DNA from: a virus
Direction: 5' to 3' (one strand)
Virus record (IMG/VR): IMGVR_UViG_3300034104_004365
Coordinates: 1-40,795 of that record
DNA: 40,795 nucleotides
A program made the translations under genes and the position numbers. The notes under the pieces were generated by a model that saw nothing but the letters and a program-made list of their open reading frames with translations, made no database searches and was not told the DNA's origin. This document shows positions 1 to 40,795 of the stretch, in pieces (within the stretch, counting starts at the first letter, position 1; each line of letters begins with the position of its first letter).

Positions 1-34
1 ATACATTAATTCCAGGGCTGACTTGAAACGCCAT
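1..34 (-). CDS. gp18: Tail sheath protein gp18, N-terminal fragment (cut by window edge)
   Basis: Only the first eleven codons are inside the window; they read MAFQVSPGINV on the minus strand. An opening with Ser-Pro-Gly-(Ile/Val) after a short hydrophobic lead is typical of T4-family contractile sheath proteins, and T4 gp18 itself begins MTLLSPGIEL. The gene follows gp17 directly, as in T4. The ATG at 34 is preceded at a good distance by AAGGGAG, a strong ribosome binding site, and by an exact late promoter box at 78-85. The sheath protein polymerises around the tail tube and contracts at infection. The assignment rests on the short start motif, synteny and promoter; the rest of the protein is not visible. 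Confidence 0.8.
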   Translation of the reverse strand, partial: MAFQVSPGINV

Positions 35-77
35 TGTTATCTCCCTTAGTCGAAGGTGTTATATACGAGTTTTGTTT

Positions 78-85
78 TATTTATA
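78..85 (-). promoter_or_regulatory. T4-type late promoter box upstream of gp18
   Basis: The minus strand reads TATAAATA here, an exact match to the T4 late promoter -10 element recognised by gp55-type late sigma factors. It lies 44 bases upstream of the gp18 ATG and overlaps the gp17 stop codon (81-83). This would give the abundant sheath protein its own late transcript in addition to read-through from gp17. Confidence 0.65.
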
Positions 86-1754
86 AGTTAAGGAAATTGC
101 GTTTTTGCTCTGCCCAGAACTCGTCTCTATAAGTATTATCATTTCCGAACAAAGATTCATTGCTTTGATCGTCATATTCGTCATCACCAGTATTTATTAA
201 TCCAAATGGAAGCATCTCTTCTTCAAACATTCTTTCGTTTTGGTCGTAGATTTGCTTACGGATATCAAGGTCTGTAAGTTCTTTTAGATACGGTTGTGTA
301 GTTAACCAAGCAAAGAGAACACAGCACATGGCCATATCATCATGGCCTTCTTCTGCTTCGTAAGATTGGTTACCTTTTAAACTGTTCTTGAGCGAGAATC
401 TTGTCAATTCATAAATTGTGTCATAATCTGTAACAATAAATTTATCAGATTCTATCAGAGTCTTGAGTGTAGCACAACCAATTCTTTTTACCTGCTTGGT
501 AGTTCTTACACCACGAGTCGTCGAAGTAGCAAAACCACCAGAAAGACTTTGGCCAGATCTACCATTATTAGCAGTAACAAAGATGCCTTCATACTCTAAA
601 TCATAGTGAAGAATATCAGCAACTTGCTGACCAATATCGTTTGTTTCTACAAGTACAACCGCATCATTATAATGCTTTGCCACTTCATATATGATGTTAG
701 GATAAAGAAGTGGACTTAATAAGTTATTTCTAAATGTGGCAACTTGTCTATATGGTAAATTATTTACGTTTACTACAATGAAAGCTGAGTAATCAGCACC
801 AGCTCCTCGAGAAGTATCTACTATAATTGCGTAAATATTATCTTTGATTGGTTCTTCGTAAACTTTCAAACCTGCTGGTGTCGTATGAATTGGATGCTTA
901 TAAACCATGTTACGAAGTTTATTTGGGTTAATCAGTGTATTCGATGAACCAAGGAATTCGCATTCATATTCTTGTCTGAACTGGTCTTCAGAGGTGTTGG
1001 AAATTGTTTCTTCTTTCCATGCCTCATCACGTCCTGGAATTTGTGACCAGTGAACGTCAACACGAGCATAAGCATTTCTACCTTCTTCAGACTCAGTCCA
1101 AATACGATAGAACATGTTCATACCGTTTGGAGTCGACGTGACTAGAACCTTCGAGCTCTGACCAGATGAAATGGTAGGATAAACCGATGCGAAGAACTCA
1201 TCCTGAATGTTAGTCGGAACGAAGGCAAACTCGTCGAGGTATACCATGTTCTGAGACGTACCACGAATAGCAGAAGATGATGTAGCCGATGCCAGGATTT
1301 CAGATCCGTTTTCGAGCTTAATGTTACCCTTGTTCCATTCGGTAACACCCATCTGAAGCCACTTCGGAAGGTGTTCGAACATCAACTGAATACGACCCAG
1401 AATCTCTCGAGCCTGTCTGTCCTTGTTGGCCAGAATAGCAATCGAGTATTCTTCGTTAAAGAGGATCTTCCAGAGCAGATAAGCAGCAACAGTGGTTGTC
1501 TTACCAACCTGACGAGGCATCTTACAGATAACAAAACGATTGGCCTCAAAGGAAAGAATCATTTCCTTCTGGAATTCCCAGAGCGGGAACATAATCAGGC
1601 CTTTATCGATGTTAACGATCTTACAATACGTTAAGATAAAGTAAATGGGATCCTGAGAACACTTGATGTACTCGGACACTTGTTCCGGCGAATACTCTAC
1701 TTTTGTATCTGCTCTCTTGAGCCTAGGATTACCTAGATAATTTTCACTGCCCAT
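81..1754 (-). CDS. gp17: Terminase large subunit gp17 (packaging ATPase and nuclease)
   Basis: This is the 557-aa DNA-packaging motor, which translocates concatemeric DNA into the prohead with ATP and cuts it at a headful. The ATPase half shows a Walker A motif PRQVGKTT near residues 80-87, a Walker B MVYLDE near 170-175, and the coupling motif TSTPNG near 206-211. The C-terminal RNase H-like nuclease half shows the three acidic positions: VDTSRG (about D313), VLVETND (about E370) and GHDDMAM (about D472/473), matching the order of the T4 gp17 catalytic triad. T4 gp17 is 610 aa, so this version is somewhat shorter. It ends in an acidic tail rich in Asp, Glu and Asn. The start ATG at 1754 overlaps the end of gp16 by 11 bases, which suggests translational coupling to the small subunit. 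Confidence 0.97.
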   Translation of the reverse strand: MGSENYLGNPRLKRADTKVEYSPEQVSEYIKCSQDPIYFILTYCKIVNIDKGLIMFPLWEFQKEMILSFEANRFVICKMPRQVGKTTTVAAYLLWKILFNEEYSIAILANKDRQAREILGRIQLMFEHLPKWLQMGVTEWNKGNIKLENGSEILASATSSSAIRGTSQNMVYLDEFAFVPTNIQDEFFASVYPTISSGQSSKVLVTSTPNGMNMFYRIWTESEEGRNAYARVDVHWSQIPGRDEAWKEETISNTSEDQFRQEYECEFLGSSNTLINPNKLRNMVYKHPIHTTPAGLKVYEEPIKDNIYAIIVDTSRGAGADYSAFIVVNVNNLPYRQVATFRNNLLSPLLYPNIIYEVAKHYNDAVVLVETNDIGQQVADILHYDLEYEGIFVTANNGRSGQSLSGGFATSTTRGVRTTKQVKRIGCATLKTLIESDKFIVTDYDTIYELTRFSLKNSLKGNQSYEAEEGHDDMAMCCVLFAWLTTQPYLKELTDLDIRKQIYDQNERMFEEEMLPFGLINTGDDEYDDQSNESLFGNDNTYRDEFWAEQKRNFLNL

Positions 1755-2121
1755 CTTTATTTTGCTTTAAGTACTTTTGCAGCTCTGCAGTTGATCCGAC
1801 AAATAGATTATTTGTAACCTGTTGAGGCGTAGCTTCTGGGTCGTCCTCCAAAAGTTTTTTCTTCTTGGCCTGGAGATCAAGCAAGTCTTTGCTGGCTCCT
1901 ACCATAGTGTTCATCATAGTAGCAAGAACTTCATAAGCTCTTGGGTGTTGACTTTGACGAGCCACATCCATGAGATCAAAGAGAGCTTCTTGTCCCTTGT
2001 TAATTACTTCCATCATGTTTTCACGAGCGTAATCAAAATCCGCTTCAACTTGTGGAATTGCTTTTCTTTCAATGACAGCAGGAAGACTTCCCTTGCCAAT
2101 ATTTGAAATTTCATTACTCAT
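1744..2121 (-). CDS. gp16: Terminase small subunit gp16
   Basis: This 125-aa protein is the small terminase, the ring-forming DNA-recognition partner that regulates the gp17 motor. The core FDYARENMMEVINKGQEAL, followed by HPRAYEVLATMMNTM and a DLLDLQAKKKKL helix, matches the central T4 gp16 coiled-coil region, which has the same arrangement with an identical HPRAYEV motif. It is shorter than T4 gp16 (164 aa), mainly outside that core. Its start overlaps the gp15 stop by one base (TAATG), and its 3' end overlaps gp17 by 11 bases, so gp15-gp16-gp17 are translationally linked. Position and motif agree. Confidence 0.93.
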   Translation of the reverse strand: MSNEISNIGKGSLPAVIERKAIPQVEADFDYARENMMEVINKGQEALFDLMDVARQSQHPRAYEVLATMMNTMVGASKDLLDLQAKKKKLLEDDPEATPQQVTNNLFVGSTAELQKYLKQNKDGQ

Positions 2122-2951
2122 TAGATATTCTCTTCAAAGTCATTAATAAATCCATAGTTATCTGTTGCTTTAATTTCAAGATAATCAATAGACGCTGATG
2201 CATTGCTGGTTGGTGAACCATTTGCCAGAAGTCCTGGCTTGGCAGTAACTATTACTGTGTTTGCTGTAGTCGAAGCATTGGCTGTTGTAGGTGAATCTGT
2301 AAGTCGCATATTTGCTGTAGCAAACTTGACAAGACCTGTTTTCTTACTTGGACCAAAGATGTATCCCTTCAATGTAAATGTCAGATCCCAGACAATAGCT
2401 CTTCTTTCTTCAAAGCTACCTTCATATGTATCAGATACATTTATATCGTTTAGAATAATTGGAACGTCGAATGTTGCACCAATTTCTGGTATTAGATTTA
2501 CAGTAGCGGTCCAGTCTGGAGTAAAGTATGGAAGAATCTGTTCAACGATTCTTGTTCCATCTTCAGCATTCTTTACCATGATTGACATTTGGAATGTAAT
2601 GTTATATGGCACTGGCATATACTGATAAGATACGCGATCATCCGAACCATTATTTGTTGGTTGCTTATAGATTCTATTCAGTGTATTCAGTTTTCTATCA
2701 GGGTCATATGTAAATGACGTCATCTCAAAAGAAATACGTGGAAGTACTACACCAACTTTATTTGCAAGAGTTGGGTTGCCTTCAAGTCTTGCCAGAAACT
2801 TTTCTTTTGGTCCATAAGAAAGTGGAACTTTGAGAGTCTGAATTGACTCACCGGAAACACTATCTCTTGTAATCCAGATATCATTGAAGATAGTTCCGAA
2901 TAGAATTACATATTTTCTAAGTGTATCATGATGCCATGTACGACCGAACAT
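2121..2951 (-). CDS. gp15: Tail completion and sheath stabiliser protein gp15
   Basis: This 276-aa protein is nearly the length of T4 gp15 (272 aa). In T4, gp15 forms a hexameric ring on the last sheath and tube rings and provides the face that docks to the neck (gp13/gp14). The N-terminus MFGRTWHHDTLRKYV, then YVILFGTIFNDIWI and VPLSYGPKEKFLAR, is the conserved family signature, followed by LPRISFEMTSFTYDPDRK. The gene overlaps gp14 upstream and gp16 downstream by a single base on each side. The last 60 or so residues are rich in Ala, Thr, Ser and Asn and look less conserved. Confidence 0.95.
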   Translation of the reverse strand: MFGRTWHHDTLRKYVILFGTIFNDIWITRDSVSGESIQTLKVPLSYGPKEKFLARLEGNPTLANKVGVVLPRISFEMTSFTYDPDRKLNTLNRIYKQPTNNGSDDRVSYQYMPVPYNITFQMSIMVKNAEDGTRIVEQILPYFTPDWTATVNLIPEIGATFDVPIILNDINVSDTYEGSFEERRAIVWDLTFTLKGYIFGPSKKTGLVKFATANMRLTDSPTTANASTTANTVIVTAKPGLLANGSPTSNASASIDYLEIKATDNYGFINDFEENI

Positions 2952-3679
2952 TATGCGTTCCCTTCACTAAATGGATCGATTTGAGTCCAGTCTAGAATGC
3001 TTTCACCTTCAGTTTCAAATTCTGTATTATCTTCGTATGGATCTCTTGCTTGTTCTTCAAAGTTATAACCACCCTGAACAATTTGATATCCATCTTGGTC
3101 TGTAATAATATATCTATCTTGAGTTAGAAGAGCATATTCAGAAGCATCGAGTGAAAGATTAGTTTCAATGCTATCAATTGCTTCAATGCCAGTATTGAAT
3201 CTTTCTGAGCTGTATTCAAACATTTCACAAACCAGATCATACATCTGGATTGCGCCCATTTGATAGAATACTGGATTCTTGTTTACATACTTGATAACAA
3301 GTAAACGATCAAGCATTGGAATGTAAATGAGATCGCCTTCTTGTGGACGATCGATCATTTCAATATTTCCAATTTCATTCATAAAGTTACGAACAGAAAC
3401 TGTGAGAGTCATCTGATCACGAATTTCTAGATTAAACTTAGACAAGAAGTTACCATCACCTTCGTAGCTATCAAAGTTACGAATGTAAAGATCGATGTAA
3501 TAAGCAGACTTATATTCTGAAATTGTATCTTCACCATAGATATCATCTTTGGCTATCAATGTTCTAGGACAATAGTACATGTCATGGCCATAGATCTTGA
3601 TAGACTCGAGTACGAGATCTTCAATCAAAACCTGTTCTTGGCTATTTGTAAAGTTATTGAAATAGAAATTGGTAGTCAA
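2951..3679 (-). CDS. gp14: Neck protein gp14
   Basis: This 242-aa protein corresponds to T4 neck protein gp14 (256 aa), which with gp13 closes the filled head and joins it to the tail. Recognisable features are LVLESIKIYGHDMYYCPRT near the N-terminus, then the region around IYGEDTISEYKSAYYIDLYI, and EGDLIYIPMLDRLLVI in the middle. All have counterparts in T4 gp14, where the last reads EGDLIYFPMDNSLFEI. The start is unusual: the codon at 3677-3679 is TTG, four bases after the gp13 stop. The next in-frame ATG, about residue 34, would delete conserved sequence, so the TTG is preferred and translational coupling from gp13 is likely. Confidence 0.92.
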   Translation of the reverse strand: MTTNFYFNNFTNSQEQVLIEDLVLESIKIYGHDMYYCPRTLIAKDDIYGEDTISEYKSAYYIDLYIRNFDSYEGDGNFLSKFNLEIRDQMTLTVSVRNFMNEIGNIEMIDRPQEGDLIYIPMLDRLLVIKYVNKNPVFYQMGAIQMYDLVCEMFEYSSERFNTGIEAIDSIETNLSLDASEYALLTQDRYIITDQDGYQIVQGGYNFEEQARDPYEDNTEFETEGESILDWTQIDPFSEGNA

Positions 3680-3683
3680 GATC

Positions 3684-4427
3684 TTATCCGATCATATCAA
3701 GAACTGGAAGAGAATATGATGAGATCATCTCGTCTTCCATTCTTCTTAATTCTTCCGTAGCGTCGTCGTAGATCTTTTCGCCATTAAACTGAACACCACC
3801 TGGTAAAGACATACCAGTGAACTTTGTCAGGTTAGAACCCCACTGTCTCTTGATCTGCGCAGTTGCATAATTCTGAAGCCAACGATCATTCCATGCGTCT
3901 GTCCATGTGTTTGGATCAACTACTTCATATGCTTCAACAAGCAGGAACGTACCTGGTGGAACTGTATTCCAGTCCATATCAACATGGAGTCTGTCTTTAT
4001 GGCGTTGGTAACGAATTGGTTGTTGGCCCACAAGAAGCTCTGTTACAAGCGCAAGATGTTCCATTACCATATAGTAAGGAACGAGAGAAACGTTTGTCAA
4101 TGTATAGAGGTCGTTCAGAGCAATCTGATAACGAATATTGAAAAGATCGTCGGCACGAATTGATGGATCGCCAATCTGGAAAACTCGAACTGCGCCAATG
4201 ATATTCTCAGGCAGTGTGATGTACTTGTTGGCTTTATCGTCAGCGGTCACTTGATGCTTGTAATAGATTCTATCCGAACCATCAAAGTGATAGTCGTACC
4301 AGTAACGGATTGCTTCGTCAATACGATCATCTACCTGATCGTCATCAACGTTGATCTCAATCACTGGCTTACCTAGTTTACGTAGGCAATACTCTTTAAA
4401 CTCAGCTTTTGTTGTTGGTGTAGCCAT
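3684..4427 (-). CDS. gp13: Neck protein gp13
   Basis: This 247-aa protein is the head-tail connector (neck) protein gp13, which binds gp14 under the portal vertex after packaging. Family features include an N-terminal helix (KAEFKEYCLRKLGKPV), the acidic stretch INVDDDQVDDRIDEAIRYW, and a C-terminal region with NDRWLQNYATAQIKRQWG. T4 gp13 is longer (309 aa); marine T4-like versions are generally shorter, like this one. The ATG at 4427 is preceded by an AGGA-type ribosome binding site and by an A/T-rich late promoter-like element at 4449-4460. It is probably the first gene of the gp13-gp17 transcription unit. Confidence 0.93.
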   Translation of the reverse strand: MATPTTKAEFKEYCLRKLGKPVIEINVDDDQVDDRIDEAIRYWYDYHFDGSDRIYYKHQVTADDKANKYITLPENIIGAVRVFQIGDPSIRADDLFNIRYQIALNDLYTLTNVSLVPYYMVMEHLALVTELLVGQQPIRYQRHKDRLHVDMDWNTVPPGTFLLVEAYEVVDPNTWTDAWNDRWLQNYATAQIKRQWGSNLTKFTGMSLPGGVQFNGEKIYDDATEELRRMEDEMISSYSLPVLDMIG

Positions 4428-4448
4428 CTCGACATCCTGTTTTGATTC

Positions 4449-4460
4449 TATTTATTTATT
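4449..4460 (-). promoter_or_regulatory. Late promoter-like element upstream of gp13
   Basis: The minus strand reads AATAAATAAATA, which contains two overlapping AATAAATA octamers, each one base from the T4 late consensus TATAAATA. It sits 22-33 bases upstream of the gp13 ATG in the only sizeable gap (4428-4525) between the fibre cluster and the neck/terminase block, where a new late transcript would be expected. Confidence 0.45.
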
Positions 4461-4505
4461 CATAGAACGCCAGTTGCTGATTGGCTGAAGTCCCATTGAT
4501 CTAGC

Positions 4506-4519
4506 AGTTGCCGGCAACT
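4506..4519. repeat. 14-bp perfect palindrome in the gp13 upstream gap
   Basis: The sequence AGTTGCCGGCAACT is its own reverse complement. It lies seven bases beyond the stop codon of the 168-aa gene. No U-run follows in either direction, so it is not a canonical intrinsic terminator. It could be an mRNA 3'-end hairpin, a processing site or a protein-binding site; nothing in the sequence decides between these. Confidence 0.4.
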
Positions 4520-4525
4520 TAGCCC

Positions 4526-5032
4526 TTAAATACCTCCGCTACCAGGTTCTTGTCCTGTAGTACTCAACGACCAATTCCACGAACCTATCGTACTACCGCC
4601 CGATGTTGCTGTAATGGTGCCGTTAGCACTAGCAGAATACCAACCGGTTTCGTCGAAATCCACCATCCCATTCATATTGAGATCCTCCCAATAGGTTTCG
4701 GAGTCAAGGAAGACGTCAATGGCTGTTGAGTTGGCTATGGCAGATACGGTTCCAAAAGATACTGTAGTTACAGTGTGTGCAAATGTAACCGCTGCGCTAG
4801 ATGCTACCCCAACTGAAGCTGCTGTTTGACCCGTTGAGCTTAATGCAGTCCCTGAAGCAGGTGTGAAGGTAATTGCAGATTTACCACGCAGATCGTTCAT
4901 AGAAATAGTGCCGGATGCTTTACCAGCTAAAGTACGCACAGCTGTTTCGTTCAAACTGATCGTAGCAGTGGAGCTACGACCAAGTTCGACGTTTACGTTA
5001 GCCATACTAATTGTGCCAGTAGGTAATGGCAT
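4526..5032 (-). CDS. Probable virion structural protein, Ser/Thr/Gly-rich
   Basis: This 168-aa protein has no enzymatic motif. It begins MPLPTGTISMANVNVELG, and the phrase TISMNDLRGK recurs about 35 residues later, so GTISM(A/N) is an internal repeat. This N-terminal pattern is common in small tail or fibre-associated proteins of tailed phages. The rest is Ser/Thr/Ala/Gly-rich beta-type sequence with one acidic patch (DLNMNGMVDFDETGW) that could bind a metal ion. The C-terminus GQEPGSGGI is glycine-rich. The start at 5032 has an AAGGAAT ribosome binding site, while the internal ATG at residue 10 lacks one. It is the last gene of the fibre cluster before the neck genes. A structural role is inferred from composition and position only. 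Confidence 0.5.
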   Translation of the reverse strand: MPLPTGTISMANVNVELGRSSTATISLNETAVRTLAGKASGTISMNDLRGKSAITFTPASGTALSSTGQTAASVGVASSAAVTFAHTVTTVSFGTVSAIANSTAIDVFLDSETYWEDLNMNGMVDFDETGWYSASANGTITATSGGSTIGSWNWSLSTTGQEPGSGGI

Positions 5033-5052
5033 CCGGCACTATTCCTTATTGA

Positions 5053-5262
5053 TTAGCCTTGTGGCGAGCCCAGCTGTGCTTGAGCCTGCTGGAAGAGTTT
5101 CTTTAGAATAGGATCTACCACGCGGTGTGGGAGTTCCTGTAGTCCACCCATGATAACGTTCAATTCATTCACATTAACAGTGAGTGTCACGTCAGGGACT
5201 TGTTGAGCCTGAGCCTGTTGGTTTTCATCAAGCATTGGATCGAGTTCTGGATTAGTAGCCAT
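5053..5262 (-). CDS. Small hypothetical protein
   Basis: This 69-aa protein is not recognised. It has a Gln/Ala-rich acidic N-terminus (DENQQAQAQQ), a central VTLTVNVNELNVIMGGL stretch and a C-terminal helix (VDPILKKLFQQAQAQL). It has a strong ribosome binding site (AAGGAG, eight bases before the ATG), so it is very likely expressed. It lies between two other small late genes, 20 bases upstream of the 168-aa gene and 17 bases downstream of the 143-aa gene. A chaperone or small virion accessory role would fit the position but is not shown by the sequence. Confidence 0.6.
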   Translation of the reverse strand: MATNPELDPMLDENQQAQAQQVPDVTLTVNVNELNVIMGGLQELPHRVVDPILKKLFQQAQAQLGSPQG

Positions 5263-5279
5263 GATATATTCTCCTTGAA

Positions 5280-5711
5280 TTATGTATTGGCAGTTGGGGT
5301 TGTGTTAGACGAAACAGTGTTAGACACTGGGGTTGGAGTTGGAACTGTATTTGAACCTGGAGGTGCCCAAGGTAAAGCGTCAGCATTCACTTCAACCATT
5401 GGACGAACGATAGCATCGATCTGCTTTTGGATCTGCTCGTCAATGTGAGCTTTGTAACCAGGGTTACCATTTACCACGGCTTGAATCCAACCAAGAACCT
5501 GAGCTTCGGTAAGATCTTCGTATGTGGTGAATTCGTCAGGATCTACCTGATCTGGTTCGAATGGAGTTGCACCGCTGAACGTGCCCGAATTATCGTCTTC
5601 GTCAGTTCCTGTGCATTCCCAATATGTTTGGACGATGATATCATTGAGTTCTGCAGAAGGATCGTCCTGCTTCTTCAGACTTTTAATCTTCCAAGTATAA
5701 GTAAGTGCCAT
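5280..5711 (-). CDS. Hypothetical phage protein with YTWKI start
   Basis: This 143-aa protein begins MALTYTWKIKSLKKQDD and continues with IIVQTYWECTGTDED, GTFSGATPFEPDQVDP and a short helical segment ending in VLGWIQAVV. From memory of the family, short proteins with this YTWKI...VQTYW...FSGATPF layout are widespread next to tail-fibre genes in T4-like phages of marine bacteria, and their function is unknown. The last 30 residues form a Pro/Thr/Ser/Asn-rich tail (SNTVPTPTPVSNTVSSNTT) that is probably disordered. The ATG at 5711 follows the stop of the 1343-aa fibre almost directly, with GAGGAT as ribosome binding site inside the fibre's last codons. Confidence 0.6.
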   Translation of the reverse strand: MALTYTWKIKSLKKQDDPSAELNDIIVQTYWECTGTDEDDNSGTFSGATPFEPDQVDPDEFTTYEDLTEAQVLGWIQAVVNGNPGYKAHIDEQIQKQIDAIVRPMVEVNADALPWAPPGSNTVPTPTPVSNTVSSNTTPTANT

Positions 5712-5713
5712 TT

Positions 5714-8700
5714 TTATTTATCCTCTAGTTTTTGTAGAATGATATTAATTTTATCTTCTAGTGTATTTATATATGCTTGTTGTTCCTTGATTGCCTCGAT
5801 TAAAAGAGGAACAATACGCTCATAGCGAACAGTTAAGTAGTTTTCACCTGACTTCGAAATATTCTTACCAGCTTTATCATCCCACTGCCAATCGAATGGG
5901 GCTGGAGCAACAGCTTGTGGAAGCACAGCTTGTATTTCTTGAGCAAGAACACCAGCATCGTTTGTCTTTAGTTCGGGAGTAAATCCTAGCTCTTCAGCTT
6001 CGTCCACCCAATCAAACGTATAGCCACCAATAGACATTACTTTATCAAGAGCACTATTAATAGGAACAATATTAGTTTTAAGCCGACGGTCAGATGAGTA
6101 AGCTGTAATATTACCAGCTGCTGTAATCTCTCCATTAGAACCATCAAGGAAGATAACTCTACTTCCATTGTATGACCCGCTGGCTATATGAACTCTCGAG
6201 TTTGATGTACCGCCGTTACTACCAGCATAAAACCCATCAGCTCGCACAAGCGTTCCACCAAACCATGTGCCATTAGAAAAGGCGGATGTTTCATTAATTC
6301 GAAGATATGAGTCACTGGTTCCAATTGCATACTTACCATTGCCGTCAATGCGGTTTATGTTGGTTGTACCATTCAGATCTGCATAAAAAGCTGTATCAGT
6401 ATGATTATAAAAAATCGGCGCTCTTACATCACTGGCTGTAGATATGATCGAACCGGTCATATTTAAGTCACCGGAGAATGTGCGTCCTCCGGTGTTTAGG
6501 TATTCTACCCATCCGCTAAAACTATTACCAGAAACGTTTCTCTGGAACAGTCTATTAGAGTTGTCTTCCCAACCCCATGCAATCTGGGTACCCCAGAAAC
6601 TGCTTGCATTTGAGTGGCGCATACTCTCATAAAACCACCATGTACCAGCAGGACCACCAGAAGAAATATCACCGTGAAAGTTATAAGACGACACTGGAGT
6701 ATTTTGAAATCCGGTTGCCCAGTTTCCATTAGTATCTCTTGCACCAATATAAGTGCGGGTAATGTTTAAATTCGATGTACTATTAGGGTCTAAGAAATAC
6801 GCTGTCTCGGCGCTGTCATAATAAATTGTTGCATATAGACCGCCAGCCCCTGGAGAATTATATCCAAAGGATGGAAACTCATAGAGAGTTCCGTATGAAG
6901 TACCATTAGATGCTTGACTACTAATCCACATACGGGGAGTAGCTTGTCTAGATGTGTGTAGGGCACACATATTCAAAACATCGCCGCCTGCGTAACCATT
7001 AATCCATAGTGTATCTGACCAAAAACCAGCCACCGCAGTCATAGCTACTCTAAGACCAAGGCCTTGACCAAAATACGTTTGCGGGTTAAGCTGCTGTCCG
7101 CCATCATAGCGGGTTGTTAAACCACTAGATGTTGCAGCATTGCCAGTAACGTTAATACTCCAAGTGCCATCAGCAACTCCACGAATACTATTTTTTGCAT
7201 GGTCGAGAGAACTCTTTCTCGACCACCCATCACCATTACTGGTAATGAAACTGTTAATTGTCGGATTTTCTGTTTCAGATGTATTAAAGTTAATATGGTT
7301 AGCAAAAATATAACCGTTTCCATCACGACGAACAATGTGGTTTGCATTAACTCCGGTTGAAGCTTCAATAGTGGCTGAGTTTTGTTGATTTGTAATAGTG
7401 GCAGCAGTAATATTCCATGAACCAGATGCAGCTCCTCGAATAGCTGCTGCAACAGCCGCGGGCGTCGTACGAACCAGTTGGTTGGTCGTTGGGTACATTG
7501 ATGTTAATACTGTAGGTGTTTGTTCAGATAATCCTGAACTTAAAATAATTTCACGAGCCGCAATGTCTCCTGCAGCATCTCTATAAGCAATAGTACTTGC
7601 AGTAGGTGCAGTCGCAGGGTTATTAAATCCTGAGATTGAAGCAGCAGTACCGGTAACGTTAATGCCCCAATTTCCAGATGCACCTGTTCCTGTTAAGGTT
7701 GGTGAGTAAGTATTATAGTTAGCAGTTGTTAAAACTATATACCATGCACCCCATGTACTATCAATCCCGCTGCGAATACTTAAACGCGGTGGGCCAGATG
7801 CGTTTACTCCACTTTGATTTCCGAATGCCAATTGATATGAAGAGTCTCCGGTACTTGCAGTCGTTCCTGTCCACGGTGCAAACGTCATAACACCAGCATA
7901 GTTTCCTACACCATTACCAGCGCCTGCTCCGACAAAATCCCAATTTACTGTTCTTGTGAAAGTGTTTGGAAGTCTATCAGAAAGATCTCTTGGACCATCG
8001 TTGAATACTATTCTTAAAGCATTAGTAGCGTTTGTAGCTGTGCCGGCATTTCCTGTAATACTACCAGTAATTGTATTAGTAACAGTTAACCCAAGTAAGT
8101 TAGAAGTACCAGCAAAGTCACCATAAAATTCTGTGTTAGCACTATCATAAAAGATAGGAGCTCTACTAGATATTCGAGATTCACTATATCCAGTACCAGA
8201 AATGAAAAATTCGTTTCTTGCTACATAGTCAGTATATGTTCTTTTATTTCTAAAAGCCCACTGATCTGGAAGAGCATCTTCAATATCGTCAACAAGCTCA
8301 AATACCATACGCACTTGGTTTGTAGCAGGAGATTCTCCGTACAATCTCCAACCATCATTATCACCTACGGCTTGTGACAATAGATACGGTGGTACACTAC
8401 TTACACCATTTCCGTATGTTGTTCCAGTTGGATTTTGTGGAAGTGCTGCTGGACCCGCTGGGCCTTGTGGACCAGTCGGTCCTTGAACAGTCGAACCTGG
8501 AGGTCCTGGAGGACCCATTGGACCAGTTGGACCTTGAACAGTAGAACCAGGAGGACCGGCCGGACCTTGAACTGTAGCACCCGGTGGTCCGGCAGATCCA
8601 GTAAATCCTACCGGACCTTGAGCGCCTTGCGGACCTGTAGGTCCCATTGCACCTGTTGGCCCTTGAACTGTAGCACCTGGTGGTCCTTGAACAGTAGCAC

Positions 8701-9745
8701 CCGGAGGACCTGCTGGACCTTGTGCGCCAGCTGGACCCTGAACTGTAGCACCAGGAGGACCTCCCGGACCCATTGGACCTGTTGGACCTTGAACTGTAGC
8801 ACCCGGTGGTCCTTGAACAGTAATACCAGATGGTCCTTGTGCTCCAACAACACCTTGAGATCCCTGTGGACCCGTGGAACCTTGAGATCCAGTAAATCCA
8901 ATTGCTCCTTGTGGTCCTTGCGCACCAGTAATACCTTGAGAACCAGTAAATCCTGCTCCTTGAGATCCAGTGTATCCTTGGCTACCAGTATATCCAAGAG
9001 GGCCGGCAACTGTAGACGCAGATCCAGTGTAACCTATATCACCCTGTGAACCAGTAAATCCAAGCGAACCGGTGTAACCAATGTCTCCTTGAGAACCGGT
9101 AAAACCTTGACTGCCTGTAAATCCTGTATCACCTTTTGATCCGGTAAAACCGAGCGAACCTGTAAATCCAGTATCACCTCTTGATCCAGTAAATCCAGTA
9201 TCACCACGATCACCTGTTCTTGCAAACGTGATAATGATATCGAGACCATTAGTCAGTGATGTTGCGCCGGCAAGATATGCTACAGGAACCTGAAAGCTTG
9301 CTATGCCATCAACATGAACACCAGTAATAGAAAACTGAGAAAAGTTAGCAGTATTAGCCTTCTCGGTTACTGTGAAGTGACCCTTAATGGCAGATGTAGA
9401 GTCATCAATTGTTTGTAAGAAGTTAATGATTGGAACTAGATTATCGTCTTCATCATGAATGATGAGAGTGGTTGCATTGGTAAAATTGGTATTATTAAAC
9501 TTGAGTTGGCCGGCACCAGGATCTGACAGAGTTGTTGCAGTAGAAAATGTGTAGTCAAACGCTGCACCACCAAAGATACCGTCTTCACCTTTGTCGCCTT
9601 TTGATCCGGTAAATCCAGCACCCGACCCCCAATAGATTCCAGTTCCATTTGAAAGCAATGCTTGGCCTGAAGATCCAATAAAGCCATTGGCTACCAGACT
9701 CTTCAGAGAAACAGGATTTAAATAATGTACTGTATCTTTAGACAT
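5714..9745 (-). CDS. Collagen-like tail fibre with C-terminal S74 chaperone
   Basis: This 1343-aa protein is a modular adhesion fibre. Residues 1-43 carry a connector ([15 protein letters not shown]). A short collagen piece follows at about 44-60, then a compact beta domain at about 61-177. A collagen-like stalk runs from about 178 to 433, and a long Asn/Gly/Thr-rich shaft with three FYD-type repeats (for example [17 protein letters not shown]) from about 434 to 1217. The C-terminus is a peptidase S74 intramolecular chaperone: SDRRLK supplies the family Ser-Lys dyad (about S1218 and K1223). Self-cleavage would release the last 126 residues after trimer folding. The domain ends in [20 protein letters not shown] and a coiled coil. 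The start overlaps the preceding 403-aa gene by eight bases. It is probably a receptor-binding fibre; the receptor is unknown. Confidence 0.9.
8447..9214 (-). repeat. Collagen-like repeat tract of the 1343-aa fibre
   Basis: This tract encodes about 255 residues of Gly-X-Y type sequence. The N-terminal half is built from [15 protein letters not shown] cassettes. The C-terminal half is built from GPPG and eight TVQGP cassettes, each of which breaks the three-residue glycine spacing (G-A-T-V-Q-G). At DNA level, nine- to twenty-base blocks such as the TVQGP and PPG codons recur many times, so the tract is a good substrate for recombination. Confidence 0.9.
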
Positions 9746-10949
9746 TCGACAGAACTACCAATTGAGTATTTGAGAGAGTGCTTGACATATATGCAAATTC
9801 AGAAGGAACTGATGCAAATACGGCATTGGCAATAAGCTTATTTAACACACTTGTAGATGTAATGACTGCATTACCATTACGGCTTGCAATAACTCCATTT
9901 GCATTATAACTGAATGCAATCTTATTTGTTACTTGCTGAGCACCACAATTAATAGTATTTATGAAGATGTTATTTGAACCATCAACAAAGACTCGGTTGT
10001 TTGCAACACTCGAGTTCAAACTCAATATTGTATTTCCAGCAGCGACTGCGTTCCATTTAATATAGATCGAGCCTTCGTCTTGATTGTAAGTATGGAATGG
10101 CACATACTCTTTTACTTCAAAACTTTCAATATAAAGTCTATTGTTAATATCACCGAATCCGGCTGAAACATAAACATTATTTGTAGTTGGCGCAAAGATT
10201 ACAGAGAATGATGATTCTGTTGATGTGGCAATATATCCTCCATAGTCATTATCGCCAAAGTTCGAACCAACCTCAATACGTGAAGGTCCAGTATCTCTAT
10301 CTTCAGGTTGAGCAGAATAGTTTTGATCTGTTGTATAGTATGCATTACCAGTGAGAATATATCTTCTTCCTGGTAATACAGAGATCTCTTCAGTTTGGCA
10401 GTTATCTTTTTGGCCAGACGAGATAATTGTATTAGCTGACAAAATACTACCATTTACAGAGGTCCAATTAGTAAGAAGATTATTCTTTGTTTTGATTGGA
10501 CCCATTACGTCTGTAATAACATAAGCGTTTGCATGCACAAACTGATTGTTGTTTGCTTGACGAATACTGATATTGTTTGCGCCACTAAAGAAGATGCCAA
10601 GACCTTCTGTTGTTTGAATATTTCTACCTGAGAGAGTATTCTCTGAGTAAAGATTTGATGCAATCACTTGACGATCAATTGTAAATGATGATGGTATTAC
10701 AGTCGGAGTAACGTTCACAATACCAACATTATTTGCAATAGATACTGTCAGTTCAAGTGGCGTAACTCCATTTGCTGCAAGAGCAACTTGTTCTTCTGAG
10801 ACAGTGATACCATTATGATTCACGTCCAGCGTAGTATACCAATAAGTATTACCAGCCGTGACGTGAATCTTATAGTTGACAGTCTTCTCAGTCGGAAGAT
10901 CGAAAGTATCGATTGTCTGAGATGATGTGTTGGTTGTGGTAACTATCAT
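9738..10949 (-). CDS. Virion structural protein, probable fibre/baseplate adaptor with beta-sandwich domains
   Basis: This 403-aa protein sits between the two giant fibres and is coupled to both: it starts inside the stop of the 2466-aa gene (ATGA) and its last eight bases contain the start of the 1343-aa gene. It shows no catalytic motif. The N-terminal 100 residues are beta-rich, with [20 protein letters not shown]. The middle contains a stretch with [19 protein letters not shown] and [15 protein letters not shown] that resembles carbohydrate-binding beta-sandwiches. The last 110 residues ([19 protein letters not shown] through [17 protein letters not shown]) look like a LamG/concanavalin-type jelly roll. 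A role as a fibre adaptor or small adhesin is inferred from context and fold-like patterns; no close family is recognised. Confidence 0.55.
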
Positions 10950-13900
10950 TTAGCTTCCAGCTCTTCTACCTTGGCAGTAAGTTCTTTGATTGCTTCAATA
11001 AGTAAAGGAACAAGTCTTGAATAGTCAACTGTCAGATAGTCTTCACCAGACTTAGAAATAATTGTTCCATCATCTTGTGGATCGTAATCGAATGGAGCAA
11101 GAGCAACTGCTTCAGGAAGAACTGCCTTGACCTTCTGAGCTGAAAGACCTACCTGCTGCTTTGTGTTGTTATAGCCAACAGATCTTGCAAGCTCGTTCTC
11201 AACGTAGGTGAAGCCTTCAAGTGACTTGACTTTGGCAAGAGCATTATTAAGATTACCTGTCTTAGTCTTTAGACGTTCATCCGAATAATAAGCTGTAATG
11301 TTACCGGCAGCCGCGGCATCTCTTGAAGCACCGAACACATAGAAGTTATCTTGTGACGCAGAGCCCGACCAGTTCTGTACAACAAGATCGTTACCACTAC
11401 CACGAACAGAAGCATTTGGAGTACTATCAGTAGATGTGTCTGTTGTAAAGGCAACCCTGTTACCATTGCCTGTGATCCAGATTTCTCCATTGGCCCATAT
11501 AACACCCTGTGGAACAGAAGTAGCGCCACCAAGAGCAATAGAGGACATGACAGAAGTACCGGCAAAGTTTCCATAGTATGCGGTGTTATCGTTATCATAA
11601 AACAGCGGTGATCTTGCAGATCCACCAAAGAATGTGTATCCATATGGGAATTGAGTATATCCACCATCCCAATACCAGATCCAACCGCGGCTGTTATCAT
11701 GAACACCCACGTTATCACCCGTTGTCGACATGAATACGTGGCGTGAACCAATGCCCCATCCATACCAACCGTTGCGGCCGGCACCATAAGTAGTAACATT
11801 ACCATATGAATTGCTACCAGACTCTGGCGCCCAGAGTCCCTTGTCGTACGATTGGAAGTATACGCCCGTATTACCTTGTGGTCTAAACCAGTTGTTTGAA
11901 AACACTGCAGCAAACTGAGAATCCCCATTTGGATTTGCATAATAACCGGTGTCATTAGTATCATAGAAGATAGGAGCACGGAAATCGGAAGTTGCAAGTC
12001 CAGTTCCATGCACATGTAGTCTGTGTGAAGCGCTATCGCTACCTACACCAAAATTGCCTTTACTCCAAATGTTGTTTTCGCTATACCAGTTAAGGTACAT
12101 TGCAAATCCATTTTGACAATCCATATGCAGGTTGCCATTTGTTACTGCAACACTTGCTGCAGTGCCCACTCTTCCGTTTCCACCAACATACAGACTTGCG
12201 CCCCAAGTAACGTTGCCGCCAAAGTGTGCGCCGCCACGCACGCGTAATGCATTATCAGCAGTGCTGTTTGGATCGATGTAATAACCTGTATCGTTATTAT
12301 CATAGAATATATTAGCTCGAATATCAGATGTGTTGATATTACTTCCGCCGTTGACAATCAATTGCGCATTAAAGTAGAAGTTTGATCTATCCGTGTAAAT
12401 ATGCGCATGGCCAGAGTTTGCAGGACCAAACTGTATCCAACCGTATGGAGTATTGTGACGATAACCCCAATCTCCACCTGCAAAGTAATAGTCACCGTTG
12501 CCGTAATCCATACTTGCTAATCTGCTGCGCCCATTTGGATTGGCAAAATAAGCTGTATCATTACTATCATAGAAGATAGGAGTACGAAGATCTACGTTGT
12601 TTGTAAATGATGCAGAATTTATGGCTATTTGATTCCATGCATCGTAATCAGTATCCCAACCTGTACGAACCCAAAGGCCGTTTCCATCCGTTCCGTTGTG
12701 TGGAGCGTATAATTGGAACTTAGCTTGTCCGGAACCGGCCATGCTAAGTAGAACACCGTACATATATGCACCTGGTCTATTTGAACCAGAACCGTTTGTT
12801 ACGATTCTGTAGCTGGCTTCTGAACCATCAATATAGCTATTCCAGTCTTCAGATGTTACAGCATCTCTGAAACGAATATAGGTTGTATCGTTTCCGCTGC
12901 CAACTAGCGTTCCAGCACCAGCGTTCAGCGTGACTGTAGCGCTATTAAAGTTAAACTTTAGTACATCCGATGCATCATGATAGATACCACAATGTGAGAA
13001 TCCGGAACGGTGAAGACCAATACCTGCCGTGCCTGAAGTTGCTTGCACCTCAAACTGTAAGTCAGCATAGTAGTTACCCGGCGATGCGACGTTTCTTGTT
13101 ATAATTAAATCATTGAGGTTGGTCGTACTGGCTCCATCAAAGTAATAGCCAGTGTTATCTAAATCATAATAAATTGGTGCGCGCATGCTTTGGTTTGCTT
13201 GAGCATAAGAGCCATCTTTACCAATAGCAAATACTTGTGTTCCTAGATCTTCTGAATCATAAAAACGTATTCCACCATAGTTGGCTTGCGCACCCATACG
13301 GATACCTGTATGCCAGCGCAAATCTAGTTTATTATAGTTTCCGCCATAGTTTTCTAGATTTGTTCCAATGTAATAGTTGGTTTGAGCATCACCATCCGCA
13401 CCACCAAACATCAATCGACTACCGGTTGTAGAATTGTACGCGTTTTGACTGTCATTTCCTTGAATAGTAACATAACCATTTTGATCGATGAAAAGACCAT
13501 CGTTTCGCGTGCCACCTGAGCGAGTATAAAATGTTAATGAGCCTTGAGTCCAGTTGCCGGATGTACCAGCAATTTGTTTTTTAGCAACAATACCACCAAG
13601 GTTAACAGCGTTACCACTACCACTTTGTTCTCTTGAAACAAATGCCATAGCCACTGTAGTCTGATCACCACCATTTTCATTGTATAACGAAAGTGCAGGA
13701 CGTGATCCGTTAATACCGGCAGTAGCATTATCTGCGCGAATCAATAGGCCGGGTGTATGATCTCCTGGGTTTCTATATGTGGCACCTTCCCATTGGAAGT
13801 GAGATTGGCCATTTACTGTTTGGCCACCACCAAGCGACATGTTGACTAAAATAGACGTACTGGCTGGATCTACATAATACCCGGTGTTGTCATTATCATA

Positions 13901-16900
13901 AAAGATAGGTGAACGGAAACTGGCATAAGCGTAACCGATGTTTCCTACTTCTAAGTTAACCGGCGCATATGTATTTCTTAAATCACTTGTAATAGAAACA
14001 AACGTCTCAGTAGTAGTTAGGGTTGTGCTCCAGTTGCCAGCAAGATTCATTACACCATCATAAAACGAGCCATTGTGAATTTTACGAAGACGAATTGTTC
14101 CATAATTCCAGGATGAAGATGTGCCACCAAAGACTACACAGAATCGGTTGTTACTACCATCGTTTTTTACACCAAGACGAATAGACTTGTTCGTGTAACC
14201 AATCACATTACAACCTGTATTATACCACGCATTAGTCCAGTTGTGACCACCGATGATTACAGTTGCAGTGTATTGTCCAGTGTATTCGTAGATATCAAAT
14301 ACCATGTGAACCATGCCATAGTTCGACGTGGTACCAGGCAAGTAAAATATTACTTCGCCTGTAGATGTGCCAGATGCTGACCACTCTATTTCAGGGTGAG
14401 CATAGTTGTTACCCTGTTCGATGGTTCTATTTTGGCCTATGGTAATTTTTTTACCCCACGACGTACCGTCATATCCCCAAAGAGCAGCATCATTATTTTC
14501 GTCTAGCTGCCAGTTCCATGCGCGAGAGTTATCGGCATTAGCAAAATAAATACTGCTTGCAATGCTTGACGATCCTGCAATAAACGACCTGAATCCACTG
14601 CCCGCACGGGTTTCAACAGTAATCATTTGCGAAGTGCTGTTTGGATCAACGTATCGGGCTGTATCGTTGCTATCATAATAGATAGGACTATATACAGCTG
14701 TTTCTACCAGCAACCCATTAGTGGCTACAGACGTAGCAGCTATACCACTACCAATAGTAACTCCGCCATGCACGTGCAACTTTTTATTGGCAACACTAGA
14801 ACCGCCACCGCCGATAGCAAACGTCGACCCGGATCCATTGTACCATATGGTATCGTTACCTGCAACATCAGCCCAATTAATGCCAGCCCACGAAGTTCCA
14901 TTTCCATTTAAGTATAGTTGAACATCGTTTGATGCTATTGCTGAATGAATTCCAGATCTAAGAGGTACATAACCGCCTGCCGTGCCATCCCAAATATTGA
15001 AGTCGCCACTTGAATCCATACCAATTTGCATGCCTACACGGCCACTCCAATGAAAACCAATTCTTGGAGCATTGGAAAGAGATGTGGTAAGACCTCCACC
15101 AAAAGCCGTTTCACGTATCTCTAATGCGTTTTCGTAATAGTTTACTGATGCAGTTTCAGCGGCAATTCCTCCTGGCATATACAAATAATTAATCTTAGAT
15201 GTGGATGCCGGGTCAACATAGTAACCAGTATCATTACTATCATAGAAGATAGGAGCGCGCACGCTTGTATTAACACCAACGTAACCTCCGCTAATACCAG
15301 TAAAAGTAAAGTCAGTAGCCTCAAATGACACTGGTCCATAAGTAGCAGCATCGCGACTGTAAGAAATTACATATCCACGGCCGCCGTTTTCTCCAATTTC
15401 AATAGCTAACCCAGTGGCACTTGCGGATGCATCACCCCACCAACCAGCAGCACGAACTTGCCCAGCTCCATAGATGCCACCGGCAGTAATGAGAGATGTA
15501 CCAGTGTTAGCTGCATCTAAGTAATAAGCCGTGTTATTGCTATCGTAGAAGATAGGAGCACGAACGTCAGTACCGCTTTGGAACGAGTTATTTGTGAAAA
15601 CAATTGTAGGAGCAGTAAAGTCAGAAATATTCGTAGCTGATGGTGATTGATATACAAGTATATTACCACCATGAGCACCATGAGAAGTTACTTCAGGCCA
15701 ACTGGTTTCAATATATGTCTGGTATGTGGTGTAATACATTACTTCAACGTAAACAGAAATGTAATAATAGTCGCCAGATACTTGAGTTGGAGAACTACAT
15801 GTTACACGAGCATGTCTTCCGCGAGGAGACACACCTGCTATAAGATTGCAATCTACGTTATTATAGTCATAAGAAATTGCCCAGCGCTGATAATCACCGC
15901 CGTAATAGTAGTTATTATGAAGTTCTACAAACGTAGTTCCAGCACCGTGCCAATCATTAAAATCAATGTAAAGTCTAGCAATTTCATGTCGCCTAGCTTG
16001 TGTTCCAGATGCACCCAATGCGCCAAGATAATATTTGCGATGTGCACCTATAATAGATGTGCTTGTAGCCTGAATAGAGTTAGCGTTATTAATGCTATAA
16101 CCATTCATGTTCACGTTAGCTTGAGCAGTTCCACCCCACGAACCTGTGAAACCAATTGGTCCTTGAGCGCCAGTAGCTCCTTGAGGTCCCTGCGCACCAG
16201 TAGGACCCTGTGCTCCGGTAGCTCCTTGAGGTCCAGTAGCTCCTTGTGGTCCAGTAGCACCTTGAGGTCCAATTGCGCCCTGTGGACCCTGAGCTCCAGT
16301 TGGTCCAGTATTACCGGCAGATCCAGTAAAGCCAATAGCTCCTTGAGGTCCAGTAGCTCCTTGTGGTCCCTGTGCTCCAGTTGGTCCTTGCACACCTTGA
16401 GGTCCAGTTGGTCCTGGAGTACCTTGTGCCCCCTGCGCGCCAGTTGCTCCTTGAGGTCCAGTAAGACCCTGAGCACCTTGAGCTCCAGTCGGACCTTGAG
16501 GTCCAGTTGCTCCAGCAGGGCCCTGAGCACCTTGAGCGCCAGTAGGACCTTGGGCACCTGTTGCACCAGCAGTTCCTTGAGATCCAGTAAAGCCAATAAC
16601 GCCCTGAGCACCAGTTGCACCAGTAGGACCTTGAGCTCCAGTGGCTCCTTGAGCACCTTGAGCGCCAGTATTACCAGCAGATCCAGTAAAGCCAATTGCT
16701 CCTTGTGCGCCCGTTACACCTTGTGGACCAATTGCGCCTTGCGGGCCAGTAGCACCTTGGGCACCTTGTGGGCCAGTAGGTCCTGTTGGACCAATTGCAC
16801 CCTGTGGACCTTGAGGTCCAGCAACTCCTTGCACACCCTGTGGACCAGTGGCTCCTTGCGGTCCTTGGGCACCTGTTGCACCAACAGAACCTGTATATCC

Positions 16901-18346
16901 TGGAGGACCATACGCATAAAGTGCGGCTACAAAATATGTACCACCTGCGGCACCATTAATATTTTGAGAAGTGGTATTACCAGTAAAGGCAGTCAATTCT
17001 ACGTAATCAGAGGTTCCATTAAAGTACACAATTGTAGAAATTGTCTGGCCATAACCAGACCCAGTTACAATCTGTGCCTGATCGATAGCTAATTGTGTAT
17101 TACCATTTTTTCTTAGCTGAATATTAGTTTGATTATTTGTTACAGCACCAGCGTCCCACCAAACAGAAGCATCAAGACTATAATAACCGGCAATAGTAGG
17201 TTGGAATCTATTAGATGCAAACCAACCATTAGTATCAAAATCATCAACCAATGTAACAACGGTATCTGAACCATTTGTAACTGTCTGAGAAGATCCGTTC
17301 TTAACAGCGCGAACGACATATGAACCGGCTGTTAGCTGTCCGCCGTCTGTACCTTTTGATCCTGTGAAACCAATAGCACCCTGAGCGCCGGTTGCGCCTT
17401 GGACACCTTGTGGTCCGGTTGGACCAGTTACACCTTGAGCACCCTGTGCTCCTGTAGGTCCTTGTGCTCCAACAACACCTTGCGCTCCAGTAGCTCCTTG
17501 AGGACCTGTGGAACCTTGAGGTCCAACAGAACCAGTATATCCAGGATTGTTTGACCAGAATACAGCACTACCGTTAGATACAAGAGCTTGACCAGAAGTA
17601 CCTAAAGATCCGTTTGCATAGATTGAATTTGCATAAAGCGTATTTGCCTGGAAGTCAGCAATCTTAAAGCTAGCATTCGCTGTATCAATGAACGGTGAAG
17701 TATCTGGCTCTGGTAGATAACTATCAAAGACTTTATATCGACCATCTGTCGCATCACGGAAGAAACCTGTGTGATGATATGTTCCGTCGTTGTATCCGGC
17801 AGCAAACCCGATGTCTGGGTTGATATCTGTCTTACCACGAGCAGTACCACCTGATACATATGTAGCCGTATTAGTATTAGCAACAGTAAAGTGAGTGGCA
17901 TTTGCAATTAGAATATTTGTATAGGTTCCATTATAAGAACTTGGGTCTACCGCAGTAACATATACGTCCCAACCGGAAGAATAGTTATTATTGGCAGTAA
18001 ATGTAACAACAGAACCATTACCAGAAACGTTTGTAATAGTAGCAAGAACACCTTGGTTCAAATACAACATGCTGTCAGTAATTGACAGGTTATTACCAGA
18101 AATACTAATAGAAGTACCGGTAACGCTTAGGTTACCACCAATGGTTACGTTGCCACCTACATTCAGCGATGCAAGATTAGCACCAACTTCAAAGGCAACT
18201 GATCCGTTTGAGGAGTATACTTTATGGTCAGTAAGATTAACTGCAAACTCGCCAGCATCAATATAAGATGTGTTACCAGAGTTCGTGGTGTTTGGTGTAC
18301 GACCAGAAATAGTCGTACGTTTGAATTGAATCTTATTGTTTGCCAT
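10946..18346 (-). CDS. Giant collagen-like tail fibre with C1q-like domain and S74 chaperone
   Basis: This 2466-aa protein is the largest in the window. The ATG at 18346 ([12 protein letters not shown]) is chosen because GGGGAG lies six bases upstream; a TTG twelve bases earlier has no better signal. Order: a phage fibre header (1 to about 266), a short collagen stalk (about 267-335), a beta domain resembling the C1q/TNF fold (about 336-478, with [17 protein letters not shown] and [15 protein letters not shown]), and a second collagen stalk of about 85 uninterrupted Gly-X-Y triplets (about 480-737). A shaft follows with nine FYD-type repeats ([17 protein letters not shown]) and embedded beta domains, for example around [14 protein letters not shown]. 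The S74 chaperone at the end has SDERLK (about S2355, K2360), predicting release of a 112-residue C-terminal piece. It ends in an [14 protein letters not shown] coiled coil. Confidence 0.9.
11560..15575 (-). repeat. Nine dispersed FYD-type repeats in the giant fibre shaft
   Basis: Nine copies of a roughly 20-residue motif, consensus R-(A/S)-P-I-F-Y-D-x-(N/D)-(N/D)-T-(G/A)-Y-Y-x-(D/N)-P, lie near 11590, 11955, 12290, 12560, 13160, 13890, 14670, 15235 and 15535. Three more copies are in the 1343-aa fibre, near 6400, 6810 and 8135. The DNA is also conserved: a 15-base block TCATAGAAGATAGGA (plus-strand orientation) recurs in several copies. The repeats separate unrelated beta domains, so they look like shaft joints. 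Confidence 0.85.
16135..16905 (-). repeat. Long collagen-like repeat tract of the giant fibre
   Basis: About 257 residues of regular Gly-X-Y are encoded here, dominated by GAQ, GPQ, GAT and GPT triplets, with the recurring cassette [13 protein letters not shown]. Unlike the other two collagen proteins in the window, this tract contains no TVQGP interruptions. Confidence 0.92.
17342..17545 (-). repeat. Short collagen-like repeat tract before the C1q-like domain
   Basis: About 68 residues of Gly-X-Y ([19 protein letters not shown] and similar) lie between the fibre header and the C1q-like domain. Its first cassette, GYTGSVG, is repeated at the start of the longer tract on the other side of that domain, near 16900. 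Confidence 0.88.
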
Positions 18347-18391
18347 ATGGCTCCCCAAAGCAGATATATATCTTGTAAGCCAACTATTTAG

Positions 18392-18420
18392 TTGACAGTA
18401 TTATTGTTTTTATTTATAAT
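18392..18420 (+). promoter_or_regulatory. Sigma-70 type promoter driving the glycosyltransferase operon
   Basis: On the plus strand, TTGACA (18392-18397) and TATAAT (18415-18420) are separated by exactly 17 bases, a perfect match to the bacterial housekeeping consensus. The expected start of transcription, about seven bases after the -10 box, falls on or next to the first ATG at 18427. The mRNA would therefore be leaderless or nearly so. Its -10 box overlaps the opposing late box at 18411-18418. Confidence 0.75.
18411..18418 (-). promoter_or_regulatory. T4-type late promoter box for the giant fibre gene
   Basis: The minus strand reads TATAAATA, an exact T4 late consensus. It lies about 65-72 bases upstream of the fibre ATG at 18346, in the divergent intergenic region. 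No other candidate element is visible between the two gene starts on this strand. Confidence 0.65.
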
Positions 18421-18426
18421 GGAACT

Positions 18427-20460
18427 ATGATGAAGATTGCTTTTATAGATACACTCGGCCTAACCTATGACGGATCCACTCTTGAAAAGAGAGGATTAGG
18501 AGGATCCGAATCTGCCGTCATTCGCATGGCACAAGAACTTTCTAAAATTGGATTTGATGTAACTATCTATAATGACTGTGAGTCTGACGATTCACTTCCT
18601 GGTTTTTATGATGGTGTACACTATCTTCCTGTATCTAATGCTAATAAGTTATCCAGCCAATATCACGACGTTGTTGTCGTATCTCGCTCTATAAAACCAA
18701 TCTTAGAAGACTGGACAGTCATAACAAGAGCAAAGCACGTCTGTCTCTGGATGCACGATACGTTCTGTGAAGGCGATGATCAGATCGAGTATCTGATTAA
18801 CATCGGCAAACTGCAAGAGATCTTTACACTCTCAGACTGGCATACAGGTTATGTCACTCATTGCGATCATGGATTCCGTCGTAACTATGACGTACTAAAG
18901 AATCATATTTTTTTGACTCGTAACGGCATCGGCAATATGAATCCTGGTTGGATTGATGTCCGTGACAAAGATCCGAATCTCTTTGTGTTCAATGCTTCGG
19001 TTACCAAGGGAATGATTCCACTTGTCAAACAGATCTGGCCAGAGGTAAAACGGCGTATTCCGGATGCGCAGTTGAAAATCATTGGTGGATATTATAAGTT
19101 TCGTGAAGCAGCAGGTCCAGACCAGCAACAAAAAGACTGGACTGATTTGATGATGCAATATGGTCATAGCATTGAGTTTACTGGTGTTATTACTCAAAAA
19201 CAAATTTCAGATATTTTATGTAAAGCTTCTTACATGATTTATCCGGTTGGTTTTCCAGAAACATTTGGTATCTCTACACTTGAAGCGCTGGCTCATAATG
19301 TACCACTTATTACTTGCCAGTTTGGTGCTCTCGAAGAAACGGCAATCGATCTGGCATCATGGAAGATTAAGTATCCTGTTGAACCAAACTGGGCAATGCA
19401 ATGGCTGAACCAGGAACACCAGGTGAATTTATTTGTTGACAAAGTCGTAGAAGCTTATAATACACCGTATCTTCACCAGCAAAAGATGTATGCTTGCAAT
19501 CAAGTCAAGGATATTTGTACTTGGGATACGGTTGCTCTCCAGTGGAAGCAACATCTTTATAAGAAGCTCGGCGAGTACTTGCCTGTTGAAGAGTATCGCA
19601 AAGTCACAAAGATTAACACCAAGGTTCGTAAAGTATTCAACCGTCGATTCTTGAATAAAGAAGAACTTCAGCCAGTTAAGATCTCAGATGAAAAATCTAT
19701 AGCTGTTGTTACACCTGTATATAATGCCGAAGCATACATTGAGAAATGTATTCGATCTGTAGCTGCGCAAGACTATACTGACTATCACATGTATATTATC
19801 GATGATTACTCGTCAGATAACACAGTAAAGATTGCTAAAGAGACTATTAACTCTCTTCCACAATGGCAACGTTGGCACTTTACTGTTTTAGAAAATGAAG
19901 AGAATCTTGGTGCTGTTGCAAATCACTTTGATACGTTTAAGCAATTAGTAACAGAGCAATACATTATGCTTCTTGATGGTGATGATTCACTTGTCAACGA
20001 TCCAACTATCTTCCATATGTACAACAATCTTTATCATGAAGGTGCAGAGTTTACATATGGATCGTGTTGGTCGATGGCCGATAACATCCCATTGATTGCT
20101 CAAGAATATCCGCCCAACATTAAAGCAAACAAATTCTATCGTGCGTATAGGTTCAATTGGAACATGCCATATACGCATCTACGAACATTTAAATCCTCGT
20201 TGATTAAAAACTTAACGAGAGAAGATTTGCAAATTGACGGTAAATGGCCACGAGCAGGTGGTGACACTTCACTGTTTTATTACTTAATTGAACGAGCAGA
20301 TCCGAACAATGTTGTTTGCATAACAGATATTGTAGTCAACTACAATGATTTGAATCCAATTAACGATTATAAAGTGAATGCAGAAGAACAAAATAAGACT
20401 GCAGCAAAAGTATTAAATTCTCCATTTTTTCCAGGACAGATAGATCTTAGACCGCTATGA
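18427..20460 (+). CDS. Bifunctional glycosyltransferase, GT4-like plus GT2-like domains
   Basis: This 677-aa protein appears to be two glycosyltransferases in one chain. The N-terminal half (about 1-385) is a GT-B, GT4-type enzyme: a glycine-rich donor-site loop GLGGSESA (about 24-30) and the retaining-enzyme E-x7-E signature ETFGISTLE (E278, E286). The C-terminal half (about 423-677) is a GT-A, GT2-type enzyme: VVTPVYNAEAYIEKCIRS, IIDDYSSDNT and the metal-binding MLLDGDD (about 517-520). No signal peptide or membrane segment is visible, so it is probably cytosolic. It transfers sugar from a nucleotide-sugar donor; donor and acceptor are unknown. The ATG at 18427 is followed at once by a second ATG; GGA is the only ribosome-binding-like sequence. 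It overlaps the next gene by four bases. Confidence 0.88.
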   Translation: MMKIAFIDTLGLTYDGSTLEKRGLGGSESAVIRMAQELSKIGFDVTIYNDCESDDSLPGFYDGVHYLPVSNANKLSSQYHDVVVVSRSIKPILEDWTVITRAKHVCLWMHDTFCEGDDQIEYLINIGKLQEIFTLSDWHTGYVTHCDHGFRRNYDVLKNHIFLTRNGIGNMNPGWIDVRDKDPNLFVFNASVTKGMIPLVKQIWPEVKRRIPDAQLKIIGGYYKFREAAGPDQQQKDWTDLMMQYGHSIEFTGVITQKQISDILCKASYMIYPVGFPETFGISTLEALAHNVPLITCQFGALEETAIDLASWKIKYPVEPNWAMQWLNQEHQVNLFVDKVVEAYNTPYLHQQKMYACNQVKDICTWDTVALQWKQHLYKKLGEYLPVEEYRKVTKINTKVRKVFNRRFLNKEELQPVKISDEKSIAVVTPVYNAEAYIEKCIRSVAAQDYTDYHMYIIDDYSSDNTVKIAKETINSLPQWQRWHFTVLENEENLGAVANHFDTFKQLVTEQYIMLLDGDDSLVNDPTIFHMYNNLYHEGAEFTYGSCWSMADNIPLIAQEYPPNIKANKFYRAYRFNWNMPYTHLRTFKSSLIKNLTREDLQIDGKWPRAGGDTSLFYYLIERADPNNVVCITDIVVNYNDLNPINDYKVNAEEQNKTAAKVLNSPFFPGQIDLRPL

Positions 20461-21056
20461 AAAAAATCTTAATTGCCATTCCAACTGCACGCTATATTGA
20501 AGCAGATACTTTCAAATCAATTTATGATCTGGAAGTTCCTGAAGGATATGAAACAACCTTTCAATACTTCTATGGATACCGAGTAGATCAGGTTCGTAAT
20601 CTGATTGCAGACTGGGTTGTGCGTGGATTTGATTATTTGTTTTCAGTTGATCATGACATTACATTTCCACCAGATACGCTAAAGAAGCTTCTTGCTCATG
20701 ACAAGGATTTGGTTTCTGGTGTATATCGTCAAAGACTTGAACCACAAATGCTTGAGATCTATGAACCGTTTGGTGGACGTATGTCAACCGAAGATCTCTA
20801 TGCAAAAGACTGGAATTTAGTTGGTATTGGCGGATGCGGATTCGGCTGTGTGCTAGTCAAGAAAGAAGTTCTGGCAGGTGTAGGTTATCCACAATTTGAA
20901 TATTACCCTGCTCTCGATCACAGCAATACTATCAGCGAAGACACTAATTTTTGCAAAAAAGCAATTACCAAAGGCTTTAGACTATGGTGTGACCCATCAA
21001 TTCGATGCGGTCATATTGGTTCTACGACTATGCTTGTAGAGATTCCGAAGATTTAG
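20457..21056 (+). CDS. Small GT-A-fold glycosyltransferase
   Basis: This 199-aa protein begins MKKILIAIPTARYIEADTF, a GT-A nucleotide-binding start. It carries VDHDITFPPDTLKKLL (DHD near residues 65-67), the expected metal and donor-sugar binding triplet, then LVSGVYRQR, GIGGCGFGCVLVKK and SEDTNFCKKAITKGF with a conserved acidic pair, and a final CGHIGST histidine motif. This layout is known from short glycosyltransferases carried by phages and bacteria. No membrane segment is visible. The ATGA overlap with the upstream bifunctional enzyme, and the lack of its own ribosome binding site, indicate translational coupling. Its 3' end overlaps a minus-strand gene by 29 bases. The acceptor (fibre protein, host glycan or DNA base) cannot be told from the sequence. 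Confidence 0.82.
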   Translation: MKKILIAIPTARYIEADTFKSIYDLEVPEGYETTFQYFYGYRVDQVRNLIADWVVRGFDYLFSVDHDITFPPDTLKKLLAHDKDLVSGVYRQRLEPQMLEIYEPFGGRMSTEDLYAKDWNLVGIGGCGFGCVLVKKEVLAGVGYPQFEYYPALDHSNTISEDTNFCKKAITKGFRLWCDPSIRCGHIGSTTMLVEIPKI

Positions 21057-21231
21057 TTTTCTTCTTTAACTTCTCGAGTTCGAGAAGAGCCTGTTGATGT
21101 TCAGTTTGAAGGATGGCGTAGTTCTTTTCGAGCAACGCCATCCTTGTTTCATGTAAAACGTTCTTACTTACAGCATCGTGTAAATTCGTTGTCAGACGAT
21201 TGATATACTCATTAACAAATTCAGCTTCCAT
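21028..21231 (-). CDS. Small coiled-coil protein, unknown function
   Basis: This 67-aa protein begins MEAEFVNEYINRLTTNLHD and is predicted to be almost entirely helical, with a C-terminal heptad-like segment (ALLEKNYAILQTEHQQALLELEKLKKK). The ATG at 21231 is chosen because a GGAGG lies about 14 bases upstream. Two earlier in-frame ATGs (21252 and 21264) lie within the end of the 498-aa gene and lack ribosome binding sites. It is convergent with the small glycosyltransferase and overlaps it by 29 bases. Small coiled-coil proteins next to fibre genes may be assembly factors, but no function is recognised. Confidence 0.6.
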   Translation of the reverse strand: MEAEFVNEYINRLTTNLHDAVSKNVLHETRMALLEKNYAILQTEHQQALLELEKLKKKTKSSESLQA

Positions 21232-21235
21232 GATA

Positions 21236-22732
21236 TTAGAACGTGCCTCCATCAAGTGTACCATAAACTACGGTTGAGCCGTTTGATTGTAGCACGTATC
21301 CGTCTGTACCAACTGCAAGGTTGGTCATGCCATTTGTTGAGTTACCAACAAGGATTCCACCGGATGTAAGAGTGGATAGTTTAATAGTGTTAGCAGAAAT
21401 AGATACAGGAATAGTACTATTAGCAGTGATGCTAAAGGTGTTACCAAGTGATGTTAGCGCACCAGAATAAAGATAAGTTTGAAGCGCTGCAAGACCGTAA
21501 CCAACACCACCTACCTCAACAGTTGTTGTTGGTTCAGATTCAAGACCGGTAAAGAGCTTATAGACACCGTCTGATGCGTCACGAATAAGACCAGTATAAC
21601 GTGTACCGCCGTTTGTGAACATGCCATAGAAACCAACGTCAACGGTATCTGCGCCGTTGCCGTTAGCAACCTTAATCATAGGATCTTCAATAACAAGGTT
21701 GTTTGTATCAATTGTGGTAAGTGTACCAGAAACTGTAAGGTTACCAGAAAGAACAAGATCTGAAATTGATAGCGCATTGTTAACATGAACACCAGTCGAG
21801 TTCACAGTTAGTGTAGAACCGGTTGGAACGCTAATTGAGTCAGAAGCAACACTAATGCTGTTTGAACCAACTACGTTTAGTGTTAGATCACCTGTTGTAC
21901 CACCACCAGTAAGACCGTCGCCTGCAACAACCGATGTAATATCGGCTAGTGTATTTGCCCAGTAAATTGATGTTCCATTTGAGTGAAGTACTTGACCTGC
22001 AGCACCTACACCACCATTCGCAGAAAATGCTACACCCGATGCAAGTGTTACTTGACTACCATTGGCTGCAAACTGACCACCATTAACAAGTAATTGGTTA
22101 TTTGCATTTACAATGCCGGTAAAAAGCACATTAGCAGAAGTAGATAAACTGCTACTATTTGCAAAAAAGCTTGTACCAATAGAAAAGACTGCAGAGTTAA
22201 CAGTGTTTGTTGATAATGATGTACCAGTTAATGATGAAAATACAGTATCATTACCAACGGCAAGATCACTTGTATGGATTTTACCACCAACACCTAAACC
22301 ACCAGTGATTACAACTGCACCGGTTGTTGTGTTTGAGCTGGATGTACCAATAGAGAATGTATGTGTATTTGTCCATGCATATGATGCATTGACGTTAATT
22401 GAAACAGCACCCTGTGGAAGCCAGTAAGTATTACCACCGGCATCAACCGACATAAGATATCCAGCACCAGGACTTGAAGTACCATTTGCTGTAATCGATC
22501 TTACTGTTAAGTTAGCAGTCTTAACTGCATCAATCTCACCCGAACCATTTGCTACAAGAGCTTGGTTAGCAGTGAGTACACCAGGATTAAATTTACCTGC
22601 AATGGTGAACGACGCGCCATTTGACCCGATAAACAGGTGGTCGCCGTTTGCAGTAAAAGCCAGTTCACCATTAGCTAATGACGGAGGAGTGGCCGTAGTT
22701 ATAGATCTTTTGATCTGAATTAGGTTAGCCAT
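21236..22732 (-). CDS. Fibre-like structural protein with phage fibre header, no chaperone
   Basis: This 498-aa protein opens MANLIQIKRSITTATPPSL and LANGELAFTANGDHLFIGS, the N-terminal header seen in many marine phage fibres and paralogous to the start of the 2466-aa fibre. The middle is Ser/Thr/Asn/Gly-rich beta repeat sequence with a connector GQVLHSNGTSIYWANT. Near residues 340-420 it shares with the giant fibre the module GNLTVSGTLTTIDTNNLVI followed by GLIRDASDGVYKLFTGLESEP. It lacks collagen and an S74 domain and ends GTLDGGTF. The ATG is preceded by GAGGAA. It is probably a short fibre or the base segment of a longer one. Confidence 0.7.
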   Translation of the reverse strand: MANLIQIKRSITTATPPSLANGELAFTANGDHLFIGSNGASFTIAGKFNPGVLTANQALVANGSGEIDAVKTANLTVRSITANGTSSPGAGYLMSVDAGGNTYWLPQGAVSINVNASYAWTNTHTFSIGTSSSNTTTGAVVITGGLGVGGKIHTSDLAVGNDTVFSSLTGTSLSTNTVNSAVFSIGTSFFANSSSLSTSANVLFTGIVNANNQLLVNGGQFAANGSQVTLASGVAFSANGGVGAAGQVLHSNGTSIYWANTLADITSVVAGDGLTGGGTTGDLTLNVVGSNSISVASDSISVPTGSTLTVNSTGVHVNNALSISDLVLSGNLTVSGTLTTIDTNNLVIEDPMIKVANGNGADTVDVGFYGMFTNGGTRYTGLIRDASDGVYKLFTGLESEPTTTVEVGGVGYGLAALQTYLYSGALTSLGNTFSITANSTIPVSISANTIKLSTLTSGGILVGNSTNGMTNLAVGTDGYVLQSNGSTVVYGTLDGGTF

Positions 22733-22750
22733 TATTGTTCCTCAATTAAA

Positions 22751-23011
22751 TTAAAACGTGCCTCCGTCGAGATTGCCGAGGTCTGAGATTTCGAAAGGTC
22801 TTACTTCATATTTATCACTTACGGAATTATAGACTAAAGTAGCGCCTGTTACAACATTTACTTCCTCGACATCTCCAAAGTCTTCAATACTACGAATTTC
22901 TTTTACTTGATTTTTGAGAGTAACCGGTTTTGTAGTTGACAGTGAGTCTCCAGTAGTAGCTACTCTGGCAACCATTTGGCTGTTCTGTACAATCCTAGCT
23001 TTAAGAGCCAT
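22751..23011 (-). CDS. Small structural-type protein ending in LDGGTF
   Basis: This 86-aa protein has a basic, beta-type N-terminus (MALKARIVQNSQMVARVAT), an acidic middle (IRSIEDFGDVEEVNVV) and a C-terminal portion GATLVYNSVSDKYEVRPFE ending SDLGNLDGGTF. The phrase VYNSVSDKYEV is typical of short phage tail or fibre-tip proteins in which a variable is evaluated on an extended strand. Its last residues match those of the following 498-aa protein. It has a good ribosome binding site (GAGGTAAC) and starts two bases after the 109-aa gene. It is probably a structural accessory; no enzyme motif is present. Confidence 0.55.
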   Translation of the reverse strand: MALKARIVQNSQMVARVATTGDSLSTTKPVTLKNQVKEIRSIEDFGDVEEVNVVTGATLVYNSVSDKYEVRPFEISDLGNLDGGTF

Positions 23012-23013
23012 TG

Positions 23014-23343
23014 TTACCTCGTAACTTGTGGTGTAACTGTTACAATGCCTTCAACCAAACGTGATACTACATTACTAGAACTTGTTAGCTCACAGTCATA
23101 AACATATCTTCCTGGAGTCACGTTTGCAGAAGTTACAGCATTCATAGACAAAGTAACAGTACCAGCAAGAGCATTTACAACAACAGTAAAATTGGTGGAA
23201 GTCGATGATGTGTAATGCTTGCGCATCTGAGCAGCACCAGAATAACCGGTCAGATTTACAACATCGCCATTGTCGTCAAGTACGTCGATCTCTGTGCTGA
23301 AATCTGCACCCTGATCAATTTGTAAGTTTGCTTTAATTGCCAT
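23014..23343 (-). CDS. Small beta-rich tail/baseplate protein
   Basis: This 109-aa protein reads MAIKANLQIDQGADFSTEIDV, then NLTGYSGAAQMRKHYTSSTSTNF, and ends PGRYVYDCELTSSSNVVSRLVEGIVTVTPQVTR. The pattern (an immunoglobulin-like strand order with DQGADF..., GY.GAAQ.RKHY and VEGIVTVTP) is one I recognise from short structural proteins of T4-like phages and from the N-terminal domain of baseplate upper proteins of other phages. The role is probably a small adaptor for fibre attachment. It lies in a chain of five closely spaced genes (498, 86, 109, 191 and 435 aa) that are likely to be co-transcribed. Confidence 0.6.
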   Translation of the reverse strand: MAIKANLQIDQGADFSTEIDVLDDNGDVVNLTGYSGAAQMRKHYTSSTSTNFTVVVNALAGTVTLSMNAVTSANVTPGRYVYDCELTSSSNVVSRLVEGIVTVTPQVTR

Positions 23344-23352
23344 TTTTTATCT

Positions 23353-23928
23353 CTAACTTTGAAAGTTCGGATTGCCAGTAGTTGTTGCATATAGGCTAAA
23401 TTCATTCACAGCAACTGGTGCCTGAGTTATTTTATGACGAATTGTTGCACTAAGAGTTGTAAAAACTGTTGTAACAAACTGATTGTCTGCAAAAACTCTC
23501 CAAACACGGGTAGTAGCAAGATCTAACCACGTATCAAGCGGATCGCTTGTACCTTCTAATGGATCACCGCTTAATTTTGTTACCAAAATTTCGTATTGAT
23601 TGGAATTGGCAGGGTTTACAATCCACGGATATTCAGTCTGGCTTGGTCCATAGTCATCGAAAATCACATTTCCGCTGGAATATATGACCCAAGCGCATTC
23701 AGCACCGAAGCTGAAATTAACTGTTTGAGCCTGATCATTGCTTATCTGAACTCGGTCTACAAAACCCTTCCATGTACTTCCATTCCAAACTTTGGCATTA
23801 GTTGCATATATCCACTCTGATCCATTCCAGACGCGAAACCATGCTCCATAATCGTTGTCAAATAAACCATCAGTTGGAGAGTTATTAACTATCGCCCACG
23901 ATGATCCGTTCCAATAATGCATTGCCAT
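23353..23928 (-). CDS. Structural protein with three WNGS-type repeats
   Basis: This 191-aa protein has three short repeats in its first 55 residues: HYWNGSSWAIV, RVWNGSEWIYA and KVWNGSTWKGF. The W-N-G-S-x-W pattern is known from phage tail-tip and fibre proteins, where it may form a small beta unit, possibly sugar-binding. The rest is a beta-type domain with aromatic-rich stretches (FSFGAECAWVIYSSGNVIF, TTRVWRVFADNQF). It starts inside the stop of the collagen-like 435-aa gene (TAATG), so the two are translationally coupled and may form one fibre: the 435-aa stalk has only a short cap after its collagen tract. A fibre-tip role is inferred. Confidence 0.55.
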   Translation of the reverse strand: MAMHYWNGSSWAIVNNSPTDGLFDNDYGAWFRVWNGSEWIYATNAKVWNGSTWKGFVDRVQISNDQAQTVNFSFGAECAWVIYSSGNVIFDDYGPSQTEYPWIVNPANSNQYEILVTKLSGDPLEGTSDPLDTWLDLATTRVWRVFADNQFVTTVFTTLSATIRHKITQAPVAVNEFSLYATTTGNPNFQS

Positions 23929-25235
23929 TAGATTTGAATCCAGATATCACCAGTTGCTGATGCTGATGGCTGTGGACCTTGCACAAACACCTGTCCACCA
24001 CCAGTATAACCTGATGTTACGTGGCGTAGAATTGGAGCTGCTGCCGATGCTGCACTTCCTGGAGGTCCTGGAGGACCAGCTGGTCCTTGAACTGTAGCAC
24101 CTGGAGGACCTTGTACAGTAGCACCTGGAGGACCTGCTGGACCCTGGACTGTGGCACCTGGAGGACCTGGAGGTCCAGCTGGACCTTGAACAGTAGAACC
24201 TGGAGGACCTGGAGGTCCAGCTGGACCTTGAACAGTAGAACCTGGAGGACCTTGAACTGTAGCACCTGGAGGACCTTGAACAGTAGCGCCTGGAGGACCT
24301 GGAGGACCTTGAACAGTAGAACCCGGAGGACCTGGAGGTCCAGCTGGACCTTGAACAGTAGAACCCGGAGGCCCTTGAACAGTAGCGCCTGGAGGACCTT
24401 GTACAGTAGCACCTGGAGGTCCCATAGGTCCGGTTGGTCCCATTGGTCCGGTAGATCCGACAAATCCTACAGGACCCTGAACTGTAACACCAGGAGGACC
24501 TTGAACAGTAACACCAGATGGTCCCTGTGCTCCAGTGATACCTTGCGATCCTGTAAATCCTACTGGACCTTGAACTGTCGCACCAGCTGGTCCTTGAACA
24601 GTAGCGCCAGCCGCTCCTTGTGCTCCTTGAGCTCCAGTGATACCCTGTGATCCGGTAAAGCCAATTGGTCCCTGTGCACCAACCGGTCCTTGAGATCCAA
24701 CTGGGCCTTGAGCACCAGTAGCACCCTGCGGTCCAATACCACTTATCCATGATACGTTAGTACCATCTGTTCTTAAGAAGAACCCAGTTGCACTACCTTG
24801 AGCTGGAAGAAGATTGTTTATAGCAGCGGCACGCGTTGATGCATTTGTACCACCTTGACCAATATTTAGAATACCGTTAGAGATAGAAGAAGCGTTTACA
24901 ATCAAGCCCATAGCATTCGCAATAATACCATCGCCGGCACGAATATTAATATTCGTTCCATTAGCAGCAATAATAGAATTCGAAAGACTTAGGTTGTCTG
25001 CAGATACCGTGAACGTTCTTGTAGTGTTACCAAGCAGAACACCGTTGGCAGTTGGAATCAGTTCGCCGCTGAGCGAAGTATTACTAAATGTAAGATTGCC
25101 GGTGACTGTAAGATCGCCATTAACTCCAAGAGTCTGGCGAACTTGCATATGCTGTGTAACTTCAACATTTGCAGTAAATGTAGAATCACCGTTTACTAAT
25201 AATCCATTATCTACTTTAAAATTAGTGTTTGCCAT
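23928..25235 (-). CDS. Collagen-like fibre protein without chaperone domain
   Basis: This 435-aa protein has an N-terminal beta-type segment (residues 1 to about 165; [39 protein letters not shown]) ending in a connector, [16 protein letters not shown] collagen-like stalk of about 228 residues follows, with 15 TVQGP cassettes that interrupt the Gly-X-Y register. The cap is only about 37 residues ([19 protein letters not shown] to GDIWIQI). There is no S74 chaperone, unlike the two larger collagen proteins. It is coupled to the downstream 191-aa gene and starts eight bases after the 771-aa gene. It is probably a short fibre whose trimerisation depends on the cap or on a separate partner. Confidence 0.85.
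24056..24738 (-). repeat. Collagen-like repeat tract with 15 TVQGP cassettes
   Basis: This tract encodes [22 protein letters not shown] units, most of them sharing near-identical 24-base DNA blocks. The TVQGP cassette is the same as that in the 1343-aa fibre (8 copies) and absent from the giant fibre, which points to exchange between these two genes. Confidence 0.9.
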
Positions 25236-25242
25236 GTCAACC

Positions 25243-27558
25243 TTACTTAATTAGATGAGCTATAACTTTAACCGCGGAATTTGCAACGGTCTGTTGAAGA
25301 TATAAATTCACGTTGGTATCTGAAGAACCAGTATTTGCTATAAATGTTCCAAGAGGAGATGCCGCGCCAGTTGAAGCAACTGTACCATAGACAGTCACAT
25401 ATGCATCGGTTGTGCCATTATGAGCAAGCACAAGTTCAGAAAGCTGTGTGCTGCTACCTTTCTTTACTTGAACTTCAAACTTGGCCGATGAATATGTTGC
25501 TTTAGGGAATGTGTAGATTAGCACTGCTCCAATTACATTTCCAATATCAGCATTTGCAGACACATCAACTACATAATCTGTTTTGAATGTGGTAGTTCCG
25601 CCAATTGCAACTGCACCTGATAAGGTTGATTGACCGGCAACTGTTAATGTTCCATCAGTCTCAATAGCAGTTGATGTAATGAATGTATTAACCGTAGCGT
25701 TACCAACATTAATTCTTGTTAATGTAAAATTAACATTGGCACCAACGTTCATTGCAACAGAAGCATTTGCTGTTGTGGTATTCATGGCACCAGAAAGAGT
25801 GCTCAATCCGGTTACACTTAGTGTATTCGAAAGTGTAGTAGCGCCAGTTACACCCATTGTATTAGATAATGTAGCAGCACCTGTAACACCAAATGTGTTG
25901 GATAATGTAGCAGCACCTGTAACACCAAGTGTGTTAGACAGTGTAGTAGCACCAGTTACACTAAGCGTATTTGATAATGTTGTAGTATTAGCAACCGATA
26001 GAGTACCATCAGTTTCAATAGCAGTAGCTGTAATGAATGTATTCTCAGAACTAGTACCGACAGTAATTCTTGTATTTGAAAGATTTACGTTAGCACCGAC
26101 ATTGATTCCAACCGAAGCATTCGCTGTTGTGGTATTCAATGCAGCATTTAGTGATGCAAGACCTGCAACAGTTAGAGTATTTGAAAGAGTTGTAGTATTA
26201 GTAACTGTGAGTGTGCCGTCTGTTTCAATTGCAGTAGCTGTAATGAATGTATTAACAGTATTATTGCCAACATTAAATCTATCTAATGTAAGATTAACAT
26301 TAGCACCAATATTTACAGCTGTAGAAGCATTTGCTGTTGTGGTATTTAGTGCAGCATTCAATGATGCAAGACCCGCAACAGTTAGAGTATTTGATAGTGT
26401 TGCAGTATTAGTAACCGCCAACGTATCAGATAATGTGGTAGCTCCAGTAACTGTTAATGTACCATCAGTCTCAATTGCAGTAGCTGTAATGAATGTATTT
26501 TGTAAACCAGTACCAACTGTAATTCTTGTATTTGAAAGATTTACGTTAGCGCCAACATTCATTGAAACGTTTGCATTTACTGTCGTTGTGTTTACATTAC
26601 CAGAAGCGTTTGCTAGACCAACTACTGTCAGTGTATTCGATAGAGTAGCATTGCCAGTGACAGCAATGGTGTTTGAGAATATAGCATTACCTGTGATAGC
26701 AACGGCATTTGAGAATGTAGCATTACCTGTTACAGCAATAGTGTTTGACAGAGTAGCATTACCAGTAACAGCAATCGTATTCGATAATATAACATTGCCT
26801 GTTACTGCTAAAGTGTTTGAAAGTGTAGTGTTGCCAGTAACAGCAATTGTATTTGCAAAGTTGGCATTTGATGTTACGTTTGCAGCACCGGAGATTGTTA
26901 GGTAGTTTGTTGGTGTAATCACCAGGTTAGCAATACCAGTCCAAGAACCATTACCAAACTTACTGTCGAATGAACTGTTACCAACAACTATCGTATCAGC
27001 ATTTGCAAACACATTTGCACCAATAGCCACCATTGTGGTATTACCAACAAACAAACCAGTACTAAAAGCATTTGCAGTCATATTTGCAGTAGTTGTACTA
27101 TCTGCAACTTGAATGCGTGTTGGCCGAATATTCGTGTTGACAGTACTGCTAGATTGTGTTATAATCAGACTACTGTTTACAATAGAATTAGCAGTTCCTA
27201 AGCCAAGGTGAACACCAAGTGGACTCATGAAACTGTTAGAAGTACTGTTACCAACCAGAACGCGAATACCAGCATCAGCAGCAACATATGCAGTTGCATT
27301 CGAAGTAATTACAAGATTGGCAGAGTTACCAGTCTGAACATTACCACCACGTAGTGCAGTTCCGACAGCGATAGTATTTGCACCAAATGTACCCCAAAGC
27401 TGAGCAGTGCGAGCAATAGTATTATTGCCGGTATTAGCAACAGTAGTATTTGCAGTAATAATTTCAGTGGAAAATGCTGACAGGAGCTCGTTAGTCTGGA
27501 GCAACCAAACTTCAAAGCTATCAGTAATGATATCAACGTTAGCTACTTGTCTTGACAT
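25243..27558 (-). CDS. Repetitive Asn/Thr-rich fibre or tail-spike-like protein
   Basis: This 771-aa protein opens [18 protein letters not shown] and [17 protein letters not shown], an N-terminal region seen in fibre-associated proteins of T4-like marine phages. After a beta-type segment to about residue 230 it becomes highly repetitive. Two blocks of tandem 12-residue units (consensus [12 protein letters not shown]; seven and five copies) alternate with a larger unit present four times ([18 protein letters not shown] through [15 protein letters not shown]). This suggests a stacked beta-solenoid or triple-beta shaft. The last 125 residues ([39 protein letters not shown]) form a non-repetitive domain, probably a tip or docking domain. 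No enzyme motif and no S74 domain are visible. It starts on the stop codon of the 69-aa gene. Confidence 0.75.
25625..26870 (-). repeat. Tandem 36-base repeats and a four-copy larger repeat in the 771-aa gene
   Basis: Twelve-residue units (36 bases) occur in two clusters, near 26630-26860 and 25805-25985. A larger unit containing the plus-strand string GTAATGAATGTATT recurs near 25678, 26032, 26242 and 26490. The high identity at the DNA level suggests recent expansion or gene conversion. Confidence 0.85.
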
Positions 27559-27767
27559 TAATTATTCCTGTGTATTAACTGCAATAAAAGAGACTTGATT
27601 TCAGTAAGTTCATTCTCTACTTCAGCCATTCTCTTGCACAAACTGTTGTTTCTTTTGCTTGCTTCTCTTGCAGCTAAGAATTTCTTATATTCTTCTTCAT
27701 TGTTATTTATGATAGCGCCAGAGTCGGTATCCTTTACATATCCTTGATGATTTGTATCTACAAGCAT
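27558..27767 (-). CDS. Small coiled-coil protein, unknown function
   Basis: This 69-aa protein begins MLVDTNHQGYVKDTDSGAII with NNNEEEYKKFLAAREASKR and ends in a predicted coiled coil (MAEVENELTEIKSLLLQLI). The N-terminal phrase with YVKDTDSGAIIN and NEEEYKKF is familiar from small, uncharacterised proteins in T4-like marine phages. It is coupled by one-base overlaps (TAATG) to both the 702-aa gene before it and the 771-aa gene after it, so it probably acts with these structural proteins as a scaffold, chaperone or minor virion component. Function not known. Confidence 0.65.
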   Translation of the reverse strand: MLVDTNHQGYVKDTDSGAIINNNEEEYKKFLAAREASKRNNSLCKRMAEVENELTEIKSLLLQLIHRNN

Positions 27768-29875
27768 TATGCAGAAACTCCGATCACTTGGATTTGCTCT
27801 ACCTTAGGAACAACGTGAGTATTTTCTGAAAGAAGAACCACCTTGATTTGCATTGTATTGTATGTATCAAATTCAGTGTAAGAAGAAGTTACATAGCGTG
27901 CAACGTTGTCATTGGCAATGTTATTCCAAGCAACGTTCTTGTATTTCAGCTTTTCAATACCAACATCACCTACAATATTAGCATTCGTAATTGGTTTAAA
28001 AAGAGTGATTGCTCCAGTTGCACCTGGAGATGCTGGAGCAGTTACAGTGGCTACTGGAAACACTTCATGGTTTTGTGGAGTAAGAATACTGTATATTCTA
28101 ATCAAATCGCCAGTTGCAAGAGTTGACGTCTGATCTGCAGTTGTAACAATATTGTTACTGCTTGTTGTTGTCAAAAAGTTGCCAGATAAGCTAGCATGAA
28201 CTTCTGGATATTGTGGAAGACCATAAGTGTATTCCCACAAATCCTTCGGATCTTCTGTGCTGTATCTATCAGTGTTATTCTTTAACTCTAATGGAGTCCA
28301 TGACTTGTCGTCAAACGCATCTTTGTCAGCAGAATTATGCAACTTAGCATAAACTTTAATCTGAGTACCAGATGGACGATAACCAGCTAGATAAACTACA
28401 ACGTCTTCAGCATACTTACCTTCACCGAATGAAATCTTCTTAGAGATATACTTGGTTTTAGCAAGACCGTTGCGATCAACTTCTGTATCGTAATTCGTAA
28501 TACTACCACGTGTTGCAGTAATAGTATTATTAATATCATTTTGATAGAAGAAGAAATCAAGCTCGTTTGTTTTGAGATAAGGAACAGAGAATCTATTTGC
28601 TTCAGCAACTGCAACGTTAAAGCTTACATTAACAACTGCTGACTTTCTTTCAGTTCCAAACAGATTTGAGTTGATTACTTCAAGTGATCGAGAAAGAATG
28701 TATGATTCTCTCGGAGGATTATTAAACTTCAGAAGCTCAAGATTGTCTGTTGTTGCAGGTATGTAATCTGTAGAGTTAGCAATTGCATACACCATCGAAT
28801 AATCAGATGTTGTAGGATTACCAATCAGGAACTTTGGTTGAAAGTTATCAACTTTGAATTTATCAATTGAAGCTACGTTTGCCGAAGCACCAGATCTTTC
28901 TGCAATAATTCTTGTACCAGTGACAAACTTAAAACCACTATTTGCTGCGTTAGAATCAACAAGATAAATCTTATTCTTAGTGTAGTCGACATAATATGCA
29001 ACACCAATTGGTGGAACTTTCAGTCCAATTCCAGTAGCAGTAAAGCTTGGGAATTTGTCAACAGTCATAGTAGTAGCATCAATAACGTTTGTAATTGTAA
29101 GAACATTTCTTACTGAACCATTGGTAACTACAATTTTATCATTAATGCTGTAATTGGAGAATACTCCAGTTCCAGAAGCTCTTACAATTGTATTGCTCGA
29201 TGAAGAAACATTCACTGTGATATCAGCAGCATCCGCAATGTTTTGATAAACATATTCGCCACTTGCGATAGATCCAACTGTTGTTCGATCAATTGTAAAG
29301 AACTCATAGTCTTTATTGACAAGTGGAATAGTAATATTATCAGAATTAAATTGTGCAACCTTTACGCCAAACTTAAGATCTTTATTACTAAACTTATCAT
29401 AGCTATTTGAGTTAGTTGCTTTGTAAAGAAAACCATCAAAGCGTGACTGTGAACCTGGTGAAGCAGTGTTAGTTACACCGCCAGCTCCTACTAGTCTATC
29501 TCCCTGAACATTGGTCCAGATGTCATATGCTGGATCGTTATACTTAATAACAATGCCATAGAAACGTCCAGATTTAATCAGAACTGGATTTGAAAATCCA
29601 ACAACCGTCGGTGTCTGCGCATCGTTACTAATATTAACAGAATCATAATCTATTGATTTTACTGAATTTACAAGCACACGATTTGGATTAGGATCTCCGT
29701 TTTCTACTTCGCAAATCCAAACGTTGATGCCGGGTTTAAAAGCACCGCTCACGTTTGCGTTTTGCGCAGGCTTGGCCTTAAAGAATAGATCTACGGAAGT
29801 CAACATGATTTCAGCCGCGTTTGCAACTGTATCAGGATTTACATAAAATGTTTGGATATAGTCAAATGTCGACAT
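27767..29875 (-). CDS. Large virion structural protein, baseplate/fibre region
   Basis: This 702-aa protein starts MSTFDYIQTFYVNPDTVAN, then VDLFFKAKPAQNANVSG and GINVWICEVENGDPNP, a signature of large structural proteins that follow the DUF4815-type protein in marine T4-like phages. It is beta-rich with no catalytic motif. Landmarks are NPVLIKSGRFYGIVIKYND near residue 100, a repeated Ig-like area, LARSLEVINSNLFGTE-type sequence in the middle, and a C-terminal domain ending HVVPKVEQIQVIGVSA. It occupies the place of T4 genes 9-11 relative to gp8 and gp13, but similarity to T4 gp9, gp10 or gp11 is not visible. The ribosome binding site is GAGGAAT. A role at the baseplate periphery is inferred from order. 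Confidence 0.6.
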   Translation of the reverse strand: MSTFDYIQTFYVNPDTVANAAEIMLTSVDLFFKAKPAQNANVSGAFKPGINVWICEVENGDPNPNRVLVNSVKSIDYDSVNISNDAQTPTVVGFSNPVLIKSGRFYGIVIKYNDPAYDIWTNVQGDRLVGAGGVTNTASPGSQSRFDGFLYKATNSNSYDKFSNKDLKFGVKVAQFNSDNITIPLVNKDYEFFTIDRTTVGSIASGEYVYQNIADAADITVNVSSSSNTIVRASGTGVFSNYSINDKIVVTNGSVRNVLTITNVIDATTMTVDKFPSFTATGIGLKVPPIGVAYYVDYTKNKIYLVDSNAANSGFKFVTGTRIIAERSGASANVASIDKFKVDNFQPKFLIGNPTTSDYSMVYAIANSTDYIPATTDNLELLKFNNPPRESYILSRSLEVINSNLFGTERKSAVVNVSFNVAVAEANRFSVPYLKTNELDFFFYQNDINNTITATRGSITNYDTEVDRNGLAKTKYISKKISFGEGKYAEDVVVYLAGYRPSGTQIKVYAKLHNSADKDAFDDKSWTPLELKNNTDRYSTEDPKDLWEYTYGLPQYPEVHASLSGNFLTTTSSNNIVTTADQTSTLATGDLIRIYSILTPQNHEVFPVATVTAPASPGATGAITLFKPITNANIVGDVGIEKLKYKNVAWNNIANDNVARYVTSSYTEFDTYNTMQIKVVLLSENTHVVPKVEQIQVIGVSA

Positions 29876-29897
29876 TCATTCCTCTTAATCTTTTCTT

Positions 29898-29905
29898 TAT
29901 TTATT
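29898..29905 (-). promoter_or_regulatory. Late promoter-like element upstream of the 702-aa gene
   Basis: The minus strand reads AATAAATA, one base from the T4 late consensus. It lies 23-30 bases upstream of the ATG at 29875, in the 31-base gap after the 1773-aa gene. It may start a transcript for the fibre accessory genes from 29875 to 21028. Confidence 0.4.
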
Positions 29906-29906
29906 C

Positions 29907-32900
29907 TTAGCGAAGGCGCTCATTAAGATTATCCCAGTCAAAAATACGAACGTTGTTATTTTCAACAGCGTCATAAATTGATTGCGAACTAAATCCTGCA
30001 GGAATTCCCGATGCAGCGGGTCTATCTGTTGTAGCCACCTGTGTAGCAGTTTGTGATGTATTCAGTGCAATTGGCTGATCATATCCAAATGGCAGACTTG
30101 TGTAGTATTTAACACCAATAGAACCAGTTGATTTTGAGTTGCCATCATACGATTGAACCGTAAACACCTTTACACCAGCTTTTGATGCAGCAAGCTTATT
30201 TTGCTGCTCAAGATCAGTAGTAGCTTCATTGATTCCTGCATCATAGTAGAAATCAAAGTTAAGAGTACCATTGACGTCTGTCAGAAGACCGCTTGTGTTT
30301 GTTGTTGATGTTCTTGACTGCGCACACTTAGATGTCTGATCTTCATTTTCAAACATGAACTTATGATATGTATTTGGCTTCAACCCAGTGACAGAAATTG
30401 AGAATTTCTGCGCATCAGAGATAAACTCACCAAGTGGAATTGAACCAAAGATATCATTCATAAAGTTTGTTGACAGACTGATTGTGAATTCAGGCGGTGA
30501 AATTGTATGCACAACACCTGTGTAATCAAAGTTTGCCGGATTTGGAACAATACGAGTTTCAGTGGTTACCACATCCGATGGATAATATAGCTTAAATCCA
30601 TAGGTTCCAGATTTTCCATGGGCACCATGGTTCTTACCCTTGTAAACACGAAGCTTATAGTAAATACCATCATTCGGGTTGTGTGTCCAAAGAAGTTTAA
30701 ACTTATCTTCAATGAAGCCGCCAACAGGTCCATAAGACTTGCGTGTAGTAGAACCAGGATTTTCGATCTTTCTGCCATCGTTTAGAATGCTGAGGCCTTT
30801 GGAAGAAATATCAGCATTTGTAATTGGAAGAGCAGCTGCTGATGTATATGTCGAAACATAAGTACCACCAGATGTTGTTGACTGGAATACTTCAAGAGCT
30901 ATGTTATTATCACGGCTATTAATATAGAATTCAGCAGGTCCTGCTAGACTGCTGAATGTATAGAAGAATTCTTCATATACTGAGCCATTGTCGCTGCGAG
31001 CTGTACTGCGTTGAGACTGAATAGCAACTTCAGTTTTCTGAGTAACCACTAGAACTTCAACTGGTCCAGATGTAATTACAGCACCATCAGTAGCATCATT
31101 TTGAGCTACGATTGTAAATTCATTATATGGAAGAGTTACAATACCTGTTGAATTGTCTTCTGGTTTAAATTCAAGATTCAGTTCAGTTAACTTAGGACCA
31201 AGTTGATCTTCCTTAATCGTACCATAGAACTCTGGGTTTCCAAGATCCGAATAGTTATAATCTGTAAATGGATCTACAAAGAAACCAAAGCGGAAGCGAT
31301 CATTCAGTGCGTCAAGCGACGAAGGAATATATCTTGCTTTTGCAAGAGCTTCAGCAAGCGTAAATGATACGTAGTATTCAAGAGTCTTGATACGATTCTC
31401 AAGAGAAGCGATATCAGTCATCTTGTATCCCTTAACTTGGATACGTGAACGATCAGTTGCACTAATAAGTTGAGTTACAGTATAATTCTTAACTCTTCTT
31501 CCGAATGATTCGTTAGCAACCTTCGTATCAATAATCTTAGCCATATCGGCAGATTTTGATTCTGGTAGAGAAGGATAAGGTGGAATTCTAAGAATTTGCA
31601 GTGTAATGCTGTTTTGTGGTTCTGGTGGAATTTCATCCTGTGCACCATTCTTACCAGCACGAACAACGAAGTCTCTGTTGCTATCTACAACAACGCGATC
31701 TGATCTTCCTAGATAATATACAATATTAGCAGTTAGATCTGTATCTGGTACTGGGAAATATTTTTCGCCAGCACTAAATCTATTTGCAGAACTTGGCTCA
31801 GACGGATTAATAATAGACAGAGCGTTTGCTCCAGCCGGTACATTAGAAATGTCTGTAACCAGTTGAATTGTATTTGCAGAGCGTGGACGGAAATCATATT
31901 GATCACGTAGATCATAGTACTTACCGCTCGTTCCAAGAACTTCTGGAATTTCCATTGTATGGACACTTTCAGATCCAGACAATGTTGCAAAGTCTAATGT
32001 ATCATCGACTGTATAAGAACTGATTGTCTTAACACCTGAATCACCGCCAGTAAATACGTCGTATTGTACAAGCAGAATATCATTAGATACAAGGGCATCT
32101 GCACGAGGTTTTCTATACAGATAAGAAGTATCTAAATAGTCTTCCTTTTGATTAATATCAATATAGAAGTCATTCGTCACATCAGATACACCATAGGTGT
32201 TTCCAGTAAAGAATACTGGTTGACCAGTTACTGTATGATTTTCTGATGTTAATGTTGCTCCTATTTGGATATTTGCTCCACCACGAGTAGAAGCAAGAGC
32301 CATACCGGTGCTGTTAGCATAAACTGCAAAGTAAGTTCCTCCATCTGTAAGATTTGTAACTGTTGTTGTATTATCAGCGTAAACTACCGAATCACCATTT
32401 GCAAATGGATTATTAGATATCTGAATAAACGCAGTTTGTGTACCAGAATTTATAATGCCAGTATTAGCATTAAAGTTAAGAGCTCGTGATTGGCCATTTG
32501 CTACATATACTTTTCTTAAACGGAAAGCATCAGAAACACCAAGTGCCCAAGGACCGCGAGTACCGCCAGCGTTATTTGAACAAACAGCACGTGTATAAAT
32601 CGAGCGAGTTACACCTTTTACTGCTGACGCAATATTGTTTCTAGTTGCATTGTAAACAACCATCACATCCGCAGATGTTGAAGTTCCAGAACTTGCATTA
32701 GCAATAGTGTTTGCTAGAGCAATAACCATAGTATCTGGTGATGTAACAGTGGCTGTGCGAGTTATTTTGCTAGTGAGTGAAATTGGAACATTTGCTGGAT
32801 AGTAAAGCTTTACTGAACCGCCAGAATATGTTTGACCAGGACCCGAAGTAAGAATCATTGATGATGCGCCAGTTACCTGAGCAACCTGTCTAATAACTTC

Positions 32901-35228
32901 ATTACCGCCTGAGCTGTTTAGAAACTTAACAAAGTCGCCAGCACTAAATACATTCAAGAAGTTAGTACCGCCGGCACCGGCAACTTGAAGATTTGAAGTA
33001 GAACTTGCACCAATAGAAATTGTTCCAGATGCGTTTGCTAGTGCCTGATAGTTTCCTTTAGGAATAACTAGCAATTCTTTCTTTGCCGAATCACCAAGAA
33101 CTCCAGTGTATGGGAAAGTTTCGCCCGAACCAAGATTTAACGTAATTTCGCCAGTTGAGAGCGCTGTTTCAGCGTCATTAATGGTTCTATATGTATATGT
33201 AATTCTTTCTGCTGATCGCATAGCAGGAACAGAACTATATAATAGAGAAGTGCCAGCAGAATCTTCTAGAATTGCAGCGCCAGAAGCACTAAGAATAACG
33301 TCGGCAATACCCTTGTTTGTTCCACCATAATAGATTGAACGAACGTCGCCGAAGTTTTTTCCACCTTCCATGACAACATCGAAAAGATAGAGTCTGTATA
33401 CAGCATTTGGTGTTCCGACTTCACCCGTTTCAAGTGTAACAGAACGAATTCTTGCTTCGCCGAGTTTTGTTCCTGGAGCAGAAATTGCGCTACCGGCTGG
33501 TGCACCAGTTGTGACGTAGGTAGCAGGAGTTCCTTGAAGATCAACCTTGGCACCTTTGTTGAAATCAAAGTTTCCGGCAAGTTCTTTTACACGAACATAA
33601 TTGCCGTATCCAAGACGAATTCTTGCAGCAGGATTGTTTGATGTTGCAATACCTTTAGCAACACTGGTGCTATATTCGCCTGTTTCTACTCTGAAACCAT
33701 TGATATAAGCTTTGCCGGGATCAACTGACATCTTAAACGCGGTTCGCGTTTCTGAGAAAGTCTTAGAATCTCTTATATTTACGATGAATTGATCTAGAAC
33801 ATAGTTACCAGATTCTTCGTATGTTCTTTGAGCAATCTGGTTGCCAATTACATTATATACAGTTGATAAATTCTTCTTATATGGACGACCGTCAGCAAAC
33901 TCGATAATTGGAAGGAAGTCGGTATTTGCATCTGCAACTTCCTTATCAAGAACACGAAGTTCTGGAGTTAGCTTAAGACGATCAGCACCAGGAGCTGCGT
34001 AGTTATAAGTGCCAGTAGCGTTATCAAGAAGTGATGTATCTTCATTGCTATCAATAATATCCTCAGATGTGTAGAAGCCTACAGATTTATTGAAGTCTGT
34101 GTTGGAATACTTACTTACAACTGCTAACTGTGGAGATACTCTTGAGAAGAATCCCTTCTGGTAAATAGTACCTTCATCAACAGTTACACCATAACCAGTA
34201 CCAATTGGAACTTGTGCTGTATTAGCAACAGTAATTGTTGCCATGTAATTAAGAGCTTCAACATCTAAATCAGCAATTTCTGTTGCAGACAGAGCTGATG
34301 TAGATTGCTTCATTACTGTTACATGTGGTGGTACATAATATCCAGCACCTTGACTGGTAACAGAGATCGCTGTGATTTTACGTGAAGCATCTGTTACTAG
34401 AGATCCAGCTGCACCTGTACCAATTAGCGCTACAACGTTTGCAGTAGCAAATGGCGAAGTTGAGTTTCTAATTGTTTCACCAACACCAACACGCCATAAG
34501 GTAGTATTGGCAGTACCAGCAGCAAGATTATTTGCATATGGTCTAACTTTTAGAATAAGAACTTCAGAATTTGTAGTAGCATCTGTCGATATAATAACAA
34601 GATTAGCTACACCATTTTGAATTGTATGGCCTGCTAAAAATGCGCCAGCTGGGAATGTTGTACCACCAATTGAGTTTTGTACAGCAATAGCTGAAACAAC
34701 TACTACTCCATCAGTATTACTAAACAACGTTGAACCGTTATTTACTCGTGTCTTAAAGATTGGATAAAGTGGACTATATACAGTTAAAGTTTGACCTGCA
34801 GCAAATGTAAAGGTATTCGAATCTGAACCAGACGAATTATACTTTACATAAAGAGTATTTAGATCTGGAGAACGTGATTCGAATCCAGCAACAGTCTTAA
34901 CAATATGACCAGCTACGTTTGAGCTGTTACGTACAGACATACCTTCGTAAGCAGTAACAGAAATTGGTGTTCCATCAGTTTCTGTATCTTTAATCTTTAC
35001 ATAAGGAAGAACGTCGTGGCGAATAATGTTACAACCTTCAATGATTGTACCGCGCTTAAAGATGTTGTCGCCAAACTTCTCAACTTGGTTTTGCAGAATA
35101 CTCTGGAGTTGATTTAGCTCACGTGCCTGAACTGCTACGCCCGGACGGAAAAGAACACGATAAAAGTTCTTTGTTGGATCGTAGTCGTCGTAGTATGGAA
35201 ATACGTTTAGGTCTGTTTGCAGAGCCAT
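29907..35228 (-). CDS. DUF4815-type giant structural protein
   Basis: This 1773-aa protein begins with the recognisable DUF4815 signature: LNVFPYYDDYDPTKNFYRVL, FRPGVAVQARELNQLQSIL and QNQVEKFGDNIFKRGTIIEG within the first 70 residues. Proteins of this type are large virion components in T4-like phages, encoded between gene 8 and the fibre genes; their exact place in the particle is not settled. The middle contains one copy of the ring-type repeat also seen in the gene 7-position protein (near 32265-32420: FANGDSVVYADN through STRGGANIQIG). Conserved phrases near the C-terminus include TGLKPNTYHKFMFENED and NLDFDFYYDAG-type sequence. The ATG at 35228 has GGAG upstream and lies four bases after gp8. 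It is probably a baseplate-peripheral connector for fibres. Confidence 0.8.
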   Translation of the reverse strand: MALQTDLNVFPYYDDYDPTKNFYRVLFRPGVAVQARELNQLQSILQNQVEKFGDNIFKRGTIIEGCNIIRHDVLPYVKIKDTETDGTPISVTAYEGMSVRNSSNVAGHIVKTVAGFESRSPDLNTLYVKYNSSGSDSNTFTFAAGQTLTVYSPLYPIFKTRVNNGSTLFSNTDGVVVVSAIAVQNSIGGTTFPAGAFLAGHTIQNGVANLVIISTDATTNSEVLILKVRPYANNLAAGTANTTLWRVGVGETIRNSTSPFATANVVALIGTGAAGSLVTDASRKITAISVTSQGAGYYVPPHVTVMKQSTSALSATEIADLDVEALNYMATITVANTAQVPIGTGYGVTVDEGTIYQKGFFSRVSPQLAVVSKYSNTDFNKSVGFYTSEDIIDSNEDTSLLDNATGTYNYAAPGADRLKLTPELRVLDKEVADANTDFLPIIEFADGRPYKKNLSTVYNVIGNQIAQRTYEESGNYVLDQFIVNIRDSKTFSETRTAFKMSVDPGKAYINGFRVETGEYSTSVAKGIATSNNPAARIRLGYGNYVRVKELAGNFDFNKGAKVDLQGTPATYVTTGAPAGSAISAPGTKLGEARIRSVTLETGEVGTPNAVYRLYLFDVVMEGGKNFGDVRSIYYGGTNKGIADVILSASGAAILEDSAGTSLLYSSVPAMRSAERITYTYRTINDAETALSTGEITLNLGSGETFPYTGVLGDSAKKELLVIPKGNYQALANASGTISIGASSTSNLQVAGAGGTNFLNVFSAGDFVKFLNSSGGNEVIRQVAQVTGASSMILTSGPGQTYSGGSVKLYYPANVPISLTSKITRTATVTSPDTMVIALANTIANASSGTSTSADVMVVYNATRNNIASAVKGVTRSIYTRAVCSNNAGGTRGPWALGVSDAFRLRKVYVANGQSRALNFNANTGIINSGTQTAFIQISNNPFANGDSVVYADNTTTVTNLTDGGTYFAVYANSTGMALASTRGGANIQIGATLTSENHTVTGQPVFFTGNTYGVSDVTNDFYIDINQKEDYLDTSYLYRKPRADALVSNDILLVQYDVFTGGDSGVKTISSYTVDDTLDFATLSGSESVHTMEIPEVLGTSGKYYDLRDQYDFRPRSANTIQLVTDISNVPAGANALSIINPSEPSSANRFSAGEKYFPVPDTDLTANIVYYLGRSDRVVVDSNRDFVVRAGKNGAQDEIPPEPQNSITLQILRIPPYPSLPESKSADMAKIIDTKVANESFGRRVKNYTVTQLISATDRSRIQVKGYKMTDIASLENRIKTLEYYVSFTLAEALAKARYIPSSLDALNDRFRFGFFVDPFTDYNYSDLGNPEFYGTIKEDQLGPKLTELNLEFKPEDNSTGIVTLPYNEFTIVAQNDATDGAVITSGPVEVLVVTQKTEVAIQSQRSTARSDNGSVYEEFFYTFSSLAGPAEFYINSRDNNIALEVFQSTTSGGTYVSTYTSAAALPITNADISSKGLSILNDGRKIENPGSTTRKSYGPVGGFIEDKFKLLWTHNPNDGIYYKLRVYKGKNHGAHGKSGTYGFKLYYPSDVVTTETRIVPNPANFDYTGVVHTISPPEFTISLSTNFMNDIFGSIPLGEFISDAQKFSISVTGLKPNTYHKFMFENEDQTSKCAQSRTSTTNTSGLLTDVNGTLNFDFYYDAGINEATTDLEQQNKLAASKAGVKVFTVQSYDGNSKSTGSIGVKYYTSLPFGYDQPIALNTSQTATQVATTDRPAASGIPAGFSSQSIYDAVENNNVRIFDWDNLNERLR

Positions 35229-35232
35229 TTAA

Positions 35233-37638
35233 TTAAAACTCCAAGATTATCTTTATAATTTCTGATTTGTTGCCGCTTCGAGTAATCGGATCTAGATTTT
35301 CAAGATATAGAACCTGACCACTGCCAACAACAAAGTCTCCAGGATATTTATTAGTCAAATTATTGAGCGACGCGAGAGAAGTTACGCCTCTAATAGGTCT
35401 TACACCGCCTGGATCTAAATTGTAAATACCAAACTTATTGCTGATATACATATGATCGTTATCTGCGCCATCTGTAAGACTGATGCTATGGAAAGCACCA
35501 CGTGGTTTAGCAAATGGTATTAAACTGGTTTGTTCAATAACTTCATCTTCAAGGAAACTTGTTCCTCCAGTTGGAAAGGTGCCAGTTAATTTTGTCAACT
35601 GAACTGCCGTATTAAATCCTCCAGCCGCTTTGTCATTTACTTCAATTGGAAGCAATGGAGCGGCGCCAGCAGTTGTTTGAATAACGCTGGTCGTGTTAGA
35701 AGTAAGACCAATAACTCTAGAATTTTCTGTGAATACACCTGCAACATTCGAAAGAGTAATTCTTCCAGCACTTATAGATGAAACTTTTCCAGAAGCTTGA
35801 AGAACAAGCGCTGAAACTTCACAGTTATCTCCCGTAAATGTTGAATTTGTTGTTGTGGTAATTTGGTAATCCTGAGGAACACCTGCCACCTTTGAAAGAA
35901 ACAGATTGGTTCCACTTGTAACTAAAACATAATCGCCAGCAACAAAGTTATCTTTAAATGTAGGTGTTTGTGGATTAGCAAATGCTACAGCCAACTGGCC
36001 GTTAGTTCCACTGGTAGCAGTTACTTGCAAAGTAGGTAATTCAATATAGTTATTACCTTGGTTAGACACAGTAACGCCAGTAATTACTCCGGTTGTTAAT
36101 GTAACAGATACGGCAAGCCCATCTCCACCAGAAAGAGGATTAGTTACGGTTACGGCTGCGTCTGATGAATAACCAACACCAGGATTGACAATAGTAACAA
36201 CAGAAGAAATACGACCTTGATTAGTTTTCTTAATCGTAGTAGTGCCGGATGTAACTGAAACATTTCCATGAAGCTTGAATTGCTTAAATTGATGAACTGT
36301 TTCACCAATGCTAAATCCAGTTCCAACTGTATTTGCAGTTTTAAGAAGAATATCTACGTTTGTATATAGAGGATTCTTAATAACACCTACTTGACGAAAA
36401 TCATTTTCAACTGGAATAGTTGAACCTTCGCTGTTTACAAACTTAGTACTAATGCAAACTCTTTTACCACCTAGTTCAGTCAGTGGATCTGCTCCATGGC
36501 CATTTATAGGTGAAATGATTGGCTTTAATGTTGCAGCAGTAAAGCCGGCACTGCCTGATACAGAAGCAGGAAGATCAATAAACACACTATCGACTGTAAC
36601 TGGAATACTGTTTGTAGTTTTTCCGGCATATGCTTCGCCATAACGATAGCCTGCGCCAACGTTAAGCATTTCAATTTCTACAATTGAATTAGAACTTGCA
36701 CCATCAATAATAGCTCTACCTTCAGCGGCGGTTGTTTCACTTCCATCTCCCCATATGTAAACATACGGATAAACTTCGTATTCATCGCCGGCTGCGGGAA
36801 CAGGATTAAATGGTGAATCTAGGATAAAGATTTTTTGGCCACCTTGGCCACGATAATCTACAATACGACGATATTGATTTGCAGCACCATTTGAAGACTC
36901 AGTAATTTTAATTACACATCCTGCGTAATAATCGTCTTCTGCCTCTGCAGTATCTGGTGCACCATAGATTTCATCGTTACCACCAACGCTGATGTCAGTA
37001 GTTCTAAAAATGCCATTGTTGATGTAGTTATCATAACCCTTGCCGCGTGTAATAATATCAACTACTTCAATAGTACCTGGAACGGCCGCATTTTCTATTG
37101 TTGTATTTGCAACGACTGGAATATAGTTTGTTGTAGCAAACTTTTCATACTGTGCTTTGGTAATACTATACATGTACTTCCAAATATATTCATCACCAGT
37201 AGGATATGGTTCTTCTGATTTTATAGATGGAGCGTCAGTAGAACTTACTTGTACTGTACTATTACTGGCATTAAATAAGCATTTGAAAACATTAAATTCT
37301 GTACCAGCATCTACAACCGTGTAAAACTTCTTTGTATCTAAATCGCCATCAGTATGATCGTACTTATCATAGTAAGTACCAGAAGACCAAAGATACTTAG
37401 GAATAACATGAGCTACATCACTAGAAGAAATTCTCTTTGCAAAAATCATATCATTATAAACATCAATGTTTGTAGACTTGATGCTATTATTTGGAGTAGT
37501 TAGAACAGCATCACTTCCAGGATACGGAGTATGCTTGCCGGCAAAGACAAAGTAATCGTTATTGGCAAAAGAACCAACAAAACTTGCGGCACTTTCTACA
37601 TTAAAATTTGTTGTTACAAGTTTTTGAGTAACTGACAT
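35233..37638 (-). CDS. gp8: Baseplate wedge protein gp8 (extended)
   Basis: This 801-aa protein is a gp8-type baseplate wedge subunit. The N-terminal 180 residues match the T4 gp8 layout: NDYFVFAGKHTPYPGSD, YNDMIFAKRISSSDVAHVIP, YLWSSGTYYDKYDHTD, FNVFKCLFNASNSTVQ and finally GDEYIWKYMYSITKAQYEKF, corresponding to the T4 stretch in which GDGYVWEYLFEI follows a Pro-rich insert. Later comes INGHGADPLTELGGKRVCI with NDFRQVGVIKNPL, a segment shared by marine T4-like wedge proteins. T4 gp8 is 334 aa; this one is more than twice as long because of inserted beta repeats (GVGYSSDAAVTVTNPLSGG and VTVSNQGNNYIELPT types). The ATG directly abuts the preceding stop, and the ribosome binding site GAGGAA lies in that gene's last codons. 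Confidence 0.8.
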   Translation of the reverse strand: MSVTQKLVTTNFNVESAASFVGSFANNDYFVFAGKHTPYPGSDAVLTTPNNSIKSTNIDVYNDMIFAKRISSSDVAHVIPKYLWSSGTYYDKYDHTDGDLDTKKFYTVVDAGTEFNVFKCLFNASNSTVQVSSTDAPSIKSEEPYPTGDEYIWKYMYSITKAQYEKFATTNYIPVVANTTIENAAVPGTIEVVDIITRGKGYDNYINNGIFRTTDISVGGNDEIYGAPDTAEAEDDYYAGCVIKITESSNGAANQYRRIVDYRGQGGQKIFILDSPFNPVPAAGDEYEVYPYVYIWGDGSETTAAEGRAIIDGASSNSIVEIEMLNVGAGYRYGEAYAGKTTNSIPVTVDSVFIDLPASVSGSAGFTAATLKPIISPINGHGADPLTELGGKRVCISTKFVNSEGSTIPVENDFRQVGVIKNPLYTNVDILLKTANTVGTGFSIGETVHQFKQFKLHGNVSVTSGTTTIKKTNQGRISSVVTIVNPGVGYSSDAAVTVTNPLSGGDGLAVSVTLTTGVITGVTVSNQGNNYIELPTLQVTATSGTNGQLAVAFANPQTPTFKDNFVAGDYVLVTSGTNLFLSKVAGVPQDYQITTTTNSTFTGDNCEVSALVLQASGKVSSISAGRITLSNVAGVFTENSRVIGLTSNTTSVIQTTAGAAPLLPIEVNDKAAGGFNTAVQLTKLTGTFPTGGTSFLEDEVIEQTSLIPFAKPRGAFHSISLTDGADNDHMYISNKFGIYNLDPGGVRPIRGVTSLASLNNLTNKYPGDFVVGSGQVLYLENLDPITRSGNKSEIIKIILEF

Positions 37639-40600
37639 TTATTCCTCGATCGTCTTTGTTAAGTAGTGACCAGCTGAAGGCGCACCACTTGTAGCACTAG
37701 CTGTTATATTTATAGGAGTTCCACCGATAGCTATTGCAAGTTTAACAGTAGATCCAGATGTTTGTACAATATAATAGTTTGTATTATTTGCTAATCCGCT
37801 AACTGCTGTATTTCCAGTTGCAGTTGTGTATCTTACAATATCACCATTTGCAAATGGATTTGGCGTGATGTCTGTATCAATAGTTTCATTATCATTGTTA
37901 ACATCACTGTTTGAGTTGAACTGAACTTCCTCGCCAGTTGCAATCTCGGAAAGCTCTACAGTTATTGAATCTTCTTCGACAACTAGAGCAGAACCAAAGA
38001 ACTTGGTACCAGCAGTATGCATTACCTTCTTAAACATGTCTGCATAACGATCTACAGAGATCTTCGACAGAATCTCATACGAGTATTCTTGATAGTAGTC
38101 ACCGTCATGAATGTACATGTCTTCAGATAGGAAGCCTTTCGAACTTCTATAGTATCCTTCACCAATGCCATGTCCATCAACAACAATTTTAATAGACCCT
38201 GAACGAGTACCGTCTGATGAAGTGTATTGTAAAACATCACTGTTCGAATAACCAACACCAGAGTCTACAACCTGTAAAGATGTAATTTGGCCATTTGCTG
38301 TAATAACGTTAGCTTCAATCTGAGCATTTAAACCAATCGGATAGATAAGGTCTAAATCTTCAGTAACTCCTGTAATTTGAGCTTCTGCACCTGAGAATTC
38401 GCCAAGTAGAAGTGATTCACTCGGTGGAGAACCTGGTCTAAATGTATTTTCAAAGCTAAGTCTCTTTACACGCACTGCAGTAGTATTGGCTGACTTGACA
38501 ATACCTTTTGCAGTAGATGTAATCTGAAACAAACTTGCCGTTGCAACATTTGCACTAACATACGGATTTGAGTATGAAAGTAATGTATTTGATGATGTTA
38601 CGTTGATTGTCGATGTATTACCAGATACACGAACATAATCACCAGTTGTATTTGAAAAGATTGATCGTACACTAGCGTTCATTACTGGTGTTGTGCTTTG
38701 ATACACACGATCACCAGGTAAGAATCCAGGAATGGTAGAGAATGTATGTGATTCTAAAGAACCGGTTTTAGCAGAAATATCAACATTAGCACCACCGCGA
38801 TCGTTTGATAATGCAAATCCTACCGTATTTGCGCTAACAATATAATAAGCGGTATTATTTGCAAGACCCGAAATAGCTGTATTACCAGTTGGCGCTCTGT
38901 AAATTACTCTTTGATTGTTTGCAAACTCATTGGCATACTTGACAATGTTATGACCATTAGCAGCTGGATTATAATATCTTAGGAAGTGACCAGCACCGCC
39001 TGGATCTAGAGCAGTAATATCTACAACAGAACCTGTTGATGTTTCTGACAACTTAAACCCAGTAGAATTAGCAAAACGTACATAATACAGAGCATTGTTT
39101 GTTAGACCGGTTACTGCAGTATTACCAGCACCTGTAATGTATCTTACCTGTTGGCCATTTGCAAACAATGTATCTGCAGTTGCAATAGTAATAAAGTCAT
39201 TGCTATTTTGAACATTTGTATTTGAGTTAAATGTAGCAACATTCGAAGCCTGAGTAAGGTTAATGTTTGCACCACCCTGACTAGTCGCTAGCGTAATACC
39301 AGACGAGTTAGACATTGCAACATAATAGAATCCATTGTTAGCAAGAGGAGATAATGCAGTATTTCCATTATTAGTATAATAACGAACATATGTATTTACT
39401 GGATATGTACCATTTGCATTTGTGATAGAGATAAACTCTGTATTGGAATTTACATCATCTGTTGTATTAAATGTAGAAGAATTTGAAACATACAGAATAA
39501 AATTATTTACAGTTTGAATTTCGTCGTCAACGTTTACCGTTACAACCTTTTCATCAAACGTATCACTATAAGCACCATTATCTACTTTTAGATCATAGAA
39601 CTTTAAATCTGCAAGAGTTTGATTTACTCTTTCTCCAACCGCATATACGCCACTTGCACCAGAAATATTAATAATAAAATCTCTACGACCGAATGCAGAA
39701 ATATACGGTTGATAAGCAAGAACATAAGGGTCAACGTTATAACCAGCTCCAGGGTCGACACCTGAAAGTGCGCCAATAGAACCAAGTGTAAATTTATCAA
39801 ACGTCAGACATGTAAAGATCTTATTCTTAGAATCACCTTGAGGATTCTTTGGAAATCCAAATGCAGCTCCAGCAATTGGTAAAGCAGAATATACTTGATT
39901 TGCTTGATTAAGTGTAGTGTAAACTGCTACAGCATCAATATTAGTATTTGTAGATGTTGCACCGTACTTAATAATATTGCTATTTGCAAATGTGCTTACA
40001 TCTGCAGTTCCGCCAGTAATAGAAAAGTAATTGTGGTTATCTTTAGTTCTTAACACGCCGGTCGCAGTTTCGAATACTGTCCCGTGCGTCAGTTTGTATA
40101 AGTAATGCCCTGCTTCATCTACTTTGTTATTAGCAAATGTAGAGAAGTTTGTGGAATTGATTTGGTCAAACTTGCGATATGGATAAGAAAGAGTTACATC
40201 AGTTGATGTAGCACCAGCAATATAGTAGTAATCACCATCATACAATCCATTTAAAGCAGTATTTCCGGCAGCAACTTGATATCGTACAATATCACCAATA
40301 TTGAATAATGTGCTGGCATTTGGAAGAGTAATTTTTCCGGTTGTAGCATCTACAGAACTACTTGCATTAAATGCAATTTTGTTTACTTCTTGATAAACAC
40401 GATCACCTACTGCAAATCCTGAACTTGATCCAACTGTTAGAGTAACACGATCGTAATCAAGTGTTCCTACACCATTTGCAGAAATTAGATCTGTACCAAT
40501 GAAGATGTCTTCTGTGTCACCGAGTGTACCAACATTAAACTGTGCACCAGATCCAAAGCTTGTTGTAAGCGGAATCGCTGAAGTATTAGTTGTCTGTGTA

Positions 40601-40795
40601 AAGAGTCTGGCATGTTCAGAAGCAATATAGTCACCACCGGCATTTGCTACTGTGTATGTAACAACTGTAGCACGACCCGTGTTTGCACCAGTATAGAATA
40701 CATCAGTTTCGGTAAAGTAACCTTTAATTGGAACAAAAGTAAGATTACCAGATGAAGTACCAGCATTATGAGAGACAGTAAGAAGAAGACCCTCA
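37639..40795 (-). CDS. Gene 7-position baseplate wedge protein, N-terminus cut by window edge
   Basis: The minus-strand frame stays open from the stop at 37639 to the right edge, giving at least 1051 residues; no upstream start is visible. Its place directly before gp8 is that of T4 gene 7 (baseplate wedge, 1032 aa). It contains five copies of a module with consensus (R/Q)Y-x4-GNTA-x2-GL-x-NN-x2-YY, usually followed by GGA-(N/P)-I-(N/D)-IT, and a conserved segment GEGYYRSSKGFLSEDMYIHD, DYYQEYSYEILSKISVDRY and MFKKVMHTAGTKFFGSALV. The latter is typical of large wedge proteins of marine T4-like phages. Assignment to gp7 rests on gene order and size rather than clear similarity to T4 gp7. An exact late promoter box for gp8 lies inside its 3' end. 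Confidence 0.65.
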   Translation of the reverse strand, partial: EGLLLTVSHNAGTSSGNLTFVPIKGYFTETDVFYTGANTGRATVVTYTVANAGGDYIASEHARLFTQTTNTSAIPLTTSFGSGAQFNVGTLGDTEDIFIGTDLISANGVGTLDYDRVTLTVGSSSGFAVGDRVYQEVNKIAFNASSSVDATTGKITLPNASTLFNIGDIVRYQVAAGNTALNGLYDGDYYYIAGATSTDVTLSYPYRKFDQINSTNFSTFANNKVDEAGHYLYKLTHGTVFETATGVLRTKDNHNYFSITGGTADVSTFANSNIIKYGATSTNTNIDAVAVYTTLNQANQVYSALPIAGAAFGFPKNPQGDSKNKIFTCLTFDKFTLGSIGALSGVDPGAGYNVDPYVLAYQPYISAFGRRDFIINISGASGVYAVGERVNQTLADLKFYDLKVDNGAYSDTFDEKVVTVNVDDEIQTVNNFILYVSNSSTFNTTDDVNSNTEFISITNANGTYPVNTYVRYYTNNGNTALSPLANNGFYYVAMSNSSGITLATSQGGANINLTQASNVATFNSNTNVQNSNDFITIATADTLFANGQQVRYITGAGNTAVTGLTNNALYYVRFANSTGFKLSETSTGSVVDITALDPGGAGHFLRYYNPAANGHNIVKYANEFANNQRVIYRAPTGNTAISGLANNTAYYIVSANTVGFALSNDRGGANVDISAKTGSLESHTFSTIPGFLPGDRVYQSTTPVMNASVRSIFSNTTGDYVRVSGNTSTINVTSSNTLLSYSNPYVSANVATASLFQITSTAKGIVKSANTTAVRVKRLSFENTFRPGSPPSESLLLGEFSGAEAQITGVTEDLDLIYPIGLNAQIEANVITANGQITSLQVVDSGVGYSNSDVLQYTSSDGTRSGSIKIVVDGHGIGEGYYRSSKGFLSEDMYIHDGDYYQEYSYEILSKISVDRYADMFKKVMHTAGTKFFGSALVVEEDSITVELSEIATGEEVQFNSNSDVNNDNETIDTDITPNPFANGDIVRYTTATGNTAVSGLANNTNYYIVQTSGSTVKLAIAIGGTPINITASATSGAPSAGHYLTKTIEE
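37707..37714 (-). promoter_or_regulatory. T4-type late promoter box upstream of gp8
   Basis: The minus strand reads TATAAATA exactly. It lies about 70 bases upstream of the gp8 ATG, inside the last codons of the gene 7-position protein (encoding PINIT). The spacing is like that of the boxes before gp18 and the giant fibre. Confidence 0.5.
37771..40287 (-). repeat. Five dispersed GNTA-type modules in the gene 7-position protein
   Basis: Copies lie near 37771-37845, 38849-38918, 39079-39153, 39316-39389 and 40219-40287. Each encodes (I/V)-(R/Y)-Y-x4-GNTA-x2-GL-x-NN-x2-YY or a close variant; the flanking sequence usually contains a GGA(N/P)I(N/D)(L/I) strand. They are spaced irregularly, from about 230 to over 1000 bases apart. 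A sixth, more diverged copy is in the 1773-aa gene near 32265-32420. Confidence 0.8.

What the first reader, a model, noticed from the sequence alone, without database searches (positions are those of the whole stretch)
18427..21056. Glycosyltransferase pair embedded in a collagen-fibre cluster: possible stalk glycosylation
Two genes for three glycosyltransferase domains are inserted, in opposite orientation, between collagen-like fibre genes. The stalks are rich in GXT and GXS triplets (GFTGS, GPTG, GATG). In Bacillus spores the collagen-like protein BclA is O-glycosylated on Thr of GXT repeats, and giant-virus collagens are also glycosylated, so a phage that decorates its own stalks is plausible. 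The alternative is modification of host surface glycans to block superinfection.
Basis: inference. Interest (0 to 1): 0.7.

Follow-up and report, generated by a model that had tools for sequence, protein, structure and literature searches.

The report
Phage sugar enzymes for collagen stalks
A group of lake and sea bacterial viruses carries its own set of sugar-attaching enzymes, and the collagen-like stalks of their fibres carry a matching short sequence tag ([Phe/Tyr]-Thr-Gly-Ser) that other phage collagens lack, so these viruses probably coat their own stalks with sugar.

Summary
In detail: 18427-20460 (GT4+GT2 domains) and 20457-21056 (a GT-A fold) lie antisense in the fibre cluster of a T4-like phage. 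The immediate right neighbour is not collagen. Generic GXT triplets do not track the enzymes. A different signature does: [F/Y]-T-G-S, an aromatic at X followed by Ser at the next X. In cassette-bearing viruses 97.7% of 2602 aromatic-X triplets are followed by Ser; in T4-like collagens without the cassette, 1 of 72. Among T4-like loci with collagen the motif occurs in 30/31 with and 1/11 without the cassette. A scan started from the motif alone recovered the enzyme in 32/47 records; two scans for other collagens gave 0/32 and 0/33. The link holds in jumbo phages with only 31-39% TerL identity to the window, where enzyme and stalk genes lie 15 kb or more apart. The best full-length cellular hit is itself phage DNA. 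Relatives add an FkbM methyltransferase and sometimes a GT25 domain; the GT-A model resembles STIV A197 and collagen glycosyltransferases. Most likely the enzymes build a short glycan on Ser/Thr of this sequon. No chemistry has been shown; host-glycan modification is the main rival.

The parts
18427..20460 (+). 677-aa glycosyltransferase with N-terminal GT4 domain and C-terminal GT2 domain; the start may be the second ATG, 18430
   Evidence: Pfam PF13692/PF00534 and PF00535. Invariant EX7E (PETFGISTLE), DGDD and GGD in 15 divergent relatives. AF2 pLDDT 77.9; PDB matches are GT4 enzymes such as MshA, and chondroitin polymerase
20457..21056 (+). 199-aa GT-A-fold glycosyltransferase; overlaps the previous gene by 4 bases; lacks the FkbM methyltransferase domain found in most relatives
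   Evidence: PHROG 1574; AF2 pLDDT 89.9; Foldseek STIV A197 E 2e-11, LH3, COLGALT1, mimivirus R699; invariant DxD (D65, D67) and SED
10946..18358 (-). Collagen-like fibre with C-terminal S74 chaperone domain; proposed acceptor, 7 G[FY]TGS motifs at 16139-17542. Likely true start ATG at 18346
   Evidence: Collagen E 3e-44, Peptidase_S74; motif coordinates
5714..9745 (-). Second collagen-like fibre with S74 domain; proposed acceptor, 14 G[FY]TGS motifs at 8594-9616
   Evidence: Collagen E 4.5e-19 and S74; motif coordinates
23928..25235 (-). Third collagen-like fibre; proposed acceptor, 2 G[FY]TGS motifs (24546-24560, 24648-24662)
   Evidence: Collagen E 1.7e-12; motif coordinates
18392..18420 (+). 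Candidate sigma-70 promoter of the enzyme genes, TTGACA-17-TATAAT, 12 of 12
   Evidence: similar strong sites upstream of the gene in same-strand relatives. One other 12/12 site in the window lies inside a gene, so not proof
18410..18417 (-). T4-type late promoter TATAAATA of the divergent fibre gene, overlapping the sigma-70 site

Best explanation
The two genes encode a soluble three-domain glycosyltransferase set that glycosylates the phage's own collagen-like fibre stalks. Proposed course: the enzymes are made from their own host-type promoter, separate from the late structural genes; in the cytoplasm one domain adds a first sugar from a nucleotide sugar to a hydroxyl of the sequon [F/Y]-T-G-S in the collagen repeats; the other two extend it; in most relatives an FkbM methyltransferase fused or adjacent to the third domain would O-methylate the glycan as a cap, which the window phage lacks. 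Ser, the nearly invariant hydroxyl, is the likeliest acceptor and Thr the second. The likely benefit is stiffer or more stable stalks, or shielding of them. Supported by computation: enzyme folds, intact motifs, the sequon and its link to the enzymes. Inferred: that the modification is a glycan, which residue carries it, order of domains, sugar identity and benefit.
For: Aromatic at X followed by Ser at the next X: 97.7% of 2602 in cassette-bearing viruses, 97.6% in jumbo phages, against 1/72 in T4-like collagens without the cassette and 6/105 in GPT collagens. T4-like loci with collagen: motif in 30/31 with and 1/11 without the cassette, p=8e-8. Motif-first scan: enzyme in 32/47 records; control collagens 0/32 and 0/33; p=1e-13 counting only control records with 15 or more collagen triplets, 0/45. 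Fibres three or more genes from the cassette also carry the motif, 78/78, not dereplicated. Jumbo phages keep the pairing although the genes are unlinked and TerL is only 31-39% identical to the window's. The best cellular hit is a phage contig with motif collagens. GT-A model close to STIV A197, LH3, COLGALT1 and R699. No transmembrane segments in the cassette. Precedent: SgtA glycosylates collagen-like BclA3 from the neighbouring gene (PMC7157674).
Against: No chemistry, proteomics or isolate: no phage isolate has a full-length homologue. 15 of 47 motif-bearing records lack the enzyme; at least 3 of these are fragments of cassette-bearing viruses and one (L298) does not follow the strict rule, but 11 are unexplained. 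The phylogenetic pair test is underpowered: only 2 independent pairs on supported branches, both agreeing. An own sigma-70 promoter suggests early or constitutive expression, which would also suit host modification. The GT-A fold alone does not fix the substrate.
Confidence: 0.8

Rival explanations
1. The enzymes modify a host surface glycan (LPS core, O-antigen or capsule) to block superinfection; they sit in the host-recognition cluster because that region collects surface-related genes. This is the published reading of glycosyltransferases in this region of pelagimyophages.
For: The cassette lies in the cluster between VrlC and the neck genes, where GTs are read as O-chain modifiers (PMC7029224). 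GT4/GT2 profile hits are mostly polysaccharide enzymes. It has its own candidate sigma-70 promoter.
Against: No predicted transmembrane segment anywhere in the window and none of the gtrA/gtrC type. It gives no reason why only [FY]xGS collagens accompany the enzymes. The family is essentially absent from 84,980 bacterial and archaeal species genomes.
Confidence: 0.12
2. The enzymes glycosylate hypermodified phage DNA, as T4 glucosyltransferases do, to evade restriction.
For: Phage GTs commonly do this; T4-like phages carry the cassette. Some large cassette-bearing records have thymidylate-synthase family genes.
Against: 6 of 12 large cassette-bearing records, including those of 364, 250 and 202 kb, show no thymidylate-synthase/dCMP-hydroxymethylase family gene (records may be incomplete). 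It does not explain the collagen motif. The GT-A model matches protein and collagen glycosyltransferases best.
Confidence: 0.03
3. Motif and enzymes are linked only because fibre and cassette travel together as one recombination module within related phages; the motif is structural and unrelated to the enzymes.
For: In T4-like phages the cassette and one collagen fibre are adjacent in most dereplicated loci (19/26 divergent loci). Phylogenetic pair testing has little power.
Against: The motif is also in fibres far from the cassette (78/78) and in jumbo phages where the genes lie 15 kb or more apart and TerL is only 31-39% identical to the window's. Sister T4-like collagens in the same locus lack both.
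Confidence: 0.05

Closest known systems
Clostridioides difficile SgtA acting on BclA3 (PMC7157674)
   Same: A soluble GT-A enzyme encoded next to a collagen-like protein gene puts an O-linked sugar on hydroxyls of the collagen repeats; the glycan is further capped; Ser can replace Thr.
   Different: Bacterial spore protein, one GT domain that initiates, GPT repeats with Thr as acceptor. Here: phage fibres, GT4-GT2 plus GT-A, often with an FkbM methyltransferase, and an aromatic-containing sequon.
Mimivirus collagen glycosyltransferases L230 and R699 (PMC9546862)
   Same: Virus-encoded enzymes that glycosylate virus-type collagens; R699 and human LH3/COLGALT1 are among the best structural matches of the 199-aa enzyme.
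   Different: They act on hydroxylysine and need a lysyl hydroxylase. Lys is rare at Y here (about 1% in the window) and no hydroxylase was found in the Pfam scans of the window's fibre-region genes.
STIV A197 (PDB 2C0N)
   Same: Best structural match of the 199-aa protein (E 2e-11, TM 0.65-0.68); a small stand-alone viral GT-A enzyme.
   Different: Archaeal virus; 18% identity; acceptor differs or unknown; no collagen.
Mycobacteriophage Che8 virion glycosylation (Freeman et al. 2023, cited in PMC12619734 and PMC11256854)
   Same: Phage virions with glycans on structural proteins linked to phage-encoded GTs.
   Different: Targets are C-termini of capsid and tail-tube proteins, not collagen stalks; GT homology not tested here.
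Glycosyltransferases of the pelagimyophage host-recognition cluster (PMC7029224)
   Same: Same genomic region of T4-like aquatic phages, between VrlC and gp14.
   Different: Reported there as mostly GT8 and interpreted as O-chain modification; no collagen sequon reported in the passages read.

Membership tests
GT4 glycosyltransferases (domain 1 of the 677-aa protein) | Pfam match and EX7E motif | tested here: met
   PF13692 E 1.8e-11; E277-x7-E285 invariant in 15 relatives
GT2 glycosyltransferases (domain 2 of the 677-aa protein) | Pfam match, DxD-type metal site and acidic base | tested here: met
   PF00535 E 5.9e-23; DGDD and GGD conserved; activity not testable
GT-A fold, A197-like (199-aa protein) | GT-A fold with DxD | tested here: met
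   AF2 model and Foldseek; D65/D67 invariant; Pfam below cut-off
Collagen-like protein O-glycosylation of SgtA/BclA3 type | GT gene neighbouring a collagen-like gene | tested here: met
   Window and 19 of 26 dereplicated divergent loci; in jumbo phages not adjacent
Collagen-like protein O-glycosylation of SgtA/BclA3 type | Acceptor is Thr of GXT (GPT) triplets | tested here: not met
   GXT not specific; 0/32 GPTGPTG records have the enzyme; the linked motif is [FY]TGS
Collagen-like protein O-glycosylation of SgtA/BclA3 type | O-linked sugar found on stalk peptides | not testable with these tools
   Needs mass spectrometry
Hydroxylysine collagen glycosylation (LH3/COLGALT/mimivirus R699) | Lys at Y and a lysyl hydroxylase | tested here: not met
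   Lys about 1% at Y in the window; no 2OG oxygenase in the Pfam scans of the fibre-region genes
Gtr-type O-antigen conversion | gtrA flippase and membrane-spanning gtrB/gtrC | tested here: not met
   No 19-residue stretch above 1.6 on the Kyte-Doolittle scale in any window protein; the GtrB-like PHROG hit covers only the GT2 core
T4-type DNA glucosylation | dCMP hydroxymethylase in the same genome | tested here: inconclusive
   PF00303 absent in 6 of 12 large cassette-bearing records, strong TS-family matches in others

The most novel reading that the evidence does not exclude
A dedicated phage glycosylation system: a virus-only multi-domain enzyme line (GT4-GT2, GT-A, often FkbM methyltransferase, sometimes an extra GT2 and GT25) with a hard-wired sequon [F/Y]-T-G-S in collagen stalks, shared by T4-like and jumbo aquatic phages, building a methyl-capped O-glycan on every such repeat. 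It would be the first sequon-directed collagen glycosylation described in phages.
Probability: 0.6. Interest if true: 0.82.

Novelty: new variant of a known kind. Interest (0 to 1): 0.73.

Why it matters
If true, a large class of environmental phages decorates its receptor fibres, and part of the glycosyltransferase genes now filed as O-antigen or DNA modification genes has another substrate. The sequon makes the claim testable with a single peptide, gives a way to recognise the system in any metagenome, and could offer a cell-free way to glycosylate recombinant bacterial collagen. It may also explain how proline-poor collagen stalks stay folded.

Tried and rejected
GXT, GPT and GAT as the linked feature: no difference with or without the cassette. 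Collagen presence alone as the link: 11 of 45 cassette-less T4-like loci also have collagen, so collagen is not sufficient. Thr as sole acceptor: Thr is enriched after the aromatic (71% v 19%) but is replaced in 29%, while Ser is kept. Independent-pair test on the g109 tree: too few supported branches. Isolates: best collagen hits (Synechococcus phage S-CAM7, uncultured megaphages, Roseobacter phage CRP-114) lack the motif apart from one stray occurrence, so no cultured test case was found. The third-domain profile did not rescue the motif records without the enzyme, apart from a partial match in G063. Literature searches found no report of the motif in phages; most subscription papers are not held. 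Alignment failed on a stop codon and was redone.

Full report
WHAT IS THERE. The window is a 40.8-kb IMG/VR record of a T4-like myovirus. TerL, TerS, gp3, gp14, gp13, VrlC and baseplate wedge genes are on the - strand. TerL is closest, at 56%, to Methylophilales phage Melnitz and cyanophages. The region between VrlC (27767-29875) and gp13 (3684-4427) corresponds to the 'host recognition cluster' described for pelagimyophages (PMC7029224). In it, antisense, lie 18427-20460 and 20457-21056, overlapping by 4 bases.

ENZYMES. The first protein has a GT4 and a GT2 domain; the second is weak in Pfam but models as a GT-A fold (pLDDT 89.9). Its best PDB match is STIV A197, followed by the human collagen enzymes LH3 and COLGALT1, mimivirus collagen glucosyltransferase R699 and polypeptide GalNAc transferases. 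Catalytic motifs are invariant across 15 divergent relatives, so the enzymes look active. In 41 of 53 distinct relatives an FkbM methyltransferase is present as a fused or neighbouring domain; eight have an extra GT2 and three of those also a GT25 domain. The window has lost or never had the methyltransferase.

CONSERVED SETTING. Scans of IMG/VR gave well over 100 relatives. In T4-like phages the cassette is antisense to the structural genes and usually divergent from a collagen fibre: 23 of 26 dereplicated divergent loci have collagen in the locus, 19 in the adjacent gene. Anchoring instead on the neighbouring 109-aa gene gives loci with and without the cassette in the same setting: collagen in 5/5 with it and 11/45 without it (p=0.002). 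Of 26 cassette-bearing records, 24 encode collagen somewhere.

THE SEQUON. Comparing collagen repeats, Thr at Y does not separate the groups (p=0.13). The hexad G[FY]TGS does: above 0.03 per triplet in 40/43 dereplicated cassette loci and 2/12 others. One of those two, L187, turned out to have the cassette elsewhere on its contig; the other, L233, is a 31-kb fragment. Within T4-like loci the count is 30/31 against 1/11 (p=8e-8). The rule is strict: an aromatic at X is followed by Ser at the next X in 97.7% of 2602 cases (jumbo phages 97.6%), against 1/72 in cassette-less T4-like collagens and 6/105 in GPT collagens; Ser at X is preceded by an aromatic in 92%. Thr between them occurs in 71%, against 19% after other residues. 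Ser is thus the near-invariant hydroxyl, Thr the second. The window has 19 such motifs in its longer tracts, where shuffling gives 1.

INDEPENDENT TEST. Starting from the motif alone, a DNA pattern scan gave 47 records of 25 kb or more; 32 encode the GT4-GT2 protein. The same for GPTGPTG collagens gave 0/32 and for GDKGDTG collagens 0/33. Keeping only control records with at least 15 collagen triplets leaves 0/45 and p=1e-13. Of the 15 motif records without the enzyme, three match cassette-bearing viruses at 99.9-100% and are fragments, and one, L298, does not follow the strict rule (44%); 11 remain unexplained.

BREADTH. Cassette-plus-motif viruses fall into two clear TerL groups, T4-like (43-61% within) and jumbo (61-83% within), with G044 apart; identity between groups is about 28-40%. 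The glycosyltransferase itself is 53-64% identical to the window's across the aligned panel, which suggests transfer of the cassette. In jumbo phages the collagen genes lie 15 kb or more from the cassette but carry the motif. Collagen genes three or more genes away in T4-like loci carry it in 78/78 cases (not dereplicated). Among 84,980 bacterial and archaeal species genomes the only full-length hit is a MAG contig that is itself T4-like phage DNA with motif collagens. No phage isolate has a full-length homologue.

MECHANISM. Inferred: soluble enzymes (no predicted membrane segment) add a sugar to Ser, or Thr, of the sequon in the cytoplasm before or during fibre assembly, extend it, and in most relatives methylate it. 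A perfect sigma-70 promoter for the enzymes overlaps a perfect T4 late promoter of the fibre gene on the other strand. This suggests separate, probably earlier expression; another 12/12 site inside a gene shows the caution needed.

RIVALS. Host-glycan modification (about 0.12) is the published reading for this region, but it explains neither the motif nor the missing membrane parts. DNA glycosylation (0.03) is unlikely because half of the large records lack the thymidylate-synthase family. Mere co-travel of fibre and cassette (0.05) does not fit the unlinked jumbo-phage cases. The phylogenetic pair test is too weak to settle this alone: 2 supported pairs, both in agreement.

COMPARISON. It works like C. 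difficile SgtA/BclA3, where the neighbouring GT glycosylates collagen repeats on Thr and also accepts Ser (PMC7157674), but the GPT acceptor was tested and not met. It is not hydroxylysine glycosylation. Virion glycosylation is known for mycobacteriophages on capsid and tail tube (cited in PMC12619734, and PMC11256854). The sequon and its link to a phage enzyme family appear new in the literature that could be searched.

Noticed in passing
window 18362-18420: The 68-bp divergent intergenic region holds two palindromes (AGATATATATCT and TCAACTATTTAGTTGA) kept in relatives with matching changes on both arms, plus overlapping late and sigma-70 promoters; possibly a 5' hairpin or an operator.
   Followed up: partly
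window 21028-21264 (-): A 78-aa ORF conserved at 73-98% in many relatives, overlapping the 3' ends of both the GT-A gene and the fibre gene 21236-22732; function unknown.
   Followed up: no
L150-L172: A T4-like lineage with the same gene order but no cassette: its fibre gene abuts the 21236-like gene directly, and its collagens (up to 276 triplets in one gene) lack the motif.
   Followed up: partly
L495 (Synechococcus phage S-CAM7) 17545-22448: An isolate with a GT25-family gene directly before a collagen tail fibre whose repeats lack [FY]TGS; a possible second, unrelated stalk-modifying system.
   Followed up: partly
L031/L034/L098 and L038: A second FkbM-type methyltransferase is fused in front of, or next to, the GT-A domain, so the cassette's modules are shuffled between relatives.
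   Followed up: no
window 5280-5711 (-): Small protein of DUF7936 (PF25590, E 1e-18) next to a fibre gene.
   Followed up: no

What the first reader, a model, noticed from the sequence alone, without database searches (positions are those of the whole stretch)
23928..25235. Collagen stalk interrupted at regular intervals by TVQGP cassettes
In the 435-aa protein 15 cassettes, and in the 1343-aa fibre 8, replace a Gly-X-Y step with G-A-T-V-Q-G (four residues between glycines). Such G4G breaks are known as flexible points in type IV collagen. Here they recur every few triplets with near-identical DNA, while the giant fibre's stalk has none. This suggests two deliberate stalk designs, one hinged and one rigid.
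Basis: partly seen in the sequence, partly recalled or inferred. Interest (0 to 1): 0.6.

Follow-up and report, generated by a model that had tools for sequence, protein, structure and literature searches.

The report
Conserved breaks in phage collagen stalks
A T4-like phage from an environmental sample builds two of its fibre stalks from collagen that is broken at many points by one exact five-residue step (G-x-T-V-Q), kept letter for letter by selection, probably so that the stalks can flex without changing their length.

Summary
The stalk of the 435-aa protein (residues 168-395) parses without remainder into 51 Gly-X-Y triplets and 15 Gly-x-Thr-Val-Gln ("G4G") steps. The 1343-aa fibre has 69 triplets, 8 such steps, one G6G and one G1G. 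The 2470-aa giant fibre has 23 + 87 unbroken triplets.

The breaks are not decay. In 97 cassettes from 12 related stalks, T, V and Q use 4, 4 and 2 synonymous codons with no amino-acid change, while the residue before them varies. In a sample of 340 other viral collagen tracts, 28 carry G4G steps, with consensus x-S/A-V/I-T/Q. Unrelated phages, including cultured cyanophage S-CAM7, carry arrays of up to ten. So this is a recurrent phage design, not a peculiarity of TVQGP.

Orthologues with 75-79% identical N-terminal domains have stalks with no breaks, so the breaks are dispensable. Number and distal positions change between relatives, but five 435-type stalks with 15, 11, 10, 4 and 0 breaks are 226-228 residues long. 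The giant stalks vary widely.

"Hinged" is plausible but untested; "rigid" for the giant is only the absence of breaks. Known kind (collagen interruptions), new variant.

The parts
23928..25235 (-). 435-aa fibre protein carrying the stalk with 15 TVQGP cassettes
   Evidence: ORF; Pfam Collagen PF01391 at residues 168-211, E 1.7e-12; PHROG tail fibre families; orthologues in about 15 distinct viral contigs
24735..25235 (-). N-terminal domain (residues 1-167), probable attachment and trimerisation domain
   Evidence: Conserved 57-99% among orthologues; AlphaFold2 monomer model poor (mean pLDDT 45.5), short strands only; role is inference
24051..24734 (-). Collagen stalk, residues 168-395: 51 GXY triplets + 15 G4G steps
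   Evidence: Parse without remainder; tandem-repeat structure incl. a 123-bp unit, 2.1 copies
24076..24608 (-). The 15 G-x-T-V-Q-G-P cassettes (first base of each on this strand at 24101, 24125, 24158, 24200, 24242, 24266, 24290, 24323, 24365, 24389, 24413, 24491, 24515, 24584, 24608)
   Evidence: Pattern scan, 0 expected by shuffles
23928..24050 (-). C-terminal cap (residues 396-435, [40 protein letters not shown]) + stop
   Evidence: 75-100% identical in orthologues with or without breaks; replaced by a Peptidase_S74-like or other domain in some
5714..9745 (-). 1343-aa tail fibre with Peptidase_S74 chaperone domain at its C-terminus
   Evidence: Pfam Collagen and Peptidase_S74; PHROG tail fibre families
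8447..9214 (-). Stalk of the 1343-aa fibre (residues 178-433): 69 GXY + 8 TVQ G4G + 1 G6G (GSASTVAG) + 1 G1G (GAG)
   Evidence: Parse; cassettes at 8472-8827
10946..18358 (-). 2470-aa giant fibre with no TVQGP; stalks of 23 triplets (17336-17542) and 87 triplets (16127-16909)
   Evidence: Parse; Pfam Collagen and Peptidase_S74; orthologues also TVQ-free

Best explanation
The 435-aa and 1343-aa proteins are trimeric tail or baseplate fibres of a T4-superfamily phage. Their collagen stalk carries a selected G4G break cassette (G-x-T-V-Q-G-P) in many copies. At each cassette the three chains lose one residue of the Gly-X-Y register. The triple helix should be locally loosened there, so that the stalk bends at many small joints, while the chains stay extended and the stalk keeps its length. 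The array is copied, lost and reshuffled by tandem duplication. Selection keeps the T-V-Q core exactly and, in the nearest relatives, the number of residues in the stalk, but not the number or exact place of the breaks. The giant fibre of the same phage is not given breaks of this kind. SHOWN: the parse, the codon-level conservation, the independent recurrence in other phage collagens, the absence from the giant, the near-constant residue length in five stalks. INFERRED: trimer formation, local loosening, bending, and any benefit in reaching receptors.
For: Parse without remainder and 0 chance matches. 97 cassettes in 12 distinct stalks: T uses 4 codons, V 4, Q 2, with no amino-acid change, while the x residue is A/S/V/I/N; a single random change of ACT-GTT-CAA would be silent with probability 7/26, so even 7 silent changes in a row has p about 1e-4. 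Independent arrays with the same chemistry: GPSVTG x10 (L360), G-D/N/E-S-V/I-T-G x10 (L314, and cultured Synechococcus phage S-CAM7, which has GDAVIG/GDAIIG x4 in a second fibre), GEAIQG x3 (L459). V or I is the majority residue at position 3 in 14 of 25 loci with G4G steps, against 10.6% background, p 3e-8. Stalk residue length 228, 227, 226, 227, 228 with 15, 10, 11, 4, 0 breaks (CV 0.3%; unit count CV 5%), as expected if break residues stay extended. Literature: a single short break (GQG) bends a triple helix by 11-85 degrees in solution, and kinks occur in type IV collagen and C1q (PMC9898670); an E. coli prophage collagen fibre is a trimer with a semi-flexible stalk by EM (PMC3368898).
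Against: No structure, trimer prediction or EM of this protein. Orthologues work with unbroken stalks (L503, L015), so breaks are dispensable. Distal break positions are not conserved. The same data fit sticky or docking patches. G4G peptides are known to me from type IV collagen work only from memory. The length constancy does not hold in more distant orthologues (156-318 residues).
Confidence: 0.55

Rival explanations
1. The cassettes are exposed hydrophobic patches (Thr-Val at each break, three chains) that make stalks associate side by side, dock on the tail, or bind a partner or the cell surface; flexibility is incidental.
For: The core is conserved by residue identity (T-V-Q, not just any four residues), which binding explains better than mere loosening; V/I at position 3 recurs in independent phages. 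Interruptions that promote association of collagen peptides are reported (recalled, not tested).
Against: Copy number and positions change freely between close relatives, and orthologues lack the motif altogether; no partner is evident.
Confidence: 0.2
2. Neutral expansion: a repeat-prone DNA stretch multiplied by slippage and recombination, tolerated because the stalk is forgiving.
For: Tandem-repeat structure including a 123-bp unit with 2.1 copies at 90% match; lineage-specific 11- and 14-residue periods in L012 and L011; orthologues without breaks.
Against: Zero amino-acid change in T-V-Q over 97 copies despite ample synonymous change; constant stalk residue length despite different arrays; independent recurrence.
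Confidence: 0.15
3. The near-identical cassettes serve mainly as homology for recombination that reshuffles fibre genes.
For: Cassettes are shared between the 435 and 1343 genes of the same phages and both lack them in contig G013, which looks like spread within a genome; the rewritten part of the 435 stalk is the cassette-rich part.
Against: DNA identity is not what is kept: third positions vary. Equally repetitive GXY DNA without cassettes would serve.
Confidence: 0.06
4. The tract does not fold as a triple helix; with 15 breaks in 66 steps it is a disordered or polyproline-II linker.
For: Breaks are only one triplet apart at several places, which should destabilise a triple helix strongly; no prolyl hydroxylation is expected in a phage.
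Against: Register is kept exactly (5 + 3n spacing, Gly at every third position between breaks) and GPP is enriched (18 of 51 triplets, against 1 of 110 in the giant). Pure linkers would not need Gly in register. Residue-length constancy suggests a rod.
Confidence: 0.04

Closest known systems
Natural interruptions of type IV collagen (G4G and G1G breaks) and the GQG break of mannan-binding lectin / kink of C1q
   Same: Short in-register breaks in a Gly-X-Y stalk; known to loosen and bend the triple helix (PMC9898670). The type IV break G-A-A-V-M-G-P (recalled) has the same A-x-V pattern as G-A-T-V-Q-G-P.
   Different: Here one cassette is repeated 15 times in 228 residues, at up to one per triplet; animal collagens carry diverse breaks at lower density (recalled). 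Not homologous as a family; resemblance is by form.
Collagen-like prophage fibres of E. coli (EPcl proteins)
   Same: Trimeric phage fibre with Gly-X-Y stalk between end domains; [quoted passage not shown] semi-flexible stalk by EM (PMC3368898).
   Different: A single break of another type, not an array; different end domains.
Synechococcus phage S-CAM7 tail fibre (QLF86285.1 and a second fibre)
   Same: Array of ten G4G steps (G-D/N/E-S-V/I-T-G) with 14-23 residue spacing, and GDAVIG/GDAIIG x4 in another fibre.
   Different: Different core (SVT, AVI), different phage group, annotated only as tail fibre or hypothetical protein.

Membership tests
Collagen-like phage tail fibre | Uninterrupted or nearly uninterrupted Gly-X-Y tract recognised by Pfam Collagen | tested here: met
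   PF01391 E 1.7e-12 at residues 168-211; full stalk parse
Collagen-like phage tail fibre | Sits among tail or baseplate genes of a phage | tested here: met
   Neighbours match baseplate wedge, tail fibre, L-shaped tail fibre assembly, neck (Hc2) and terminase families
Collagen-like phage tail fibre | Forms a trimeric triple helix | not testable with these tools
   No multimer prediction available; monomer model of the N-terminal domain poor
G4G collagen interruption | Exactly four residues between two glycines, Gly-X-Y in register on both sides | tested here: met
   All 15 + 8 cassettes
G4G collagen interruption | Local loosening or bending of the triple helix | not testable with these tools
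   Needs biophysics; only literature on other breaks
G4G collagen interruption | Hydrophobic residue inside the break | tested here: met
   V at position 3 in all 97 cassettes; V/I majority in 14 of 25 other loci. That this defines animal G4G breaks is recalled, not tested

The most novel reading that the evidence does not exclude
Phage collagen stalks count residues: selection fixes the stalk's residue number (about 227) regardless of how many G4G joints it holds (0 to 15), so that flexibility can be tuned by adding or removing joints at constant reach. The TVQ, SVT and AIQ cassettes would be interchangeable, independently evolved joint modules.
Probability: 0.3. Interest if true: 0.65.

Novelty: new variant of a known kind. 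Interest (0 to 1): 0.48.

Why it matters
If right, phages have solved repeatedly how to set the bending of a collagen rod with a short coded joint, without hydroxyproline. That gives a natural series (same end domains, same length, 0, 4, 10, 11 or 15 breaks) in which the mechanical effect of collagen interruptions, debated for type IV collagen, could be measured directly, and a ready set of parts for recombinant collagens of chosen stiffness.

Tried and rejected
GPP stabilisation as a general partner of breaks: rejected. GPP is high in this stalk (18 of 51) but 3 of 59 in L011, 0 of 69 in L104, and not raised in other G4G tracts (1.7%, against 1.5% in unbroken ones). TVQGP as a motif confined to this phage: rejected (single or few copies in L041, L049, L070, L104, L108, L119, L135). 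VQGP in the C-terminal cap as part of the series: rejected, orthologues have VSGS, VSST, VTST there. Isolate relatives of the 435-aa protein: none in 50,697 phage records, though BLAST's low-complexity filter hides collagen. N-terminal domain structure: model too poor to search with. PDB sequence search: only a type XI collagen chain, E 5.5e-4, compositional. Literature on G4G breaks in phages: none found in the held library.

Full report
What is there. The window is a 40.8-kb virus record with terminase, neck (Hc2), baseplate wedge and fibre genes. The baseplate wedge protein at 37639-40245 has distant matches in Sinorhizobium phage phiM12, Caulobacter phage Cr30 and other phages (33-39% identity), so this is a distant member of the T4 superfamily with unknown host. 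Three proteins carry collagen stalks. The 435-aa protein has 51 Gly-X-Y triplets and 15 G-x-T-V-Q steps, the 1343-aa fibre 69 triplets, 8 such steps, one G6G and one G1G, and the 2470-aa fibre 23 and 87 triplets with no break. The DNA pattern is found 23 times against 0 in shuffled sequence.

Selection on the cassette. I collected every G4G block, whatever its letters, in 12 distinct stalks (orthologues of both fibres) with at least two TVQG. All 97 are xTVQ. T is written with four codons (54/31/8/4), V with four (74/18/3/2), Q with two (78/19), and the following P with four; x is A, S, V, I or N. So the DNA has diverged while T-V-Q-G-P has not. Neutral repeats or DNA-level homogenisation do not explain this. 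Stalks were chosen for having TVQG, but the blocks inside them were not.

Recurrence. Two generic collagen patterns in viral contigs gave 340 distinct tracts with 13,434 triplets; 191 tracts have no break. Breaks are often a house type repeated within a tract: G6G with core (A/D)STV(A/T/P), G5G such as EFAGQ, G1G, and G4G. The 64 G4G steps in 28 tracts have the consensus x-S/A-V/I-T/Q; by locus, V or I is the majority at position 3 in 14 of 25 against a background of 10.6%. Arrays of ten occur in L360 (PSVT) and L314 (D/N/E-SVT), and in the cultured Synechococcus phage S-CAM7 (ten SVT/SIT steps in one fibre, four AVI/AII steps in another). TVQ itself appears singly or in small sets in other phage collagens. 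The window's 435-aa stalk, 15 G4G steps in 66 units, is denser in G4G than any tract of the sample (highest 14.5%).

Same protein without breaks. Orthologues found through the N-terminal domain show what varies. The 435-type stalk has 15 breaks in the window and L008, 10 in L011, 11 in L012, 4 in L104, none in L503 (79% N-terminal identity) and L015 (75%), G6G steps in L509 and G1G steps in L020. Contig G013 lacks TVQ entirely although the N-terminal part of its giant fibre is 98% identical to that of the window. So breaks are an option, not a requirement. The giant fibre lacks TVQ in all relatives seen; in some, its first stalk has one G6G.

Length. In the 435-type stalks with 15, 10, 11, 4 and 0 breaks the residue number is 228, 227, 226, 227 and 228; the unit number is 66, 69, 68, 73 and 76. 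In the 1343-type fibre, stalks with 8 and 5 breaks are both 256 residues and align without a gap, although about 35 residues in the middle have been rewritten with a different glycine phase. In the same phages the giant stalks are 69+261, 85+201, at least 57+219 and 159+372 residues. Each stalk has its own tandem arrays (42-bp and 33-bp periods in L011 and L012; a 123-bp unit in the window), so equal length is not simply lack of change. Caveats: the stalks are related, the five were noticed after the fact, and more distant orthologues range from 156 to 318 residues (33 in one), as do other 1343-type stalks (216-348). I treat the length rule as suggestive. If it holds, it is residues, not triplet units, that are kept, which fits chains that stay extended through each break.

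Mechanism. Best reading: each cassette is a small flexible joint in a trimeric rod. A single GQG break bends a triple helix in solution (11-85 degrees; PMC9898670), and a prophage collagen fibre is trimeric with a semi-flexible stalk (PMC3368898). Bending at TVQGP has not been shown. The rival that explains the strict T-V-Q identity equally well is a hydrophobic contact patch. Absence of breaks in the giant suggests, but does not show, a stiffer rod.

Novelty. Collagen interruptions, including a conserved one in prophage fibres, are known. What appears new is the array: one coded G4G cassette used many times, evolved independently in several phage groups, with a natural series of stalks of equal residue length and different break number. 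No paper on such arrays was found in the held open-access library; subscription papers such as the 2014 census of collagen interruptions could not be read.

Noticed in passing
L314, L360, L344, L432, L461; S-CAM7 L612: Phage collagens often repeat one 'house' interruption within a tract (G6G ASTVT x12, G5G FAGQ x12, G6G LSNFQ x9, G4G SVT x10), suggesting a general, unsurveyed repertoire of coded collagen breaks.
   Followed up: partly
window 10946-18358 and L477-L480, L476, L602/L609: Giant-fibre stalk length varies widely between phages whose N-terminal domains are 88-98% identical (87, 67, 73 and 124 triplets in the long stalk).
   Followed up: partly
L014:4001-5171 and L510: 435-type genes in which the reading frame breaks: in the cassette region of L014, and within the N-terminal domain, just before the stalk, of L510. 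They may be assembly errors or real frameshifts.
   Followed up: no
window 25243-27558 (-): 771-aa protein next to the 435-aa gene, made of repeats such as AVTGNxTLSNTL, with no Pfam match; looks like a beta-structured fibre shaft.
   Followed up: no
window 18427-21056 (+): Two genes on the opposite strand between fibre genes look like glycosyltransferases (677 and 199 aa), possibly modifying fibres.
   Followed up: no
L019 (L507), ORF from 5090: 1170-aa open frame of Gly-Asn-rich repeats (GNPGNNGNGGAGG...) just downstream of a 435-type protein whose own stalk is cut to 11 triplets; possibly another glycine-rich fibre type in its place.
   Followed up: no
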